A DNA stretch of 64,000 nt from Paraburkholderia sp. BCC1884 (GCF_900996225.1 NZ_CAAJGL010000011.1:62001-126000), one strand, 5' to 3'; counted from the stretch's first letter, positions 1-64,000 are shown. Translations and numbers: made by a program. The notes: a model not told the origin generated them from the sequence alone.

Positions 1-459
1 CAGCGCATCAGCGCACACCGGCTGAGCTGGCTGGTCAGTCTGCTGGCCCTGACGGTGGTCGCGGCGGCGGCTTACTACAAACTCTTCATCGAACACGAGC
101 CGCTCGACGCCAGTTTCAAACAGAACCTCTCCTACTTGCGCGCGGTCAACTTTCTCGCCATGGCCTGGCTGGTTGCGAATCTGATCCAGCTCGGCTGGGC
201 CAACAAGCTCGCTCAATGGCTGCCGTGGGTCGGCGTGATCGGCCGCAAGGGATTGCTGTGCTTCATCGCCGGCGCGGTGATTTCGCTCGTAGTCGACTCG
301 GTGCTATACGCCGCCACCGACGGTTACCTGAACTACCCGCTCGGCCTGCTCGCCGACGCCGTCGCGGTCGGCGCGCTGCTCAGCGTGGCGTTGGCGGCCG
401 AGCCTTTCAGGCGCGGCGTCGCCCGGCTGTTCAGCGCGCGCCTGCGTACCACCACCTGA
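1..459 (+). CDS. OpgC-like membrane acyltransferase, C-terminal part (partial)
   Basis: The reading frame is open from the first base of the window, so only the C-terminal ~152 residues are present. It shows at least three hydrophobic membrane segments: around residues 9-24, one around LAMAWLVANLIQLGW, and one around FIAGAVISLVVDSVLYA. The C-terminus is short, basic and probably cytoplasmic. The segment pattern and sequence resemble the end of OpgC-domain proteins, which are multi-pass inner-membrane acyltransferases acting on osmoregulated periplasmic glucans in some proteobacteria. The secreted esterase gene starts 33 bp downstream on the same strand, so the two may be co-transcribed. Without the N-terminal half the family call is tentative; another multi-pass acyltransferase is possible. 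Confidence 0.55.
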   Translation, partial: QRISAHRLSWLVSLLALTVVAAAAYYKLFIEHEPLDASFKQNLSYLRAVNFLAMAWLVANLIQLGWANKLAQWLPWVGVIGRKGLLCFIAGAVISLVVDSVLYAATDGYLNYPLGLLADAVAVGALLSVALAAEPFRRGVARLFSARLRTTT

Positions 460-492
460 CCCTCGCGCCGACCCGCTCGGCTCTATTCCGGT

Positions 493-1371
493 ATGCGTTT
501 ATTTTCCCGTTCCGCACTCTTCGGACTGTGCGTCGCCGTTGTCGTGTCCGCGCCGTCGCATGCCAGCACCGTGGTCAACCGCAGCTTCCATTCCGACGCC
601 TTGGGCCGCGACTGGTCCTACACGGTCTATCTGCCCACCGGCTATCGCCACGACGCGCCGCGCCTGCCGGTGCTCTATCTTCTGCACGGCAATAACGGCG
701 ACGCCAACGACTGGCTCACGCAAGGTCATCTGCAAGCGGCCGCCGATGGGCTGATCGAGCGCAAGGACATGCCGCCGATCGTCATCGTGATGCCACAAGG
801 CGGTACGGATTGGTGGGTCGATCGCAAGGAAAAGAGGGAGAGCGCATTCTTCGACGACCTGCTGCCCGAGATCGAAACGCGCTATGCGGTCGCGACTCAG
901 CGCAGCGCAAGGATGATCGGCGGCGTCTCGATGGGCGGCTTCGGCGCGCTGCGTTACGCGCTGACGCAGCCAGAGCGCTTTTGCGGCGCGCTGCTGCTGA
1001 GTCCCGCGATCTATGCCAATGAGCCGCCGCGCGCGTCGGCGGCACGGCGCGTCGGCGTATTCGGCGAGCGCGAATTCGAGCCGCATGTGTGGCACGAGCT
1101 CAACTATCCGGCGCAGTGGGAGCGCTATATGAGCCGGCCGTATCGCCTGCCCATGTTCATCGCCGCCGGCGACGACGACCTCGCGATCCAGGCCGACGCG
1201 TCCACGCTCTACACGCATCTGCGGCTCGCAGGCAATCCGGCGGCGCTGCGCATCATCGACGGCGGCCATACCTGGGATGTCTGGAGCGCTCTCCTGCCTG
1301 CGGCATTGCAGTACACCGCCCGTTGCGTGAAGCCTGCTGCACAGGAGCATCCCTCGACCCAGCGGCCTTGA
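493..1371 (+). CDS. secreted alpha/beta-hydrolase esterase (esterase D / S-formylglutathione-hydrolase-like family)
   Basis: A 292-residue protein with a Sec-type signal peptide (MRLFSR, hydrophobic stretch to about residue 20, likely cleavage near SHA|STV). The mature part is a single putative-esterase domain: the VLYLLHGNNGD strand/oxyanion motif at about residues 60-70, the nucleophile elbow GGVSMGG with Ser146, a later acidic loop AAGDDDLA and the catalytic-His candidate in GGHTWDVW. This is the order expected of a Ser-Asp-His hydrolase. Length fits the family. The substrate is not evident; periplasmic acyl-ester or carbohydrate-ester hydrolysis is plausible given the OpgC-like gene just upstream, but that is inference. 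Confidence 0.8.
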   Translation: MRLFSRSALFGLCVAVVVSAPSHASTVVNRSFHSDALGRDWSYTVYLPTGYRHDAPRLPVLYLLHGNNGDANDWLTQGHLQAAADGLIERKDMPPIVIVMPQGGTDWWVDRKEKRESAFFDDLLPEIETRYAVATQRSARMIGGVSMGGFGALRYALTQPERFCGALLLSPAIYANEPPRASAARRVGVFGEREFEPHVWHELNYPAQWERYMSRPYRLPMFIAAGDDDLAIQADASTLYTHLRLAGNPAALRIIDGGHTWDVWSALLPAALQYTARCVKPAAQEHPSTQRP

Positions 1372-1394
1372 ATCCGCCTGCAAACCGCGTGCAG

Positions 1395-2486
1395 TTATTG
1401 CACGAGATCGGTCCATAAGACCATCAACACCGTCATCAGCGCGGGGCCGATGAAGATGCCCAGCAGACCAAATGTTTCCGCCCCGCCGAGGATGCCGAAC
1501 AGCACGAGCAGGAACGGCAGGCGCGTGGCGTTGCCGATCAGCACCGGCCGCACGAAGTGCTCGGCGATGAACACCACCACCGAGCCGAACACGGCAACGC
1601 CGATCGCGCCGGCCACCGACCCCTGCGAGACCAGCCACAAGGCCGCCAGACCGAATGTGAGCGGCGCGCAGAAGGGCAGCATCGCCGCGACCGCCGTGAT
1701 CAGCGCGAGCAGCGCGACGTGCGGCAGGCCGACCACGAAATAAGCGACGCCCATGAGCGCGCCCTCGCCCAGCCCCACCACGACCAGCCCCGACACCGTG
1801 CCGCGCACCGCCGCGGCCATGCGCTCGGAAAGCCGCACGCCGTCTTCGCCGAAGCCGCGCCGCGCCGCCTTGATCAGCGAACCGGACAGACGTGGCCCCG
1901 CCTGGAAGATCACGAACAGCGTGACCAGCATGAAGGCGAACACCACCACTGCATGCGCCGCGCGCAAGCTGAAGCGCCGGCCCCACGTGATGACCGTGGT
2001 GCTGTGCAGGCCTTTCATCGCCGCGGAGTCGCGCAAGGGTTGAGCGAGATTGGCTTGCCACCAGCTGGTGACCTGCTGCACGCCCATCGGCAGATGCTGG
2101 ATCACGTCCGGCATGGCGATGCCGTTTTCTTCCACGTCTTTGAACCAGTCGTAGAGGTCATGCGCTTCGCGCAAGGCCTGCGCGATCGCAATGCCCACCG
2201 GCAACACCACCAGCAGCGCGATAGCCAGCGTCAACCCGGCCGCGATCAGGGTCGTGCGTCCGGTGAACCAGCGATTGCCCTCGACCTTGCGCAGCAGCGG
2301 CCACAGCGCAATCGCGATCACGCCGGCCCAGGCCACGACTGCGATGAAATCGCGCACGACCCACAAAGCCAGCAGCACCAGCCCAATGTACAGCACGAGC
2401 AGCGCGGCTTTCTGCTTCTTCCTGCGATCCGGTGCGTCGGGCGCGTCCAGCGGTTTGGGCGGTGCAACGGGTGGGAGTGAATTCAT
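1395..2486 (-). CDS. AI-2E family transporter (PerM/YdiK-like)
   Basis: A 363-residue integral membrane protein. Hydrophobic helices occur near the N-terminus (VLYIGLVLLALWVVRDFIAV, then WAGVIAIALW and LIAAGLTLAIALLVVLPVG), followed by a soluble stretch (about residues 95-155) and a second membrane block. That block includes FAFMLVTLFVIFQAG, GLVVVGLGEGALMGVAYF, ALLALITAVAAMLPF and a final group ending GIFIGPALMTVLMVLW. The split helix bundle with an intervening soluble region is characteristic of the AI-2E exporter family. The N-terminus is a short polar tail. It is convergent with the esterase gene and not obviously in an operon. The cargo cannot be inferred. Confidence 0.85.
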   Translation of the reverse strand: MNSLPPVAPPKPLDAPDAPDRRKKQKAALLVLYIGLVLLALWVVRDFIAVVAWAGVIAIALWPLLRKVEGNRWFTGRTTLIAAGLTLAIALLVVLPVGIAIAQALREAHDLYDWFKDVEENGIAMPDVIQHLPMGVQQVTSWWQANLAQPLRDSAAMKGLHSTTVITWGRRFSLRAAHAVVVFAFMLVTLFVIFQAGPRLSGSLIKAARRGFGEDGVRLSERMAAAVRGTVSGLVVVGLGEGALMGVAYFVVGLPHVALLALITAVAAMLPFCAPLTFGLAALWLVSQGSVAGAIGVAVFGSVVVFIAEHFVRPVLIGNATRLPFLLVLFGILGGAETFGLLGIFIGPALMTVLMVLWTDLVQ

Positions 2487-2861
2487 GAAGGCCTTTCTGA
2501 CTATCGGGACGAGCCCGCCGAGGTTTGTGTTCGCGTTTGCGTGCGCGTGAGCCGACCGGAAAAATTCATATCCGCTACACTGATGTCACACGGTCGCTCA
2601 TCAATAACTCCATCTTAAAGGAAGCGCCGGCCCCGTTTGCAGGCGTAGTCCTTGTCGCGCCGCACACAACACTGCGTTGCAAAAATGCACGCTATCCACA
2701 AACTCCCGTGAATACGCCCCGCAAAGCCCCGTCGTTGCGAGTGAGCGTACTTGTCAAGTTTCATTGTTGCTGAAACGAGAACAGTGTTTCAACGGCAGCA
2801 CAATGGCTATCCGGCGCGCGCGGGACTACATTCGGCACACCACAATACGGAGCCGACGACG
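2487..2861. other. 375-bp intergenic region between divergent genes
   Basis: No convincing gene was found. It separates the divergently transcribed AI-2E transporter and DUF3331 gene, so promoters for both should lie here. An imperfect inverted repeat (GTTGCTGAAAC ... GTTTCAAC) at about 2765-2793 precedes the DUF3331 gene. The stretch 2555-2700 is more A/T-rich than the flanking genes. No regulator could be assigned. Confidence 0.5.
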
Positions 2862-3140
2862 ATGACCCTAGAGTCCATCCCCCTTGACGGTACCAATGGC
2901 GTGCGCATCGAGATTCTCGAGCGCTCCGACACGACGCTGGTGATCCGCTGGGTCGAACCGGGACGATGTCATTACGGCGAACAGCGCTGGCGCCGTCGCT
3001 CGGCGCATACGTCCGGGACCTGCGCCGTGTCGCGCCGCAAGATCCGCCGCGGCGACGCGGTCTTCAAGCCGGCCGAACGTCCGGCGCCTTCGAATGCCTC
3101 CGCCATGATCTGCGCCGAACTGCTGGAGTGCGCCGTCTGA
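2862..3140 (+). CDS. DUF3331 domain-containing protein
   Basis: A 92-residue protein beginning MTLESIPLDGT. It carries the features of the small, largely Burkholderiales-restricted DUF3331 family: a WVEPGRCHYGEQRWRR segment in the middle, then SGTCAVSRRKIRRGDAVFKP with paired cysteines, and an ALA/ASAMICAE-like C-terminus. The Cys residues (CHYG, GTCAVS) might bind a metal, but that is a guess. An upstream in-frame start would add 37 residues of low-complexity sequence; ATG at 2862 was chosen because homology-like sequence begins there. Function is unknown. Confidence 0.75.
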   Translation: MTLESIPLDGTNGVRIEILERSDTTLVIRWVEPGRCHYGEQRWRRRSAHTSGTCAVSRRKIRRGDAVFKPAERPAPSNASAMICAELLECAV

Positions 3141-3281
3141 GACCCGATTGCGGCGCCACGCCGCGTGCGCTAAGGTGGATCCCTTGCGTCGAGTCACCCT
3201 GCCGGCCGAACGCGTGACGGTTGCGTGACCCGCACTTCCACCTAGCGCCGCGGCCCTTGCGGCGCCGTTCGAGGGCTCACC

Positions 3282-5852
3282 ATGGCAGAAGACACGCCGG
3301 CAACCCACACCGCATCAACGCCTCCCGCTCCTCTCGTCGCGCCGCAACAGTTTTCCCTCGACGTCCTGCTGGAAAAATACGCCAAAGGCGATGAACAATC
3401 GGCCGACGACGTTTTCAAACGCGTCGCCCGAGGCGTAGCCCAGGCCGAACCCGAGGCACTGCGCGAATCGGTCGAAGCGCGCTTCGTCGACAATCTCCGG
3501 CACGGCGCGCTCGGCGCGGGCCGCATCATGAGCGCGGCCGGCACCGGCATCGCGGCCACCCTGATCAACTGCTTCGTGCAACCGGTCGGCGACGCGATTC
3601 AGGGCGTCGACGAACAAGGCCTGCCCGGCATCTACGTCGCCCTGCTGCAAGCGGCCGAAACCATGCGACGCGGCGGCGGTGTCGGCTACAACTTCTCCGC
3701 CATCCGGCCCAAAGGCGCACGCGTTCACACCACCAGTTCGTCGGCCTCCGGGCCGTGCAGCTATATGGACGTGTTCGACGCCTCCTGCCGCACGGTCGAA
3801 AGTGCCGGCTCGCGACGCGGCGCGCAGATGGCCGTGCTCGACTGCGATCATCCCGACCTGCTCGAATTCATCGAAGCCAAGCATTCGAAAGGCCGCTGGA
3901 ACAACTTCAATGTTTCAGTCGGCGTGACCGACGCATTCATGCACGCCGTCGAGGAAGATCAGCCTTGGCAACTCGTGCATCGCGCCGAGCCATCGCCCGC
4001 GCTGCGCGCGGCGGGTGACGTGCGCCAGCGCGAAGACGGTTTGTGGGTCTATCACGAGCGCCCCGCGCGCGCGATCTGGGATCGCATCATGCGCTCCACT
4101 TACGACGTCGCCGAGCCCGGCATCGTCTTCATCTCGCGCATGAACGAGGACAACAACCTGCGCGCGGTGGAAACCATCCGTGCCACCAATCCGTGCGGTG
4201 AACAACCGCTGCCGGCATACGGGTGCTGCAACCTCGGCCCGTTGAACCTCACGCGTTTCGTGCTCGATCCGTTCGCGCAGATGAAGGGCGGCAAAGCCAC
4301 ATTCGATTGGGACGGCCTCGCCCAACGCACCCGCACCCAGGTGCGTTTTCTCGACGACGTGCTCGACGTCACGCTCTGGCCGCTGCAACAGCAACACGAC
4401 GAGTCGCGCGCCAAACGCCGCATCGGCGTGGGCTTCACCGGTCTCGGCGATACGCTCGTCATGCTCGGCTTGCGCTACAACTCGCCGGAAGGCCGCGACT
4501 TCGCGGTGCGCATCGCCCGCCTGATGCGCGACGAGGCGTATCGGGCGTCGGTCGAACTCGCACGCGAGCGCGGCGCATTCGCGCTGTTCGACGCCGCGCG
4601 CTATCTGGAAGCGGGCACCTTCGCCTCGCGTCTGCCCGACGACATCAAGGCCGCGATCCGCCGCGACGGCATCCGCAACAGCCACCTGCTCTCCATTGCG
4701 CCGACCGGCACGGTGAGTCTCGCGTTCGCCGACAACGCCTCGAACGGCATCGAACCGGCCTTCTCGTGGACCTACACGCGCATGAAGGTGATGGCCGACG
4801 GCGGCCGCGAATCGTTCGATGTCGAGGACTACGCGTACCGCCTCTATCGTGAACTCGGCGGCGACACCGGCAAGCTGCCCGACTATTTCGTCAGTGCACT
4901 GGAGATGTCCGCGCGCGACCACCTCGACATGATGGCGGCCGTGCAGCCTTACGTGGACACCTCGATTTCGAAGACCGTGAACGTGCCGGCGGACTATCCG
5001 TTCGAAGCGTTCGAAAGCCTCTATTTCGACGCCTGGAAAAACGGCCTCAAGGGTCTTGCGACCTATCGCCCCAACGAAACGCTCGGCGCGGTGCTGAGCG
5101 TGAGCCCGCCGCCCACACAAACGGACGACGCGCTGACCGAAGCGGATCAGGACCCGTTGCGCATCGCCATCGATCATCGGCCCAAGGGCGAGTTGCCGGC
5201 GATCATCGAGAAGGTCGAATATCTGACGCAGGCCGGCAAGAAGTCGCTCTACGTGGCGGTGTCGTTTATCGAGGTCACGGGACGGCTCGGCGGCGAAGAC
5301 GTGGCGATCGAACGACCTATCGAGTTTTTCATTCCGACCGGTCAGCGTGACGAATCGCAGCAATGGATCACGGCGACCATGCGTTCGCTGTCGCTTGCCG
5401 CGCGAGGTGGATTCGTCGCGCGCAATCTGCAGGATATGCGCAAGGTGTCGTGGGATCGCGGCCAGGTCCGGCTGGGCGACGTGCAGCGACTCGACGGGCA
5501 TCGCACGCCGCGCTGGCACGATTCGGAAGTCGCCGCGCTCGCTTTCGCGATCCAGCAGATTTTGCATCGGCGCGGTTTTCTCGACGCCGAAGGCGATCAG
5601 GTGCCGTCGCGAATGCTGGCGCGTTTGCCGCGTGGGCAGATGAAGACGGAGACAGCTCTGTCAGCCGATTTTGGCATCCGTGCGGCGCCGGCCGACGAAA
5701 CCGGGGCACCCGGTTTGTCACAGCCCGGCGGCGCGCAAGGCTTGCACACGATGCTCGGCCGCAAATGCGGATCGTGTGGCGCGAATGCCGTGATCCGCAA
5801 AGACGGCTGCGACTTCTGCACGGCATGCGGCGAAGTGGGTGCGTGCGGATGA
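3282..5852 (+). CDS. nrdJ: adenosylcobalamin-dependent (class II) ribonucleoside-diphosphate reductase
   Basis: An 856-residue class II reductase that would convert ribonucleotides to deoxyribonucleotides with a B12-generated thiyl radical, independently of oxygen. Seen in order: a leader and short N-terminal domain; the catalytic barrel with GGGVGYNFSAIRPKG and ESAGSRRGAQMAVLDCDHPD; NPCGEQPLPAYGCCNLGPLN with the conserved Cys and Glu of the radical site; SIAPTGTVSL; then YVDTSISKTVNVP. The last ~30 residues carry two CxxC pairs (CGSCGANAV, CDFCTACGE) typical of the C-terminal redox/zinc tail. No NrdB-like partner is adjacent, as expected for class II. No cobalamin riboswitch was recognised in the 141 bp upstream. 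It is convergent with soeC. Confidence 0.92.
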   Translation: MAEDTPATHTASTPPAPLVAPQQFSLDVLLEKYAKGDEQSADDVFKRVARGVAQAEPEALRESVEARFVDNLRHGALGAGRIMSAAGTGIAATLINCFVQPVGDAIQGVDEQGLPGIYVALLQAAETMRRGGGVGYNFSAIRPKGARVHTTSSSASGPCSYMDVFDASCRTVESAGSRRGAQMAVLDCDHPDLLEFIEAKHSKGRWNNFNVSVGVTDAFMHAVEEDQPWQLVHRAEPSPALRAAGDVRQREDGLWVYHERPARAIWDRIMRSTYDVAEPGIVFISRMNEDNNLRAVETIRATNPCGEQPLPAYGCCNLGPLNLTRFVLDPFAQMKGGKATFDWDGLAQRTRTQVRFLDDVLDVTLWPLQQQHDESRAKRRIGVGFTGLGDTLVMLGLRYNSPEGRDFAVRIARLMRDEAYRASVELARERGAFALFDAARYLEAGTFASRLPDDIKAAIRRDGIRNSHLLSIAPTGTVSLAFADNASNGIEPAFSWTYTRMKVMADGGRESFDVEDYAYRLYRELGGDTGKLPDYFVSALEMSARDHLDMMAAVQPYVDTSISKTVNVPADYPFEAFESLYFDAWKNGLKGLATYRPNETLGAVLSVSPPPTQTDDALTEADQDPLRIAIDHRPKGELPAIIEKVEYLTQAGKKSLYVAVSFIEVTGRLGGEDVAIERPIEFFIPTGQRDESQQWITATMRSLSLAARGGFVARNLQDMRKVSWDRGQVRLGDVQRLDGHRTPRWHDSEVAALAFAIQQILHRRGFLDAEGDQVPSRMLARLPRGQMKTETALSADFGIRAAPADETGAPGLSQPGGAQGLHTMLGRKCGSCGANAVIRKDGCDFCTACGEVGACG

Positions 5853-5889
5853 GTTAGAAGCTGCGTGCATGATTGGCCCGCAGCGGACT

Positions 5890-6840
5890 TCATCCCACTC
5901 TCGCGTAATACAGATTCTGCGGATGCTTCGCCTCGGCGAAGAAAAACCAGCGCTCGGCGACCAGACCCGCGTATTGCACGAGACAGGCCGCAGCCAGCAA
6001 GGTCAGTGAAAAGCCGATCGAATGCAGGCTCGCACCGAGCGCGATCAGCACGACGGGCGCGACGAACGCGCCTGCCAGAAAGCCCCATTTGATGCCGCGC
6101 AGCGTGCCCGCCGATTTGCCGTGAAAGAACTCGCGCAGATTGAATGCGCCTGCGGTGAAACCACGCGACACCTGCACGAGTTTCGGATTGCTGATGCCGG
6201 TGGCACTCTGCACGGTCGACTTCGGCCGCAAGCGCGCATTGCGCACGAGCGATGCCGAGCGGCTCGCGCAACCCGCCAGCGTCAGCACGCAGGCGCACAG
6301 CGCGAGCCCGGTGGTCGGCGCGGGCACGAACCACGCGCTGAGCGCCGTGGCCAGCGTGAAGCCCGAAGCGCAACCGAGCAACGCAAAGTTGACCAGCGTG
6401 AGCGGCGTGGCCCATTCCTGCAGAAAGCGCAGACAGGCGTAGATCATCGCCGTGCAGACGAACAGCGCGGCGCTCGCCAGCACGCCGAGCCAGCCGATCG
6501 CGAGCGACCAGGGCGAGCCGAACCAGTGCGCGACGCCATAGAAAAACGCGCAAGCGAGAAACACCGGCAACGCCAGACATTCGCGCGATAACCACGAGGT
6601 CCGCCACATCGCAATCGCGCGCCATGCGCGTTCGGGATGGCCGAGATGGAAGAACGAGGCGATTAGTCCAAGGCCGCCCAGCAGCAGCGACACAAGCGCG
6701 CCCGTCACATAGAACGCCGCGCCCGGCGCCGCCAGCAGTCCGAGTTGCGCGGCGCTTTCCACCCCGACCAGCGCGATCAGCAAACCTTGGGCCGCGCCGC
6801 TGAGCGTCGTGAGAAACACCACCGAAAAGGCAGGATTCAT
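5890..6840 (-). CDS. soeC: membrane anchor subunit of sulfite dehydrogenase (DmsC/NrfD-like)
   Basis: A 316-residue polytopic membrane protein with about eight hydrophobic helices (first MNPAFSVVFLTTLSGAAQGL, last GFSLTLLAAACLVQYAGLV), of the DmsC anchor type that passes electrons from an iron-sulfur subunit to the quinone pool. A GHPERAWRAIAMWRTSWLSRE segment follows the second helix and is typical of this family. ATG at 6840 was preferred over a longer frame because it begins at the first membrane helix. It lies 25 bp after soeB and is the last gene of the leftward run from suyA. By family knowledge SoeABC oxidises sulfite to sulfate at the cytoplasmic face of the membrane. A general DMSO-reductase-like anchor is the alternative. 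Confidence 0.75.
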   Translation of the reverse strand: MNPAFSVVFLTTLSGAAQGLLIALVGVESAAQLGLLAAPGAAFYVTGALVSLLLGGLGLIASFFHLGHPERAWRAIAMWRTSWLSRECLALPVFLACAFFYGVAHWFGSPWSLAIGWLGVLASAALFVCTAMIYACLRFLQEWATPLTLVNFALLGCASGFTLATALSAWFVPAPTTGLALCACVLTLAGCASRSASLVRNARLRPKSTVQSATGISNPKLVQVSRGFTAGAFNLREFFHGKSAGTLRGIKWGFLAGAFVAPVVLIALGASLHSIGFSLTLLAAACLVQYAGLVAERWFFFAEAKHPQNLYYARVG

Positions 6841-6865
6841 CTTGAAGTCCCTGTCGACAAAGTCA

Positions 6866-7639
6866 TCAGATGCGCGTTGCCATCGACGCGAGATGCAACT
6901 CGCCACGTTCGAGTTTCGCTTCGAGCGATTCCTGAACTCCGCTGTCTTGCGCTTCTTGCCCCGGCTCGCTGAGCGAACCGGACGATTTGCACGAACACCC
7001 GCCGCTGCCGCAACCCGCGGCCTCGGTGGGCACACGCGGCAAATAATGATTCGCGGGCCGGGTGTTCCACTCCGGCATCAACTGATAGCCGCCGCGCTCC
7101 TCGATTGCCTTCGACACGACCGACTCCGGATCGTGGATATCGCCGAACAGGCGCGCCGAGGTCGGACACGCGAGCACACAGGCCGGCTGACGATCGCGTT
7201 CGGAGAGATTCTCGTCGTGAATACGATCGACGCACAGCGTGCACTTGGTCATCTCCTTGCGGCTTTCGTCGAGTTCACGCGCGCCGTACGGACACGCCCA
7301 TGCGCAATATTTGCAGCCGATACAGCGGTCGAAGTCCACCAGCACGAGCCCGTCTTCCTTACGCTTATAGCTCGCACCGGTCGGACAGACCGGTACGCAC
7401 GGCGGGTCCTCGCAGTGCAGGCACGACTTGGGAAAATGGATCGTCTCCGCGTTCGGGTAGGTGCCCGCTTCGAAACTTTGCACCCGGTTGAAGAAGGTGC
7501 CGGAGGGATTCGCGTCGTAGGGATTCAGGTCGGCGAGACTGCCCGATTCACCCGATGTGTTCCACTCCTTGCAACTCGTCACGCAGGCGTGGCATCCCAC
7601 GCAGACATTCAGGTCGATCACCAGCGCCATCTGGGTCAT
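6866..7639 (-). CDS. soeB: iron-sulfur subunit of sulfite dehydrogenase (DmsB-like, four [4Fe-4S])
   Basis: A 257-residue electron-transfer subunit with four cysteine groups in DmsB order: CVGCHACVTSC near residue 12, CLHCEDPPCVPVCP, CIGCKYCAWACP, and CTLCVD with CVLACP. This fits four cubane clusters wiring the molybdenum subunit to the membrane anchor. The N-terminus (MTQMALVIDLN) starts directly at the first cluster with no signal, so the subunit is cytoplasmic, as in SoeABC. ATG at 7639 was chosen over an upstream frame extension. An unusual short Cys/Gly tail (GCGSGGCSC) lies near the C-terminus. It is flanked by soeA (31 bp upstream) and soeC. Confidence 0.85.
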   Translation of the reverse strand: MTQMALVIDLNVCVGCHACVTSCKEWNTSGESGSLADLNPYDANPSGTFFNRVQSFEAGTYPNAETIHFPKSCLHCEDPPCVPVCPTGASYKRKEDGLVLVDFDRCIGCKYCAWACPYGARELDESRKEMTKCTLCVDRIHDENLSERDRQPACVLACPTSARLFGDIHDPESVVSKAIEERGGYQLMPEWNTRPANHYLPRVPTEAAGCGSGGCSCKSSGSLSEPGQEAQDSGVQESLEAKLERGELHLASMATRI

Positions 7640-7670
7640 CACAGGCTCCTTGCGGCTTGCAGGTGGGATG

Positions 7671-10598
7671 TCATTTACGGCCGTTCGCCCCGCGCAGACG
7701 CGCGGCGAATTGCCCACGTCCCGCGAAGTAGGTCTGCACGATCCGCGAGATCACGCCGTTCGAGCCCGGCAACTGGGGCATCGCATCGAACTGCGGCAGC
7801 GTGTGGCGCGCGTCCGCTTCAGCCGGATAGAGGCGCACGCGCACGTCGTACCAGGCGGCCTGACCCGTTACCGGATCGGAGTTCGACACGCGTGACGTTG
7901 CACCGTCGCCGTGGTCGATGGGCAGTTCGTCGGTAATCACGTGGTTCAGCAGGAAGCCGCGCTGCGATTCGTTTGCGTCCGGACCCAGGTTCCAGGCACC
8001 CGACGCCTTGCCGATCGCGTTCCACGTCCACACCGTGCCCGGCTCGACCGCCTCGCTGAAGCGCGCCATGCAGCGCACGCGGCCCCACTGCGATTCGGCG
8101 TAGATCCAGCTGCCGTCGGTGATGCCGTTCTCGGCCGCCATCAACGGATTCATGTACAGATAGTTCTCGCCGTGAATCTGGCGCAACCAGGCGTTTTGCG
8201 AGTCCCACGAGTGGTACATCGCCATCGGCCGTTGCGTAACGGCGGCTAGCGGATAGCGGGCGAGGTCCGTGGCCGCGCTTTCGAGCGGCGCATACCAGAA
8301 CGGCAGGGGATCGAAATACGTTTCCACGCGCGCACGCAGATGGTCCGGCGGCTGCCGGCCGCTCGTGCGGCCCTGCGCGGCGAGCCTGAACTTCTGCATG
8401 ACGTCGGAGTAAAGCTGGATCAGGATCGGCTCGTTGAACTTGCGAAAGCCTTTTTTCACGGCCCAGTCGAGATACGGCCCGTTGCAGTTGCGCATGTACT
8501 GCATGTCTTCGGGCAACGGGTAATGGAACACGCAATTGTTCTTCGCGTACTGCTCCCATTGCCGCGGATTCGGTTCGCCGACCAGTGCCTTGTCGCCATC
8601 CTTGCCGCGCCAGCCGATCAGAAAGCCCACGCCCGAATCCGGCGTGGTCGTGAAATTGACGACGAAGTCGGGATAGTCGCGAAAGCGCCGCGCGCCCTCG
8701 GCAGTGGTGAAGGCCGGAAACTTCAGCCGTGAAGCGAGTTCGATCAGCACTTCCTGGAACGGCTTGCACTCGCCCGTGGGCGGCACCACCGGCACGCGCA
8801 CCGAATCCACCGGGCCGTCGAATTCGGAGATCGGCCGGTCGAGCATCGACATCGCGTCGTGTCGTTCGAGATACGTCGTGTCCGGCAAGATGAGATCGGC
8901 AAACGCGGTCATCTCCGACTGGAACGCGTCGCACACCACCAGAAAGGGAATCTTGTACTCGCCGTCGGCATGCTTGTCGGCGAGCATCTCGCGCACTTTC
9001 ATCGTATTCATCGACGAATTCCACGCCATGTTGGCCATGAAGATCATCAAGGTGTCGATCGGATACGGGTCGCCGCGCCATGCATTCGTAATCACGCTAT
9101 GCATCACGCCATGCACGGCGAGCGGATATTCCCAGGAGAAGGCCTTGTCGATCCGCACCGGGCCGCCCTGTTCGTCGATGAACAGGTCCTCGGGCGCGGC
9201 AGGCCAGCCGAGCGGACCGGTAGCGAGCGGCGTATTCGGTTTGACCGCGTCGGGGCTGTTCGGCGGTTTTGCCGAGGGCGGCACGGCGCGCGGAAACGGC
9301 GACTTGTGACGAAACCCACCAGGACGGTCGATCGTGCCCAGCAACGACATCAGCACGGCCAGCGCGCGGATCGACTGGAAGCCGTTCGAATGCGCCGCAA
9401 GGCCGCGCATCGCGTGAAAGGCGACGGGGTTGCCGGTGACCGTTTCGTGCGTCTCGCCCCACGCATCGGTCCAGCGGATCGGCAGCGTGATGCGATGGTC
9501 GCGGCTCGTTTGAATCATTTCGCCCGCGAGTCGGCGGATCGTGTCGGCCGCAATGCCGGTGATCGCGGCGGCCCATTCGGGCGTGCAATCGCTCACACGT
9601 TCACGCAGCAAGGCGAACGACGGCGTGACCGGCGTGCCGTCCGCGAGCGTATAACGGCCGTCGAGCGCGGGTGTCACACCGGGCGCGTGATGCGGCACGG
9701 CGTGGCCGGTTTCGGCGTCCCACCAGAGATGATTCTGCGGGAACAGCGGATTGCCCGCCGGCCGCCCGGGATCGCGCACGAACAGACCGAAGTTCTCGCT
9801 GGCCTCATTCAGATCGACGAGTTCCGCGGCATTCGTATAACGCTGCACGAACTCGTGGTCCCACGCGTCGGCGGCAATCAGTTCGTGCAGGAACGCCATG
9901 AAGAGCGCGCCGTCGGTGCCGGGTTTGATGGGCACCCATTCGTCGGCGATCGCGGCATAGCCGGTGCGGATCGGATTGATGGCGATGAAGCGCCCACCCG
10001 CGCGCTTGAACTTCGAAATGGCGATCTTGAGCGGATTCGAATGATGGTCTTCCGCCGTGCCGATCATGAAGAACAGTTTGGCACTGTCCAGATCCGGGCC
10101 GCCGAATTCCCAGAACGAGCCGCCGATCGTATAGATCATGCCGGCCGCCATGTTGGACGAGCAAAAACCGCCGTGGGCCGCGTAGTTAGGCGTACCGAAC
10201 TGCTTGGCGAAGAGCCCCGTCAGCGCCTGCATCTGGTCGCGTCCGGTGAAGAGCGCGAATTTCTTCGGATCGGTGGCGCGTATCGTGGCGAGACGTTTCT
10301 CGAGCACGTCGAAGGCGTGCTCCCACGAGACCGGCTCGAACTGCGCGCTGCCGCGCTCCGCGCCGGCCTTACGCATCAAGGGCTGGGTCAGGCGCGCGGG
10401 CGAGTACTGCTTCATGATGCCCGAGGCACCCTTCGCGCAGATCACGCCCTGGTTGAGCGGATGGTCGGGATTGCCGTCGATATAGCGCACCTCGCCTTCG
10501 CGCAGATGCACGCGAATGCCGCAACGGCAGGCGCACATGTAGCAGGTGGTCGTCTTGATCTCGAGCCGTTCGTCCTGCGTGCGGGCGTGATGTTCCAT
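7671..10598 (-). CDS. soeA: molybdopterin subunit of cytoplasmic sulfite dehydrogenase (SoeA-like)
   Basis: A 975-residue member of the DMSO-reductase/formate-dehydrogenase molybdoenzyme family. An N-terminal [4Fe-4S] site is visible (C19-x2-C22-x3-C26 ... C54, in TTCYMCACRCG and GVICAKG). A candidate molybdenum ligand is Cys146 in HGGFCSSNM. Molybdopterin-guanine-dinucleotide-binding segments follow, and a C-terminal dinucleotide-binding domain contains NPLMAAENGITDGSW. There is no twin-arginine signal, so the enzyme should be cytoplasmic, which distinguishes SoeA from periplasmic sulfite dehydrogenases and DmsA. Position between comC and soeBC, downstream of suyAB (which release sulfite), supports sulfite as substrate. 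Thiosulfate/polysulfide or formate chemistry is the alternative if context is ignored. Confidence 0.78.
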   Translation of the reverse strand: MEHHARTQDERLEIKTTTCYMCACRCGIRVHLREGEVRYIDGNPDHPLNQGVICAKGASGIMKQYSPARLTQPLMRKAGAERGSAQFEPVSWEHAFDVLEKRLATIRATDPKKFALFTGRDQMQALTGLFAKQFGTPNYAAHGGFCSSNMAAGMIYTIGGSFWEFGGPDLDSAKLFFMIGTAEDHHSNPLKIAISKFKRAGGRFIAINPIRTGYAAIADEWVPIKPGTDGALFMAFLHELIAADAWDHEFVQRYTNAAELVDLNEASENFGLFVRDPGRPAGNPLFPQNHLWWDAETGHAVPHHAPGVTPALDGRYTLADGTPVTPSFALLRERVSDCTPEWAAAITGIAADTIRRLAGEMIQTSRDHRITLPIRWTDAWGETHETVTGNPVAFHAMRGLAAHSNGFQSIRALAVLMSLLGTIDRPGGFRHKSPFPRAVPPSAKPPNSPDAVKPNTPLATGPLGWPAAPEDLFIDEQGGPVRIDKAFSWEYPLAVHGVMHSVITNAWRGDPYPIDTLMIFMANMAWNSSMNTMKVREMLADKHADGEYKIPFLVVCDAFQSEMTAFADLILPDTTYLERHDAMSMLDRPISEFDGPVDSVRVPVVPPTGECKPFQEVLIELASRLKFPAFTTAEGARRFRDYPDFVVNFTTTPDSGVGFLIGWRGKDGDKALVGEPNPRQWEQYAKNNCVFHYPLPEDMQYMRNCNGPYLDWAVKKGFRKFNEPILIQLYSDVMQKFRLAAQGRTSGRQPPDHLRARVETYFDPLPFWYAPLESAATDLARYPLAAVTQRPMAMYHSWDSQNAWLRQIHGENYLYMNPLMAAENGITDGSWIYAESQWGRVRCMARFSEAVEPGTVWTWNAIGKASGAWNLGPDANESQRGFLLNHVITDELPIDHGDGATSRVSNSDPVTGQAAWYDVRVRLYPAEADARHTLPQFDAMPQLPGSNGVISRIVQTYFAGRGQFAARLRGANGRK

Positions 10599-10774
10599 GC
10601 GGTCTCCTCGCTACTTCGGTGGGTCGAAGCGTTGTGATGCGATACCGCCCATCCTATTCGCCACAGCCATACAAGGGAAATCGCGATTCGCGCGATGAAC
10701 TATCCGTGTGGCCGATAGTTTCGCTTTGGCTTTCAGCCGCTACGCCGACTCTCTTGTGCGTTCCTTATGGTTGG

Positions 10775-11773
10775 CTAACTGCGGCCTTCCAGTTGGGCGA
10801 TCAACGTGTCCGGAATTTCAACGCCTTCCTGTCGCGCCGTGTGCGCGAGTTGCTCCCTGCGATAGCCGGGCAGACGGACGTCGTCGTCCGCGAGCATCAT
10901 CTCGATCAGCATTTCCACGCGTGACAGGTAGGTTTCGTCGCCGGCGAGCGCGCCTGGATCGATCGCCCAGAACAGATGGCCGATGCGCGAACGCTCGCCC
11001 TCTTCGGTCAGGAACGAGCCGGCTTCGTAGCCAAAGTTCGCGCCGGTCAAGGCCGCCGCCAGCAACTCGACGATCAGCGCCAGCATCGCGCCCTTCGCGC
11101 CGCCGAACGGCAGCATCATGCCGTCGAGGGCGGCCTGGGCGTCGGTGGTCGGTACGCCGTCGCGGGTGGTGGCCCAGCCTTCGGGAATCGGTTTGCCGTC
11201 GCGTGCGGCCAGCGCGATCTTGCCGCGCGCGATCTGCGACAGCGCGAGGTCGATCACGAGCGGCTCGCCGTTGCGACGCGGGAATACGGCGGCGATCGGA
11301 TTCGTGCCGAACAGCGCGCGACGACCGCCCCATGCGGGCATCGCCGCCGGCGAGTTGCTGAAGGCGAGACCGACCAGGCCCGCCGTGCCGAGCGCAGCCA
11401 GATGTGCCGCGCCCACGCCGAAATGATGGCTGCGTTTTACCCCTGCTACCGCACTGCCGAATTGTTTCGTGCGCCCGGTGAGCGTCGCGATGGCAAGGTC
11501 GCAAGCGGGATAGGCCAGACCGTCCGCGCCGTCGATCAGCACCGCCGCGCCGCGATCCGAGACGACGTACGCTTGCGCCGCCGGGTCGACGCGACCGTTG
11601 CGCAACTGCGCGCAATACATCGGCAGACGCGACGCGCCGTGCGACGGCAGACCGCGCAGGTCCGCGTAGACGAGCGCGCGTGCAGTCGATTCAGCGGTCG
11701 ACGGCAACGCGCCCGCGCGGAGTAGTGAATCGATTGCAAGTGCGGTGAGCGCGTCGGGGGACAAGCGGGCCAT
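10775..11773 (-). CDS. comC: (R)-3-sulfolactate dehydrogenase (ComC-like, malate/L-lactate dehydrogenase family)
   Basis: A 332-residue NAD(P)-dependent oxidoreductase of the Ldh_2/malate-sulfolactate dehydrogenase fold. The catalytic-His region is LRGLPSHGASRLP (His45), a second conserved block is RSHHFGVGAAHLA, and the cofactor segment LFGTNPIAAVFPR is followed by PFGGAKGAML. ComC interconverts (R)-sulfolactate and sulfopyruvate, and with a second enzyme of opposite stereospecificity it epimerises sulfolactate for SuyAB. Family members also act on malate, lactate or ureidoglycolate, so the call depends on context: it is co-directional between the symporter and soeA, within the suyAB run. 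Confidence 0.75.
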   Translation of the reverse strand: MARLSPDALTALAIDSLLRAGALPSTAESTARALVYADLRGLPSHGASRLPMYCAQLRNGRVDPAAQAYVVSDRGAAVLIDGADGLAYPACDLAIATLTGRTKQFGSAVAGVKRSHHFGVGAAHLAALGTAGLVGLAFSNSPAAMPAWGGRRALFGTNPIAAVFPRRNGEPLVIDLALSQIARGKIALAARDGKPIPEGWATTRDGVPTTDAQAALDGMMLPFGGAKGAMLALIVELLAAALTGANFGYEAGSFLTEEGERSRIGHLFWAIDPGALAGDETYLSRVEMLIEMMLADDDVRLPGYRREQLAHTARQEGVEIPDTLIAQLEGRS

Positions 11774-11883
11774 CGGTCATTCCTTGAATTGGCTGGTATC
11801 GGTGCGGCACTGTAGCGGAATGTTTTCGAGCCGCAATTGCCGGGCTATTCAACGCGCCGCGGCACGTCAAAAACAGCCTGGTT

Positions 11884-13245
11884 TCAGCCGCCCTTACCCG
11901 CTGTCGAAGCCGCGGGCTGGAGCCGTTCTTCCAGACCCGGTTGCGGCTGACGCTGCGGCTTGTCATGCGTCTGCGGTGCCAGGGCCTGGTCCCGAACCTC
12001 GCGTGGCGCAGCGAGGAATTCACGCGCCGCGCGGGCATCGAACGCGCCCTCCCAGCGCGCGACCACCAGCGTCGCCACCACGTTGCCGATCATATTGGTC
12101 AGCGCGCGGATTTCATTGAGCACGCGATCGACGCCGAGAATCAGCGTGATACCCGCCACCGGAATGATGTTGTGCGTCGACAGCGTAGCCGTCAGCGCGA
12201 CCAGCGCCGCGCCTGCTACACCCGCACCGCCCTTCGACGTCAGCATCAGGATCGCCAGCAAACCCACCTGCTGCATCAGCGTCAGATGCGTATTGGTGGC
12301 CTGCGCGATGAAGAGCGAGGTCATCGTCAGATAAATGGCTGCACCATCGAGGTTGAACGAATAGCCGGTGGGCAGCACGAGCCCGACGATCGCGCGCGGG
12401 CAACCCATGCGTTCGAGCTTTTCCATCAGGCGCGGCAGCACGGATTCCGTGGTGGACGTGCCGAGCACGATCAGCAGCTCCTCGCGGAAGTAGCGCAGCA
12501 GCGGCCACAGCCCGACACCCGCCCAGCGCGCCGCCGCGCCGAGCACGATGGCGACGAACAGAATGCTGGTGATATAGAAGCAGAGGATCAGCAAGCCGAG
12601 TTGCTGCAAGGTGCCGATACCGTATTTGCCGACCGTGAACGCAATCGCGCCGAATGCGCCGAGCGGCGCGAGCCGCATGATCATCTCGACGATGCGCATG
12701 AGCGTGTCGCCGAATTGCTCGATACCGCGCATCAGCAGACGGCTGCGCTGCGACATGATCGACAGCGCGATGCCGAACAGCACCGAGAACAGCAGCACTT
12801 GCAGCAGATCGCCGCGCGCGAACGCACCCACCACCGAATTCGGCACGATCAGATCGAAGAAACTGGACGACGCCGCGTGCGCGTCCGCGACATAGTGCGA
12901 GACGGCGTGCGCGTCGAGCGTGGCGGGATCGATGTTCAACCCCGCGCCCGGATGCAGCACGTTCGCCACCACGAGACCGATCACGAGCGCGATGCTCGTC
13001 ACCACCTCGAAGTACAGCAATGTCTTGAAGCCGACGCGGCCCACCTGCTTCAGACTTTCCATGCGCGCGATGCCGACCGAGACGGTGCAGAAGATCACCA
13101 GCGTGATCAGCATCTTGATGAGACGGATGAAGGTGTCGCCGAGCGGTTTCATCTCCACGCCGAACGCGGGCGCGAAGTAACCGACGAGAATTCCGGCCGC
13201 AAGTCCGATCAGGACCTGCACGTAGAGATGTTTAAGCACGCGCAA
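11884..13245 (-). CDS. DctA-type dicarboxylate:cation symporter, candidate sulfolactate importer
   Basis: A DAACS-family (DctA/GltP) secondary transporter of about 453 residues. It shows the family hallmarks: re-entrant-loop sequence with the serine-rich TSTTESVLPRLMEKL, the TM7 region GYSFNLDGAAIYL, the second hairpin MLTSKGGAGVAGAALVAL and the binding-site helix ending DRVLNEIRALTNMIGN. A strong ribosome site (GGAGGAG) ends about 8 nt before TTG at 13245, favouring that start; an ATG at 13314 would add 23 residues of low-complexity leader. DctA normally carries malate, fumarate and succinate. Sitting between suyB and comC, it may carry the malate analogue sulfolactate or related sulfonates (inference). 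The C-terminal ~40 residues are Gln/Pro-rich. Confidence 0.8.
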   Translation of the reverse strand: MRVLKHLYVQVLIGLAAGILVGYFAPAFGVEMKPLGDTFIRLIKMLITLVIFCTVSVGIARMESLKQVGRVGFKTLLYFEVVTSIALVIGLVVANVLHPGAGLNIDPATLDAHAVSHYVADAHAASSSFFDLIVPNSVVGAFARGDLLQVLLFSVLFGIALSIMSQRSRLLMRGIEQFGDTLMRIVEMIMRLAPLGAFGAIAFTVGKYGIGTLQQLGLLILCFYITSILFVAIVLGAAARWAGVGLWPLLRYFREELLIVLGTSTTESVLPRLMEKLERMGCPRAIVGLVLPTGYSFNLDGAAIYLTMTSLFIAQATNTHLTLMQQVGLLAILMLTSKGGAGVAGAALVALTATLSTHNIIPVAGITLILGVDRVLNEIRALTNMIGNVVATLVVARWEGAFDARAAREFLAAPREVRDQALAPQTHDKPQRQPQPGLEERLQPAASTAGKGG

Positions 13246-13410
13246 GATGGTGTCTCCTCCACTCGCTGCCGCCAGGTGTGGGGCCGGCGCCGTAGCGGCA
13301 TGGCTTGCCGGCACGGGCGGCGTCGCGGCCGTTCTCCGTGCCGGCGCGCGCCGGAAATTGGGGGTCCACTGCGATCTTACCCGGCAACCGTGATTGCCGG
13401 GTCGCCGAAA

Positions 13411-14586
13411 TCAGGCGCTTTCGAACAGGCGTGTCAGCACGAACTCGCGATGGCCGAGCGCTTCGGCCGCGGTGAAGCGGCCGTTGATCGTCGCCATCAT
13501 GCATTCGAGCAACTTGTCGCCGCTCTGGTCGAGGTTCTGCTCGCGTTGCAGGATGCCGGTCACGTCCACGTCGATATGCTCGCCCATGGTGCGCACCGTG
13601 CGCGGATTTGCGCAGATCTTGATGACCGGCACGATCGGATTGCCGATCACGTTGCCCTGGCCCGTCGGGAAGAAATGCACCGCGAAGCCCGAGGCCGCGC
13701 ACAGGGTCACCATCTCCGCGGCCGCCGACGACGAATCCATGAACCACAGTCCGGCGTGGGTCGGCTCCTCGGCTTTGTCCAGCACACCGTCGACCATGCA
13801 CTTCTTGCCGATCTTCTGGATATTGCCGAGCGCTTTTTCTTCGATGGTCGTGAGACCGCCCGCGATGTTGCCCTTGGTCGGTTGCGACTCGGAGAGGTCG
13901 TCGGTTTTCCAGCGGTTGATCATGTCCTGATAGCGGTCGAACATGAACTGGAAGCGCTCGCGCACACCGTCGTTCGAGCAGCGCGCGGCCACGATCTGCT
14001 CGCCGCCGGTCAGCTCCGAGGTCTCGCCGAATACCAGCGTGGTGCCGAGTCCGTAGAGTTTGTCGAACGCATTGCCGACGGTCGGATTCGCGCCGCAGCC
14101 CGAGGTGGTGTCCGACTCGCCGCACTTGGTGGACACCCACAACTCGGAGATCGGACATTCCTCGCGATCCAGCGAGGTGGCGTACTGCACCATTTCCTTC
14201 GCCGCCTTCGAGGCCCGCATGATGGTGTCGTGGTCGCCATGCAGTTCGATGCCGAAGCCCATCACCGGCTTGCCGGTCCTGGCAATGCCGTCCACCACGC
14301 GTTTGGTCCAGCCTTCCTCGATGCCGATCACCACCACCGCCGCGACGTTTGGATTGCTGCCCGCGCCGATCAGCGTGCGGAAATGCAGGTCGAGGTCGGC
14401 GCCGAACTGCAGCCGTCCATACGGATGCGGCAGCGCCATGGTGCCTTTGATGTTGTTTTCGACGGCTAGCGCCGCAGCGTTCGACAGATCGTCGACCGGC
14501 AGGATGATCACGTGGTTGCGTACGCCCACGCGGCCATTGTCGCGACGATAGCCGCGGAAAATCGTATCCAGGTCAATCACGCTCAT
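13411..14586 (-). CDS. suyB: (2R)-sulfolactate sulfo-lyase, large (beta) subunit
   Basis: A 391-residue protein of the UxaA/altronate-dehydratase large-subunit family. It opens [20 protein letters not shown] and carries conserved Cys-containing blocks that may bind an iron(-sulfur) centre: [20 protein letters not shown] and [19 protein letters not shown]. Together with SuyA it desulfonates 3-sulfolactate to pyruvate and sulfite in the cytoplasm. Separate small and large genes in the order suyA-suyB, rather than a fused altronate dehydratase, fit SuyAB. The neighbours (comC, soeABC) supply the substrate-epimerising and sulfite-disposing steps. A start at 14586 follows GAGAGAGAC. Altronate or another hydroxyacid dehydratase is the less likely alternative. 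Confidence 0.85.
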
Positions 14587-14698
14587 GGTGTCTCTCTCGT
14601 TCGATGGGTGCGGTTCGGTTCCGCGCAATCCAGGCGCGCGCCGCTTTTGCGCGACGCAGCACGCCGGCCGCGGAATGGTCGGATCGACGTGAAGCGGC

Positions 14699-15043
14699 TT
14701 ACCAGCGCTTCGTCTTGATGTTGTGCACGTGGGCGTGCTCGCCGGCCGTGATCGGCGCGACCACCTTGCCGATATCCACGCCGTACTTGAACACCGTGTC
14801 GCCCACGGCCATGTCCTTGAGCGCCACCTTGTGACCAATCGGAATGTCCTGTCTGGCCGGGAACGTGACGATCTCGTCGTCGTCCATGATCCACGCATTC
14901 AGTTGCGTGCCGGCCTTGATGCCCTCGACGACCGCCACACCGACTGTGTCCTTCGCCTCGTGCAACACGATGTGAATCGTCTTGCGTTCGGGCGACGTGC
15001 CCGCCGCCGCGGTGCCGTTGATGTCTGCCGTGGGATTGCTCAT
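14699..15043 (-). CDS. suyA: (2R)-sulfolactate sulfo-lyase, small (alpha) subunit
   Basis: A 114-residue SAF-domain protein, the small partner of the UxaA/SuyB family. The core runs from [19 protein letters not shown] through a polar middle to the conserved end [20 protein letters not shown], the usual signature of altronate/sulfolactate lyase small subunits. It would form the heteromeric sulfolactate sulfo-lyase with SuyB, encoded 112 bp downstream. It is the first gene of the leftward run suyA-suyB-symporter-comC-soeABC. A good sigma-70 promoter lies about 80-105 bp upstream. ATG at 15043 was selected because an in-frame upstream extension has no family resemblance. Confidence 0.87.
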
Positions 15044-15119
15044 TCGCGTCTCCGTTCGTGTGTTGGATGCGGTGTCGTGCCGCCGGGGCAGCGCTAACGC
15101 AACGCGCTGCTGTGAATCG

Positions 15120-15148
15120 ATAGTAGGTTGCCGATCGACGGATGTCAA
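15120..15148 (-). promoter_or_regulatory. sigma-70-type promoter of the suyAB-soeABC run
   Basis: On the minus strand TTGACA (15148-15143) is followed by exactly 17 bp and TACTAT (15125-15120). The predicted start near 15113 leaves a leader of about 70 nt before suyA. This is close to consensus, so regulation probably depends on the operator-like element just upstream of the -35 box and/or the nearby regulators. Confidence 0.7.
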
Positions 15149-15153
15149 CTAGG

Positions 15154-15174
15154 TCATCTATATGTGTTGGATGA
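15154..15174. promoter_or_regulatory. operator-like element, suyA promoter side
   Basis: A 21-bp sequence with half-sites TCATCTA and GGATGA separated by 8 bp. Aligned without gaps it matches the perfect inverted repeat between the SDH-like operon and gntR (24187-24207) at 17 of 21 positions. It is centred about 51 bp upstream of the predicted suyA start, a position more typical of an activator or of one site in a repression loop. The GntR/HutC regulator at 24284 is the best candidate ligand (inference). Confidence 0.6.
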
Positions 15175-15235
15175 GTGTTTTCCAGTAGACGACGGTTGTT
15201 CACGTGCCGGCTGGAGATGCCGCGTTTCTCCCAGA

Positions 15236-15264
15236 TTGCTTTCAACGGAATCATCGCCTAGACT
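15236..15264 (+). promoter_or_regulatory. possible promoter toward the ABC transporter genes
   Basis: TTGCTT (15236-15241), a 17-bp spacer and TAGACT (15259-15264) form a moderate sigma-70-like promoter directed at the ABC operon, with a predicted start around 15271. The leader would be long (about 350 nt). The second operator-like copy covers the predicted start. Confidence 0.4.
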
Positions 15265-15270
15265 TCGAAC

Positions 15271-15286
15271 TCATACAGATGACCTA
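15271..15286. promoter_or_regulatory. second operator-like element, inverted copy
   Basis: TCATACAGATGACCTA. Its reverse complement matches 15149-15163 at 14 of 15 positions (TAGGTCATCT-x-TATG). The two copies are in inverted orientation about 107 bp apart in the divergent suyA/ABC promoter region. This one falls at about +1 to +16 of the predicted ABC promoter, a repression-type position. Confidence 0.5.
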
Positions 15287-15400
15287 AATAACACGGGTCA
15301 CGTCGAAGCAGCGCGGGACGGCGCTCGATGCACTAGAAAAAGCTGAACGCATGCCGGCACCAGTGCGCACACGACGCACCACCGGCCACTGGAGACACGC

Positions 15401-15535
15401 ATGATGCTTACCCCTCTTTACCCGCCTTCGGCGTGCGTCGCACACGCTTCGCCTGTCGTGACGTTCGCCACGTCGAGCGCGCGTTCATTCCGTTCATTCG
15501 CAAAACGCGACTGGCCAGCCACGCTCCGGCAATAA
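15401..15535 (+). CDS. possible 44-residue leader ORF
   Basis: A short frame beginning ATGATG at 15401, preceded by GGAG about 7 nt upstream, encodes a 44-residue peptide (MMLTPLYPPSACV...) and stops 86 bp before the ABC binding-protein gene. No family is recognised and there is no membrane segment. It lies in the long predicted leader of the ABC operon, so it could be a leader peptide or chance. The interval 15287-15621 holds nothing else recognised. Confidence 0.2.
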   Translation: MMLTPLYPPSACVAHASPVVTFATSSARSFRSFAKRDWPATLRQ

Positions 15536-15621
15536 GCGCCGACGCGCTCGCGTTTCGACTCCACAGGATTTCTCCCCGCGCGCGCCTCGCCGGCGCTCCA
15601 CAACCATAGGGTGTGCCAGCA

Positions 15622-16641
15622 ATGAACGTGAAGAGACTGTTTCGAACGATCGGGGTGGGTTGCGTGTTGTCTTGCATGCTGGCGGCCGGCGCCGCGCGGG
15701 CCGAGTTGAGCGAAGTGAAAATCGCCCGCCAATACGGCGTCAGCTATTTGCCGCTGATGATCATGCAGGACCAGAAACTCTTCGAGAAACACGCGGCGCA
15801 GTTGGGCATCAAGGATCTGAAGGTGTCGTGGGTGGAGTTCGCGGGTGGCAACGTCATGAACGACGCGCTGCTCTCCAATTCGTTGCAGATCGCCTCGGGC
15901 GGCGTAGCGCCGCTGGTCCTGCTTTGGTCGCGCACGAAAGGCACGTCGGTCGAGGTCAAGGCGCTGTCCGCGATCAATTCCATGCCGCTGTTGCTCAACA
16001 CGACGAACGCCAAGGTAAAAACCGTGAAGGATTTCACCGGCCAGGACAAGATCGCCTTGCCGGCCGCCAAAGTTTCGATCCAGGCAATCACCCTGCAGAT
16101 GGCCGCGGAAAAAGCGTTCGGCTCGGGTAATCAAGGACAGCTCGACAAATACACCGTCTCGCTCTCCCACCCCGATGCACAGCAGGCTTTGCTCTCCGGC
16201 AGCAGCGAGGTCACCGCGCACTTCGGTTCGCCGCCGTTCCAGGAGCAGGAACTGCAGAAGCCGAACGTGCATACCGTGCTCAATTCGTATGACGTGCTGG
16301 GCGGCAAGTCGAGCTTCAATCTGGTGTGGTGCACCACGCAGTTCTATCAGCAGAATCCGAAGCTGACGAAAGCCTTCATGGATGCCCTCGATGAATCCGA
16401 AGCCTGGATCAACAAGGACAAACACGCGGCCGCCATGGCCTACCTGCGCATCTCGAAGGAAAAGAGCACCGTGGACGAAGTGGAGAAAATGATTTCCTCG
16501 CCTGACGTGTCGTTCACCACGGTCCCGCAGAACACCATCAAATACGCCGACTTCATGGCGCGCACCGGCCTCATCAAGGCGAAGCCGGTTTCGTGGAAGG
16601 ACATGTTCTTCCCCACCGCTCAATCTTTGCAAGGAAGCTGA
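15622..16641 (+). CDS. ABC transporter periplasmic substrate-binding protein, NitT/TauT (SsuA/TauA-like) family
   Basis: A 339-residue protein with a Sec signal (MNVKRLF, hydrophobic VGCVLSCMLAAGA, cleavage probably near ARA|ELS). The mature part is of the NMT1/THI5-like type: early VKIARQYGVSYLPLMIMQD, then GGNVMNDALLSNSLQIASGG, then SWKDMFFP near the end. This family binds taurine, alkanesulfonates, aromatic carboxylates and similar anions. It is the first gene of an importer operon with the ATPase gene 1 bp away. ATG at 15622 was chosen over GTG at 15613, three codons earlier. Divergence from suyAB suggests a sulfonate ligand, which is an inference. Confidence 0.82.
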   Translation: MNVKRLFRTIGVGCVLSCMLAAGAARAELSEVKIARQYGVSYLPLMIMQDQKLFEKHAAQLGIKDLKVSWVEFAGGNVMNDALLSNSLQIASGGVAPLVLLWSRTKGTSVEVKALSAINSMPLLLNTTNAKVKTVKDFTGQDKIALPAAKVSIQAITLQMAAEKAFGSGNQGQLDKYTVSLSHPDAQQALLSGSSEVTAHFGSPPFQEQELQKPNVHTVLNSYDVLGGKSSFNLVWCTTQFYQQNPKLTKAFMDALDESEAWINKDKHAAAMAYLRISKEKSTVDEVEKMISSPDVSFTTVPQNTIKYADFMARTGLIKAKPVSWKDMFFPTAQSLQGS

Positions 16642-16642
16642 C

Positions 16643-17440
16643 ATGCGCGCCGCGACCGCTGCCACGCCCTATCCCGACACCTCGCCGCTACTCGCCGTGC
16701 GCGGCGTGACGCTGCAATACAAAACCCCGAAGACGCTCGTGATGGCCACCTATCGCGTGGACTTCGAGGTGTTTCGCGGCGACCGTTTCATCCTGCTGGG
16801 ACCGTCCGGTTGCGGCAAGTCGACCTTGCTTAAAAGCGTGGGCGGCTATCTGACGCCGACCGAGGGCACGATTTCGCTCAAGGGCAAGACCGTCACGCGA
16901 CCGGGCCCCGATCGCATGATGGTGTTTCAGGAATTCGATCAACTGCTGCCGTGGAAGACCGTGCGCCAGAACGTGATGTTCGCGCTGCAGGCGTCGCACC
17001 GCTTGCATGGCAAGGAAATCGAAGAGCGCGCAATGCATTACATCGACAAGGTCAACCTGTCGAGTTTCGCCGACAGCTATCCGCATACGTTGTCGGGCGG
17101 TATGAAGCAGCGCGTGGCGATTGCACGCGGCATGGCAATGGAGCCCGACATCCTGCTCATGGATGAGCCGTTCGCCGCGCTCGACGCCCTCACGCGCCGC
17201 AAGATGCAGGACGAACTATTGGCGCTCTGGGAAGACACGCGCTTCACCGTGTTGTTCGTCACGCACTCGATTCCGGAAGCGATCAAGGTGGGCAGCCGCA
17301 TTCTGCTGCTCTCGCCGCATCCCGGCCAGGTCAAGGCCGAACTTGAAACGGCCACCACGCCGGAAGCCGCTATTGCGCTCGAAAAGCGCATCCAGCACAT
17401 GTTGTTCGAAGACGAGATCGAGAGGGCGGAAAATGTCTGA
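16643..17440 (+). CDS. ABC transporter ATP-binding protein, NitT/TauT family
   Basis: A 265-residue ATPase of the SsuB/TauB type. It has a Walker A GPSGCGKSTLLKS at about residues 53-65, a Q-loop in MMVFQEFDQLLPW, a signature LSGGMKQRVAIARG, Walker B DILLMDEPFAALD and a switch His in FVTHSIPEA. It energises uptake of the ligand captured by the preceding binding protein. Its start follows the previous stop by 1 bp and its stop overlaps the permease start by 8 bp, so the three genes are translationally coupled. Confidence 0.9.
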   Translation: MRAATAATPYPDTSPLLAVRGVTLQYKTPKTLVMATYRVDFEVFRGDRFILLGPSGCGKSTLLKSVGGYLTPTEGTISLKGKTVTRPGPDRMMVFQEFDQLLPWKTVRQNVMFALQASHRLHGKEIEERAMHYIDKVNLSSFADSYPHTLSGGMKQRVAIARGMAMEPDILLMDEPFAALDALTRRKMQDELLALWEDTRFTVLFVTHSIPEAIKVGSRILLLSPHPGQVKAELETATTPEAAIALEKRIQHMLFEDEIERAENV

Positions 17441-18338
17441 CATGCTTACCCACCGTGGTTCTGGTCATCGCGACATACCGCCTGTCGTGCCGCGTTCGGA
17501 GGTGGTTCGCGAGCCGACTGAAACGCGCGAATTCAGCGTCGTCGAAAAGCCCTTGTCGCCATTCGAACGGCTCTACAACCAGGCGTGGATACGCAAGCTC
17601 ATCATTCTGGCGCTGCTCGCGGGTGCGTGGGAAATCTACGGTCGCGTGCTGAACAATCCGCTGCTCTTTCCGACCTTCAGCGCGACCATCGAGGCGTTCG
17701 TGAAGAGCATCGCCAGCGGCGAACTGCCCGGCAAGGCGTGGGCGTCAATCCATGTGCTGCTGATCGGCTACGCGTGCGGCGTCGTGCTCGCTGCCCTGCT
17801 CACCGCGGCGGCGATCACCTCGCGCATCGGCACGGATTTTCTGGAGACGATGACCTCCATGCTGAATCCGCTGCCCGCCATCGCGTTGCTGCCGCTCGCG
17901 CTGATCTGGTTCGGCCTCGGCAATGGCAGCCTGATCTTCGTACTGATTCATTCGGTGACGTGGTCCGTCGCGCTCAATACGCACTCGGGCTTTCTGTCGG
18001 TCAGCAATACGCTGAAGATGGTCGGCCGTAACTATGGCCTGCGCGGCGGCCGCTACGTCTGGCAGATTCTGGTGCCCGCCGCGTTCCCGAGCATCCTCAC
18101 CGGCCTGAAGATCGGCTGGGCTTTCGCATGGCGCACGCTGATCGCGGCCGAACTCGTGTTCGGCGTCAGTTCGGGTTCGGGCGGCCTCGGCTGGTTCATC
18201 TACGAGAACAAGAACCTGCTCGATATCGCCAACGTGTTCGCGGGGCTGTTCACCGTGATCCTGATCGGACTGGCGGTCGAAAACCTGATTTTCCGCGTGC
18301 TGGAGCGGCATACCGTGCAGCGCTGGGGTATGCAGTGA
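17433..18338 (+). CDS. ABC transporter permease, NitT/TauT (SsuC/TauC-like) family
   Basis: A 301-residue permease. A polar N-terminal extension of ~60 residues precedes about six membrane segments, including KLIILALLAGAWEIYGRVL and SIHVLLIGYACGVVLAALLT. The cytoplasmic EAA-type coupling loop lies around FPSILTGLKIGWAFAWRTLI. The long soluble N-terminus is somewhat unusual for this family. The start was set at ATG 17433, inside the end of the ATPase gene; the frame is open further upstream but there overlaps the ATPase wholly. It completes a binding protein-ATPase-permease importer. Confidence 0.88.
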   Translation: MSDMLTHRGSGHRDIPPVVPRSEVVREPTETREFSVVEKPLSPFERLYNQAWIRKLIILALLAGAWEIYGRVLNNPLLFPTFSATIEAFVKSIASGELPGKAWASIHVLLIGYACGVVLAALLTAAAITSRIGTDFLETMTSMLNPLPAIALLPLALIWFGLGNGSLIFVLIHSVTWSVALNTHSGFLSVSNTLKMVGRNYGLRGGRYVWQILVPAAFPSILTGLKIGWAFAWRTLIAAELVFGVSSGSGGLGWFIYENKNLLDIANVFAGLFTVILIGLAVENLIFRVLERHTVQRWGMQ

Positions 18339-18350
18339 ACCGGAGTCGCC

Positions 18351-19268
18351 GTGAGCGCAATCCGTTATTTCGTGACGTTTCTCTCGGTGGCGCGGCACGG
18401 CTCGTTCGCCGCGGCCGCTGAAGAAGTCTGTCTGACGCAAGCCGCCGTCGGCCTGCAGATGCGCTCGCTGGAACGCGACCTCGACCTCGTGCTGTTCGAC
18501 CGTGCTGCCCGCTCCGTGTCGCTCAGCGCGCAGGGGCGCGCGGTGCTGCCGCTCGCGGAAACGCTGGTGGCCAACTACCGGCAGATACTCGCCACCGGCG
18601 ACGCCGGCGATCTGTCCGGCACGGTGCGCGTGGGGGCCCTCGTCTCTTCGCTGATGGGCGCGTTTGCCGATGCGATGCTCAAACTCAAGCAGCGCTATCC
18701 ACGTCTCGATCTGAAACTCTTCACCGGTCTTTCCAGCGACTTCGCGACGCGTGTGGAAAGCGGCGAACTGGATGCGGCGATCGTCACGCAGTCGCCATCG
18801 GCCTTGCCTGCCGCGCTCAAATGGACCGTGCTGTATAGCGAACCGATGGTGTTCATTTCACCGGCCAACGCAGCGCATGCCTCGATCGACGCGTTGCTCG
18901 AAGAGCCGTTCATCCGTTTCGATCGTCATACCTGGACCGGCGTGCTGGTCGACAATGCCTTGCGTCAACTCGGCGCGGCGCGCGAAGAGATCATGGAGTT
19001 GAACTCGATCGAAGCGATCTCGGAGATGGTGCGGCGCGGCTTCGGCGTGTCGATCGTGCCGCTGCTGGCCAACGCCAACTGGACTCGCGAAACGGGTTTG
19101 CAGGTCACGTATTTGCCCGAGCGTGTCACACCGCGCCGGGTCGGCTTGCTCGAGCGGCGCGATCATCCTCGTCACGCGTTCACTGAAGCCGTGAAGCGTC
19201 ACTTCATCGACACGGCCGAGCTTGCCTCTTCCAGCAACGATTCGCCAGGCCGTACGCGCGTGAACTGA
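18351..19268 (+). CDS. LysR-family transcriptional regulator
   Basis: A 305-residue LysR protein with a GTG start 12 bp after the permease gene. The N-terminal winged HTH contains FLSVARHGSFAAAAEEVCLTQAAVGLQMRSLE, shown here only in part: SFAAAAEEVC, LTQAAVGLQM. A co-inducer domain follows with LDLKLFTGLSSDFATRVESG and GFGVSIVPLLAN. It is co-transcribed with the importer, so it may respond to its ligand. Its last 70 bp overlap, tail to tail, the end of the flavoprotein gene on the other strand. Confidence 0.87.
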   Translation: MSAIRYFVTFLSVARHGSFAAAAEEVCLTQAAVGLQMRSLERDLDLVLFDRAARSVSLSAQGRAVLPLAETLVANYRQILATGDAGDLSGTVRVGALVSSLMGAFADAMLKLKQRYPRLDLKLFTGLSSDFATRVESGELDAAIVTQSPSALPAALKWTVLYSEPMVFISPANAAHASIDALLEEPFIRFDRHTWTGVLVDNALRQLGAAREEIMELNSIEAISEMVRRGFGVSIVPLLANANWTRETGLQVTYLPERVTPRRVGLLERRDHPRHAFTEAVKRHFIDTAELASSSNDSPGRTRVN

Positions 19269-20938
19269 ACGGGCTCGCGACTCGCCGCAAAACTGTTGTT
19301 GGCTTCGAGTCGCAGACACATGTATTCGGAAGTCTCCAGATCGCCCGCGTCTGGAAAATCCTCACGATAATGTGCGCCGCGCGAGTTTTCGCGCAACAAA
19401 GCCGACTCGGTGATCGAGCGGCTTACGAGAATCAGGTTGCGCAGATTCATCCAGTCGTGCCAGGACAGATTGAAACGCAGATCGCGTCCGTCGACGCCGG
19501 TGCGATCGAGTTGCGCATCGAGATCGATGAGCTGACGTCGTGCCCGTTCGAGCCCTTCGGCGTCGCGCAGAATGCCCACATCGTTCCACATGACTTCGGC
19601 GAGCGCATCGCGAATTGCTTCGAGATTACCGGGTGGCTGATGCAAAGGACGCGTGCAGCGCGCCATCGCCGCGTTGATCGCGTCGGTGTCGGCGGCGGCG
19701 AAGCGACCGTAACGCGGCACCCAGGCGGCGAGCGTATCGCCCGCTATGCCGCCGAACACCGTCGAATTGGCGACGCCGTTGCCGCCCAGCCGGTTCGCGC
19801 CGTGCACACCGCCCGCATCTTCGCCCGCGACGAAGAGCCCCGGCAAGGTCGTCGCGCAGTCGGCGTCGAACACCACGCCGCCCATCATGTAGTGGGCCGT
19901 CGGCACCACTTCCACGAGGCCGCCCGCGAGATCGAAGCCGCAATCGGCGCAACGCTCGACCATGCCCTTGAAGCGCTCACGCACGCTGTCCGCGCCCAGA
20001 TGATGCATCTGCAGATAGACGCCGCCGTTCGGCGTCGCGTGCCCGGCACGCAATTCGCGGAAGATGCTGCGCGACACCACGTCGCGCGTCGCACGTTCGG
20101 CGCGCGGGTCGTAACCCTGCATGAAGCGCTCGCCATCGCCGGTCAGCAGATAGCCGCCCGCGCCGCGCAAGCCTTCTTCGAGCACGGTGCCGGTCATGCG
20201 CGTGCCGGCGCCGGCCAGAAGGCCGGTCGGATGAAACTGCACCATCTCCATGTCGCGCAGCGTGAGCCCCGCGCGCAGCGCCATCGCCATGCCATCGCAA
20301 CTCTTGTCGCCGCTCGGCGTGTGATAGCGGTACATGGTCGGCCCGCCCCCCGTCGCCAGCAAGACAGCCTGAGTTCGCACGAAGACGAATTCGCCGTTAC
20401 GCATGTCGATCATCAGCACGCCCGCGAGCGATGCGCCGTCCTCGCTGCGGATGAACTCCACCGCGCGATGCTCTTCCAGCCGGTCGATGCCGCGCGCCCA
20501 CACCTGCTCCGCGAGCCGATTGATGATCTCGATGCCGGTCTGGTCGCCCTTGTGCACGGTACGGTCGAAGGTCTGCCCGGCGAAGGCTTTCTGCCGCACG
20601 GAGCCGTCCGGATTGCGGTCGAAGAAACAGCCCAGTTCGTTTTCGAGTTCACGAATCCGTTCGACCGCGCCCGTCACCAGCATCCACGCGAGGTCCTGAT
20701 TCGAGAGCCACTTGCCGCCCTCGATCGTATCCATGAAATGTCGCTCGACCGAATCGCCGGGCGCGAGCGCGACGTTGTAGCCGCCCTGCACCATGCGCGT
20801 ACAGCCGCACTTACCCAGCAGCCCTTTCACCGCGACGGTGATGCGCAGGTGCGGTGCGGCGGCCTGCGCGTGTAGCGCGGCGAAGAGTCCCGCGCCGCCG
20901 CTGCCCAGAATGAGGATGTCGGTATCGAACTGTTTCAT
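19199..20938 (-). CDS. succinate dehydrogenase/fumarate reductase-like flavoprotein subunit (substrate uncertain)
   Basis: A 579-residue SdhA/FrdA-family protein. The FAD motif DILILGSGGAGLFAA is at residues 8-22. Dicarboxylate-site residues are conserved: QFHPTG and the TGTVLEEGLRG block, RDVVSR, PTAHYMMGG and HGANRLGG. The C-terminal helical domain holds NLRNLILVSRSI. However, the residue that carries covalent FAD in SdhA (His of the SHTVxAQGG motif) is Cys here (CTRMVQGGYN), so FAD is probably not His-linked. It is the last gene of an operon with iron-sulfur, membrane-anchor and fumarase-like genes. It should oxidise a succinate-like acid or reduce a fumarate-like one; 3-sulfopropanoate is proposed from context. 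ATG at 20938 begins MKQFDTD. Confidence 0.8.
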   Translation of the reverse strand: MKQFDTDILILGSGGAGLFAALHAQAAAPHLRITVAVKGLLGKCGCTRMVQGGYNVALAPGDSVERHFMDTIEGGKWLSNQDLAWMLVTGAVERIRELENELGCFFDRNPDGSVRQKAFAGQTFDRTVHKGDQTGIEIINRLAEQVWARGIDRLEEHRAVEFIRSEDGASLAGVLMIDMRNGEFVFVRTQAVLLATGGGPTMYRYHTPSGDKSCDGMAMALRAGLTLRDMEMVQFHPTGLLAGAGTRMTGTVLEEGLRGAGGYLLTGDGERFMQGYDPRAERATRDVVSRSIFRELRAGHATPNGGVYLQMHHLGADSVRERFKGMVERCADCGFDLAGGLVEVVPTAHYMMGGVVFDADCATTLPGLFVAGEDAGGVHGANRLGGNGVANSTVFGGIAGDTLAAWVPRYGRFAAADTDAINAAMARCTRPLHQPPGNLEAIRDALAEVMWNDVGILRDAEGLERARRQLIDLDAQLDRTGVDGRDLRFNLSWHDWMNLRNLILVSRSITESALLRENSRGAHYREDFPDAGDLETSEYMCLRLEANNSFAASREPVQFTRVRPGESLLEEASSAVSMK

Positions 20939-20949
20939 GGGGCGCGCTC

Positions 20950-21597
20950 TCAACCGCGAATGCCGAGCGACGCGAGCACCGCGTCGCGCTGCGTGCGCGT
21001 GTTCTGTTGGACGGCTGTATAGAGGCTGTCGCCATGGCTATCCATGGCTACCAGCAAGGGGCCGAAGTCGCGAATCCGGAAGCGCCATAGCGATTCGGGA
21101 TTCAGATCGTCCAGATCGACGTCTTCGATCTGCTCGATCCAGGTGGTTTCGAGCGCCGCCGTGCCGCCGACGATCGCCAGATACACGCCGCCGAATTCCG
21201 CGAAGGCCGCGCTCGACGCCGCGCCCAAACCGCCCTTGCCGATCACCGCGCGTACGCCGTAGGTCTGCATCAAGGGCGCGGTGAAGCGCTCCATGCGCGC
21301 CGAGGTCGTCGTGCCGATACACACAGGCTCGTATCCGACCGGATATTGCGGTGACACCTCGACGCGCCGCACGTTCGGCGCGGTATGGATCACCGCGTGA
21401 CCGTGCAGATCGAAACGGGTCGTGCGGCCGTGATCGAACATGTGAATCTGCGTGGCGTCGCGAATGCCGAACAGGGTGCGGTTGAGCGTGACCCGATCGC
21501 CGATACGCAGCGCACGGATTTGCGCTTCGCTCGCGGGCATGTCGAGCGTGTGATGCGTGCCGCTGGCCGGTGCCGCCATGGGCGTTTCAGTAACCAT
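20950..21597 (-). CDS. class I fumarase-like hydratase, beta subunit (fumarase C-terminal domain)
   Basis: A 215-residue protein equivalent to the C-terminal domain of FumA or to TtdB. It has RIGDRVTLNRTLFGIRDA, the substrate-binding segment GTTTSARMERF, the loop VIGKGGLG and the end-segment WRFRIRDFGPLLVAMDSHG. With the alpha subunit it should form an iron-sulfur hydro-lyase adding water across a fumarate-like double bond. The first 11 bp overlap the end of the alpha gene. L-tartrate dehydratase or mesaconase activity are alternatives within the family; with the sulfolactate genes nearby, sulfoacrylate hydration is also conceivable. Confidence 0.8.
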   Translation of the reverse strand: MVTETPMAAPASGTHHTLDMPASEAQIRALRIGDRVTLNRTLFGIRDATQIHMFDHGRTTRFDLHGHAVIHTAPNVRRVEVSPQYPVGYEPVCIGTTTSARMERFTAPLMQTYGVRAVIGKGGLGAASSAAFAEFGGVYLAIVGGTAALETTWIEQIEDVDLDDLNPESLWRFRIRDFGPLLVAMDSHGDSLYTAVQQNTRTQRDAVLASLGIRG

Positions 21598-22495
21598 ATT
21601 CGACTCCCTGCGCGGTCACGGTGGCACGCGCCCGGCGCGCCGAATGGCACTGCATGTTCACGGCCACGGGATTCATCGTGATGTGGGTCGCGGCCAGTTC
21701 GACATGCACGGCGAACGCGGTGGCATCGCCACCGAGTCCTTGCGGGCCGACACCCAGTTGATTGACCGCCGCCGACATCTGTTCTTCGAGCGCCGCGCCA
21801 TGCTCGTCGCGACAACGCGTGCCGAGCGGGCGCGTCGCGGCGCGTTTGGCGAGCGCCACGCACAGGTCGGAGGTGCCGCCCACACCCACACCGACGATGG
21901 TCGGCGGACAGGTCTTGCCGCCTGCATCGACGACGCAATCGATCACGAAGCGCCGGATCGCGTCCACTCCTTCAGCGGGAATCGCCATGCGCAGAAACGA
22001 ATTGTTCTCCGAGCCGCTGCCCTTCGGAATCATTTCGATGGAGAAGGTGCCGGGCGTGTCGTCGAAATCGATGTGGATCACGGGCACCTCGGCGCCGCAC
22101 GAACTCTGCTCGTTGTGCCGCGTCAACGGATGAACCACCGACGAGCGCAACGGATGCTCATGTGTCGCGCGAGCACAGCCGCTGCGAAGCGCAGCCTTCA
22201 GGCGCATACCGTCGAACGTCACGCCGTGGCCCAGCGTGACGTTGTAGATTGGCAGGCCCGTGTCCTGGCAGAGCAGATTGTCGTTCTGCTCGGCGACCAC
22301 GATGTTCTGCCGCATCGTGCCGAGCACACGCCGCGCGGTCTGGTTGCGTTCATCCGCTTCGAGCCTGGCGATGCCTTCCTTGATATCCGGCGGCAACTGC
22401 TTGAGCGATCTGATATAGAGCGTTTTGGCGATCTCCTCGACCACTGCGTAGTCGATCGTGAACTGGGTTGCCGATGTCGTCGTGGTGATGTCCAT
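21587..22495 (-). CDS. class I fumarase-like hydratase, alpha subunit (iron-sulfur)
   Basis: A 302-residue fumarate-hydratase alpha domain. Cluster and active-site motifs are present: NLLCQDTGLPIYNV with the first Cys ligand, the central PVIHIDFDD, IPKGSGSENNSFL, a second Cys in GGKTCPPTIVGVGVGG, and GLGGDATAFAVHVE near the end. A third ligand candidate is the Cys of NEQSSCGAEV or MQCHSA. This is the separate-subunit architecture of anaerobe/archaeal-type class I fumarases and TtdA, not the fused FumA. It is inserted between the membrane-anchor genes and the flavoprotein gene of an SDH-like operon, an order that suggests sequential dehydrogenation and hydration. Confidence 0.82.
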   Translation of the reverse strand: MDITTTTSATQFTIDYAVVEEIAKTLYIRSLKQLPPDIKEGIARLEADERNQTARRVLGTMRQNIVVAEQNDNLLCQDTGLPIYNVTLGHGVTFDGMRLKAALRSGCARATHEHPLRSSVVHPLTRHNEQSSCGAEVPVIHIDFDDTPGTFSIEMIPKGSGSENNSFLRMAIPAEGVDAIRRFVIDCVVDAGGKTCPPTIVGVGVGGTSDLCVALAKRAATRPLGTRCRDEHGAALEEQMSAAVNQLGVGPQGLGGDATAFAVHVELAATHITMNPVAVNMQCHSARRARATVTAQGVEYGY

Positions 22496-22517
22496 TCAAG
22501 CCTCTTTGAACGCGCGC

Positions 22518-22961
22518 TTACAGAGTGAGCGACAGCGCAAACGCCATACCGATGACAAACGCGCCGCCCGCCGTCAGCGCGATCAGATCCTTGCGCAAGC
22601 CGCTCCACGGCCTGAACTCGATCAGCAACAGCCGCACGCCGCCGATCAGATGCGCCGCGAGCAGCGTGACGAGCCCCCATTCGGCAAATACGAAGGCCGG
22701 CGAGCGGGTCACGGCGAGGAACGATTCGAAGCGGGCCGCGCCGTCCAGTGCCGTGCCGAGCGCCCAGAAATGGGCGGGGAGAAAAAACGCCAGCGCGAGA
22801 CCCGACAGCCGATGGACCATGAAAGCCCACCACGCAGGATGGTTGCGGGCGCGGAAGTCGAGTTTGCGGCCGGGGACGGCGGTGCGCGCGGCAGCATGCG
22901 TGGCGATACACGTGGCGGTGCGCGTGGCAGCGTGCGTGGAGTTGCGCGTGGACGTATTCAT
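22518..22961 (-). CDS. SdhC-like cytochrome b membrane anchor subunit
   Basis: A 147-residue membrane protein. After a polar, repeat-rich N-terminus (Thr/His/Ala-rich, about residues 3-28) come three helices: FMVHRLSGLALAFFLPAHFW, EWGLVTLLAAHLIGGVRLLL and DLIALTAGGAFVIGMAFAL. The HRLSG motif and the His of AHLIGGVR match the quinone-site and heme-ligand region of succinate dehydrogenase cytochrome b. Its ATG overlaps the stop of the preceding anchor gene by 4 bp. It should anchor the soluble dehydrogenase and pass electrons to quinone. Confidence 0.72.
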   Translation of the reverse strand: MNTSTRNSTHAATRTATCIATHAAARTAVPGRKLDFRARNHPAWWAFMVHRLSGLALAFFLPAHFWALGTALDGAARFESFLAVTRSPAFVFAEWGLVTLLAAHLIGGVRLLLIEFRPWSGLRKDLIALTAGGAFVIGMAFALSLTL

Positions 22962-23302
22962 GCCGCGCCCCCGCCGATCAACGCATACACCGCGCGCAAG
23001 CCCGCCAACGCCAGCGCCACGCCGATCAGCATGCTCACCCGCGACGCCCAAACGCCGCGCCAGTTCAGCCACTCATCCGCGATACGGCGCAAGCCCACCG
23101 GCACATGCACGGCGGCGGCGATCACGAAGACCGCGTAGAACGCGCCCCACGCGAGATTGCCATGCAACCGCGCGATCACGTCCAGCGCGCGCAGGCCGCC
23201 GTGGACCACCCAGATCATGGTCGCCAGATGCACCGCGACGCATAGCGTCAACACCATCGCGGAGACACGCTGCCACCACCATGCGTTCAGGCTCCCGTTC
23301 AT
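22958..23302 (-). CDS. SdhD-like second membrane anchor subunit
   Basis: A 114-residue protein with three membrane helices (VSAMVLTLCVAVHLATMIWV, AWGAFYAVFVIAAAVHVPVG, VSMLIGVALALAGLRAVYAL). The WWWQRVSAM start resembles the HRxSG quinone motif, and the His of AVHVPVGLRRIADEW sits as a heme ligand does. It overlaps both neighbours by 4 bp (ATGA), indicating tight coupling with the iron-sulfur and cytochrome genes. Which of the two anchors corresponds to SdhC or SdhD is not certain. Confidence 0.7.
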   Translation of the reverse strand: MNGSLNAWWWQRVSAMVLTLCVAVHLATMIWVVHGGLRALDVIARLHGNLAWGAFYAVFVIAAAVHVPVGLRRIADEWLNWRGVWASRVSMLIGVALALAGLRAVYALIGGGAA

Positions 23303-24033
23303 CGCGAGCCTCCTTTCGGCTGTGCACGACCCGCGCGTTTGAGACCCGCGATGCCGGCCGTCGGCGACAACGACTTCGGGCAACGCTCCGTGCAGGAGCC
23401 GAGCGTGTGGCACGAGTGACAGCCGGCGTCGGTGGCGACAGCCTCGTGGCGTGCGCCCTGCTGCCTGTCGCGCACGTCGTTGACGAGCGTCCAGGCGCGA
23501 TTCAACGCGGCCGGGCCGAGATAGTCGGGCTTCCAGCCGACCACGTCGCAACTGGCGTAACACACGCCGCAGCCGATGCATTCGATGCCGGCATCGGCGG
23601 CCCGTCGCTCGGGCGACGCAGGATCGATCCGTTCGAGCGGCGCGCTGCGATCGCGATTGCCCACGAAAAAGCCTTTCGCATCGCGCCATTTATCGAAGAA
23701 GTCCGTCATGTCGACGGCGAGATCCTTGACGATCGGCAGATGATTCAGCGGTGCGATTTCAAGCACGTCGCCGGGATGGCGCAGCACCTTTGCCACATGC
23801 GTGCGGCAGGTCCAGCGCGCGCGGCCGTTGACGGTCATCGCGCAGGACCCGCACATGCCGACGCGGCAGGCGAAACGATAGGACAGCGTGGCATCGAGAT
23901 GACGCTGAATGTGCGTGACGACGTCGAGAACGGTTTGGCTCGCGAGACGCGGCACCTCGAACGGCTCGAAGGCGCCGTCTTCGGCTCCACGCCAGACGCG
24001 CACGCTCAGCATCTCGCTGACGGATGACGGCAT
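23299..24033 (-). CDS. SDH/fumarate reductase-like iron-sulfur subunit
   Basis: A 244-residue SdhB/FrdB-type electron carrier with all three cluster motifs in order: [2Fe-2S] CRVGMCGSCAMTVNG plus a final Cys in RWTC, [4Fe-4S] CIGCGVCYASC, and [3Fe-4S]-type CHSCHTLGSCTERCP. It bridges flavoprotein and membrane anchors. It is the first gene of the leftward operon: iron-sulfur, two anchors, hydratase alpha, hydratase beta, flavoprotein. The shared 250-bp region with gntR contains a perfect inverted repeat about 155 bp before this start. A housekeeping SDH would not usually be interrupted by hydratase genes. Confidence 0.85.
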   Translation of the reverse strand: MPSSVSEMLSVRVWRGAEDGAFEPFEVPRLASQTVLDVVTHIQRHLDATLSYRFACRVGMCGSCAMTVNGRARWTCRTHVAKVLRHPGDVLEIAPLNHLPIVKDLAVDMTDFFDKWRDAKGFFVGNRDRSAPLERIDPASPERRAADAGIECIGCGVCYASCDVVGWKPDYLGPAALNRAWTLVNDVRDRQQGARHEAVATDAGCHSCHTLGSCTERCPKSLSPTAGIAGLKRAGRAQPKGGSR

Positions 24034-24185
24034 AGGGGAAATGGCCCGGTTGTTCTGACGAGAGTGACTGGCTGAACATCAGATTAGCGCTGCGCCGGTG
24101 CCGTCGAAAGCCAGTAATTCTTGGCTCCAGAACAAGGGTTTTTTGGGCTCGGGTCAACCCGCCGTTGTGAACCGACAGAATCTAT

Positions 24186-24208
24186 CTCATCTAGATGGGC
24201 TAGATGAG
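24186..24208. promoter_or_regulatory. perfect 9-bp inverted repeat, probable GntR operator
   Basis: CTCATCTAG, a 5-bp spacer (ATGGG) and CTAGATGAG form a perfect dyad between the SDH-like operon (minus) and gntR (plus), 76 bp before the gntR start. GntR/HutC repressors typically bind such dyads in front of their own gene. The same 21-bp core recurs at 15154-15174 in the suyA/ABC promoter region, with 17 identical positions. Confidence 0.72.
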
Positions 24209-24283
24209 TTTTGTCGTTTAAAATCGGTACAGATCCACCCTACGCGAGTCATGTCGTGCGACCCGCGCATTCCAGAGGTTTTC

Positions 24284-25039
24284 ATGAGCACGCTCGCCAT
24301 CAACCCGCCGGCATTGGGCGGCACGCGGTACAAAGAGGTCAAGAGCGCGATTCTGGCGGCGCTCTCGGCGGGCGAATGGAAAGGCGGCGAGTGCATTCCG
24401 TCGGAAAAGCGCCTCGCCGAGCGCTTCGGCGTATCGATCGGCACGCTGCGCAAAGCGATCGACGAACTCTGCGCCGAGAACATCCTGATCCGTCATCAGG
24501 GGCTGGGCACGTTCGTGTCCATGCATCAACGCGACCGGCATTTTTTCCGCTTTTTCCGCGTGGTCCGGCGCGACGGCGATAAAGCCTATCCCGTGGTCAC
24601 CCTGCTCGACTTCAGGAAGGCCCGCGCATCGCGTGAAGCCGCTGCCGCCCTCGGGGTGGAAACCGGCGCGCGCGTGTTCCAGTTCGTCAACGGCCTGGCG
24701 CTGCACGGCAAAACGGTACTGATCGAACATATCAGCGTGCCCGAAGCGCACTTTCCGGGACTGACCGAAGCGAAGCTGCGCAACCGGCCGAACACGCTCT
24801 ACAACTTCTATCAGGACGGGTTCGGCATCAACGTGGTCGAAACCGACGAACGTGTGAGCGTCGGTCTGGCGAGCGAACTCGAAAGCGCCAAGCTGGGTAT
24901 CGCACTCGGCGCACCGCTGCTGGAGATCAGACGGGTCGCCTATTCGTATCACCGTAGCGCCGTCGAATTGCGGGTGTCACGGCTCAATACGGAAGAGTAC
25001 GAATACATCGGCGCCACATCGGGCGCCGACGAGAAGTAA
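24284..25039 (+). CDS. GntR-family regulator, HutC type
   Basis: A 251-residue regulator. The N-terminal winged helix contains IPSEKRLAERFGVSIGTLRK, followed by RHQGLGTFV, which is typical of GntR wings. The C-terminal ~150 residues form a UTRA-type ligand domain with VFQFVNGLALHGKTVLIEHI and the ending LLEIRRVAYSYH. It is divergent from the SDH-like operon, with a perfect dyad between them. A start at ATG 24284 follows AGAGG; an in-frame ATG at 24251 is possible. Likely role: ligand-responsive control of its own promoter, the SDH/hydratase operon and possibly suyA/ABC, judged from matching operators. The effector may be a carboxylate or sulfonate. Confidence 0.85.
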   Translation: MSTLAINPPALGGTRYKEVKSAILAALSAGEWKGGECIPSEKRLAERFGVSIGTLRKAIDELCAENILIRHQGLGTFVSMHQRDRHFFRFFRVVRRDGDKAYPVVTLLDFRKARASREAAAALGVETGARVFQFVNGLALHGKTVLIEHISVPEAHFPGLTEAKLRNRPNTLYNFYQDGFGINVVETDERVSVGLASELESAKLGIALGAPLLEIRRVAYSYHRSAVELRVSRLNTEEYEYIGATSGADEK

Positions 25040-25068
25040 ACGAAAGCCGCCGGGCGCGGTGGCGTCAG

Positions 25069-25100
25069 GTCGGCATTCAGTCGGCATTCAGTCGGCATCA
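25069..25100. repeat. short tandem repeat (TCGGCATTCAG)
   Basis: Nearly three consecutive copies of an 11-bp unit, TCGGCATTCAG twice then TCGGCATCAG, lie in the gap after gntR. The last copy contains the stop codon of the convergent 2-hydroxyacid dehydrogenase gene. A decayed fourth copy (ATCGGCGTCAG) follows inside that gene. Local slippage is the simplest explanation. Confidence 0.6.
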
Positions 25101-26030
25101 GATCGGCGTCAGCACAGGCTCGCCCGCGAAATGCCGCTGCGCGTTGCTCAGAAAATTATCCACCGAGGCCGTGATCGTTTCCGGCGAGCGGCCGCCCACA
25201 TGCGGCGTCAGCACCACATTACGCAGCGTCAGCAAGGCCTCGGGCGGATGCGGCTCGCCTTCGTACACGTCGAGCCCCGCTCCCGCGATCGTGTTCGCCG
25301 AGAGTGCCTGCGCCAGCGCGGCGGTATCCACCACACTGCCACGCGATACATTGACCACGAAACCTTGCGGGCCGAGCGCCTCCAGTACCTCACGGCCGAT
25401 CAGATGTTGCGTGCCCGGCCCGCCCGGCGTCGCGACCACCAGAAAATCGCACCACTGCGCGAGCCCCGTCACGCTGTCGAAGTAACGCAACGGCGAGCCC
25501 TCACGCGGCTTCCGATTGTGGTAACCGACTGTCATGTCAAAGCCCGCGCCGCGCCGCGCGACCTTTTCGCCGATATTGCCGAGCCCGACGATGCCGAGCC
25601 GTTTGCCGGAAACGTTCGGGCGCATCGCCAGCGTGTCGCGCCAGATGCCCTGCCGGGTCGCCTGATCGAGTTGCGGCACGTCGCGCACCACGGCGAGCAG
25701 CAAGGCGAACGCGTGATCGGCCACGCAATGGTCGTTGGTGCCCGCGCCGTTGACCAGCACGATGCCGCGCTCGCGGGCGTGGTCGACGGGGATGTTTTCA
25801 TAGCCCGCGCCCAAGGCGCTGACCAGTTCGAGCTGCGGCATGCGGTCGATGTCGGCCGCGGCGAGGCCGGTCGTGCCGTTGGTCAGCACGGCGCGGATCG
25901 TCTCGCCGTGAGCGTCGAGCGCGGCCGGCCGCTGGGCGGCCTCGGGCGCGTAGACGAGGTCGAACGCGGCGGCGAGACTGGCGCGGCTTGCGTCGCCAAG
26001 TTGGATCAGAACCAGCAGGATTGGCTTCAT
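25098..26030 (-). CDS. D-isomer-specific 2-hydroxyacid dehydrogenase (GhrB-like); candidate (S)-sulfolactate dehydrogenase
   Basis: A 310-residue NAD(P)-dependent dehydrogenase. It has the Rossmann motif GIVGLGNIGEKVAR in the middle and the catalytic triad blocks NVSRGSVVDTAAL (Arg), GLDVYEGEP (Glu) and TPHVGGRSPET (His). Length fits the glyoxylate/hydroxypyruvate reductase group. In known sulfolactate pathways a dehydrogenase of this superfamily (SlcC) oxidises (S)-sulfolactate to sulfopyruvate, complementing ComC. Its place beside gntR makes that role possible, but generic glyoxylate reduction cannot be excluded. ATG at 26030 (MKPILL) was chosen. Confidence 0.78.
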   Translation of the reverse strand: MKPILLVLIQLGDASRASLAAAFDLVYAPEAAQRPAALDAHGETIRAVLTNGTTGLAAADIDRMPQLELVSALGAGYENIPVDHARERGIVLVNGAGTNDHCVADHAFALLLAVVRDVPQLDQATRQGIWRDTLAMRPNVSGKRLGIVGLGNIGEKVARRGAGFDMTVGYHNRKPREGSPLRYFDSVTGLAQWCDFLVVATPGGPGTQHLIGREVLEALGPQGFVVNVSRGSVVDTAALAQALSANTIAGAGLDVYEGEPHPPEALLTLRNVVLTPHVGGRSPETITASVDNFLSNAQRHFAGEPVLTPI

Positions 26031-26131
26031 AAGGGCGGTTGGGGTTGGCACGGGATAGGTTCGGACCAGTGTAGCAAGGCTGCCAAAGCCTTGCCGGAGG
26101 CCGCGCGCGGCTCTTACAGAGGGCGTGGCGC

Positions 26132-26162
26132 AAAAAAAACCCGCCTCGGCGCGGTTTCTTTT
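26132..26162. terminator. terminator-like hairpin in a divergent promoter region
   Basis: A run of A's, then AAACCCGC, loop CTCG, then GCGCGGTTT and T-rich sequence, gives a hairpin with T-tracts on both strands. It lies between two genes that diverge from it (2-hydroxyacid dehydrogenase and the GGDEF gene), where no terminator is expected. It could end an unseen small RNA or act as an attenuator in the GGDEF leader. Confidence 0.4.
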
Positions 26163-26216
26163 CAGTCATCGCCCAACCCGCCTTAAAATAGCCGCACCTC
26201 CGACCCCGAGAACTCC

Positions 26217-27722
26217 ATGCTGGATACCTTCCCGCGCGGCTCTGCGCCCGCCCACGACGCCCCGAAGGACATCTCCCCGGGGGACGATTCCGAGATGTTC
26301 GAACTCGCGCCCGTCTCGCTCTGGCTCGAAGACTTCAGCGGCGTGCGCGCGCTGTTCGACCGGTGGCAGGCCGAAGGCGTGACCGACCTGCGAGCCCATT
26401 TCGCCGAACATCCGGCTCACGTAGCCGAATGCGCGCACAGCATCCGCGTCCTCAAGGTCAATCAGAAGACGCTCGCGCAATTCGAGGCGGCCGATTTCGA
26501 CGCGCTCACCAGCAATCTTGCCTCGGTCTTCCGCGACGATATGCTCAAGACCCACCTCGAAGAGCTCTGCCAGCTGTGGGCCGGTCAAACCAGGTTCACC
26601 AGCCAGACGGTCAATTACACGCTCGGTGGACGGCGGCTCGACGTGCTGCTCAAGGGGGCGGTGCTGCCAGGCCACGAGGCGCGCTGGGATCGCGTGCTGG
26701 TGTCGGTGGAGGACATCACGGAACTGGAACGCGCGCGGCACCGCATGACGCTCGCCGAGCAATACGTGCGCGGCCTCTTCGAGCATTCGCCGGTGTCGTT
26801 GTGGGTGGAGGACTTCAGCGCGGTCAAGCGTCTGCTCGACGAAGCCCGCGCAGCCGGCATCAGTGATTTCCGTGTTTTCACCGACGTGCATCCGGAGTTC
26901 GTCGAACGTTGCATGCAGGAAATTCACGTGCTCGACGTGAACCAGCACACGCTCGACATGTTCGCGGCCAAAGACAAGAAAACGCTGCTGTCGCATCTGC
27001 CCGACGTATTTCGTGACGACATGCGCCCGCACTTTCGCGAGCAACTGGTCGATCTGTGGGACGGCAAGCTGTTCCAGCAGCGCGAAGTGCTCAACTATTC
27101 GCTCGACGGCAATGAAGTGCACGTGCATCTGCAGTTCTCGGTGCTGCCGGGTCACGAAAAGCATTGGGATCTGGTGCTGGTGGCGCTCACCGACATCACG
27201 GCACGCAAGAAGGCGGAGGCCTACCTCGAATTTCTCGGTAAGCACGATGTGCTGACCAAGCTGCGCAACCGCTCGTTTTACGTCGACGAACTGAACCGGC
27301 TCGAACGCAAGGGGCCGTGGCCGGTGACGATCGTGATGGCCGATCTGAACGGCCTCAAGCGCGTGAACGACCAGCTCGGTCACGCCGCCGGCGACGCGCT
27401 GCTGCGCCGCGCCGGCGAAGTGCTCGCCAAGGCGATCGACGCGCCGTTGCACGCGGCGCGCATCGGCGGCGACGAATTCGCGATCCTGATGCCGAACACC
27501 GACGAACGCGGCGGCGCCGCCATGATCGACGCGATTCTTCAGCTGGTCGAGATGAACAACCAGTTTTACCCCGGCTCACCGCTGAGCTTTTCGATGGGCG
27601 CGGCGACCTGCGAGCGCGGCGACCGGCTCGAAGCCGGCGTGCAACGCGCCGATCTGCTGATGTACGAGGAAAAGCGCGCGCACTACGCCAATCAGCCGCC
27701 GGCGGATACGGGCGGGAACTGA
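26217..27722 (+). CDS. diguanylate cyclase with two duplicated PAS-like sensor domains
   Basis: A 501-residue cytoplasmic protein without membrane helices. Two related PAS-like domains (about residues 30-180 and 185-335) share SLWxEDFS, HPxxVxxC, VLxVNQxTL and LPGHExxWDxVLV. A C-terminal GGDEF domain follows, with the intact active site RIGGDEF (GGDEF at residues 417-421), so it should make cyclic di-GMP. The usual inhibitory RxxD five residues before GGDEF is not present (KAID lies further upstream), so product inhibition may be absent. No EAL domain. The signal sensed is unknown. Confidence 0.9.
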   Translation: MLDTFPRGSAPAHDAPKDISPGDDSEMFELAPVSLWLEDFSGVRALFDRWQAEGVTDLRAHFAEHPAHVAECAHSIRVLKVNQKTLAQFEAADFDALTSNLASVFRDDMLKTHLEELCQLWAGQTRFTSQTVNYTLGGRRLDVLLKGAVLPGHEARWDRVLVSVEDITELERARHRMTLAEQYVRGLFEHSPVSLWVEDFSAVKRLLDEARAAGISDFRVFTDVHPEFVERCMQEIHVLDVNQHTLDMFAAKDKKTLLSHLPDVFRDDMRPHFREQLVDLWDGKLFQQREVLNYSLDGNEVHVHLQFSVLPGHEKHWDLVLVALTDITARKKAEAYLEFLGKHDVLTKLRNRSFYVDELNRLERKGPWPVTIVMADLNGLKRVNDQLGHAAGDALLRRAGEVLAKAIDAPLHAARIGGDEFAILMPNTDERGGAAMIDAILQLVEMNNQFYPGSPLSFSMGAATCERGDRLEAGVQRADLLMYEEKRAHYANQPPADTGGN

Positions 27723-27743
27723 AGCGAACCAGGCGCGGGGGAA

Positions 27744-27775
27744 TTCGGCGCGGCAGGAAAACACGCCGCGCCGAA
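27744..27775. terminator. perfect 11-bp hairpin between convergent genes
   Basis: TTCGGCGCGGC, a 10-nt loop and GCCGCGCCGAA form a perfect stem between the GGDEF gene and the ABM gene, which converge here. No strong T-tract follows on either side, so termination would be weak or depend on other factors, but position and stability suggest a bidirectional terminator. Confidence 0.5.
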
Positions 27776-27809
27776 GGGACGCACGAAAGCGTACGACGCT
27801 GCGGCTCTC

Positions 27810-28112
27810 TCAGCCCGGCAACTTCGCGGCCAATACATCGACCTTGTGAATCTCGGGCGGCGAGGCCAGCAACTCACCCGCCTTCGCCATCAATGCCGCC
27901 GCCACCTTGCCATTCAGGTGCGCATCGCGGCCGGCTTCGTCGGGAAACGCGTCGAAAATCCCGTACGTGGACGGCCCCATTTTCAATCCGAACCACGCGG
28001 TGGTAGCGGGCTCTTCCTCGACGAGCGGCAAGCCGCTGAGCAGGAACGCCTCGACTTCCTGTTCCTTGCCGGGCTTGGCTTCGAGACGAACATAAAGTGC
28101 GACTTTGACCAT
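27810..28112 (-). CDS. ABM (antibiotic biosynthesis monooxygenase) domain protein
   Basis: A 100-residue single-domain protein of the dimeric ferredoxin-like-fold ABM superfamily. MVKVALYVRLEAKPGKEQEV is the first strand-helix, TAWFGLKMGPSTYGIFDAF the central part, and AAALMAKAGELL the last helix. Members are small monooxygenases, quinone- or heme-active enzymes, or have unknown function. No cofactor residues can be assigned. ATG at 28112 was chosen over a frame extension nine codons upstream. Confidence 0.78.
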   Translation of the reverse strand: MVKVALYVRLEAKPGKEQEVEAFLLSGLPLVEEEPATTAWFGLKMGPSTYGIFDAFPDEAGRDAHLNGKVAAALMAKAGELLASPPEIHKVDVLAAKLPG

Positions 28113-28328
28113 GGCACTACTCCTGATGTGAAGATTCACCCAATGGACACGTCCTGTCAGGCTACGGAACGCCCGACAAAGCGCGGCGAAACACGCGGAG
28201 CCGCTCAGCTATCGGCGAGTATGGAAGCTCATCGGGAAAGTATAGTGACGTTACGGCAGCGCATCCAAAGAAGACCCTGAACAGCGAGCAATGCGCGGGC
28301 CACACCGCGCCAATCAGGAGCGGCAGTC

Positions 28329-28506
28329 ATGCTTTCTCATGTAGGCGTCGGCGTTGCGAGGGGCCGCCCGGATTACGCCCGCAGTATCACGCGAACTATG
28401 ACGGGGCCTATTTCCGCGATCCGGACGGCAACAAGTTGTGCGTTTGCTGTCATGAGCCGGAAATCCTCGCAACCGCAGCAGCCGAAGACGGTTGCCCAGA
28501 CCGCTA
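28329..28506 (+). pseudogene. VOC (glyoxalase/bleomycin-resistance) family gene remnant
   Basis: The start MLSHVGVGV, typical of the first strand of VOC proteins, is in one frame from 28329. About 20 nt later the conserved end PQYHANYDGAYFRDPDGNK followed by LCVCCHEPE is read in another frame down to a TAG at 28504. A complete family member has about 120-130 residues, so some 80 internal residues are missing and the frame is broken. This is a decayed gene from an internal deletion, unlikely to give an active protein. Confidence 0.72.
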
Positions 28507-28525
28507 GCTGAACGCGCACACCGAC

Positions 28526-29494
28526 TTAAACGGCAGTCACATAGCGCGCCACCGGCTTCACCACGCGCGGCGGCGGCGCATCGTACACCGTGCGCATACG
28601 TTTGACTTCATCCACCGGGCTCAGGCCGAACAGGCGCTTGAACTCGCGGCTGAATTGCGACGCGCTTTCGTAACCCACACGCGCCGCAGCCGCGCCCGCA
28701 TTCAAACCATCCTGCACCATCAGCAAACGCGCGTGGTGCAAGCGCGTGGTCTTTACGTACTGCATCGGCGAAGTCGCGGTGACGGCTTTGAACTGCGCAT
28801 GAAACACCGCGAGACTCATACCGGCCTCGGAGGCCAGCGTGTCGACGTCGAGCTCACCGTGATAATCGGCATGAATGCGGCGCAGCGCCTTGGCAATCCG
28901 CCCGAAGTGATTCTGATGCGAGAGCGCCGCGCGAATCGCGCCGCCCTGCTCGCCCGTCAGCACGCGATAACAGATTTCGCGCACCACGCCGGGCGCGAGG
29001 ATACGCGCATCGAGCGGCGACGCCAGTGCTTCCATCAAACGTTGCACGGCGTTGCTCAGCGCCGGATCGAGCGCCGTCGAATACACCCCGAGCGGCTCGT
29101 GTTGCGTGCTGCCTTGCGTTTCGTTCAACGCCATCAACAATTCGGCCACCATGGTCAGATCGACGCGAATCGAAATCGCGAGAAACGGCTCCTCCGGACT
29201 TGCCTCGGTTTCGCATTCGAAGGGCAGCGGCACGGAGAGCACGAGATATTGCTGGGCGTCGTACTGGAACACCTGATCGCCGAGATAGCCGCGTTTGCGC
29301 CCCTGACAAACAATCACGATACTCGGCTCATACATGACGGGCATGCGCGGCATCGGCGCATTGGCGCGCATCAGATTGACGCCCTCCAGGCTCGAGCGGG
29401 TGAACCCCGGATTGGGTGCGAGCGCGTCGAAGAATTCGACCACGCGCAGTTGAGCGGCGTCGGTCGAGACAGGTTCAGCGGGACGAGTGGACAT
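28526..29494 (-). CDS. AraC-family transcriptional regulator
   Basis: A 322-residue regulator. An N-terminal AraC-type ligand-binding half includes MYEPSIVIVCQGRKRGYLGD and VLSVPLPFECE. Two C-terminal HTH motifs follow: VDTLASEAGMSLAVFHAQFK and ARVGYESASQFSREFKRLFG, ending in LSPVDEVKR. It matches the subgroup that often controls an adjacent oxidoreductase, and the alcohol dehydrogenase gene is divergent 319 bp away. ATG at 29494 begins MSTRPAEP. Confidence 0.88.
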   Translation of the reverse strand: MSTRPAEPVSTDAAQLRVVEFFDALAPNPGFTRSSLEGVNLMRANAPMPRMPVMYEPSIVIVCQGRKRGYLGDQVFQYDAQQYLVLSVPLPFECETEASPEEPFLAISIRVDLTMVAELLMALNETQGSTQHEPLGVYSTALDPALSNAVQRLMEALASPLDARILAPGVVREICYRVLTGEQGGAIRAALSHQNHFGRIAKALRRIHADYHGELDVDTLASEAGMSLAVFHAQFKAVTATSPMQYVKTTRLHHARLLMVQDGLNAGAAAARVGYESASQFSREFKRLFGLSPVDEVKRMRTVYDAPPPRVVKPVARYVTAV

Positions 29495-29813
29495 GACGAT
29501 ATAGTGACGCACAAGAGAATAATGCTTGAAATTTAGCACCAAACGATCTACTGCGCTGCTCGTCAGGAGTTTTAGGCAAACCTTCAAGACATTCAGGTAT
29601 TCCCGGGGTCGATCCCGACTCCTATGATGGGAACCCTGCCGGATCGACTTTTCCCGTGCCGCGCCGGGCCCGGTTGCCAGTTCAACGCTTCGGCGAATTC
29701 GGCAACTTCCGCTGGCGCCGCGATCCCGGTTTGCGACAAGGTTGGCCGCATCGGCAACGCAGGTTGCCTATCGCCGACGCCTTGCATCATCACCCTCTTT
29801 GCTGGAGCTACCC
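29495..29813. other. 319-bp divergent region between araC-type gene and alcohol dehydrogenase
   Basis: No gene is supported. The side next to the regulator is A/T-richer (ATAATGCTTGAAATTTAGC) and likely contains its promoter. No clear operator dyad was identified. The stretch 29640-29790 is GC-rich and featureless by eye. Confidence 0.4.
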
Positions 29814-30866
29814 ATGAGCACGACTTATGCCTATGCAGCGACCGACGCTACCGCGCCGCTCGCTCCGTTCGAAATCCAGCGGCGCGAACTGCGCCCCCAT
29901 GATGTCCAGATGGATGTTCTGTTTTGCGGTGTGTGCCACTCCGATTTGCATCAGGCGCGCAATGAATGGAAGAACACGGCTTATCCGGTTGTGCCGGGTC
30001 ATGAAATCGTCGGTCGCGTGAGTGCGGTTGGCGCGGACGTGTCGAAGTACAAGGTTGGCGATCTGGTGGGCGTCGGCTGTCTGGTGGATTCGTGCCGGAC
30101 TTGTACGAGCTGCCAGGAAGATCTGGAACAGTATTGCGAGAACGGTTTTGTCGGCACGTATAACGGTGTCGATCGTGTCGATGGACAGGTCACCTACGGC
30201 GGCTACTCGACGCAACTGGTGGTCGACGAAGCGTTCACACTGCGCGTGCCGGAGAACCTCGACCCGGCGGGTGTAGCGCCGCTGCTGTGCGCGGGCATTA
30301 CGACGTATTCGCCGTTGCGCACCTGGGGTGCGGGTCCGGGCAAGAAGGTCGGCATCGTCGGTCTGGGCGGTTTGGGCCACATGGGTGTGAAGCTGGCCCA
30401 TGCGATGGGTGCACACGTCGTGCTGTTCACGACGTCGCCTTCGAAGATCGAAGATGCGAAGCGGCTTGGCGCGAATGAAGTGGTGATTTCGAAGAATGCT
30501 GAAGAGATGGAAGCGCATCTGAACAGCTTCGATCTGATTGTGAATACGGTTGCCGCGCCGCACGACCTGAATCCGTTTTTGAATCTGCTCAAGCGCGATG
30601 GAACGATGGCGCTGGTGGGTGCACCGGAGCACGATCATCCGTCGCCGCAAGTGTTCAATCTGATTTTCAAGCGCCGTCGCCTGGCGGGGTCACTGATTGG
30701 CGGGATTGCCGAGACGCAGGAGATGCTGGATTTCTGCGGCGAGCATGGAATTACTTCAGATATTGAATTGATTCCGATGCAGGGGATTAACGAGGCTTAT
30801 GAACGGATGCTGAAGAGTGATGTGAAGTATCGGTTTGTGATTGATCTGGATTCCTTGCGGAAGTAA
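29814..30866 (+). CDS. zinc-dependent NADP(H) alcohol dehydrogenase (cinnamyl-alcohol-dehydrogenase type, YahK-like)
   Basis: A 350-residue medium-chain dehydrogenase. Catalytic zinc ligands occur in CGVCHSDLHQ and VPGHEIVGRV. The structural zinc loop is CRTCTSCQEDLEQYC. A cofactor-binding Rossmann motif VGIVGLGGLGHMGV and a C-terminal YRFVIDLDSL complete the fold. This subfamily reduces diverse aldehydes with NADPH. It is preceded by GGAG 10 nt before ATG 29814. The divergent AraC-type gene is its probable regulator. Confidence 0.9.
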   Translation: MSTTYAYAATDATAPLAPFEIQRRELRPHDVQMDVLFCGVCHSDLHQARNEWKNTAYPVVPGHEIVGRVSAVGADVSKYKVGDLVGVGCLVDSCRTCTSCQEDLEQYCENGFVGTYNGVDRVDGQVTYGGYSTQLVVDEAFTLRVPENLDPAGVAPLLCAGITTYSPLRTWGAGPGKKVGIVGLGGLGHMGVKLAHAMGAHVVLFTTSPSKIEDAKRLGANEVVISKNAEEMEAHLNSFDLIVNTVAAPHDLNPFLNLLKRDGTMALVGAPEHDHPSPQVFNLIFKRRRLAGSLIGGIAETQEMLDFCGEHGITSDIELIPMQGINEAYERMLKSDVKYRFVIDLDSLRK

Positions 30867-30994
30867 AGGTTGGGGTTTCCGCGCTGCGGGAGATGGTTTT
30901 TTGCCTGCGGCGCGGGGTGTTGGGTTGGGCTGGGTTGGGCTATTACCCGATCTTTTTGGTGGTTGGTTTTTGTCCTGGTTTTTAAGGGTTTTTT

Positions 30995-31450
30995 CTGTCT
31001 GACCAAGGTTTTTTTTGGGCCTTTCCTTGAGGTCACGGTGGTCTATCAGCGTTGCCCCTGTGCGGGGCGGCACTCACTTTCTTTGCCGCCGCAAAGAAAG
31101 TAAGCAAAGAAAGCGGGCTCACACCGCTAACTATTAAGCGGGTCCCCCGCGCAGCCACGGTAGTGGCTCATCTGGAATCCGTGCACTCGCACATTCCGCA
31201 TCAGTGACACAGCAGTCATACCTCCCGTCTCGCGCGTTGCGCTCGTCGGAGCGGTCACGCCACATCGAACGGTTTTTGCATTGCCCGGGGCGCGCGTGCC
31301 CTCGCCGGAAGCATGACGGCTTTGTCACGAACATTGAATGGGCGAGGGCACGGATTCCAGATGCACCACTGCCTCCTCCACGCAAGGGGGCCGCTGATAG
31401 ACCACCATGACTTCAAGGAAAGGCCAAAACCAAACCCTGATCAGACAAAC
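30995..31450. repeat. ~456-bp palindromic intergenic element
   Basis: The outer arms (30995-31051 and 31392-31450) are inverted copies sharing, among others, GGCCTTTCCTTGA and GGTGGTCTATCAGCG on the respective strands. Inner arms (31162-31196 and 31336-31370) are also inverted copies around CATCTGGAATCCGTGC. A perfect 11-bp hairpin, ACTTTCTTTGC-CGCC-GCAAAGAAAGT, sits at 31076-31101. No protein is supported inside. The nested symmetry is what a non-autonomous mobile or extragenic palindromic repeat would show. The rest of the interval 30867-31504 is T-rich low-complexity sequence after the dehydrogenase gene. Confidence 0.65.
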
Positions 31451-31504
31451 CAAAAGCACCGCACAGAAAAAAGACCAAACCCCACTTTTACTGGAGAACA
31501 AACC

Positions 31505-32461
31505 GTGATCGACAGAATAACCGCCATGCGAACATTCATCCGAATCGTGGACACCAACAGCTTCACCCGCGCAGCGGAATCCCTCAACATCCCGCGCGCC
31601 ACCGCGACCACCATCGTTCAGAATCTGGAAGCACTCCTCGGCACCGCGCTCCTCGCCCGCACGACGCGGCGCCTCAGTGTCACGCCCGAAGGTGCGGCCT
31701 ACTACGAACGCTGCGCGCAAATTCTCGCCGACATCGACGAAATGGAAGCCAGCATCCGTCACGCCACGGATAATCTCACCGGCCGCCTGCGCATCGAAAT
31801 GCCCGGCGCCGTAGCAAGCGCTATCGTCCTACCCGCACTGGACGATTTCCACGCCCGCTTCCCAAATCTCGATCTGGCCATCGGCGTCAGCAATCGCACC
31901 GTCGACCTGATCTCGGAAGCGATCGACTGCAGCATCCAGCTCGGCGAATTGCCCGATTCGAATCTCGTCGCGCGCCAACTCGGCACGCTCGAACACGTCA
32001 CCTGTGCCAGTCCGGCCTATCTCGCCCGCTACGGCACGCCCGCCGATCTCGACGATCTGCGCGGACACGTTGCCGTCAACGGCATGTCGCCGCTGAACGG
32101 CCGCGAAGTGGATTTCGATTTCGAAGTGGACGGAGAAGCGCAGAGCGTCAAGGTCCAGGGCTTCGTCAAGGTCAGCGATGAACAGGCCTATCTCACCTGC
32201 GGACTTCAAGGCCTCGGACTGATCCAGCCCGCGCGTATCGCCGCCCAACCCTATCTCGACTCGGGACTGCTGCGCGAAGTACTGCCGCAATGGAAACCCG
32301 TGCCGATGCCGGTTTCGGTCGCGTATCTGAAGAACCGCCGTGTCTCGCCGCGTGTGCGTGCCTTCGTCGACTGGCTCGCCGAGTTGTTCGAAAAGGCCGA
32401 ACACGTCGATCAGGATCTCTCACGCGTGCGCCAACTGTTGCGCGGCCTGCATCCCGCCTGA
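31505..32461 (+). CDS. LysR-family transcriptional regulator
   Basis: A 318-residue LysR protein. The N-terminal HTH has MRTFIRIVDTNSFTRAAESL and IPRATATTIVQNLEALLG. The effector domain contains LAIGVSNRTVDLISEAIDCS and LGLIQPARIAAQPYLDSGLL. GTG at 31505 (VIDRITAMRTF) with GGAG 9 nt upstream was chosen; a longer frame would run into the palindromic element. It belongs to the group usually paired with a neighbouring oxidoreductase, here the SDR remnant immediately downstream. Confidence 0.87.
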   Translation: MIDRITAMRTFIRIVDTNSFTRAAESLNIPRATATTIVQNLEALLGTALLARTTRRLSVTPEGAAYYERCAQILADIDEMEASIRHATDNLTGRLRIEMPGAVASAIVLPALDDFHARFPNLDLAIGVSNRTVDLISEAIDCSIQLGELPDSNLVARQLGTLEHVTCASPAYLARYGTPADLDDLRGHVAVNGMSPLNGREVDFDFEVDGEAQSVKVQGFVKVSDEQAYLTCGLQGLGLIQPARIAAQPYLDSGLLREVLPQWKPVPMPVSVAYLKNRRVSPRVRAFVDWLAELFEKAEHVDQDLSRVRQLLRGLHPA

Positions 32462-32468
32462 GGCGGGT

Positions 32469-32726
32469 TCAGCGCTGGCCCGCAGCAGCACCGGGAATCA
32501 GCTTGCGACGGCGCAGGTCATCGAAAATACTGAAGAACATCGTCTCCGTATCGACAAATTCGTGAAATCCCAGGCGTCGCGCTTTCGAGCCATCGCCGAA
32601 CATGTCGTAGTCCCACGAAAACACGAAGTCGGCAAAACGCCATGAGGACACCGCCTCGTAGGGCACGGGCTCCAGGCCATATTTTTCGGCCATGGTCTGC
32701 CATAGCGGCGCCTTGTCGGCCAAGAT
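32469..32726 (-). pseudogene. 5'-truncated short-chain dehydrogenase (PRISE-like) remnant
   Basis: About 85 residues starting near ILADKAPLWQTMAEKYGLEP match the C-terminal part of NAD(P)-dependent SDR/PRISE-type reductases: FADFVFSWDYDMF, KARRLGFHEFVDTE and the ending DDLRRRKLIP. The N-terminal ~270 residues, including the nucleotide-binding motif, are missing. The homologous sequence stops about 45 bp before the end of the Ala-rich gene on the same strand. An open frame continues a little upstream into unrelated sequence. This is a truncated remnant at the edge of the type VI secretion region. Confidence 0.65.
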
Positions 32727-32770
32727 CGAAGACCGGCATTGACGCATGACCGGAACAGCCCGCGGGTCGA

Positions 32771-33706
32771 TCAGGGCTGACGCGCCTGCGGTGACGAACC
32801 CGGACACGCCGGATCTTTGCCCCAGTGGCCGTCACACACGCGCCAGCGGCACAACTGGTCTTCGAAGAAGCCACGCTGGCCGCACTCCTTCACGCGCTCG
32901 GCCAGCTTCGCATTACCGCCGCCCGCCGTCGCGCTGACCTTCGTGGCCGCATTGCCGCCCGTTGTTCTGGCATCGGCCGGTTTGGTCCTTGCGACGAGCG
33001 CAGCCAATAGATCGGCATCCGAATCATCTTTCGATGCCGTACCGGCAGCACGCGATTTCTTCGACTGCGCGACGGCCGTAGGCGTGCTCGCATGATGGCT
33101 GGCCAGTGGCTCTTTCTTGCCGTGGACGCTTTCATGCTTTGCGTTGCTGGCGACTGCCGTAACCGTCTTGCCGTGCTTTGCCGTGGGCACCGCCGCAGTC
33201 GATGCCGCCGTTGCCGACGCGACCGGGGTCGGCGCGCTGCTCGGCTCGGCGCCCTCCGCGAGCGCGCGCGACAGGCGGCTCGCATCGTCACCGCCTGACG
33301 CCGCCGAGGGCGTCGCGGCAGTTTTGCTGTCGCTATCGTCCGCCACGATCGTGGCTGCCTGCGAGGATGCCGCCGCCGGCGCCTCCGCTTTTGCGACGGC
33401 TTGCGCCGCGCCGCTCGCGGCCGGCGCAGGCGCGGCGGTCTTCACGACATTGGCCGGCGCAGCCGCCGCCAGCGACTCGGCTTGCGTGCGCTGTTGCATA
33501 TGCCATGCACCCCAGCCGCCCGCCGCGATCACGAGCAAGGCGACCAGCAGCAGCGGCGCTTTCGATCTACGTGGGTTGTCCGTGGGCGCGGCAACGCGCC
33601 CTTCGAGGTTCGCAAGAATTCGCGAACCATTGCGATCAGCGCCTTTAGCCTTATCGGATAACAGGCTAGGCGGGGCTTTGGAATTCGAACTTTCCGGCGC
33701 ACTCAT
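32771..33706 (-). CDS. Ala-rich single-pass membrane protein with Cys-rich C-terminus (T6SS-associated, function unknown)
   Basis: A 311-residue protein with a ~48-residue cytoplasmic N-terminus, one membrane helix (SKAPLLLVALLVIAAGGWGA, about 48-67), a long low-complexity Ala/Ser/Thr/Lys linker and a compact C-terminal module with four cysteines (VKECGQRGFFEDQLCRWRVC, then DPACPG). The topology (periplasmic Cys-rich end) is inferred from the helix position. It is divergent from the M15 peptidase gene at the edge of the type VI cluster. Similar Ala-rich membrane proteins occur beside Burkholderia T6SS loci, but no activity is recognised. Confidence 0.7.
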   Translation of the reverse strand: MSAPESSNSKAPPSLLSDKAKGADRNGSRILANLEGRVAAPTDNPRRSKAPLLLVALLVIAAGGWGAWHMQQRTQAESLAAAAPANVVKTAAPAPAASGAAQAVAKAEAPAAASSQAATIVADDSDSKTAATPSAASGGDDASRLSRALAEGAEPSSAPTPVASATAASTAAVPTAKHGKTVTAVASNAKHESVHGKKEPLASHHASTPTAVAQSKKSRAAGTASKDDSDADLLAALVARTKPADARTTGGNAATKVSATAGGGNAKLAERVKECGQRGFFEDQLCRWRVCDGHWGKDPACPGSSPQARQP

Positions 33707-33831
33707 TCACTGTCTCATTGAATCCTGGATTATTTCGCCGTGATAATACGTTCCGGCTCGTCTCCGAGCAGGCCTGATTCTAAGAGCAAGCATTCCAAAA
33801 TACAATTGTTTCCAATTCCCGGGGTTCAGCT

Positions 33832-34677
33832 TTGATTGCCGTAGTACTTCTCACCTATTTCGCCATCGCTGTCGTGATCGCCGCAATGTTGCTATTGCCG
33901 CCAGTTCGCGCCTATTTATTAGGCATGGCCGTCGTTATTCAAGGACGTGTTATGCGCGGGGCATCGCGCAGCGCTTCACGTGCTCGCGGTCAATTAACTC
34001 GCTCGGCAAAAATTTCGCAATCGACTGCTGTCGATATGAAAAAGTTACTCGTGAAGCGGCGCTTGCTGATTTTTAGCACCGCAGGTATTCTTGCGACGCC
34101 GCCATTGGTGGCATTGGCATTACGCGGCCGGCAATTATTCCAATTCGATGACACTGCGCGAGTACCGGACGAGAAAATTGCCGCGCTATTGAACGGCGAA
34201 CAGCTCGTGCCCCCGCCGCCACTGCCGCCCGAGGTTTTCGCAACGCAGGAAGTCGAGCAGATTCGGCCCGCGCTTAAAGACGCGAGCCGTGACTGGAATT
34301 TGCTCGATGCCGATTTCAGAACCCGTTTATTGCTCGTCTACAAAATCATGCATGAGCAGTACGGGTACGAAATGGCATTGCTGGAAGGTTATCGCAGTCC
34401 GGAGCGGCAAAACCGGCTCGCGCAAATGGGGGGTAACGTCACCAATGCCGCTGCGTTTCAAAGCTATCACCAATACGGTCTTGCCGCGGACAACGCCTTT
34501 TTGCGCGACGGCAAGCTCGTCATTTCAGAAAAAGATCCTTGGGCCATGCGCGGTTATCAGTTATACGGCCAAACCGCCGAACAGGTCGGTCTGGTGTGGG
34601 GCGGCCGCTGGAAAATGATGGATCTGGGGCACGTCGAATATCACAAACCCGGCTTCGTCATCGGGCGCGGTCATTAA
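33832..34677 (+). CDS. tagX: membrane-anchored M15-type peptidoglycan peptidase (TagX-like)
   Basis: A 281-residue protein. Two hydrophobic N-terminal segments (IAVVLLTYFAIAVVIAAMLL; then LIFSTAGILATPPLVALAL at about 80-98) precede a C-terminal VanY/M15 peptidase domain with YRSPERQ, zinc-site residues His and Asp in SYHQYGLAADNAF, and the second His in GHVEYHKPG. Peptidases of this kind (TagX) are thought to open the cell wall locally for assembly of type VI secretion; that agrees with its place before tssM. TTG at 33832 is the apparent start and is uncertain. Base composition is visibly more A/T-rich than that of tssM. Confidence 0.75.
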   Translation: MIAVVLLTYFAIAVVIAAMLLLPPVRAYLLGMAVVIQGRVMRGASRSASRARGQLTRSAKISQSTAVDMKKLLVKRRLLIFSTAGILATPPLVALALRGRQLFQFDDTARVPDEKIAALLNGEQLVPPPPLPPEVFATQEVEQIRPALKDASRDWNLLDADFRTRLLLVYKIMHEQYGYEMALLEGYRSPERQNRLAQMGGNVTNAAAFQSYHQYGLAADNAFLRDGKLVISEKDPWAMRGYQLYGQTAEQVGLVWGGRWKMMDLGHVEYHKPGFVIGRGH

Positions 34678-34927
34678 GGCCAACGGGTAATAAAAGAGGT
34701 GGTCAATGGGGCGTTCAATCGAATTTTCCGGCAAAAAGCGGCAATGCCGCACACATATCGATATTGCCCGGAGCGTCGTCGCCGCGAGCGGCTCCAGCGC
34801 ATTTAACAATTTATCCCCATTCGCGCCCGCCTGAATATGCTTTCGTTTTATTTCAATTGCCGCACGCGCGCGAGGCTCGTTGCCACACCCCGCGCCACGA
34901 CATTCATCACCAAGACCTGAACGGCTT

Positions 34928-37900
34928 ATGCGACGCATTCTCAACGTGTTGACCCACCCACGCACGCTCTCGATCATCGGCCTGCTCGCGCTCGCTGCGG
35001 TTTTATTCATCGGCGCCGATACGCTGCAGATCGATCCGATGTGGCCTGCCATCATCCTCGGGGCGGTGATCGTGCTGTGCTTGCTGGTGTGGGCGGTGCG
35101 CCGCCTGCGCGCGCGGCGCGCGAACAACAGGCTCGGCGAGATGCTGGAGCAGCAGGCGGAGAAGCCGACTGAAAGCGGCCCGGCTCCCACGCCCGCCCGT
35201 CAGGCCGAACTCGACGTGCTGCGCACGCGCCTCGTCGACGCGGTCAAGACCATCAAGACCTCGAAGATCGGCCAGGTCTCGGGCGGCTCGGCGCTATATG
35301 AATTGCCGTGGTACATCGTGATCGGCAACCCGGCGGCCGGCAAGAGTAGCGCGGTGCTCAACTCGGGCCTGCAATTCCCCTTCGCCGACAAGAACAACGC
35401 GGTGATTCACGGCATCGGCGGCACGCGTAACTGCGACTGGTTCTTCACCACCGAAGGCATTCTGCTCGACACCGCCGGCCGCTATTCCGTGCACGAAGAA
35501 GACCGCACCGAATGGCTCGGCTTTCTCGGCCTGCTCAAGCGCTTTCGCCCGAAGGCGCCGATCAACGGCATCATCGTCACGGCGAGCATTGCCGAGCTGA
35601 CCAGCAGCAAGCCCGAATTCGCGATCAATCTCGCGAAGAACCTGCGCCAGCGCGTGCAGGAACTGACCGAGAAGCTCGAAGTGTTCGCACCGGTGTACGT
35701 GATGTTCACCAAGGCCGACCTGATCACGGGCTTCACGGAGTTCTTCAGCGGCGGCGAGCGTCATGAATACGACCGCGTCTGGGGCGCTACCCTGCCCTAC
35801 GAGCCCGACGAAAAGCGCGACGTGGTGGGTCTGTTCGACGAACACTTCGAAGCGCTGTACGACGGCCTCAAGGAGATCAGCGTCGCGCAGATGTCGATCA
35901 ATCGCGGCAACAAGCTCTCGCCGGGCCAACTGAGCTTTCCGCTCGAATTCTCGACGATCAAGCCCGCGTTGCGCGCGTTCCTCGCCACGCTGTTCGAAAC
36001 CAACCCGTTCCAGTACAAGCCGATTTTCCGCGGCTTCTACTTCACCAGCGCCTTGCAGGAAGGCGAAACCAATAGCGCCGCGGCCACCCGCATCGCCAAC
36101 CGTTTCGGCCTGAGCGCCGACAGCCTGCCCAAGCCGCATAGCGCGTTCTCGAAGAACGGCTTCTTCCTGCGCGATCTGTTTTCGAAGGTGATCTTCGCCG
36201 ACCGGCAGACGGTCCGCCAGTTCGCGAGCCCCGCAAAGACGCGCATGCGTTACGCCACCTTCTTCGGCTTCGTCGCCGTACTCGCACTGGCGCTCGGCGG
36301 CTGGACCTGGTCGACGGTCAACAACGAGCAGCTCACGGCGAACGTGCAGGCCGACCTCGACAATGTCGTGCGTCTGCAGCAGAACCGCAACGATCTGCAA
36401 TCGCGCATGCAGGCCATGGACGTGCTGGAAGACCGCATCGACCAGCTCGAACAGTTCCGCCGCGACCGGCCGCTCGCCGTGTCGCTCGGGCTCTATCAGG
36501 GCGATCGTCTCGAACAGCGTCTGCTCACCGAGTACTACAACGGTGTGCGTCAGATCATGCTCGACCCGGTCTCGCAGAATCTCGCGTCGTTCCTGAAGGA
36601 CGTAAACGCGCATCCGGACCAGCTCGCGCCGCTGAACCGCGCGCCGGACGCGGCCGCCGTGCCCGTGTCCGCGCATACGGCAATGGCCGCGAACGGTCAG
36701 GGCGGCCTCTATAGCGACGCGTCGCCGACCAACGTCGAAGACGCTTACAACGCGCTCAAGACCTACCTGATGCTCAGCGACAAGCGTCACGTGGAAACGG
36801 CCCACCTGACCGATCAGGTGGCCCGCTTCTGGCGCGGCTGGCTCGAAACCAATCGCGGCAACATGCCGCGCGACGAGATGATCCGCAGCGCCGAGCGCAT
36901 GATCACCTTCTACCTCTCGCGCGTGTCCGACGACGACTGGCCGATGATCGACCAGAACCTCGGCCTCGTCGACCAGACGCGTGAAAACCTGCGCCGCGTG
37001 GTACGCGGCATGCCGGCCCGTCAACGCGTCTACGAGGAAATCAAGGCACGGGCCTCGACCCGCTTCGCGCCGATGACGATTGCGCGCATCGTCGGCGAAA
37101 ACAATACGGCGCTGGTGGCGGGCAGCTATGCGATCCCCGGCACCTTCACGCGTGAAGCGTGGTTCCAGTACGTGCAGCCCGCGATCCGCGACGCCGCCAC
37201 CAAGGAACTACAGGCGAAGGACTGGGTGCTCAACACCTCCGCGCACGACGACCTGACACTCGAAGGCAGCCCCGAGCAGATCCAGAAGGCGCTCGTCTCG
37301 ATGTACAAGACGGAGTACGCGATGCACTGGCAGAAGTTCATGCAAGGCATTGCGGTGCAGAGCTTCGGCAGTTTCGCTCAGGCGGTGGATGCGATGAACC
37401 GTCTCGGCGACCCGCAGGATTCGCCGATCCGCAAGGTGCTCGAAACGGCTTACGACCAGACCTCGTGGGACAACCCGTCGCTCTTCAACGCGAACCTCAA
37501 GCGCGCGCAGACCGGCGTCACCAGCTGGTTCAAGAACTGGTTCTCGCGGGCGCCGACCGGCCAGCTCAACGCCAACATCGACATCAACGGCAATCCCGTC
37601 GAAATGCCGATGGGTCCGATCGGTCAGGAGTTCTCGGCGCTGGGCCGCATCGTCCAGACCGGCGACAACGGCTCGATGCTCAAGGGCTATATGGACACGC
37701 TGTCGAAGGTCCGTACGCGCTTCAACGTGATCAGGAATCAGGGCGATCCGGGACCGGGCGCGCGGCAGCTGATGCAGCAGACGCTCGACGGCAGCGGCTC
37801 CGAGTTGGCCGATTCGCTCAAGTTCGTCGACGAACAGATGCTCACGGGCCTCACCGATTCGCAGCGCAAGGCTCTGCGTCCGCTGCTGGTGCGTCCGCTG

Positions 37901-38827
37901 ATGGCGGCGTATGCGGTGGTGATCCAGCCGGCCAGCGTCGAAGTCAACAAGGTGTGGAACGCGCAGGTCTATCAGAACTTCCAGGGTTCGCTCGCGAACA
38001 AGTATCCGTTCGCCGGCGACGCGAAGGTCGAAGCCGGTGCGGGTGAAATCGCCCAGGTGTTCGGTCCGGACGGCGCGATCGCCAAGTTCGTCGGCACCAC
38101 GCTCGGGCCGCTCGCGGTGCGCCGTGGCGACACGCTGACGGCACGCACGTGGGGCGACATGGGTCTTGCGCTCACGCCCGACTTCACCAATGGCTTCGCG
38201 CGCTGGGTGGCGCCGCTCGCCGGCGGTGCAGCGGCTGCGTCGGCAGGAGCGGGTTCAGGCTCGGCCGAACCGCAGACCGTGTTCCAGATTCTGCCGCAGC
38301 CGAGCAGCGGCACCACGGAGTATACGCTCGCGATCGACGGCCAGCAGATGCGTTACCGCAACACGCCGCCGCAGTGGACCAACTTCGTGTGGCCGAATCC
38401 GTCGGGCTCGCCCGGCGCCACGCTGAACGCGACGACCTTCGACGGCCGCACGCTGCAACTGGTCAACGAACCGGGTCGCTACGGTCTCGAGAAACTGATC
38501 AACTCCGCGCAGCGCAAGCGCCGCCCGGACGGCACCTTCGATCTGTCGTGGACGCAAGGCAGTGTGACGGTGGCGATCAGCATGCGCATCATCAGCACGT
38601 CGCAAGCTTCCAGCGGCAGCAGCGATGCGCCGCAACAGCAGAGCCTGCGTGGTCTGCGCCTGCCCTCGTCGGTGGCGGACGTGAGCGCGGCGGCCAATTC
38701 GGTCAATGCGACAGCAACGGGCAGCGCGGGCAGTGGGAGCCCCGCGCCCGCCATGACGCCCGCGTCGCAAGCAACGCGGCCGGCCACGGCCGCCGCTGCG
38801 GTTTCGAATACAGGGGGTGCGCAATGA
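34928..38827 (+). CDS. tssM: type VI secretion inner-membrane protein TssM (IcmF)
   Basis: A 1299-residue IcmF-family protein. Two N-terminal membrane helices (LSIIGLLALAAVLFIGADTL; PAIILGAVIVLCLLVWAV) precede a cytoplasmic NTPase domain with Walker A GNPAAGKSS at residues 133-141. A third helix (FGFVAVLALALGGWTW, about residue 440) leads to a large periplasmic region with C-terminal beta-rich TssJ-binding sequence (FQILPQPSSGTTEYTLAIDG). The Ser/Ala-rich end is low complexity. It overlaps tagF by 4 bp. TssM with TssL and TssJ forms the membrane complex. ATG 34928 was chosen at the first helix; 34678-34927 holds nothing else recognised. Confidence 0.95.
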   Translation: MRRILNVLTHPRTLSIIGLLALAAVLFIGADTLQIDPMWPAIILGAVIVLCLLVWAVRRLRARRANNRLGEMLEQQAEKPTESGPAPTPARQAELDVLRTRLVDAVKTIKTSKIGQVSGGSALYELPWYIVIGNPAAGKSSAVLNSGLQFPFADKNNAVIHGIGGTRNCDWFFTTEGILLDTAGRYSVHEEDRTEWLGFLGLLKRFRPKAPINGIIVTASIAELTSSKPEFAINLAKNLRQRVQELTEKLEVFAPVYVMFTKADLITGFTEFFSGGERHEYDRVWGATLPYEPDEKRDVVGLFDEHFEALYDGLKEISVAQMSINRGNKLSPGQLSFPLEFSTIKPALRAFLATLFETNPFQYKPIFRGFYFTSALQEGETNSAAATRIANRFGLSADSLPKPHSAFSKNGFFLRDLFSKVIFADRQTVRQFASPAKTRMRYATFFGFVAVLALALGGWTWSTVNNEQLTANVQADLDNVVRLQQNRNDLQSRMQAMDVLEDRIDQLEQFRRDRPLAVSLGLYQGDRLEQRLLTEYYNGVRQIMLDPVSQNLASFLKDVNAHPDQLAPLNRAPDAAAVPVSAHTAMAANGQGGLYSDASPTNVEDAYNALKTYLMLSDKRHVETAHLTDQVARFWRGWLETNRGNMPRDEMIRSAERMITFYLSRVSDDDWPMIDQNLGLVDQTRENLRRVVRGMPARQRVYEEIKARASTRFAPMTIARIVGENNTALVAGSYAIPGTFTREAWFQYVQPAIRDAATKELQAKDWVLNTSAHDDLTLEGSPEQIQKALVSMYKTEYAMHWQKFMQGIAVQSFGSFAQAVDAMNRLGDPQDSPIRKVLETAYDQTSWDNPSLFNANLKRAQTGVTSWFKNWFSRAPTGQLNANIDINGNPVEMPMGPIGQEFSALGRIVQTGDNGSMLKGYMDTLSKVRTRFNVIRNQGDPGPGARQLMQQTLDGSGSELADSLKFVDEQMLTGLTDSQRKALRPLLVRPLMAAYAVVIQPASVEVNKVWNAQVYQNFQGSLANKYPFAGDAKVEAGAGEIAQVFGPDGAIAKFVGTTLGPLAVRRGDTLTARTWGDMGLALTPDFTNGFARWVAPLAGGAAAASAGAGSGSAEPQTVFQILPQPSSGTTEYTLAIDGQQMRYRNTPPQWTNFVWPNPSGSPGATLNATTFDGRTLQLVNEPGRYGLEKLINSAQRKRRPDGTFDLSWTQGSVTVAISMRIISTSQASSGSSDAPQQQSLRGLRLPSSVADVSAAANSVNATATGSAGSGSPAPAMTPASQATRPATAAAAVSNTGGAQ

Positions 38828-39816
38828 CGCAAACCGTGCAGGCGCAGATCGCCTACTTCGGCAAGATTCCGTCGCGCGGCGACTTCGTCAAAAGCCCGCA
38901 TAACCCGCAGTTGCTGGCTACGCTCGACAGCTGGATCGCCGAGGCGATGGAATTGCTCTCCGATGATCCGCGCTGGAAGATCGTCTACGAGAACGCCAGG
39001 CCGATGCACTTCGCGTTCCTCGGTTCGCGTAGCAAGCTGGCGATTGCCGGACATATGGTAGCGAGCCACGATCAGTCCTCGCGGCGTTTTCCGTTTCTGG
39101 CCGCGACCGCGCTGGAAGTCGAAAAGCCGCTGACCTTCCTCGCCCGCAGTCCGCTCGCGTTCGCGCGCCTGTGGTCTCGTGTCGCCTCGCAGATGAAGCC
39201 GCTGCTCGGCGCCAGCGAGCCGGCCGGTGCGCTGCAGGCGCTGGGCGACACGCAGGTGCCGATCGAAACCGGCGCAGGCCCCGGCAATCCGCATGACGGC
39301 ACGTTCAACGACTTCGTCGAGCATCAGACGCTCTCCGGCCTCGAACAGATGCTGCTCGCAAGCGGCCATCCGGTGCGGCTGCGCGGCGCGATGCTGGCGC
39401 TCGGCTCGCTGCTGCGTCCGGTGATGCAAAGCGGCTCGTCGCATCTCGAACGCGGTCTGACCTTACCGCTGCCGAACGATCCGTTCTATCGCAGCCTCGT
39501 CGCCGCATTCTGGCTCGAACTGATTGCCCCGTTCGTCGCGCAGGCGGATTTCGAACTGGCGATTTTCATCGGCACGATTGCGGAGCGCGAACGGCTCATC
39601 ATCGGCTTTAACGGCGCTTCGGCCAGGACGCTGCATAGCGTGGTCGATCCGCAGTCGTACGCGGCACATAACATCGATATCGACGATCCCGAGTGGATCG
39701 ACGAACACGCACAAAACGATCATGGCATCAGCAAGCTCGTCAGTTACCTCGACCAACCGCAACTGTCGCTGCGCGTCAGCATCGACACGTTCCGCGAAGC
39801 ATTCACGGGAGCGTGA
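38824..39816 (+). CDS. tagF: type VI secretion-associated protein TagF
   Basis: A 330-residue protein of the TagF/ImpM (DUF2094) family: AQIAYFGKIPSRGDFVKSPH at the start, then LGSRSKLAIAGHMVASHDQS and RRFPFLAA. TagF is a post-translational repressor of T6SS firing in species where it has been studied. Its usual antagonists (PpkA, PppA, Fha) are not encoded in this window. The start codon overlaps the tssM stop (ATGA), and the OmpA-like gene follows within 5 bp, so the three are one operon. Confidence 0.88.
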   Translation: MTQTVQAQIAYFGKIPSRGDFVKSPHNPQLLATLDSWIAEAMELLSDDPRWKIVYENARPMHFAFLGSRSKLAIAGHMVASHDQSSRRFPFLAATALEVEKPLTFLARSPLAFARLWSRVASQMKPLLGASEPAGALQALGDTQVPIETGAGPGNPHDGTFNDFVEHQTLSGLEQMLLASGHPVRLRGAMLALGSLLRPVMQSGSSHLERGLTLPLPNDPFYRSLVAAFWLELIAPFVAQADFELAIFIGTIAERERLIIGFNGASARTLHSVVDPQSYAAHNIDIDDPEWIDEHAQNDHGISKLVSYLDQPQLSLRVSIDTFREAFTGA

Positions 39817-39820
39817 CACG

Positions 39821-40786
39821 ATGCTGAAGCACTCCACTCGCATGGCCGCGCTGCTCACCTCGCTGCTGGTCAGCGCATTTGCTCATGCCGACAACGACGG
39901 TCCGGCCCGCGTCACGCCGGTCGACAACAGCGGCGTTTCGATCCACACCACGGTTCTGCCTGCGCCTTCGTCGGCACTAGCGGGCAATGGCGGGGCCGCC
40001 GGGCCTGCCGTCACCACGGCCGAGCTCGCCAGTGGCACGACCGGCGCCGGCACCGGCGCGGTCACCGCGGCACCGCCGCCCGCCAACGCAACGCCGGGCC
40101 AGGTGGTGGTCGGCGGCAAGGTGCCCGATGAAGCGACCAAGGCGGCCGTGCTGGCGAAACTGCGCGACACTTACGGCGCAGCGAATGTCGTGGATCAGAT
40201 CGAAGTGGCCGACGTGGCCACGCCGCCGAACTGGTCCTCCAACGTGCAGAAGCTGATTGGGCCGCAACTCAAGCAGATCAGCAAAGGCCAGTTGAAAATC
40301 GACGGCACGCAGATCGACGTAAAAGGCGAAGTGCACAACGAATCGCAACGACAGCAACTGGCGAGCGATATGGCGAATGCGCTGAACCCGACCTACACGA
40401 TCAAGAACGGTTTGCGCGTCAGCACCTCCGAACAGGGTCTGCTCGATCAGACGCTAGCGAATCGCACCATCGAATTCGAAACCGGCAGTGCAACGCTCAC
40501 GCCGCAAGGCCGCGCGATTCTGGATCAGATGGCGGCCGCGATGGCGAAGATGGCGACGCGGACGGTGGCGATCATCGGCCACACCGACAACTCGGGCAAT
40601 CGCACGTCGAATATCGCACTGAGCCAGGCGCGGGCGGATGCGGTAAAGGGTTATCTGGTCGCGAGAGGCATTGCCCCGCAACAGATGACGACGACGGGCG
40701 TCGGCCCGGATCAGCCGATTGCGTCGAACGATACGACCGATGGCCGCGCGCGCAATCGCCGGATCGAATTCCGCGCGGGGTCTTGA
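39821..40786 (+). CDS. OmpA-family peptidoglycan-binding protein of the T6SS locus
   Basis: A 321-residue exported protein: signal peptide (MLKHSTRMAALLTSLLVSAF, cleavage after AHA), a Pro/Ala/Thr linker, a BON-like middle (VGGKVPDEATKAAVLAKLRD) and a C-terminal OmpA domain with IEFETGSATLTPQGRAIL, IGHTDNSGNRTSN and DGRARNRRIEF. TssL here lacks such a domain, so this protein probably ties the membrane complex to peptidoglycan. It is the last gene of the tssM operon and is followed by a strong terminator. Confidence 0.88.
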   Translation: MLKHSTRMAALLTSLLVSAFAHADNDGPARVTPVDNSGVSIHTTVLPAPSSALAGNGGAAGPAVTTAELASGTTGAGTGAVTAAPPPANATPGQVVVGGKVPDEATKAAVLAKLRDTYGAANVVDQIEVADVATPPNWSSNVQKLIGPQLKQISKGQLKIDGTQIDVKGEVHNESQRQQLASDMANALNPTYTIKNGLRVSTSEQGLLDQTLANRTIEFETGSATLTPQGRAILDQMAAAMAKMATRTVAIIGHTDNSGNRTSNIALSQARADAVKGYLVARGIAPQQMTTTGVGPDQPIASNDTTDGRARNRRIEFRAGS

Positions 40787-40814
40787 GTTAGTGCGCGCCT
40801 CGGTGCGCGTGTCG

Positions 40815-40857
40815 AAAAAAAGCCTGACTTCGTCTTGCGGTGAAGCCAGGTTTTTTT
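40815..40857. terminator. bidirectional rho-independent terminator
   Basis: A7, then a 9-bp stem with one mismatch (CCTGACTTC / GAAGCCAGG) around a 12-nt loop, then T7. Located between the convergent OmpA-like and tssA genes, it should stop both operons. Confidence 0.85.
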
Positions 40858-40878
40858 ATTTGCGTCGAAGCTATCGTG

Positions 40879-42000
40879 TCAGCTGTTCTCTTCCGGCTTC
40901 ACGCCCAGCAACTCGCGAATATGCGCGAGCGAGCCGTCGTCCTTGACCACCGTCGAGAGCCATTGATGTAACGACATGTCCGCCGCTTCCGCGGCTTTGT
41001 CGGCGAAATAGGCGGCCGGATTGTGCGGCTCCGTGGTGCGGAAAAAGCGCGCCACCGCGCGCAATTGCGCGACGGCTTGCGCGCGGCTCTGGATTCCTGC
41101 AATCGGGCTGCTCGGCATGGTCGTCAACACAGGTTCCTCGCGTTGCGCTGCGGTCTTGAAGGTGGGCTCGGCGCGTTCGTGTTCGGGTTCGTTCGGCGTG
41201 GCCGCAGCAGCTGTTTTCGCGGCGGCTGCCGTGTCGGCATTCACACCCAGTTCGCGGGCAAAACGTTCGACTAGCCGGAAGACGCTCTCGTACGCCTCTT
41301 TCGCCTGACGGAAGCTCGGCGCGGAATCGGCCGCGCGCCGGTCGAGTTCCTGTTCGAGCGCGAGCAGCGCGGCTTCGAAAGCTTTCAGGTCTTGCAGCAA
41401 TGCGGTATAGAAAGCCGGTGGCGTGGCGCGCTTCGATGCCTCGATCTGCTCGATCGACGGCTTGCCGCGTGCGATATCGTCGGCGTGATCGGGATCACGC
41501 CTGATCGCTTGCGCGACGTGCGTAGCCACGTCCCAGTCCACCGTGCTATACGAACTGCCTTGCGCCGACGTGATCGGCATGGCGCGCAACAGGTCGCCGG
41601 TACGCCCGACCAGCCATGCGACATTGCCGAGGCGATACTCGGTGTCGTCGCCGTCCGGCAGCGGATGCACGGTGTCCCAGTAACGCTCGCACAGTCCGGT
41701 CAACAACGCATAACCTTGCGTCAGGCCGCCGATACCCTCTTCGATCGCCAGCGCTTCGGTCAGCCAGACCGCGAGGCGCAGGTCCTTGGTCTGCATTTGC
41801 AGCAGACTGCTCGAACGCGCCACCACGAAGGGCCAATCGGCCTCCTTGATTTCCGTGACCCATTCGCCCTGATCGAGCGATGGGTCTTCGAACCGGCGCG
41901 CGTGCTGGATCGCATCGAAGTCGGCGGAAAACAGCAGGTCGTCGCCACAAGGCGAGGTGTCGCTGACCGGTTCCAGCAGCGTGTTCAGATTAGTCGGCAT
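40879..42000 (-). CDS. tssA: type VI secretion protein TssA
   Basis: A 373-residue ImpA-domain protein: LLEPVSDTSPCGDDLLFSAD at the start, DIKxADW-like EIKEADWPFVV, GLTQGYALLTGLCERYWDTV and YRLGNVAWL. A Glu/Ala/Thr linker follows, then a C-terminal helical part with SRAQAVAQLRAVARFFRTTE and EPHNPAAYF. TssA caps or coordinates sheath and tube growth. It is the last gene of the leftward operon beginning with the TPR lipoprotein. Confidence 0.92.
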   Translation of the reverse strand: MPTNLNTLLEPVSDTSPCGDDLLFSADFDAIQHARRFEDPSLDQGEWVTEIKEADWPFVVARSSSLLQMQTKDLRLAVWLTEALAIEEGIGGLTQGYALLTGLCERYWDTVHPLPDGDDTEYRLGNVAWLVGRTGDLLRAMPITSAQGSSYSTVDWDVATHVAQAIRRDPDHADDIARGKPSIEQIEASKRATPPAFYTALLQDLKAFEAALLALEQELDRRAADSAPSFRQAKEAYESVFRLVERFARELGVNADTAAAAKTAAAATPNEPEHERAEPTFKTAAQREEPVLTTMPSSPIAGIQSRAQAVAQLRAVARFFRTTEPHNPAAYFADKAAEAADMSLHQWLSTVVKDDGSLAHIRELLGVKPEENS

Positions 42001-42048
42001 GACAGCAACTTTTTAATTATCCAGTACGGCATTGAACAGGTGAGGCGC

Positions 42049-44724
42049 TCACACCACGGTGTAATCGAATTCGCCGGCATCGCTCGCACGCACGGCAATC
42101 CGTTCGATCGCCGCGCCGTTCGCGATCCGTTCGAGCACTTGCTGCGCCACTTCCGGCAGCAGCGTGCCGTTCAGAATGTGATCGACATTGCGCGCGCCGG
42201 AGTCCACTTCGGTGCAGCGCGCGAGCACGGCATCGACGAGCGAGTCGTCCCACTCGAACACCGCCTTGTGATTCGACTCGATGCGCCGGCGAATCCGTTC
42301 GAGCTTCAGGTCGATGATCTCAGCGAGCACGTCGTCGGAAATCGGGTAGTACGGCACCACTTTCATACGACCGAGAAAAGCCGGTTTGAAGGTCTTGTAC
42401 AGTTGCGGGCGCAAAGTCTCGGCGAGTGCGTCGACGTCCGGCAATTCGTCGGCGCTTTTGTTCAGGCACGCCTGCATCACCGCCTGCGAGCCGACGTTCG
42501 AGGTCAGAATGATGAGCGTGTTGCGGAAATCGATCTCGCGGCCTTCGGCATCGTCCATGGTGCCCTTGTCGAACACCTGGAAGAACATTTCGAGCACGTC
42601 GGGGTGGGCCTTTTCGACCTCGTCGAGCAGCACCACCGAGTACGGATTGCGGCGCACCGCTTCGGTCAGCACGCCGCCTTCGCCGTAACCCACGTAGCCC
42701 GGAGGCGAGCCTTTCAGGCCGGAAACGCTGTGCGCTTCCTGATACTCGCTCATGTTGATGGTGACCATCTTGCGCTCGCCGCCGTACAACACGTCGGCGA
42801 GCGCAAGCGCCGTTTCGGTTTTGCCGACGCCCGATGGCCCGACGAACATGAACACGCCGCGCGGCTTGTTCGGATCTTCGAGATTCGCGCTGGCAGTGCG
42901 CACGCGCTGGGCGATTGCGTCGAGCGCATGGTCCTGGCCAATCACACGCGCAGCCAGCAGCGGTTGCAGATTCAGCACGGTCTGGATCTCGTCCTTGACC
43001 ATGCGGCCGAGCGGAATGCCAGTCCACGAGGCGACGATTTCGGCGACCACGTGGCCGTCGACCTGCAAGGGCACCATCGGCTGCCCGCCTTGCAGCGCTT
43101 GCAATTCGGCCACGCGCACGGCGAGCGTTTCGCGGGCGAGTTGCGCCTTAGCGGCCTGCTCCGCGTCAGCACTGCTCACACGCGACGCGTCGATATCCGC
43201 GCGCAAACCAACGATCTCCGTCACCAGCGCGCGTTCTTTGTCGTAGCGCGCTTCGTCTTCGGCCAGATCCTCGAGGTCTTCTTCACGCAACTCGCGCAAT
43301 GCGGCGAGCCGCTCGTCGTGCACCGCGCCGCTCGCCGCTTCGCGTTCCAGCGCGGCGATTTCCGCGTCGATACGTTCGAGTCGTTTCTTCGTGTCGTCGA
43401 TCGCCGCCGGTGTCGAACTGTGAGCGAGCGCCACTTTCGCGCAAGCGGTGTCGAGCACGCTGATCGCCTTGTCCGGCAGTTGCCGTCCGCTGATGTAGCG
43501 ATGCGACAGACGCACGGCTTCGGTAATCGCATCGTCGAGCACGCGCACGTTGAAATGCTTTTCCATCAAGCCCGACATGCCGCGCAGCATCGCGGCGGCC
43601 AGTGTCTCGCCCGGTTCCTCGATCTTCACGACCTGGAAGCGCCGCGCGAGCGCCGCGTCTTTCTCGAAGTACTTCTTGTACTCGCTCCACGTGGTCGCCG
43701 CGATGGTGCGCAACTCACCGCGCGCCAGGGCGGGTTTCAGCAGGTTCGCCGCGTCGTTCTGGCCGGCCTGGCCGCCGGCGCCAATGATCGTATGCGCTTC
43801 ATCGATGAACAGAATGATCGGATGCGGGCTCTTCTTCACCTCGTCGATCACGTTTTTCAGGCGGTTTTCGAACTCGCCTTTGACGCTCGCGCCGGCTTGC
43901 AGCAGGCCCATGTCGAGTACGTGCAGCGCCACGCCTTTGAGCGGCGCGGGGACATCGCCGGCGGCAATGCGCAGCGCGAGACCTTCGACCACCGCGGTTT
44001 TGCCGACACCCGCCTCGCCCGTCATGATCGGGTTGTTCTGGCGTCGGCGCATCAGGATATCGATGGTCTGGCGAATCTCGCCTTCTCGGCCGATCACCGG
44101 ATCGATCTTGCCCTCGCGAGCCCGTTGTGTGAGATTGCTGGTGTACGTATCAAGCGCGGGCGTTGTCGAGGGCGCGCCCGAAACGACGTCGGCTGCCGTG
44201 GTGTCGTTTGTGTGCGCCTCTGGGCTTTCCGTTGCGTTGCCGCGTTCGATTTCGCGCGACCCCATGGTCAGCTCGTCGAACTTGTGCTTAAGGTCGGTCA
44301 CGCGCACCTCGCGCAGCAACGGCGACATGCGCTCGGCAAATTGCGCGAGATCCGGCGCAGTCAGCAGCGCGAGCAGCAAATGCCCGGAGCGGATCCGTCC
44401 AATCTGCGAATCGAGCGACGCAATCAACCACGCCTGTTCGAGCAGTTCGATCAGATGCCTGGAGAACACCGGCGTGCGCGTATTGCCGGTTTTCAGCCGC
44501 TGCAACTCACTTTCCACATCGGAGCTCAATGCATGCACGTCGATCCGGCTGGCGCGCAACGCCAGCGAGACATCGCTCGCCGGTTCATCCAGCAAGGCCA
44601 GCAGCAGATGCTCCAGGTCGACCTCATAGTGACCGCGCGCGAGGCAGTTGTTGGCCGCGAGCAACGCCGCCTGCCGGCAGGTCGGATTCAGTTTGGCGAT
44701 GAGAGTGTTGAGGGACGTGCTCAT
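42049..44724 (-). CDS. tssH: T6SS sheath-disassembly ATPase TssH (ClpV)
   Basis: An 891-residue AAA+ protein of ClpB/ClpV type. The N-terminal Clp domain (LNTLIAKLNPTCRQAALLAA) should bind the TssC helix. D1 has Walker A GEAGVGKTAVVEG and FIDEAHTIIGAGG; a coiled-coil middle part follows, then D2 with GPSGVGKTETALALAD and VLLDEVEKAHPDV. ClpV refolds or disassembles contracted TssBC sheath for reuse. Context with tssG and tssA excludes a general ClpB. The 35-bp gap to tssG suggests the same transcript. Confidence 0.95.
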   Translation of the reverse strand: MSTSLNTLIAKLNPTCRQAALLAANNCLARGHYEVDLEHLLLALLDEPASDVSLALRASRIDVHALSSDVESELQRLKTGNTRTPVFSRHLIELLEQAWLIASLDSQIGRIRSGHLLLALLTAPDLAQFAERMSPLLREVRVTDLKHKFDELTMGSREIERGNATESPEAHTNDTTAADVVSGAPSTTPALDTYTSNLTQRAREGKIDPVIGREGEIRQTIDILMRRRQNNPIMTGEAGVGKTAVVEGLALRIAAGDVPAPLKGVALHVLDMGLLQAGASVKGEFENRLKNVIDEVKKSPHPIILFIDEAHTIIGAGGQAGQNDAANLLKPALARGELRTIAATTWSEYKKYFEKDAALARRFQVVKIEEPGETLAAAMLRGMSGLMEKHFNVRVLDDAITEAVRLSHRYISGRQLPDKAISVLDTACAKVALAHSSTPAAIDDTKKRLERIDAEIAALEREAASGAVHDERLAALRELREEDLEDLAEDEARYDKERALVTEIVGLRADIDASRVSSADAEQAAKAQLARETLAVRVAELQALQGGQPMVPLQVDGHVVAEIVASWTGIPLGRMVKDEIQTVLNLQPLLAARVIGQDHALDAIAQRVRTASANLEDPNKPRGVFMFVGPSGVGKTETALALADVLYGGERKMVTINMSEYQEAHSVSGLKGSPPGYVGYGEGGVLTEAVRRNPYSVVLLDEVEKAHPDVLEMFFQVFDKGTMDDAEGREIDFRNTLIILTSNVGSQAVMQACLNKSADELPDVDALAETLRPQLYKTFKPAFLGRMKVVPYYPISDDVLAEIIDLKLERIRRRIESNHKAVFEWDDSLVDAVLARCTEVDSGARNVDHILNGTLLPEVAQQVLERIANGAAIERIAVRASDAGEFDYTVV

Positions 44725-44759
44725 GTCGTGCGATCCAGGTCCAGGGTTATTCGTTATGG

Positions 44760-45854
44760 TCAGTGAATCACGTGCAATTCGTAGCGGGCATCCGCGCGAT
44801 CTTCAGCAGCTTGCCGCGTGCAGAGAAAGGCGTCCCAGCCGAGACGCGCGCCCTGGCTCAACAGGCTCGGTCCGACTTCCTCGCGGCGCAGCACCAGCGA
44901 CACTTCGTATTCAAGCGTGACGCCTGCCAGCAACGTCAGCATGCGTTCGAGCGCCACCGCCCGGTCCGCGCCCGGCAAGAACGCTTCGTAGTCGGCTTTG
45001 TCGAGCGGGCCGATCACGAGACGGGCTCGCATGTCACGCTGCCAGACCCGCTCGCCGGCCAGGGCGGTCGCGCCCAGTGTCGCGTTGACGCCGCCGAGCA
45101 CGGTCAGTTGATCGCGCGGCACGTCGTACCATTTGCCGATGAACTGCTCGACGCGCACCCGCACCTTGAAATACTCCGACAACGTGCGCTGCAGATAAGC
45201 CGCCGACACCGGCCGATGCCGCGCGGCCAGCGCGTATCCGGCAATCGCCTCGTCGAACAGCGCGCCTTCGCCGCCTTGCAGGCTGTTGCGTGTGTCTTCG
45301 TCGGCGACGCCGGCGAGCGCGAGCAACAGCGGCAGATAGCGCTCGTCGCGATCCAGTTCGTAGTGAAACGGCAAGCGGTATTTCTTCCACGCCGCGTAGA
45401 ACAGCGCGGTCGCGCGATTGGAAAACACGTCGAAGAATTCGCGTGCGGCACGGTCGCGCCTGATCTGCTCGCGCTCGATGATCTGCTCGGTGTAGTGCAG
45501 CGGCAATGCGCCCTGCCCACCGAGCAAACCGAAAAAGGCCGGCGTGATATCCACTTTATCCAGCGAACCGTCTTCGAGCGCCGCAGTGCGTTGCGCTTTC
45601 TCCTTCAGCGCGGCGCCATCGGAATCGTAGGACTGCGCGCCGTGAATCTCGCTCGGCGGAAACGACATCGACAGCGAATTGCGAAAGGCAATCCGCTGCG
45701 CCACGATCTCGCCCGGGCGACCCGTTTGGGATGGCGAGCGCTGCGAGAACCACTTCTCGAGAATCCGTACCGCCTGAAAAAATTCGAAGCGATGGGGTTC
45801 GTCGAGAAGCTGCTCGACTACGCCAGGATCGATTCGCCGCTGCGCGGTTTGCAT
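44760..45854 (-). CDS. tssG: type VI baseplate protein TssG
   Basis: A 364-residue protein of the ImpH/VasB family: HRFEFFQAVRILEKWF near the start, IAFRNSLSMSFPPSEI, FFGLLGGQGALPLHYTEQI and VRVEQFIGKWYDVP. With TssE, TssF and TssK it forms the baseplate wedge. The start overlaps the end of tssF by 37 bp, a strong sign of coupled translation. Confidence 0.93.
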   Translation of the reverse strand: MQTAQRRIDPGVVEQLLDEPHRFEFFQAVRILEKWFSQRSPSQTGRPGEIVAQRIAFRNSLSMSFPPSEIHGAQSYDSDGAALKEKAQRTAALEDGSLDKVDITPAFFGLLGGQGALPLHYTEQIIEREQIRRDRAAREFFDVFSNRATALFYAAWKKYRLPFHYELDRDERYLPLLLALAGVADEDTRNSLQGGEGALFDEAIAGYALAARHRPVSAAYLQRTLSEYFKVRVRVEQFIGKWYDVPRDQLTVLGGVNATLGATALAGERVWQRDMRARLVIGPLDKADYEAFLPGADRAVALERMLTLLAGVTLEYEVSLVLRREEVGPSLLSQGARLGWDAFLCTRQAAEDRADARYELHVIH

Positions 45855-47656
45855 CGCAAAATCTCCTCACCCGTGCGCTTCGACACGACGACCAGTTGCA
45901 CAAAGCTGTTCAGATGCACGTACAGTCCGAAAAAAGTATCGATCACGCGCACGAACGAAGCGAGACTCGTGCCGACAAAATGCTCTTCGTCGATCGTCAG
46001 GCGGATCTCGATACCACGCACGAAGGTGGCGAACGGTTTGCCCGGCAGCCATTGCACGGCGCCGCGCTGTTCAATACCCACCAGACCGTCGATATGCCGC
46101 GCCGACACCGCCGTGCGCCGCAAATCGTAGAGCACCAGCATTTCCTTGAACGCCGACAATCCGCTATTGGAGAGCGACACGTGATTCAAGGCCAGATGCG
46201 AAATCAGCCGCCAATGCGAGGCCCGGCCGCGCTCGAAGCGCACGCTCGGCGTAGGCCGGCGCAACATCGAAATGCTGCCGGTCAGCGAGCCGCCTTCCAG
46301 AAACAGATCGCCGCCTTCGAGACCGACCGCGAGACCCGCGGGCAAATCTCGATTCGTACACGTGAGATCCAGACTCAACGTATCCGTTTGCGGCGCAGCC
46401 GGTTCGAAGTCGATATCGACGATCGATATCTCGGTCTCGTAGCCGGGGCTTTTCTGTGCGACCCAATCGTTGCGACGCGCGAACCAGTAATGTCCCGCAC
46501 GCGCCGCTTCACCGTGATGCAGCGAGTAGAACGGCCGGAATTCGATCACCGATTCTTCGTGTGCCTGCTGCCTCACGAGCTTCACCGAGTCGATCGAGTA
46601 GACCTCGTAGGCGAACGCGCGGCGGGCCTCGGCGATCACCGGGTACGAAATCGCCTGGTGGCTGATACGGATCGGCTCGCCGTGCTGTTCGAACAGGTTG
46701 ACCACCGGGGTGCAGAACAGCCGGAAATGATGTGCGGCCAACGAGTCGAGCAGGCGCGCGACGTGCGAATCGCTGCGCACATCCTTGAGCACGATATGCA
46801 GCGTCAGACGCTGGCACCGGCCGCTTGCGCGCGTCATTGCGGCGAGATCGAAATCGGCGAAATTGAATTTCTCGGGGAACGCGAAGTATTCGGTCAGCAG
46901 CCGGTACGCCGGATGCGATCTGGCCGGATAGTCGATCAGCGCGTCGTCTTCGTCGAAGCCCGCTTGCACGAGCGGCGAGTTGCGCAACGGGGTCCACACG
47001 CCGCGCCGGTCGGCCTCGACATAGGTGGCCATGGCATTGATGAACAGGCAATCCGCCAGCGCCGCGATGAACGACTGTTCGCCATGCAAATGCGTGCGGA
47101 GTGCGCCGACTTTGAGTGCGGAAAGGTCGAGTTGCGCGGCGGTCGATTCGAACGTGATCGACACCATCGCCGTGGCATTGGCGGGCAGCACGGTCGCACT
47201 CGGCGCCATCGCCACCGACGTGTATTTCGCTTCCGAAATGCGCACGGGCGCCAGCGTGACGTCATAAGCCGTGCGAAAGCGGCACTGCACGCCGCGAATC
47301 GGCCGCGACTTCAACTCGGTGCCGCGCTCCACGCACACGGGCTCGGTGAGATGACTGAGCGCGGCGGACGTGCCCAACTGCGCGATCGAGCACGACGGAA
47401 ACGGCCGCAGATAGTGCGGATATAGCACTTCCAGCAGCGCTTCGGTGAATTCGGGGTAGTCGTCGTCGAGTTTCTTGTTGATGCGCGCGCCCAGCAAGGC
47501 GAACGATTCGATCATCCGCTCGACATGCGGATCTTCACAGTGCTCGCCGGACATGGCGAGGCGCGCCGCGATCTTCGGATAGCGCTCGGCGAAATCGCGC
47601 GAATAGCGCCGCAGAAATGACAACTCGCGCTCGTAATACGGCAGCAATTCTTCCAT
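45818..47656 (-). CDS. tssF: type VI baseplate protein TssF
   Basis: A 612-residue ImpG/VasA-family protein: LLPYYERELSFLRRYSRDFA at the N-terminus, DPHVERMIESFALLGARIN, LLEVLYPHYLRPFPS, and near the C-terminus FVRVIDTFFGLYVHLNSFVQ. It is the largest wedge component of the baseplate. It sits between tssE (114 bp upstream) and tssG (overlapping), in conserved order. Confidence 0.95.
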   Translation of the reverse strand: MEELLPYYERELSFLRRYSRDFAERYPKIAARLAMSGEHCEDPHVERMIESFALLGARINKKLDDDYPEFTEALLEVLYPHYLRPFPSCSIAQLGTSAALSHLTEPVCVERGTELKSRPIRGVQCRFRTAYDVTLAPVRISEAKYTSVAMAPSATVLPANATAMVSITFESTAAQLDLSALKVGALRTHLHGEQSFIAALADCLFINAMATYVEADRRGVWTPLRNSPLVQAGFDEDDALIDYPARSHPAYRLLTEYFAFPEKFNFADFDLAAMTRASGRCQRLTLHIVLKDVRSDSHVARLLDSLAAHHFRLFCTPVVNLFEQHGEPIRISHQAISYPVIAEARRAFAYEVYSIDSVKLVRQQAHEESVIEFRPFYSLHHGEAARAGHYWFARRNDWVAQKSPGYETEISIVDIDFEPAAPQTDTLSLDLTCTNRDLPAGLAVGLEGGDLFLEGGSLTGSISMLRRPTPSVRFERGRASHWRLISHLALNHVSLSNSGLSAFKEMLVLYDLRRTAVSARHIDGLVGIEQRGAVQWLPGKPFATFVRGIEIRLTIDEEHFVGTSLASFVRVIDTFFGLYVHLNSFVQLVVVSKRTGEEILRCKPRSGESILA

Positions 47657-47770
47657 CGATCTATCCCCGGACCTGAACCTTCTCCGCCCAATCTTTCACC
47701 ACTGTGGCGCGTGTCGGTGGCGGCAAAAAGCGGTACTCATACACAACCCGGCAACAGCTAAACCACCGGG

Positions 47771-48250
47771 CTACAGCTTCGCGCGAGCGCGCGACACCGA
47801 ATATTGCAGCGTGGACGGTTGCAGCATCGCATCGAAACTCACCGGTTCTTCCGCCGGATGCACGACCAGCAGCGCCTGAATCGCGAAGTTCAGCGCATTG
47901 GTCGATTGTTCATTCAGTTCGAGCGTGACCGCCACTTGTTGCAGGCGCGGCTCGTGCCGTGCAATCGCCTGTTGAATCGACTTGCAGATAAACGTGCGGT
48001 CATAATGACTCGCGAGGCTCAAGCCCGCGAAATCGTTCAGCCCATACGTGAGCACCGAGCGCTGACATTCAGGCAGCGCCGCCAGTTCGTGCTCCGTCAG
48101 TGCGATGCGCGTATTCAGAATCGCTTCGACGTCGCGTGCGACCGTGCTTTTCAATTCATCCAACGACAACTGCCGCATCGCCGCAGAAGCCGGCAGATGC
48201 GGTTCGTCGTCGAACAGCTTGTCGAGAAAGCTGGGTTCGAAGCGTTTCAT
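47771..48250 (-). CDS. tssE: type VI baseplate protein TssE (gp25-like)
   Basis: A 159-residue gp25-family lysozyme-like protein without the lysozyme active site. Seen: FEPSFLDKLFDDEP, VARDVEAILNTR, SVLTYGLNDFAGL and IQQAIARHEPRL. It primes sheath polymerisation on the baseplate. ATG at 48250 (MKRFEPSF) was chosen; an upstream in-frame ATG would add 14 residues. It lies between hcp and tssF. Confidence 0.9.
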   Translation of the reverse strand: MKRFEPSFLDKLFDDEPHLPASAAMRQLSLDELKSTVARDVEAILNTRIALTEHELAALPECQRSVLTYGLNDFAGLSLASHYDRTFICKSIQQAIARHEPRLQQVAVTLELNEQSTNALNFAIQALLVVHPAEEPVSFDAMLQPSTLQYSVSRARAKL

Positions 48251-48335
48251 CAGCGTCCGAAGAACCGGATCGATGCGCGGCGCACACCACATGTGACAGC
48301 TCTTTCAAGCCACCCGTGCCGCGTGCGCCCGTGCA

Positions 48336-48839
48336 TCAGACCGCGTACGTCTTGTCGTTCTTCGTCAGGCTCCACGCGCCTTGCGCATTGCCGCCCTGGT
48401 TGCCGCCGATCTTCTGCTGCGTGTACTTCCACTGCACCGCAGCGTACTTCAGCGAGAACTGTTCGGTCGGCAAGCCTTCGCCCACCACGCTCGGCGTCGC
48501 GCTCGAAATGATCACGTACTTGAGCTTCACTTCCAGGTACTTGATGCGGTTGCCTTCGCCGTCCGAGCGCATGAAGTCGATCGTGACTTCGTCGAACGTC
48601 GTGCCGCCCGAGGCGTGTTGATAGATCAACGGGCTGACCACGTCGATATCTTTGGTGAACTGCATGTCGGCGTGTTCGCAACGCTCGGACGTGTGACCGC
48701 CCGCAGTCGATGCGGTTGCCGAACGCGGTTGCGTGATCGCGTGGCTCCACGAATCGATTTCGATCCAGCCGGCATGATCCTTATCAGCGGATTCGCCCTT
48801 GATGGCCGGATTGCCGAATTTTAAATAGATATCCTTCAT
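48336..48839 (-). CDS. hcp: T6SS tube protein Hcp (TssD)
   Basis: A 167-residue Hcp: MKDIYLKFGNPAIKGES, then IEIDSWSHAITQP, FTKDIDVVSPLIYQHAS, FDEVTIDFM and GEGNRIKYLEVKLKYVIISS. It forms hexameric rings that stack into the inner tube and carry cargo. It is slightly longer than the common ~160-residue Hcp and is positioned between tssC and tssE. A purine-rich site (AAAGAGG-like on the plus strand, read in reverse) was not clear. Confidence 0.95.
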   Translation of the reverse strand: MKDIYLKFGNPAIKGESADKDHAGWIEIDSWSHAITQPRSATASTAGGHTSERCEHADMQFTKDIDVVSPLIYQHASGGTTFDEVTIDFMRSDGEGNRIKYLEVKLKYVIISSATPSVVGEGLPTEQFSLKYAAVQWKYTQQKIGGNQGGNAQGAWSLTKNDKTYAV

Positions 48840-48911
48840 AACTCATCGCTCCCCAAAGAGGTGGTTTTAGCAGTGAACCCGTGCGGCCGGCACGGGCTCC
48901 CTGATTTTCAT

Positions 48912-50402
48912 TTATGAATTGGCCGGCTTCGGCAAATCTGCGACCAGTCGCAACGAGATCGACAGTTCGTCCAACTGGAAGTGCGGACGCAGGAATGCGA
49001 CCGAACGATAGGCACCCGGCTTGCCCGGGATTTCGGAAACCTGAATCGACGCCTCACGCAGCGGAAACTGCGCCTTCTGCTCCTGAGTCGCGTTGTCGTC
49101 GAGCAGCACGTACTGCGAGATCCAACGGTTCAGGAAAACTTCGACGTTCTGCGCCGAAGCGAAGCTGCCGATCTTGTCGCGCATCATCGCCTTCAGGTAG
49201 TGCGCCACGCGCGATACCGAGAAGATGTATTGCAATTGCGCGGACAGCACGGCATTCGCGTTCGCGCTGTCGGTGCTGTACTTCTTCGGCTTTTGCACCG
49301 ACTGCGCAGCGAAGAACGCGGCGTAGTCCGAGTTCTTGCAGTGCACGAGCGGAATGAAACCGAGGTCGCTCAGTTCCTTTTCGCGGCGGTCGGTGATCGC
49401 GATTTCGGTCGGGCACTTCAGCGCGACTTCGCCGTCGTCGGTCTTGAACGTGTGGGTGGGCAGATCTTCGACCAGACCGCCGCCTTCCACACCGCGAATC
49501 GCCGCGCACCAGCCGAAGTCGTCGAATGCGGCCGTCAGCCGTGCGGCGAACGCCCACGCTGCGTTACACCACAGATATTTGCTGTGATCCGTGCCGTCCA
49601 CCTCTTCGACGAAGTTAAAGCCTTCCGCCGTGGCGCCGTCTTTCGGATTGAACGGCAGGCGACCGAGAAAGCGCGGCAGTGTGAGACCCACGTAGCGCGA
49701 ATCTTCGGCGTCGCGAAAGGATTTCCACTTGGCGTATTCGACCGTGTCGAACACCTTGCCGAGATCGCGCGGCTTGCCGAGATCGGCGAACGTTTCGAGA
49801 CCCAGCAACTCCGGCGAGGCCGAAGCGATAAACGGCGCGTGCGCTGCCGCCGCGACATGCGACATCTGCTCGATGAAGTACACGTCTTCCGGCTGGCGCG
49901 TCACTTCGAAGTCGCCGATGATCGTGCCGAACGGCGCGCCGCCGAAGGTGCCGAATTCTTCTTCGTAGACCTTCTTGAAGAGCGCGCTCTGATCGAATTC
50001 GATCGCGGTCTTGAAGTCGCGCACGAGGTCGCGCTTGGGCGCGTGCAGCGCCTTGATCTTGACCGTGGCGCCCGTGTTGCTCTCTTTGCACAGATAGTCC
50101 AGACCGCGCCACGTGCTTTCCATCCGCTGGAATTCCGCCGCGTGCATCACCGCGCTCAACTGCGAGGAAATCAGGCGGTCGAGTTCGGCGACGCGCGCGT
50201 CGATGGTTGCCGACAGGTTGTCGGACACCACCACCGTGCCGTCGAGCACCTCGCGCACGAGTTCGCCGATCAGGTCTTTCGCGCGCGCATGCTCGGAATC
50301 GGACTTCGCCACGCGGCTTTTCTCGACGATCTCGTCGAGCAGCGTGGATTCCGTACCGCCTTGCGCGGTGGCGAGTTGGGCTGCTGCCGTTTGCTGGTTC
50401 AT
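48912..50402 (-). CDS. tssC: T6SS sheath large subunit TssC
   Basis: A 496-residue VipB/ImpD protein: MESTWRGLDYLCKESN, FGTIIGDFEVTRQPEDVYFI, RFLGRLPFNP, CNAAWAFAARLTAAF and VFLNRWISQYVLLDD with the C-terminal PGAYRSVAFLRPHFQLDEL. With TssB it builds the contractile sheath. It follows tssB by 14 bp, an invariant pairing. Confidence 0.96.
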   Translation of the reverse strand: MNQQTAAAQLATAQGGTESTLLDEIVEKSRVAKSDSEHARAKDLIGELVREVLDGTVVVSDNLSATIDARVAELDRLISSQLSAVMHAAEFQRMESTWRGLDYLCKESNTGATVKIKALHAPKRDLVRDFKTAIEFDQSALFKKVYEEEFGTFGGAPFGTIIGDFEVTRQPEDVYFIEQMSHVAAAAHAPFIASASPELLGLETFADLGKPRDLGKVFDTVEYAKWKSFRDAEDSRYVGLTLPRFLGRLPFNPKDGATAEGFNFVEEVDGTDHSKYLWCNAAWAFAARLTAAFDDFGWCAAIRGVEGGGLVEDLPTHTFKTDDGEVALKCPTEIAITDRREKELSDLGFIPLVHCKNSDYAAFFAAQSVQKPKKYSTDSANANAVLSAQLQYIFSVSRVAHYLKAMMRDKIGSFASAQNVEVFLNRWISQYVLLDDNATQEQKAQFPLREASIQVSEIPGKPGAYRSVAFLRPHFQLDELSISLRLVADLPKPANS

Positions 50403-50416
50403 CTCACACCCCGTGC

Positions 50417-50944
50417 TTATTCGCCCTGCTTGTCGTGGTCGGCCGCGTGGCCCTGGTCTTTCGCCAGGGTTTGCAGCTGCTGCGTGTTGTTGAGCACTTC
50501 GCTCAGCAGGTCTTCGAGTTTGTCGTTACCCGCGAGCTTGTTGCGCAGATCGGCGAGCTTCGAACGGGCTTCGAGCAGACGTCGCAACGGTTCGATTTGC
50601 GCGACCACTTCGTCGGGATTGAAATCGGCCATCGACTTGAAGCGCAGATCGACCGCGAATTTGCCACCCGCTTCGCTCAGGCGGTTTTCCACCTGAAACG
50701 CGGCGCGCGGCTCGATCGCCTTCATCACGTCGTCGAAATTGTCGCGGTCGATATTGACGAACTTGCGATCGCGCAGTTTGGGCTGCTCGACTTCGGATTG
50801 CCCGGCCAGATCGGCGACCACGCCGACGACGAACGGCAACTCCTTCACCTCGATCGCATCGCCGCGCTCGACCTCATAGGTCAACTGAACGCGGGGCGGC
50901 CGCACTTTTTGCAAGCGTTTCTGAATGCTTTCTTTCTTCGCCAT
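50417..50944 (-). CDS. tssB: T6SS sheath small subunit TssB
   Basis: A 175-residue VipA/ImpC-type protein: KKESIQKRLQKVRPPRVQLT, VKELPFVVGVVADLAG, FVNIDRDNFDDVMKAI and VDLRFKSMADFNPDEVVAQI. Partner of TssC in the sheath. It is preceded by the TPR lipoprotein gene 37 bp away, within the same leftward operon. Confidence 0.96.
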   Translation of the reverse strand: MAKKESIQKRLQKVRPPRVQLTYEVERGDAIEVKELPFVVGVVADLAGQSEVEQPKLRDRKFVNIDRDNFDDVMKAIEPRAAFQVENRLSEAGGKFAVDLRFKSMADFNPDEVVAQIEPLRRLLEARSKLADLRNKLAGNDKLEDLLSEVLNNTQQLQTLAKDQGHAADHDKQGE

Positions 50945-50981
50945 CGTCGGCTCCCGGATGCGAGTGGATCAGGCCTGTGGA

Positions 50982-51662
50982 TCAGCGCAGCGCGCTGAAC
51001 GGATCGGACGCGCCGCCGCTTTGCGCGGCTTTGGCGGGTGCTGCCGGCGCCGCCGGTGCGGCGGGCGCAGCCGGCGTGGGGGCCGGAGCCGCCGCACCGG
51101 TAGTGGCGTCCGGCGCCTCGGCGGGCTTGCCCTTGGCGACGTGGCGCACGTAGCGCTTCTTTTTCACCACCGGCTTGTCGCTCGGATCGGGCGGGAACAG
51201 CGTGGCTTCGCCGAGCGTGTCGCGCAACTGCCTGGCAAGCGCCTGAGCGTCCGACTTCGCGTCGCCCGCGAGCGAGGCGTCCTGACGCAATTCGCCGAGC
51301 GATTGCGTGGCGACGCGCAGGCCGGCCACGGCCAGCACGCTCTTCGCCTGACGATCGGTCTGATCGCGCTGCAGCGCTTCTTGCGCGGCGACGATAGCCT
51401 GACCGTAATGACCCTGCGTGAACTGGATCTGTGCAATGCGCGACCACGGCTCTTCACGCGTCGGGTCGGTTTTGGAAAGATCTTGATAAAGCGCAATGGC
51501 GCGATCCTGATCGCCGCCCTTGGCGACCGTATCGGCGTCGGCGAGTTGCTTATTAAAAGCCTCAGGTGTGGTCGCCACGTTGTTGCCTTGTGTCGCGCAA
51601 CCGGCCATCACGCCGCATGCCAACACGACCCCAGATAGTTTTACTAACAGACGCTCATTCAT
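50982..51662 (-). CDS. TPR-containing outer-membrane lipoprotein of the T6SS locus
   Basis: A 226-residue lipoprotein: signal with lipobox VMAGC (acylated Cys22), followed by tetratricopeptide-like helices (NKQLADADTVAKGGDQDRAI; QFTQGHYGQAIVAAQEALQR) and a C-terminal Lys-rich then Ala/Pro-rich tail ending SDPFSALR. It heads the tssBC operon in the way TagM-like lipoproteins do in some Burkholderia clusters, but the symbol is not certain. It could interact with the membrane complex or cell wall. Confidence 0.78.
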   Translation of the reverse strand: MNERLLVKLSGVVLACGVMAGCATQGNNVATTPEAFNKQLADADTVAKGGDQDRAIALYQDLSKTDPTREEPWSRIAQIQFTQGHYGQAIVAAQEALQRDQTDRQAKSVLAVAGLRVATQSLGELRQDASLAGDAKSDAQALARQLRDTLGEATLFPPDPSDKPVVKKKRYVRHVAKGKPAEAPDATTGAAAPAPTPAAPAAPAAPAAPAKAAQSGGASDPFSALR

Positions 51663-52019
51663 CGTTTTTCACCGACGTGCGAATTTTTTAATTCAAGGAG
51701 AAACCGGAGTTTTGCTTTGCTTCAAGTGCGCGGGTATAGTACAGGCCAATTTTCGATAATTCAACTTTCGTGTGAAGTAGCATTGCACAAAAAAAATCCG
51801 TGCTGATCATTTAAAGCAAACATGCAGAAATTGTTTCCGGCTCCAATAGTACGCATACGTCGTGCGGAAAAAATTTCCACTCGCTGACGGTAGAAAAGCA
51901 TGCGCCGTCCAGTGGATGCACTTTGCATAAATAGGCATTACGTGGCATGACGTTGCTGCGAATTTGCCGATTTGATTTCGTTATCGATGTTTAGACGGGG
52001 AGCGGCGTCGAGCCGGTCG
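51663..52019. other. 357-bp A/T-rich divergent control region of the T6SS locus
   Basis: No gene is supported. It separates the two main T6SS operons and is clearly more A/T-rich than flanking genes, with A8 at 51788-51795 and AAAAAATTT near 51867. This could favour binding by H-NS-type silencers (inference). One promoter toward the tssBC operon was found; two near-matches to sigma-54 sites have the wrong spacing. Confidence 0.55.
51736..51764 (-). promoter_or_regulatory. sigma-70-type promoter of the tssBC-hcp-tssEFGHA operon
   Basis: On the minus strand TTGAAT (51764-51759), a 17-bp spacer and TACTAT (51741-51736). The predicted start near 51729 gives a leader of about 67 nt to the TPR lipoprotein gene. 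Confidence 0.6.
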
Positions 52020-52652
52020 ATGTATATGAATTCGCGCGTTATTCGCTATGCATCGTTATTGATTGCCAATGCTGCCGCGTGCGCCGCTCTGGGCGGCTGC
52101 GCGGCCGGTGTAACCGTGCTGGGAGCCGCTGCCAGCGCGGCGTTGCAGGCAAGCGGTCTCGGCAAACCGGAGGTTCCGGACGCCCAGAAGCCGCCCCGCA
52201 ATGTCGGTCTCACGTTATTTGCGGCGCCCAATCTGAATGCCGCAAATGACAGAAAACCATTGGCGCTGGTTGTCCGGCTTTACGTGCTCAAAGACCCGAC
52301 TTCATTCCAGCAGGCGCCATTCGACGCCTTTACCGATCCCGCCAGGGAGAAAACTACGCTCGGCGGCGATTTGCTGGGCGTACGCGAAGTTACGCTGATC
52401 CCGGGCCAGCGTTACGTGGTTACCGAAAAAGTCTCGCGTGAAGCGCAGGCATTCGGTATCGTCGCTTTATTCCGCGATCCGGCGATGCAACGTTGGAAAT
52501 TCGCTTTCGACCCGGCGAAGTCGGAGAAATCCGGCATAATGATTGGCCTGCATAATTGCGCAATGACGGTGACCAATGGCACCGTGATCCCGCCAGAACA
52601 GGGGTTGCCTGCCCAGCAGTTGAATATGCTTTCTTCGGTTAGCTGCGGTTAA
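52020..52652 (+). CDS. tssJ: type VI secretion outer-membrane lipoprotein TssJ
   Basis: About 210 residues. A lipoprotein signal (RYASLLIANAAACAALGGC, lipobox LGGC) precedes a TssJ beta-sandwich domain: NVGLTLFAAPNLNAAND, KPLALVVRLYVLKDPTSF, FDAFTDPAR and TLIPGQRYVVTEKVS. It anchors the TssM periplasmic domain to the outer membrane. Starts at 52020, 52026 or earlier are possible; 52020 has a weak GAG at suitable distance. It opens the tssJKL operon, 108 bp before tssK. It is more A/T-rich than tssK. Confidence 0.88.
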   Translation: MYMNSRVIRYASLLIANAAACAALGGCAAGVTVLGAAASAALQASGLGKPEVPDAQKPPRNVGLTLFAAPNLNAANDRKPLALVVRLYVLKDPTSFQQAPFDAFTDPAREKTTLGGDLLGVREVTLIPGQRYVVTEKVSREAQAFGIVALFRDPAMQRWKFAFDPAKSEKSGIMIGLHNCAMTVTNGTVIPPEQGLPAQQLNMLSSVSCG

Positions 52653-52760
52653 AGATGCCGGAAGAATACGATTTAACATCTTTTAAAGAATTAACAATGC
52701 GGCGCCCGAATCGTTTGTCGCCGGGCGTGTCACACGCTGAACGCATATAACAGGTTTGAG

Positions 52761-54107
52761 ATGAGTTATTCAGCAAAAGTGCTCTGGGGGGAAGGCCTGT
52801 TTCTCAGGCCTCAGCATTTTCAGCGGCAGGATGCCTATCACGAGGCGCGCCTGTTCGAATCGATCCAGGCCATCCAGCCGTACAACTGGGGGGTGCGCTC
52901 GGCGCGCTTCGACCGCGACGCGCTCGGCAGCAATGTGCTGCGGGTCAGCGAACTCTCGCTGGTGTTTCCGGATGGCGCGCTCTACTCCGCGCCCCAGGCC
53001 GACGGCTTGCCGCCGCCCATCGCGCTCGACACGCTGCCCGACGGCATCAACGAATTCACGTTTTATCTGGCGCTGCATCCGCTGCGTGAAAACGGCGCGA
53101 ATTATTCGCAAGACAGCAACGCGGGTTTCGTATCGCGTTTCGTGAGCGAGCAAACGCCGGTGGCCGATCATTTCACCGACGCCGCCGAAGCCGACATCAC
53201 CTTTCTGAAAACGTGCGTCAAACTCGTCGCCCACAGTGAGCCGCGCGATCAGCTGCTGTCGGTGCCGCTCGTGCGCGTGCGGCGCACGGCCACCTCGGGT
53301 TTCGAAATCGACGACACGTTCGTGCCGCCCTGCCTCGCGATCGACGCCTCGCCGATCCTGCATCAACGCCTGCGTCAACTGATCGACGCGTTGCAGGCGA
53401 AGGTCAACGCGCTATACGGTTTTCATCGCGAGCCGACCAAGAACATCATCGAGTTCCGTTCCGGCGACATCGCATCGTTCTGGCTGCTGCATACCGCGAG
53501 CGCGGCGTTTGCGTCGCTCGCGCATCTGTACCAGCATTCGGCGCTGCATCCCGAGCGGCTCTTCCAGGAACTGCTGCGCCTTGCCGGTCAGTTGATGACC
53601 TTCTCGAAGGGCTATGCACTGTCCGATCTGCCGCCCTACCGGCACGACGATCCGGGCCCCGGCTTCGCGCGTCTCGACACGATTCTGCGCGATCTGCTCG
53701 AAACCGTGATCTCCACGCGCTACTTCGCGATCGGGCTCGAAGAAGTGCGGCCGTCGTTCCATGCGGGCCGCCTCGACTCGGGCAAGATCGACGACAAGAC
53801 GCTGTTCTACATCGCGGTGTCGGCGGATATGCCGACGGCCGAGCTCGTCGAAGCGGTGCCCGCGCGCTTCAAGGTCGGCGCACCCGACGACGTCGACAAG
53901 CTGGTGCTCTCGGCGATGCCCGGCGTGCGGCTCGTCTACACGCCACAAGTGCCGCCCGCCATTCCGGTGCGCCCCGGCGCGTGCTACTTCTCGTTCGAAT
54001 CGCGCGGCGCGCTGTATGACCGCATGTTGCAGGCCCAGTCGGCAATGATCTACGCGCCGTCGGGCATCAACGATCTTCAACTCGAACTGATCGCCGTCAC
54101 ATCATGA
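52761..54107 (+). CDS. tssK: type VI baseplate protein TssK
   Basis: A 448-residue ImpJ/VasE-type protein: KVLWGEGLFLRPQHFQRQDA at the start, SLVFPDGALYSAP, FIALEEVRPS-like AIGLEEVRPSFHAG and FSFESRGALYDRML near the C-terminus. TssK links the baseplate to the membrane complex. Its stop overlaps the tssL start by 4 bp. Confidence 0.95.
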   Translation: MSYSAKVLWGEGLFLRPQHFQRQDAYHEARLFESIQAIQPYNWGVRSARFDRDALGSNVLRVSELSLVFPDGALYSAPQADGLPPPIALDTLPDGINEFTFYLALHPLRENGANYSQDSNAGFVSRFVSEQTPVADHFTDAAEADITFLKTCVKLVAHSEPRDQLLSVPLVRVRRTATSGFEIDDTFVPPCLAIDASPILHQRLRQLIDALQAKVNALYGFHREPTKNIIEFRSGDIASFWLLHTASAAFASLAHLYQHSALHPERLFQELLRLAGQLMTFSKGYALSDLPPYRHDDPGPGFARLDTILRDLLETVISTRYFAIGLEEVRPSFHAGRLDSGKIDDKTLFYIAVSADMPTAELVEAVPARFKVGAPDDVDKLVLSAMPGVRLVYTPQVPPAIPVRPGACYFSFESRGALYDRMLQAQSAMIYAPSGINDLQLELIAVTS

Positions 54108-54883
54108 GCTACGCGCCTTCTCTCTTCGGCGGCAGCACGCCCGCCACGACGCCCGCCCCCGCGATCGAGCCGAGCTATCAGGTCCGCTCGCTGCTCGACC
54201 TGCTGTACGACGGCTTCTTCATGCTGTTCCTGTTGAAGAACGGCCGCGAACCGGGCGACGCGCAGGAATTCAGTCAGCGCATCCAGCAGTTCCTCGGCGA
54301 CTTCGAGCGCGGTGCGAAAAAACTGAATGCGTCGGCCGAAGATGTCTACGCGTCGAAGTTTGCGTTCTGTGCGGCGATCGACGAATCGGTGCTGTCGTCC
54401 ACGTTCAGGGTCCGTACCGAGTGGGAGCGTCGTCCTCTGCAACTGGTGCTGTTCGGCGAACAACTGGCGGGCGAGAAATTCTTCCAGTATCTCGAGGAAT
54501 GCCGTGCACAAGGCGCGGCGCGCCTGCAATCGCTCGAGGTGTTTCACATGTGTCTGCTGCTCGGTTTCCAGGGCAAGTATCTGCTCGAAGGACCAGAAAA
54601 GCTCGCGTATCTGACCGCACGCATCGGCGACGAAATCGCGCATCTGAAGGGCAAACGCGCACCGTTCGCGCCGCATTGGCCGCTGCCCGATCAGGTCGCG
54701 CACCGTCTGAAGCGCGAGGTGCCGTTGTGGTCGATCGGCGCGGTGTTTGCGCTGGTCGGCTTGCTCGCCTATCTCGGCTTGAATACGTATCTGCGCGATC
54801 AGACGCTGCGCTCGCTCGCGCCGTATTCGCAGGTGGTCAAACTCGGTCCGCAATCGGCGACATTGACAATCTCGTTGCCCTGA
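54104..54883 (+). CDS. tssL: type VI inner-membrane protein TssL (DotU), short form
   Basis: A 259-residue DotU-domain protein. The cytoplasmic N-terminus has DAQEFSQRIQQFLGDFERGA, YASKFAFCAAIDESVLSS and LQSLEVFHMCLLLGFQGKY. A single C-terminal membrane helix is VPLWSIGAVFALVGLLAYLG, with only ~35 residues after it. No peptidoglycan-binding OmpA extension is fused; the separate OmpA-like gene after tagF probably supplies it. It ends the tssJKL operon, followed by a strong terminator. Confidence 0.95.
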   Translation: MSYAPSLFGGSTPATTPAPAIEPSYQVRSLLDLLYDGFFMLFLLKNGREPGDAQEFSQRIQQFLGDFERGAKKLNASAEDVYASKFAFCAAIDESVLSSTFRVRTEWERRPLQLVLFGEQLAGEKFFQYLEECRAQGAARLQSLEVFHMCLLLGFQGKYLLEGPEKLAYLTARIGDEIAHLKGKRAPFAPHWPLPDQVAHRLKREVPLWSIGAVFALVGLLAYLGLNTYLRDQTLRSLAPYSQVVKLGPQSATLTISLP

Positions 54884-54903
54884 ACGCACTGCCCGCCACA
54901 TGA

Positions 54904-54931
54904 AAAAAGCCCGCTAGATAGCGGGCTTTTT
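54904..54931. terminator. bidirectional rho-independent terminator
   Basis: AAAAAGCCCGC, a 6-nt loop (TAGATA) and GCGGGCTTTTT form a perfect 11-bp stem with A and T tracts. It lies between the convergent tssL and zwf genes and marks the right edge of the T6SS region. Confidence 0.92.
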
Positions 54932-54951
54932 CACATTGGCCACTGAACCGC

Positions 54952-56433
54952 TTACTCCGATTCTTCCGCCCACACGGCATTTTCGCGCGCCATCAGCGCG
55001 GTGGAGGCCGACGGCCCGAACGTGCCCGCCGTATAGCCACGCGGACGCTCGCCCGACTTGCCCCAGCCTGCCAGAATCGGCTCGGCCCATGCCCATGCCG
55101 CTTCGAGTTCGTCGCGTCGCATGAAATGCGTGAGACGCCCGCGAATCACGTCGATCAGCAAACGCTCATACGCTTCCGCGCGACGCTCGGTGAAGGCCTG
55201 CTGCAAATCCAGATTCAGATTCACCGGCAACATATGCATGCCGCTGCCCGGTTCTTTCGCGAGCACCTGCAACTGGATCGACTCTTCCGGCTGCAACTGG
55301 ATCACGAGACGATTGCCGTTATTGCGGCCGTTCTGCGGAAAGATCGAAAACGGCAATTCCGCGAATTCGATGACGATCTCCGACACCTTCTTCTGCATCC
55401 GCTTGCCGGTGCGCAGGAAAAACGGCACATGCGCCCAGCGCCAGTTGTTGATGTGGGCGCGCAACGCGACGAAGGTTTCCGCGCGGCTGCCGGCCGGCAC
55501 GTTCTCTTCTTCGAGGTAACCCTTCACTGCCTCGCCGTCCACCGCGCCGGCGGTGTACTGGCCGCGCACGGTATCGCGCGAGATATCTTCCGGGGTCATC
55601 GGACGCAGCGAACGCAACACCTTGAGTTTTTCGTCGCGCACCGCGTCGGGATCGAGCGAGACCGGCGGCTCCATCGCGACGATGCACAGCAGTTGCAGCA
55701 AGTGGTTCTGCACCATGTCGCGCAGTGCGCCGGTCTTATCGTAAAAGCCCGCGCGCGTGCCCACGCCGACCGTTTCCGCCACCGTGATCTGCACACTCTT
55801 GATATACGGCGCCTGCCAGAGCGGCCCGAAAATCGGATTGCCGAAGCGCAGCACCATCAGGTTCTGCACGGTCTCCTTGCCGAGGTAGTGGTCGATCCGG
55901 TAGATCTGCGCTTCGCTGAAATGCTTGCCGACCGCCGTGTTGATCTCCTGCGCCGAGGCCAGATCGTGGCCCAGCGGCTTTTCGAGCACGACCCGCGAAT
56001 TGCCGTCGATCAGCCCCGCCGAGGCCAGGTTATCGCAGATGTTGGTGAACAGATCCGGCGACGTGGCGAGATAGAACACGCGGCACACGCCTTCGCGCGA
56101 GACTTCCTTGAGGCGCTGATAGTCCTCTGCCGAGTCGACGTCCATGCGCACATACTCGAACAGCGCGAGGAATTTGTCCCACGCCGCGGCGTCAAAGGCC
56201 TTCTTTTCGATGAAGGGCTTGGCCTTCAACTCCATGAATTCGTTGATGTACTCTTCCCGCGACCAGGGCTTGCGGCCGATCGTGAGAATGCGGGTGTCCG
56301 GCGGCAGATTGCAGTGCAGATGCGCCATATAGAGCGCGGGCAGCAGCTTGCGGAACGACAGGTCGCCGGTGCCGCCGAAGATGATCATGTCGAGCGGCAA
56401 GTCGGGAGTAGCAGAAGCGTGATGGGTCGTCAT
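54952..56433 (-). CDS. zwf: glucose-6-phosphate 1-dehydrogenase
   Basis: A 493-residue enzyme oxidising glucose 6-phosphate to 6-phosphogluconolactone with NADP+, feeding the oxidative pentose-phosphate and Entner-Doudoroff routes. N-terminal cofactor motif GGTGDLSFRKLLPALY (about 20-35); VLEKPLGHD; active-site block RIDHYLGKETVQNL (DHYLGKE from residue 181); and C-terminal RAEAYERLLIDVIRG. Full length. The next gene leftward is the convergent tssL, and no other sugar genes are in view. 56434-56649 upstream holds only likely promoter sequence. Confidence 0.95.
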   Translation of the reverse strand: MTTHHASATPDLPLDMIIFGGTGDLSFRKLLPALYMAHLHCNLPPDTRILTIGRKPWSREEYINEFMELKAKPFIEKKAFDAAAWDKFLALFEYVRMDVDSAEDYQRLKEVSREGVCRVFYLATSPDLFTNICDNLASAGLIDGNSRVVLEKPLGHDLASAQEINTAVGKHFSEAQIYRIDHYLGKETVQNLMVLRFGNPIFGPLWQAPYIKSVQITVAETVGVGTRAGFYDKTGALRDMVQNHLLQLLCIVAMEPPVSLDPDAVRDEKLKVLRSLRPMTPEDISRDTVRGQYTAGAVDGEAVKGYLEEENVPAGSRAETFVALRAHINNWRWAHVPFFLRTGKRMQKKVSEIVIEFAELPFSIFPQNGRNNGNRLVIQLQPEESIQLQVLAKEPGSGMHMLPVNLNLDLQQAFTERRAEAYERLLIDVIRGRLTHFMRRDELEAAWAWAEPILAGWGKSGERPRGYTAGTFGPSASTALMARENAVWAEESE

Positions 56434-56649
56434 AGCGCGGTCGCAGCGTCGTGAGGGATAAGGCTTCGGTAAAGGGCAGAAAAAAGCTTAAGCGGGGCAC
56501 GAGCGCCGGCGGACCGGCACTTTTTTCTGGCAAACGCCTATGGTGCAACGTTTTGAGATTGTTTGCACGGCAACATGCGCCTCAGGTTGGCGCAATATGC
56601 CAACTTGTCCCACATCGCGCGTGTTTTGCGCCTTCTTTATCCCCTGCTT

Positions 56650-57585
56650 TCAAGCGTTTTTCAAACTCTCCCGCGCCACGCGGCAGGCCGCGAGGTCCCA
56701 AGCGGCGCAGCCGACGCTTTTAAATACGATCGGTCGTTCTGCCGGCAGCAAGGCCGCGTTCTCCAGCACCGCGGCGATTGCCCCGACTGCATGCCAATCG
56801 ACGCCGGCCTGAATGAAGTCGCCCGCTTCGTGCCGGGCGCCGGCTTCGTCGTCGACGAATAGCGCGCTGCCGCCGAGCGTGTGCGCGCCGATCTCAACCA
56901 TCGCGGGGGTGAACGCGCCGACGCCGATCACCAACCGCCCGACGTGCGCGGCTTCGTCATAGACCGCCTGGCGGCTGGTGGTCAACGTTATCACCACGTC
57001 GATCGATGCCGGAATCGCGCCGTCGGACGCCAACAACGGCTTTACCTCGCGGGCCACGCCGCGATGCGTGGCGCAGAACGCCTCGGCGCGCGCGGGCGCA
57101 CTGCCCTTGACCCACACGCGGGCATCGGGAAACAGTTCGCCGATCGCCTCCAGATGATTGAGCGCCTGCGTGCCGGTGCCGATCAGCAGGAATTCGCGCG
57201 GCGTGTCCATGGCGAGCGTTTTGACACCGAGCATCGACATGGCCGCCGTGCGGCGTCCGGTGACCGTGGGACCGTCGAGGATGAAGAGCGTCTCGCCGGT
57301 GTCCGCGTCGAAGCTCATGACCTGGCCGTGGATGGTCGGCAACTCGCGCGCGCGGTTACTCGCGCACACGTTGACCAGTTTGTGGATCGCCAGATCGGGC
57401 GCGGTGGCCGGCATCGATAGCATGATGCCGCCTGCGTTGAGCGGCACGACCAGCCGCTCGGGGCTCCTGATGCGCTGCTGCGCGTAATCGATGCTCGCGC
57501 ACTTCAGGGCGTCGACGAGTGCTGCGTAGGGAATCAGCCGGGCGGTCGCGGCGGCGTCGAAAATCTGCGTGGTCGGGCGCGTCAT
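56650..57585 (-). CDS. ornithine cyclodeaminase/mu-crystallin family protein, likely Delta1-pyrroline-2-carboxylate reductase-type
   Basis: A 311-residue NAD(P)-dependent protein of the OCD fold: SPERLVVPLNAGGIMLSMPA, LPTIHGQVMSFDADTGETL, DGPTVTGRRTAAMSMLGVK and the Rossmann segment FLLIGTGTQALNHLEAIGEL, then FVDDEAGARHEAGDFIQAG. Members include ornithine cyclodeaminase and reductases of cyclic imines derived from proline, hydroxyproline or lysine. The LLIGTGTQA motif and the R-rich GRRTAA loop favour a pyrroline/piperideine-2-carboxylate reductase, with modest confidence. No clear pathway partner is adjacent apart from the DAO-family oxidase 1.6 kb away. Confidence 0.78.
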   Translation of the reverse strand: MTRPTTQIFDAAATARLIPYAALVDALKCASIDYAQQRIRSPERLVVPLNAGGIMLSMPATAPDLAIHKLVNVCASNRARELPTIHGQVMSFDADTGETLFILDGPTVTGRRTAAMSMLGVKTLAMDTPREFLLIGTGTQALNHLEAIGELFPDARVWVKGSAPARAEAFCATHRGVAREVKPLLASDGAIPASIDVVITLTTSRQAVYDEAAHVGRLVIGVGAFTPAMVEIGAHTLGGSALFVDDEAGARHEAGDFIQAGVDWHAVGAIAAVLENAALLPAERPIVFKSVGCAAWDLAACRVARESLKNA

Positions 57586-57646
57586 GAGCAGGAAGTTCCA
57601 GTCCTTGTAAAAGCTTGAGTGGGGATTTTTAGCTCGCCAAAAAACA

Positions 57647-58744
57647 TCAGTCAGGCGCTGGCGCGCGGCGTGACGACTGAATCACCATCAACAGATCGCC
57701 CGCCTCGATCGGACAGGGCTCGTCTTCGTAAAACGACAGCACGCGGCCCGCGCGCACGAGGCCGACCACTACCGCGCCGGGCAACGCATTGCTCCAGCGC
57801 CCCACCTCCTGCGCGTCGGCGGGACGCTCCACCAGATTGACGCGGCCGCGCGCCGACAGCATATCGTTGACGAACGGCACGATGTAGTCGCTTTCCACCG
57901 CGTCGGCGAGCAGCAGGCCGCCGATCTTGGTGGACGACACGATCACATTCGCGCCGGCCTGGCGCAACTGGCGCTGATAGGTCTGCTCCTGAATCCTCAC
58001 GACGATCTTGGTGTCCGGCGCGACGCTGCGCACGGTGAGCGTGAGGAGGATCGCGGTGGCGTCGTCGGTGACGGCGATGATCACGGCCTTGGCGATGCGC
58101 ACCTGCGCCTGCTGCAACAGGTCCTCGCGCGACGGATCGCCGAGCAGCCCGGCCACGCCCAAACCGGTGGCCGCTTCGAGCACCGTCTGCTGAGGATCGA
58201 TCACCACGATCGATTGCGCCGGGAAGCCGCTTTCCAGCAACTCGCGCACCGCGACGGACCCGCTCAACCCGTAGCCGCAAATCACGACGTGATCGCTCAG
58301 TTGTTTTTGCAGGCGTTTCATGCGGAATTCCTCGATGACGCGTTGAATGACGAACTGATAGGCGGTGCCGAGAAAGATGAACCAGATCACGATACGGATC
58401 GGCACGATGAAGAAGGCGTCGATCAATCTCGCGCGAGCGGTGACGGGCACGATGTCGCCGTAACCGACCGTGGCGACGGTGACCATGGTGAAGTACATCA
58501 GGTCGACAATGCCGAGCACCTTGCGGTTGGCATCGCGCAGGCCGTCCCGGTCGAGATAGAGCACGGCGAAGGCGAGCACACACAGCCCGAGCACGAGATA
58601 GATGCGATGCAGCAGTATTCGCTGGGGCGACGAGGCGGGACGCGTGAACAGCGTGCGGGCGCGCGGCGCCTGCCACGGCGTGCGGTGGCGGCGCGACAGG
58701 CGAAAACGCGGCACACGTCGCCCCGGGTTGGGCTGATCAGGCAC
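57647..58744 (-). CDS. potassium channel protein with TrkA-N (RCK) domain
   Basis: A 365-residue protein: basic N-terminus, first helix (LHRIYLVLGLCVLAFAVLYL), pore loop with selectivity filter TVATVGYGD, second helix (IDAFFIVPIRIVIWFIFLGT), then an RCK/TrkA-N domain with VVICGYGLSGSVAVREL and an acidic VVIDP strand end. A TrkA-C-like end contains YEDEPCPIEAGDLLMVI. It should be a ligand-gated K+ channel of the Kch/MthK kind. The GYG filter is intact. Isolated gene. Confidence 0.9.
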   Translation of the reverse strand: MPDQPNPGRRVPRFRLSRRHRTPWQAPRARTLFTRPASSPQRILLHRIYLVLGLCVLAFAVLYLDRDGLRDANRKVLGIVDLMYFTMVTVATVGYGDIVPVTARARLIDAFFIVPIRIVIWFIFLGTAYQFVIQRVIEEFRMKRLQKQLSDHVVICGYGLSGSVAVRELLESGFPAQSIVVIDPQQTVLEAATGLGVAGLLGDPSREDLLQQAQVRIAKAVIIAVTDDATAILLTLTVRSVAPDTKIVVRIQEQTYQRQLRQAGANVIVSSTKIGGLLLADAVESDYIVPFVNDMLSARGRVNLVERPADAQEVGRWSNALPGAVVVGLVRAGRVLSFYEDEPCPIEAGDLLMVIQSSRRAPAPD

Positions 58745-58834
58745 GCGGCGGCTCCAGGAGTCGAGGACAAGCGATTCTACGACGCCCGGCGCCCCGTGGG
58801 GCCGGATCGCGAGCCGGCCGCGCCGGCGGGGGCG

Positions 58835-59089
58835 TTATTGCGAGTTACTGCTGTCGTTCTGTTTTTTGCCGTCCTTGAACATCGCGCGGCAGCCTGGGCT
58901 GAGTTCGTCCAGGTGCTGCTTCATGCAGGCGGTGATTTTTTCCTTGTCGGGAATGTCGGCGGCGCAGAAATGCATCGCGTCGCCGCGACAGGCTTTGGCC
59001 TGATCGTCGCGACTGGCGGCGCTCGCCAGAGGCAACGTGCTCAAGGTCAGCAGGCAGGCGACAAACAAGGTAGAGGAGGTTCGCATCAT
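58835..59089 (-). CDS. small secreted Cys-rich-repeat protein
   Basis: An 84-residue exported protein: signal peptide (MMRTSSTLFVACLLTLSTLP, cleavage near ASA|ASR) and a ~55-residue mature part with four Cys (KACRGDAMHFCAADIPDK; ITACMKQHLDELSPGCRAMF) spaced as in the short cysteine-rich repeat of GLG1-type proteins. Two disulfides are likely in the periplasm. The Asn/Ser/Gln-rich end is short. Function unknown; often found as stand-alone genes in proteobacteria. Confidence 0.75.
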   Translation of the reverse strand: MMRTSSTLFVACLLTLSTLPLASAASRDDQAKACRGDAMHFCAADIPDKEKITACMKQHLDELSPGCRAMFKDGKKQNDSSNSQ

Positions 59090-59186
59090 GTCCAGTCCGT
59101 GGTGCAAGGTCGGTATCCGCTTCCAGCAGAAAACGGGCCCGATCAACGCATTCGTCGGTTGGATGCCTGAGCTTCGCCGCCGGCGC

Positions 59187-60527
59187 TTACAGCATACTGC
59201 GCGGCCGTTGCATCGTGCCGTCGAAGAAACGTTGCAAGCGGAAGGCGGACAGATCGAGCGAGGGCTCTTCGCCATCGTTCATTTCAGCGAGCAGCTTGCC
59301 GACGATCGGCCCCATCGCGAAGCCGTGCCCGCAGAAGCCGGTGGCGATCGTCAGGCCGCTGACCTGCGGCGGCGCGTCGATGACCGGAATGCCGTCGGGC
59401 AGCACGTCGATCAGACCGGCCCATGATTCGACCACCTGCGCGTCTTTCAAGGCGGGAAACAGGGCACGCAGTTTTTTCAACGCGCGCGGCGCGTGACCCG
59501 CGTTCGGCTGCGGATGCGGATCGCGCGGATGCAGCACACGTTCGACATCCGGCACCCCGCCCGGCAGACGCTCGCGCAGGTCACGCCAGCATGCGCCGTT
59601 CAGATGGAAGCTGAACTTCTCGCGCTGGCTCCACAGCTCCGGCAGAAACCACTTGAGCGCCCGAAAATGGCCGAGCGTCATGTCGACATCGACCTGCATG
59701 TCGTCGGCGAGGTTGATCGCGCCGTTGGCCCTTTGACGTATGCCGAGGCCGTGCCCCCAGAAGGTCGACGCAGTGACGCGCGGCAACGGATTGGTACGCA
59801 TGCAGGTGCCGCGTACCGCCTGCTGCGGCAACTCGAGCCCAAGCGTTTTCAGCAGACGCCAGCTGCTGGCGCCGGCCGCGCAGATGAACCGCGAGGTGCG
59901 CAGCGTACCGCGCTCGGTCACGACGCCCGCAATTGCACCGCCCGCGCGTTCGACGCCGAGCACGCCGCAGCCTTCGAAAAAGAGCGCGCCCGCTTCGGCG
60001 GCCCGCGCCGCGAACGCGGCAGCCGCACGACGCGGCTCCGCCTGGCCGTCGCTCGGGGTGTAGAGGCCGCCGAGCGCCGGGCCTTGCATGCCGGTCACGA
60101 TCGTGTCGATCTGCTTGCGATCGAGCGTGCGCGTGTCGAGCCCGTACTGACGCGCGACGTCCATCCATTGCTGGAACGAGGTCCAGTCTTCTTCCTGATT
60201 CGCGACGTAGAGGCAACCGCCCTGGCGCCATTCGAGGTCGGCATTCAGCTCGCGCTCGAGCTGTTGCCACAACGGGATGCTCGCCATCATCAGCGGCACT
60301 TCGGCAGCTTCGCGGCCTTGCTGCCGCACGAATCCCCACGCTCGCGACGACTGTTGCCCGGCAATGCGGGATTTGTCGAGCACCACCACCGAGAGGCCGC
60401 GGCGCGCCAGATAGTAGGCTGCCGCGCAGCCCATGATGCCGGCCCCGGCGATCACCACGTCGGCGTGTTTTGGAAACGCTTTGTCAGCGGAGGTGAAGCC
60501 GGTGTGCAACGGGTAAGTCGTGGTCAT
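59187..60527 (-). CDS. FAD-dependent oxidoreductase, DAO family (amino acid/opine oxidase-like)
   Basis: A 446-residue flavoprotein: FAD motif DVVIAGAGIMGCAAAYYLAR (about residues 23-42), SSRAWGFVRQQGREAAEVPL, IICAAGASSW-type strand FICAAGASSWRLL, and C-terminal FAD segment SGLTIATGFCGHGFAMGPIV. This composition resembles D-amino-acid dehydrogenase and octopine/nopaline-oxidase subunit B proteins. It may oxidise an amine-containing substrate in the cytoplasm. No partner subunits are adjacent, so substrate is open. It diverges from the hipBA-like pair with a ~220-bp control region. Confidence 0.78.
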   Translation of the reverse strand: MTTTYPLHTGFTSADKAFPKHADVVIAGAGIMGCAAAYYLARRGLSVVVLDKSRIAGQQSSRAWGFVRQQGREAAEVPLMMASIPLWQQLERELNADLEWRQGGCLYVANQEEDWTSFQQWMDVARQYGLDTRTLDRKQIDTIVTGMQGPALGGLYTPSDGQAEPRRAAAAFAARAAEAGALFFEGCGVLGVERAGGAIAGVVTERGTLRTSRFICAAGASSWRLLKTLGLELPQQAVRGTCMRTNPLPRVTASTFWGHGLGIRQRANGAINLADDMQVDVDMTLGHFRALKWFLPELWSQREKFSFHLNGACWRDLRERLPGGVPDVERVLHPRDPHPQPNAGHAPRALKKLRALFPALKDAQVVESWAGLIDVLPDGIPVIDAPPQVSGLTIATGFCGHGFAMGPIVGKLLAEMNDGEEPSLDLSAFRLQRFFDGTMQRPRSML

Positions 60528-60645
60528 CGGGCTGGCAGGTGTTCGAGGTGGGCGTCATCTTCGCAGGCCGCTGGACGGTTCGCAACGCTGCCACGCCCTG
60601 ATCCCGGATAGGCCGCAGATAAGCATGAGACGAGTATTTGCATTT

Positions 60646-60740
60646 TATTCGTTTAACGAATATTCGCATAATATCTGCTTGGCGAATATTTGACGAATAT
60701 TCGTTTGGCGAATAAAATACGTTTATTCGTTTGACGGATA
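60646..60740. promoter_or_regulatory. four evenly phased 17-bp operators upstream of the hipB-like gene
   Basis: Sites of the form TATTCG-N5-CGAATA start at 60646, 60672, 60698 and 60724, exactly 26 bp apart. Sites 1 and 3 are perfect dyads (spacers TTTAA and TTTGG); site 2 is TATCTG...CGAATA and site 4 is TATTCG...CGGATA. A degenerate fifth match begins at 60620, again 26 bp away. Sites 3 and 4 overlap the promoter and start region. By analogy with HipB of E. coli (multiple TATCC-N8-GGATA operators) these should bind the HTH antitoxin. Confidence 0.8.
60690..60718 (+). promoter_or_regulatory. sigma-70-type promoter of the hipBA-like pair
   Basis: TTGACG (60690-60695), 17 bp, TAAAAT (60713-60718). 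The predicted start near 60725 lies in operator 4, and operator 3 lies between the two boxes, so binding would block transcription. Confidence 0.6.
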
Positions 60741-60747
60741 AATCGCC

Positions 60748-61008
60748 ATGCTCCATTTCATCGCCAAGCCGGACCAGATGGCCCTGCTGCTCACCGCCAG
60801 CCGCAAGCAGGCCGGTCTGTCGCAGGCCGAAGCGGCCGCGCGGATCGGCGTTAGTCAGAGCCGCGTGTCAGCATGGGAAACCAACGCCACCGCGCTCACC
60901 CTCAGGCAACTGCTCGCGTTATGCGGCGTCTACGGTCTGCAACTGCAGTTGCGCGACAGGAATGCGCCGTCGCCCGAGCCTGCGCCTGCGCCGCCGGTGG
61001 AGTGGTAG
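60748..61008 (+). CDS. HipB-like HTH antitoxin/repressor
   Basis: An 86-residue XRE-type DNA-binding protein: KQAGLSQAEAAARIGVSQSR with VSAWETNA forms the HTH at about residues 20-45. A beta-strand-forming YGLQLQLRD follows, and the C-terminus is Pro/Ala-rich. HipB-type partners bind the kinase toxin and repress the operon. It starts 8 bp after the last of four phased operators and stops 2 bp before hipA begins. Confidence 0.85.
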   Translation: MLHFIAKPDQMALLLTASRKQAGLSQAEAAARIGVSQSRVSAWETNATALTLRQLLALCGVYGLQLQLRDRNAPSPEPAPAPPVEW

Positions 61009-61010
61009 GC

Positions 61011-62350
61011 ATGGGGCGGCCAACTCACTCACGGGCGCTTTCGGTGTGGGCCAACGGCGAGCGCGTCGGCGCCTGGCGCCTGCCCGCTCGCGGTCCAACG
61101 GAATTTGCCTACGATCCCGCCTGGGTCGATTCGGCCGCCGGGCGTCCGCTGTCGTTGTCGCTGCCGTTCACGCCAGGCAACCTGGCGCAGAAAGGCCCGC
61201 GCGTGCTCAACTATTTCGACAACCTGCTGCCCGATAGCGAGGCGATCAGAAAGCGTATCGCCCAACGTTACCAGACCGACACGCTGGACAGCTTCGATCT
61301 GCTGCAAGCCATCGGCCGCGATTGCGTCGGCGCCGTCCAGTTGCTCGCCGAAGACGGCGCGCCGGAGGGTGTCGAACGGATCGAGGGCACGCCGATGTCG
61401 GAGGACGAAATCGAAACCATGCTGGCGCGTACGATCGGCAGCCCCGCGCTCGGCGCGCCCGACCAGTCCGACGACTTCCGCATCTCGCTGGCCGGCCGCA
61501 GGAGAAATCCGCGCTCTTATGGCACGAGGGAAAATGGCAACGACCGCATGGCGCTACGCCCACCACGCACATTTTCAAACTGCCGCTCGGCCTGGTCGGC
61601 AACAAGCTCGCCGACCTCAGCACCTCGGTTGAAAACGAATGGCTCTGTTTGCGGATTTTGCAGGCTTACGGACTGCCGGTTGCGCACGCACAGATGCTGA
61701 CGTTCGGCAAACAGCGGGTCTTGAGCGTCGAACGTTTCGACCGGCAACTGCATTCGGGCGGGCAATGGCTGCTGCGTCTGCCGCAAGAGGATTTCTGCCA
61801 GGTGTATGGCGTGCCGTCACATCGAAAGTACGAAAACGAAGGTGGCCCCGGCGTGCTCGATCTCGCACGGATTCTTCAGCAATCGGTCGAAGCCCGCGCC
61901 GACATCGAGACCTTGCTGACCAGCCAGATCCTGTTCTGGATGCTGGCCGCGCCAGATGGTCACGCCAAGAATTTCAGCATTCGCCTGCTGGCGGGCGGCC
62001 GTTACCGGCTCACGCCGCTGTACGACGTGATGTCGATCTGGCCGGTCGAGGGCAGCGGCCCGAACCAGTGGTCGTGGTTCAAAGCGAGGCTCGCCATGGG
62101 CATGTGGTCGCGCAGCAAGCACGACGCGTTTCGCGACGTGCAGCGGCGTCACTTCAACACGATGGCACTCAAGTGCTCGTACGGCGCCGATGCCGAACCG
62201 CTGATCCAGCGCCTCATCGAACAAACGCCCGCGGTAATCGAGCGGGTCTCGGCGGAACTGCCCGAACGGTTTCCGGCCAAAGTCGCTGAACGGATTTTCA
62301 AAGGGCTGAAAAGCTCGGCGGCCAAGCTCGAAAAAATGCCGGCTAATTAG
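61011..62350 (+). pseudogene. HipA-family Ser/Thr kinase toxin, frameshifted
   Basis: The first part (61011 to about 61496, ending DDFRISLAG) and the second (from 61499, QEKSALLWHEGKW onward, to the stop at 62350) together make a complete ~446-residue HipA-type kinase. They are in different frames because two bases (CG, 61497-61498) stand where one codon should be, so one base is missing. N-terminal parts LLPDSEAIRKR and FDLLQAIGRDCVGAVQ, then TTHIFKLPL, and catalytic PDGHAKNFSI and LYDVMSIWP are all intact. As it stands only the ~160-residue N-terminal part plus an out-of-frame tail would be made. A sequencing or assembly error is possible. A 16-bp palindrome (62339-62354) spans the stop. 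Confidence 0.82.
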
Positions 62351-62603
62351 CCGGTTTCCTCCCGACATTGAGTGAGGTCATATTTCTTTTTACGGATCCC
62401 GCCCGGTTTCGTCGGTAAAATAGACCTGATGCTGAATGCATAGAAGGCTCGGCTGACCGGTTTGTTTCATAGCTCGCTCCGATGCGACTCGAAGGTAGTC
62501 TACGAAGGTACAAAAGGCGCTCTTTTTACGGTACATTTGCTGCCCCCAATGGCGGCGTCGCCACTCCCCAGCACCCCTTTAAGACGGCGGATTTTCACGC
62601 AGT

Positions 62604-63458
62604 ATGGCCAACGAAACAAACTCACCCGACTCCATGGCGGTCGCCGAGCGCGTACGCGAGTTGATGAGCCGGCATGGAATCGGCAAACGCCAGCAAACCA
62701 CTGAGCTCTGCCGGATCCTCGATCTGAGTTTTTCCCAAGGGCACCGCAAACTGCGCGGCAACAGCCCATGGACCCTCTCGCAGATCAAAAAGGTCGCCGA
62801 GGTATTCGGCGAGCCTGCCGCGCAGTTGTTCGGCGCGCAATCGCTCGATCCGGGCATGGTCGGGGCGATCGCCCAGGAGGCCGTATTCAGCATCGGTGCG
62901 ATCGAGCTGGCGTGCACCGCATGGGTCGGCGCCGCGCTCGAGGCCGGCAGCCGTCCGGAGTTCGTTGCCTATTCGCGGCTCGGTCAATGGCGCGTGGCGC
63001 GCCACGACGGCACGCTGTATCAAAGCGCTTACGAAGTTCACAAGATCGAGATCTATCCGCGCCGCGCGGAGACTGACAAACCAACCATCGCCGTGGTCGA
63101 CGACGACCAGGCCAGCGCCGACAACCTGCGCGACTATCTGGAGCGCAGCGGCTTCGCGGCGGTCGCGATCTACGGACTCTCGGCTTTCGCCGAACAACTG
63201 CAAACCCAGGTGTTCGACGGTATCGTGATCGACTGGCTGTTCGGCGCGCAGACCTCGGCGGCCGCGATTCGCGCCGTGCGCGCCTCGGAGAACCCGGACG
63301 CGCCGATCTTCGTGCTGACCGGCGAACTGCTGACCGGCAAAGCCAGCGAGTCGGAGATCAGCCAGGTGATCCGCAATTACGACGTCGCTTGCTATGAAAA
63401 GCCAGCGCGCATGGCGATTCTGGTCGCCGATCTGTCGAAGCGGCTCAACCGGCCGTAA
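62604..63458 (+). CDS. BetR-type HTH protein with C-terminal receiver domain
   Basis: A 284-residue regulator. The N-terminal HTH of BetR type (AVAERVRELMSRHGIGKRQQ; LSFSQGHRKLRGNSPWTLSQ) occupies about residues 10-75, then a mid-part, and a receiver domain from about 160: acidic pocket TIAVVDDDQ, expected phospho-Asp in GIVIDWLFG, Thr in FVLTGELL and Lys in CYEKPARM. The order HTH-receiver is the reverse of normal response regulators. The convergent hybrid kinase gene next door is a plausible partner. 62351-62603 upstream holds no other gene. Confidence 0.82.
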   Translation: MANETNSPDSMAVAERVRELMSRHGIGKRQQTTELCRILDLSFSQGHRKLRGNSPWTLSQIKKVAEVFGEPAAQLFGAQSLDPGMVGAIAQEAVFSIGAIELACTAWVGAALEAGSRPEFVAYSRLGQWRVARHDGTLYQSAYEVHKIEIYPRRAETDKPTIAVVDDDQASADNLRDYLERSGFAAVAIYGLSAFAEQLQTQVFDGIVIDWLFGAQTSAAAIRAVRASENPDAPIFVLTGELLTGKASESEISQVIRNYDVACYEKPARMAILVADLSKRLNRP

Positions 63459-63502
63459 GCGCTCGGGGCTGAAGCCGCGAGCCCCCCGTTGCGCACAACG
63501 CG

Positions 63503-64000
63503 CTAACCCAGATGTCGCGAAGCCAGCGCGCGCTGCAACGCGCTGCGCAATTCTTCGTAATGCACAGGCTTCAATAGTGCTTCGAAAAACGCTGACGAGC
63601 CGGTCTCATCGCGTTCGTCGGTTCCCTGCACTTCCGGCGCGTAAGCGCTGACCACGAGCACCGGCACACCCGCCGAGGGACCGCCACGTTCGCCGAAGTC
63701 CGCCAGAAACGTATAGCCGTCGCGCCCCGGCATATGCAGATCGAGCAGGACCACGTCGCAACGGCGGGTGTCGAGCCACGCAAGTGCGTCGTCGGCATTG
63801 GAGACGGCGTGTGCGTCGAAATCCATATGCGCGATCATTTCACTGAGCGATTCGCGAATCAGCCGGTTGTCGTCGACGATCAGCACACAGGGCCGCCCGC
63901 CGCCCGCCCCGGTCTGCGCCGCCACATCCGGCACTGGTGTGGCCGCGATCGCTGTCACCGGAATCGTTACGGTGAAGGTGGTCCCCTCACCCACCGTACT
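63503..64000 (-). CDS. hybrid sensor histidine kinase, C-terminal receiver portion (partial)
   Basis: The frame is open to the window edge. The visible 165 residues start with the end of a histidine-kinase ATPase domain (VGEGTTFTVTIPV) and continue through a short linker into a receiver domain: CVLIVDDNRLIRESL, phospho-Asp in VVLLDLHMPGRDG, VLVVSAYAP, and Lys in ALLKPVHYEEL. Kinase core and sensor lie outside the window. It converges with the BetR-receiver gene, 44 bp apart, suggesting one signalling pair. Confidence 0.85.
   Translation of the reverse strand, partial: STVGEGTTFTVTIPVTAIAATPVPDVAAQTGAGGGRPCVLIVDDNRLIRESLSEMIAHMDFDAHAVSNADDALAWLDTRRCDVVLLDLHMPGRDGYTFLADFGERGGPSAGVPVLVVSAYAPEVQGTDERDETGSSAFFEALLKPVHYEELRSALQRALASRHLG

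Follow-up and report, generated by a model that had tools for sequence, protein, structure and literature searches.

A six-gene operon at 19199-24033 on the minus strand of the window, a 64,000-nucleotide stretch of DNA from Paraburkholderia sp. BCC1884, is strongly linked to sulfonate metabolism. We consider it probable (roughly 0.64) that the operon encodes an SDH-type 3-sulfopropanoate:quinone oxidoreductase with non-covalent FAD, together with a 3-sulfoacrylate hydratase, and that the two feed the sulfolactate sulfo-lyase SuyAB. This reading draws on gene content, residues and a conserved genomic tie to sulfolactate desulfonation, all of which are direct observations.

Gene content of the operon and its surroundings

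On its strand the operon runs in the order Fe-S subunit, anchor 1, anchor 2, hydratase alpha, hydratase beta and flavoprotein. The preliminary description had claimed a full SDH-like dehydrogenase and a class I fumarase-like hydratase here, placed beside a sulfonate-type ABC importer and sulfolactate genes. Profile matches account for all of the named parts at their expected positions, and the importer (15622-18338), suyA and suyB are indeed close by:

5890..10598, minus: molybdenum-bisPGD oxidoreductase, Fe-S protein and DmsC-type anchor (PF00384, PF13247, PF04976)
10775..11773, minus: Ldh_2 family dehydrogenase, ComC-like (PF02615)
11884..13314, minus: DctA-type dicarboxylate carrier (PF00375; NF002461, 586.7 against a cut-off of 513)
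13411..14586, minus: suyB, putative large subunit of (R)-sulfolactate sulfo-lyase, by homology (PF20629, PF04295)
14699..15043, minus: suyA, putative small subunit of the same enzyme, by position and homology
15150..15164, plus: operator-like site TAGGTCATCTATATG, upstream of suyA
15272..15286, minus: operator-like site, a near-copy of 15150-15164 in inverse orientation
15622..16641, plus: SsuA-type (sulfonate/nitrate/taurine) ABC binding protein (PF13379; TIGR01728, 90.7, below the cut-off of 163.5)
16643..17440, plus: ABC ATPase of nitrate/taurine/sulfonate type (below the specific cut-offs of all listed models)
17430..18338, plus: ABC permease of SsuC/TauC type (PF00528; no specific cut-off reached)
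18351..19268, plus: LysR-type regulator, convergent, overlapping the end of the flavoprotein gene (PF00126, PF03466)
19199..20938, minus: flavoprotein of SDH/FRD type without the covalent-FAD His, from ATG (PF00890, 253 bits; PF02910, 91 bits)
20950..21597, minus: hydratase beta, class I fumarase type (PF05683, 104 bits; TIGR00723, 139.4, slightly below 145.15)
21587..22495, minus: hydratase alpha, class I fumarase type (PF05681, 288 bits; NF004885, 290.5 against a cut-off of 276)
22518..22961, minus: membrane anchor 2, SdhC-like, with an HRxSG motif (PF01127, 46.1 bits, above cut-off; TIGR02970, 54.0 against 52.3)
22958..23305, minus: membrane anchor 1, SdhD/FrdC-like (PF01127, 25.2 bits, slightly below the 25.8 cut-off)
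23299..24033, minus: Fe-S subunit, SdhB/FrdB type (PF13085; TIGR00384, 187.8 against a cut-off of 88)
24187..24208, plus: operator-like inverted repeat, TCATCTAGATG, two bases and CTAGATGAG, between the operon and gntR
24284..25039, plus: GntR/HutC-type regulator, divergent from the operon (PF00392, PF07702)
25098..26030, minus: 2-hydroxyacid dehydrogenase, possibly SlcC-like (PF02826, PF00389; no specific family cut-off reached)

Start codons of both anchors and of the GntR/HutC regulator were picked by inspection, anchor 1 lying inside an ORF at 22958-23689. A SuyB-type protein of the UxaA family accompanied by a separate small SuyA is the gene pattern expected of SuyAB, and on sequence the pair would qualify as such; the libraries used yielded no dedicated SuyAB model, and suyA gave a weak partial match to the N-terminus of TIGR03248. 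The 120 suyB relatives listed are 86-97% identical (one 76%); one source calls many of them '(2R)-sulfolactate sulfo-lyase subunit beta', and others are entered as UxaA family hydrolase or as D-galactarate dehydratase. The Ldh_2 dehydrogenase is ComC-like at most, its top NCBIfam match, L-sulfolactate dehydrogenase NF040650, scoring 208 bits against a cut-off of 500. The complex at 5890-10598 is a candidate SoeABC-like enzyme for sulfite oxidation: its subunit make-up agrees with the molybdenum subunit, Fe-S subunit and DmsC/NrfD-like anchor given for SoeABC sulfite dehydrogenase in PMC8076601, with no specific model match or close solved structure found.

A modified complex II and a class I fumarase-type hydratase

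The dehydrogenase shares with E. coli SdhCDAB and FrdABCD its flavoprotein, three-cluster Fe-S subunit, two anchors and catalytic residues, and differs in C46, E254, the hydratase genes inside the operon and the tie to sulfonate genes. With FAD_binding_2 and Succ_DH_flav_C domains, the flavoprotein belongs to the complex II (SDH/FRD) superfamily. The Fe-S subunit carries cysteines for 2Fe-2S, 4Fe-4S and 3Fe-4S clusters, 12 of them kept in at least 90% of 69 relatives where complex II needs 11, and both anchors retain the conserved histidines expected of complex II (two in at least 90% of 42 relatives for anchor 1, which falls slightly under the Pfam cut-off, and four among the 44 relatives compared for anchor 2). 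The His/Arg set typical of complex II is conserved in 90/90 flavoprotein relatives; H236, R285, H349 and R383 align with FrdA H232, R287, H355 and R390, which, so numbered, we take to be the catalytic residues.

The flavoprotein is nevertheless not an SDH proper, since it has neither of the two residues that mark that group. The covalent-FAD His is replaced by Cys (C46) and the substrate-side Thr by Glu (E254), each in 90/90 relatives, whereas the genome's own SDH, 33% identical, has His and Thr. The flavoprotein scores under the cut-off of all 25 NCBIfam models listed, those for SDH, FRD and NadB included; for TIGR01816 (cut-off 727) it reaches 336 bits, against 937 for the genome's own SDH. 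An invariant Glu at the substrate-side Thr position is an odd feature beside an anion. Many database names imply an L-aspartate oxidase, or by extension a cysteate oxidase, cysteate being the sulfonate analogue of aspartate. Such an activity is hardly credible: the score for the NadB model TIGR00551, 364.7 bits, though considerable, is below the cut-off of 452.75, the genome's own NadB (C134, locus L169) reaches 649.5 for this model and 974 for NF006567, and an oxidase would have no obvious need of its own Fe-S subunit, two anchors and a hydratase.

E. coli fumarate reductase without the covalent-FAD His loses succinate oxidation and retains fumarate reduction; given the Cys found here, the oxidative direction is therefore not self-evident. 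One-way fumarate reductases typically bind FAD non-covalently, and the best-scoring NCBI model for the flavoprotein is the thiol:fumarate reductase TfrA (512 bits, below the cut-off of 718). These features would suit a reductive role, with sulfolactate converted through sulfoacrylate to 3-sulfopropanoate as an electron sink and the product leaving by TauE-type exporters. We regard this as very unlikely, because the operon accompanies importers and SuyAB, itself a consumer of sulfolactate, and because many carriers belong to Polynucleobacter, Methylobacterium and Paraburkholderia, genera known to respire oxygen. Export of this kind would agree with the labelling of an E. gilvus TauE protein as a probable 3-sulfopropionate exporter (PMC11489063).

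The hydratase keeps the cluster-binding cysteines of a class I fumarase together with its catalytic Asp, Arg, Thr and Lys: C76, D78, R117, C196 and C283 of the alpha subunit and R46, T97, R101 and K121 of the beta subunit are each the same in at least 90% of 51 relatives and 30 ordinary fumarases. Two-subunit class I fumarases (e.g. PDB 7xky) share its cluster cysteines, CQDTG and catalytic Arg/Thr/Lys and differ at RDxAH, GPTT and YxGP. RDxAH is present in 30/30 ordinary fumarases and in 0/50 of the readable sequences among the 51 relatives. In the beta subunit it is replaced by RDATQ, so that a His found in 30/30 ordinary fumarases is missing; relatives mostly share RDATQ, with RDATL, RDATY, RDASY and RDANQ also occurring. 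Across the 51 sequences compared, GPTT has become GTTT and the YxGP stretch HTAP. Two long-flank loci, L119 and L124, have no hydratase. Both C46 and E254 also occur in a second subtype (4/4 and 8/8 checked), whose hydratase is merely 26-37% identical to that of the operon and whose neighbours are partly non-sulfonate genes; for this reason the two residues are no sulfonate signature.

Conserved association with sulfolactate desulfonation

The condition that might have overturned the idea, an operon that does not co-occur with suyAB, was examined in other genomes and the idea survived. In a sample of 300 genomes from the order, the flavoprotein is present in 39, and 38 of these carriers have suyB compared with 12 of the 261 others (phylogeny ignored). 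suyB lies within 20 kb of the flavoprotein in 30/39; one carrier (G433) has no suyB, and in eight the two genes are far apart or on different contigs. The family shows the same pattern (suyB in 14/14 carriers against 11/136 others, phylogeny ignored). Among 398 genomes sampled phylum-wide, 11 have the flavoprotein and five of these have suyB; the other six all have xsc (a raw count). The xsc gene belongs to the alternative pathway for desulfonating sulfolactate. Scoring above its equivalog cut-off, it is found no more than 10 kb from the operon at three loci that lack suyAB there, L079, L096 and L124. Two of these, L079 and L096, further encode an aminotransferase of class III and a regulator of MocR type, kinds of gene associated with using taurine/homotaurine (PMC5320631).

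Operons of this kind occur in beta-, alpha- and gammaproteobacterial records. In 14/90 loci suyA or suyB belongs to the same co-directional run as the flavoprotein gene, and at others (e.g. L019, L061, L110) ABC importer genes lie inside the operon. For the 42 loci with both flanks longer than 9 kb, suyA/B was found in 24, and at least one of suyA/B, comC, xsc, a TauE-type exporter or an HpsN-like gene in 36; the remaining six have none of suy, comC, xsc, TauE or HpsN.

The operator sequences said in the preliminary description to be shared are borne out by TCATCTNNATG, which has four copies in the window against 0.31 expected, a number reached in 0/100 shuffles (an optimistic figure, as the word was picked after inspection of the sequence). 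Two copies, at 15154 and 15272, lie in the suyA-ssuA intergenic region, one (24187) between the operon and gntR, and one (23892) within the Fe-S gene. Three sites recur at matching places in two Paraburkholderia loci, L058 and L059 (L017 being the same region as L059, from another collection). In L018, L073, L103 and L137, relatives of the GntR/HutC regulator stand divergent to suyA with an operator-like site between.

It is against this background that a common dicarboxylate must be judged, be it succinate in special conditions, methylsuccinate/mesaconate or tartrate, with sulfonate neighbours by chance or through shared transport. The family membership of the enzymes would allow it, mesaconate can be an additional substrate of promiscuous class I fumarases, and a homocysteine S-methyltransferase is among the non-sulfonate genes next to the second subtype. 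It is, however, quite unlikely: succinate, methylsuccinate or tartrate as substrate would not explain the co-occurrence with suyB and xsc, the shared runs or the shared operator-like sites, and the same genome encodes an ordinary SDH and a class I fumarase of full length, as well as NadB, at other places.

A putative route from 3-sulfopropanoate to sulfolactate

We infer 3-sulfopropanoate as the substrate, along with the oxidative direction, stereochemistry, transport and regulation. The dianion would enter via the ABC importer or the DctA-type carrier and be oxidised to trans-3-sulfoacrylate, with electrons passing to quinone by way of the three Fe-S clusters and the anchor. Addition of water to sulfoacrylate by the hydratase would then give 3-sulfolactate. 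If the L-malate geometry of fumarases is retained, the product would be (R)-sulfolactate, since CH2SO3 takes priority over COOH under the nomenclature rules, and this is the enantiomer that SuyAB cleaves to pyruvate and sulfite; the latter could be oxidised by the SoeABC-like complex. The conversion of 3-sulfopropanoate to 3-sulfolactate by dehydrogenation and hydration, as first proposed, is thus supported by co-occurrence with suyB and xsc, which leaves its substrate and direction as predictions.

The genomic link shows just that the product enters C3-sulfonate metabolism, and a different sulfonate, for instance sulfosuccinate or an undescribed C3 compound, would satisfy it equally. The change at E254 and the missing hydratase His suggest an unusual ligand. 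Sulfosuccinate would have to undergo dehydrogenation, hydration, oxidation to a beta-keto acid and loss of CO2 to yield sulfopyruvate, leaving the SuyAB/Xsc link unchanged, and ComC-like dehydrogenases, present in 37/80 loci, are possible enzymes for the oxidation. We nonetheless hold such substrates to be unlikely. Dehydrogenase and hydratase would take 3-sulfopropanoate to sulfolactate in two steps where sulfosuccinate requires more, no gene for the additional steps stood out among the recurrent families scanned, and the literature already records a route that leads from 3-sulfopropanoate through sulfoacrylate and sulfolactate (PMC11489063).

That record concerns homotaurine degradation in Roseovarius nubinhibens (Mayer thesis, cited by Chen et al. 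2024, PMC11489063), with 3-sulfopropanoate, sulfoacrylate and sulfolactate as successive intermediates, the same as proposed here; the citing sentence does not name the enzymes. HpfXYZ of Enterococcus gilvus also acts on 3-sulfopropanoate, HpfYZ resembling succinyl-CoA synthetase; as described there it makes the compound via a CoA ester, whereas the operon would consume it CoA-free (PMC11489063). SuyAB, ComC-like and perhaps SlcC-like genes surround the operon as in the SlcC/ComC-SuyAB pathway described for Chromohalobacter and Paracoccus (PMC11382572, PMC12421959), to which the operon would add a quinone-linked entry to sulfolactate from a more reduced acid. Our search of profile libraries and literature found no 3-sulfopropanoate dehydrogenase or sulfoacrylate hydratase family, nor a paper naming such enzymes. 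Tricarballylate dehydrogenase TcuAB likewise uses FAD to oxidise an acid resembling succinate and connects to the membrane through an Fe-S/heme protein; its accessory subunit and substrate differ.

Fermentation of sulfoquinovose and of DHPS has recently been recognised to yield 3-sulfopropanoate, which is also formed from homotaurine. Chen et al. (2024, PMC11489063) describe degradation of the compound by bacteria as previously unreported, pointing to one thesis, and show that Bilophila wadsworthia can obtain an electron acceptor from it through a route yet to be defined. On balance, we lean towards a sulfonate mirror of the succinate-fumarate-malate segment, in which a complex II variant acting on 3-sulfopropanoate and a fumarase variant acting on sulfoacrylate would bridge, without CoA esters, to sulfolactate desulfonation. 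The operon provides candidate enzymes in cultured bacteria, making it directly testable which organisms degrade 3-sulfopropanoate aerobically and how. If correct, many database proteins called L-aspartate oxidase or fumarate reductase would be misnamed, complex II and class I fumarase could be re-aimed from carboxylate to sulfonate, and the gap between 3-sulfopropanoate, arising from sulfoquinovose, DHPS and homotaurine, and the desulfonation of sulfolactate would be closed.

Operon composition and genomic setting

On the minus strand, from 24033 down to 19199, the operon runs through an Fe-S subunit, two small anchors, hydratase alpha (fumA), hydratase beta (fumB) and an SDH/FRD-type flavoprotein, the six genes overlapping or being separated by gaps of at most 22 bases, with the start codons of the anchors and flavoprotein picked by inspection. 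Twelve cysteines of the Fe-S subunit, enough for three clusters, are conserved at a level of 90% or more across 69 relatives; the anchors hold two and four histidines conserved at the same level across 42 and 44 relatives, respectively. Taken together, gene content and conserved residues argue for a complete, quinone-linked enzyme of complex II type with an Fe-S hydratase built in, in agreement with the preliminary description, which had proposed a full SDH-like enzyme accompanied by a class I fumarase-like hydratase.

The 7.5 Mb genome of BCC1884, in which the window occupies C11:62001-126000, encodes an SDH on contig C22 (937 bits, above the curated cut-off), a NadB on C134 (649.5 against a cut-off of 452.75) and a full-length class I fumarase of 516 aa on C79, all three separate from the operon. 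A plain SDH of the TCA cycle was rejected as the identity of the operon enzyme, given its patchy occurrence (39/300 genomes of the order) and the other SDH in the genome. L-aspartate oxidase was likewise rejected for the flavoprotein, which scores under the NadB cut-off that the separate NadB exceeds. Among the proteins listed, members of the flavoprotein family mostly bear the database name ‘L-aspartate oxidase’ or ‘fumarate reductase flavoprotein subunit’, and neither name seems right for the suy-linked group.

One flank of the operon holds a LysR gene and an ABC importer of the sulfonate/nitrate/taurine type, then suyA and suyB, followed by genes for a DctA-type carrier, a ComC-like Ldh_2 protein and a molybdoenzyme of three subunits, and the opposite flank a HutC-type GntR regulator (gntR) and a 2-hydroxyacid dehydrogenase. 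The importer, suyA, suyB and the ComC-like protein bear out the earlier claim that a sulfonate-type importer and sulfolactate genes adjoin the operon. The two multi-gene features are:

19199-24033, minus strand: SDH-like operon with two-subunit hydratase
5890-10598, minus strand: molybdoenzyme, three genes (975-aa catalytic subunit, Fe-S protein, DmsC-type anchor)

Among the 120 listed close relatives of SuyB, one source names many as (2R)-sulfolactate sulfo-lyase subunit beta; in other sources proteins of this kind are annotated as UxaA family hydrolase or as D-galactarate dehydratase. The top model for the ComC-like protein is L-sulfolactate dehydrogenase, at a score far under the cut-off, and no specific model fits the SlcC-like 2-hydroxyacid dehydrogenase; both names are weaker than that of SuyB. 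For the 975-aa molybdoenzyme subunit the nearest models are thiosulfate/polysulfide reductase, far under their cut-offs. Its subunit make-up matches SoeABC, and it is a plausible candidate sulfite dehydrogenase for sulfite released by SuyAB. A PAS-GGDEF diguanylate cyclase (26217-27722, plus strand) adjoins the 2-hydroxyacid dehydrogenase, with no sign of membership in the cluster.

The operator-like word TCATCTNNATG, selected after inspection of the sequence, occurs at 15154 and 15272 between suyA and ssuA, at 24187 in the gap between the operon and divergent gntR, and inside a gene at 23892. The same three intergenic sites lie at matching places in the Paraburkholderia loci L058 and L059/L017; L059, from Paraburkholderia ginsengisoli NBRC 100965, has both the operon and suyAB. 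A site between suyA and a divergent gntR is found in L018/L060 (Trinickia), L073, L103 and L137, with one more past gntR in L018; the remaining matches, in L021, L025, L073, L103 and L137, fall within the flavoprotein gene, and L029 has no TCATCTNNATG site. Recurrence at the suyA, gntR and operon positions makes a putative GntR operator common to suyAB and the operon likely. Of the shared operator sequences proposed earlier, the recurrence of the word in the suyA-ssuA and operon-gntR gaps thus stands, and its role as a shared GntR operator is only likely.

Active-site residues and a second subtype

The flavoprotein counterparts of FrdA H232, R287, H355 and R390 are kept in 90/90 relatives. In the same 90/90, the covalent-FAD histidine is replaced by Cys46 and the threonine preceding a conserved glutamate by Glu254; BCC1884's own SDH has His and Thr at these places, and in its NadB the second is occupied by Ser. 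The hydratase retains the cluster cysteines and the catalytic residues. Ordinary fumarases possess the RDxAH histidine (30/30 one-chain enzymes, and the two-subunit PDB chains 7xky, 5dni and 2isb), whereas it is Gln, Leu or Tyr in all 50 window-type hydratases, out of 51 compared, whose motif could be read; the GPTT and YxGP stretches are altered too. Lying near the active site, these changes set off a separate subfamily, and by themselves are silent on substrate. The fold is already given by the sequence, and a predicted structure would not reveal the substrate either.

A second subtype, with a different hydratase, comprises L028, L101, L113, L130 and, from the phylum sample, L185-L192. Its flavoproteins carry the same residues (4/4 and 8/8), and Cys46/Glu254 was consequently dropped as a sulfonate signature. 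Where a match was found, its hydratase shares 31-37% identity with ours in the alpha subunit and 26-30% in the beta subunit; it mostly follows the flavoprotein directly, lying ~6 kb away in L185. Sulfonate-type neighbours include TauE, a TPP enzyme and an ABC importer in L186, TauE in L101 and L028, an ABC importer in L113 and an HpsN-like gene in L187. Other members have different neighbours: in L191 the two hydratase genes are separated by a homocysteine S-methyltransferase-like gene, a layout repeated in L192. The substrate of this subtype may differ from that of the first.

Co-occurrence and gene order in relatives

With BCC1884's own genome included in each sample, suyB was found in 25/150 genomes of the family and the flavoprotein in 14/150, all 14 within the 25; in the order the figures were 50/300 and 39/300, with both in 38/300 (Fisher's exact p = 2.5e-13 and 2e-36, respectively, uncorrected for shared ancestry). 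All counted flavoprotein matches had E ≤8e-230, far past thresholds. Co-occurrence with suyAB, whose lack would have counted against the preliminary description, is therefore seen in 38 of the 39 order-sample flavoprotein genomes, G433 being the sole one lacking suyB. The two genes lie within 20 kb on one contig in 30 of the 39; one further pair is 1.9 Mb apart and seven are on different contigs.

The phylum sample yielded suyB in 15/398 genomes, the flavoprotein in 11/398 and both in 5/398. All six suyB-negative flavoprotein genomes contain xsc, as do 1/5 suyB-positive flavoprotein genomes (G579) and 1/6 suyB-positive, flavoprotein-negative genomes (G738), the 17 genomes searched giving no proper background rate. 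All six suyB-negative genomes belong to the second subtype. Because that subtype also shares the flavoprotein residues, neither these residues nor the xsc result is proof for the first subtype, and the second subtype is the main limit on both lines of evidence.

Thirteen further family-sample loci were read with ~9 kb on each side; suyA and/or suyB is present in 12, the exception being L028, where suyB lies on a different contig of the genome. Among the best 80 of 579 candidate loci, with genes called by ORF families that miss some, we counted suyA/B in 35, comC in 37, a TauE-type exporter in 29 and xsc in 5. Where both flanks exceed 9 kb (42 of these best 80), suyA/B occurs in 24, and 36 have one or more of suyA/B, comC, xsc, TauE-type and HpsN-like genes. 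The other six are L083, L087, L099, L113, L121 and L125; ABC importer genes are present in four of them, and a ~550-aa TPP enzyme likewise in four.

In 14/90 loci, suyA or suyB is co-directional in one run with the flavoprotein, as in L131 and L128 (suyA-suyB-TPP-FeS ... sulfatase-TctC-fumA-fumB-flavoprotein-comC); in other loci an ABC importer or TauE-type gene precedes the hydratase genes. Within 10 kb of the flavoprotein, L079, L096 and L124 hold xsc above the equivalog cut-off (925-928 against 676) with adjoining pta, and L079 and L096 also a class III aminotransferase and MocR-type regulator; in these assignments one member of each pair was scanned and its partner placed by clustering. 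P0318 (443 aa), an apparent Fe-S/SuyB fusion, was set aside as evidence: its two parts meet at an ‘NGR’ stretch common to both, and a chimera produced by assembly or recombination is the likelier explanation.

For unassigned operon genes, chosen representatives were scanned. The TPP enzyme (L107:4259-5926, relatives in 30/91 loci) reached no specific model; its gene is placed in the operon or next to it, in many cases with suyB on one side and the Fe-S gene on the other, and adjoins TauE where suyAB is missing. It may act as a sulfopyruvate decarboxylase or as some other TPP enzyme that desulfonates. A sulfatase-family gene (L100:6379-7833, relatives in 11/91 loci) is an operon member between the anchors and TctC/fumA. 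L119 and L124 have the Fe-S, anchor and flavoprotein genes and lack those of the hydratase; a Glyoxalase_3-type protein is encoded in both, and an aconitase-X-like gene lies upstream in L124 and L126. HpsN-like genes (histidinol dehydrogenase family) near the cluster in L020, L024, L026, L062, L066, L073, L105, L118 and L187 (8/91 loci by clustering, plus L187) suggest that DHPS is used at these places as well. L069, L128 and L131 are metagenome-assembled genomes titled ‘Bordetella parapertussis’; their isolate names look environmental and the label is probably wrong.

A proposed route from 3-sulfopropanoate to sulfolactate

We propose that 3-sulfopropanoate would be dehydrogenated to 3-sulfoacrylate, which would then be hydrated to sulfolactate. 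The oxidation is the weakest inferred step, because in other enzymes the flavin potential falls once the covalent link to FAD is lost. The setting among importers and sulfolactate-consuming enzymes argues for the oxidative direction.

A single sentence in PMC11489063, citing a University of Konstanz thesis, gives a route for 3-sulfopropanoate via sulfoacrylate and sulfolactate and names no enzyme; a passage of a 2026 review calls the Bilophila mechanism of 3-sulfopropanoate degradation unclear (PMC12890257). Searches of the open-licence literature, outside which most subscription journals fall, returned no description of the enzymes and no paper linking 3-sulfopropionate with succinate dehydrogenase, and sulfolactate with fumarase gave nothing related. 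Roseovarius nubinhibens was absent among the relatives listed. To the extent of these searches, then, the route is foreshadowed in print and its enzymes are undescribed.

By the naming rules, hydration with the geometry of L-malate would yield (R)-sulfolactate, the form that a passage of PMC12421959 gives as the substrate of SuyAB.
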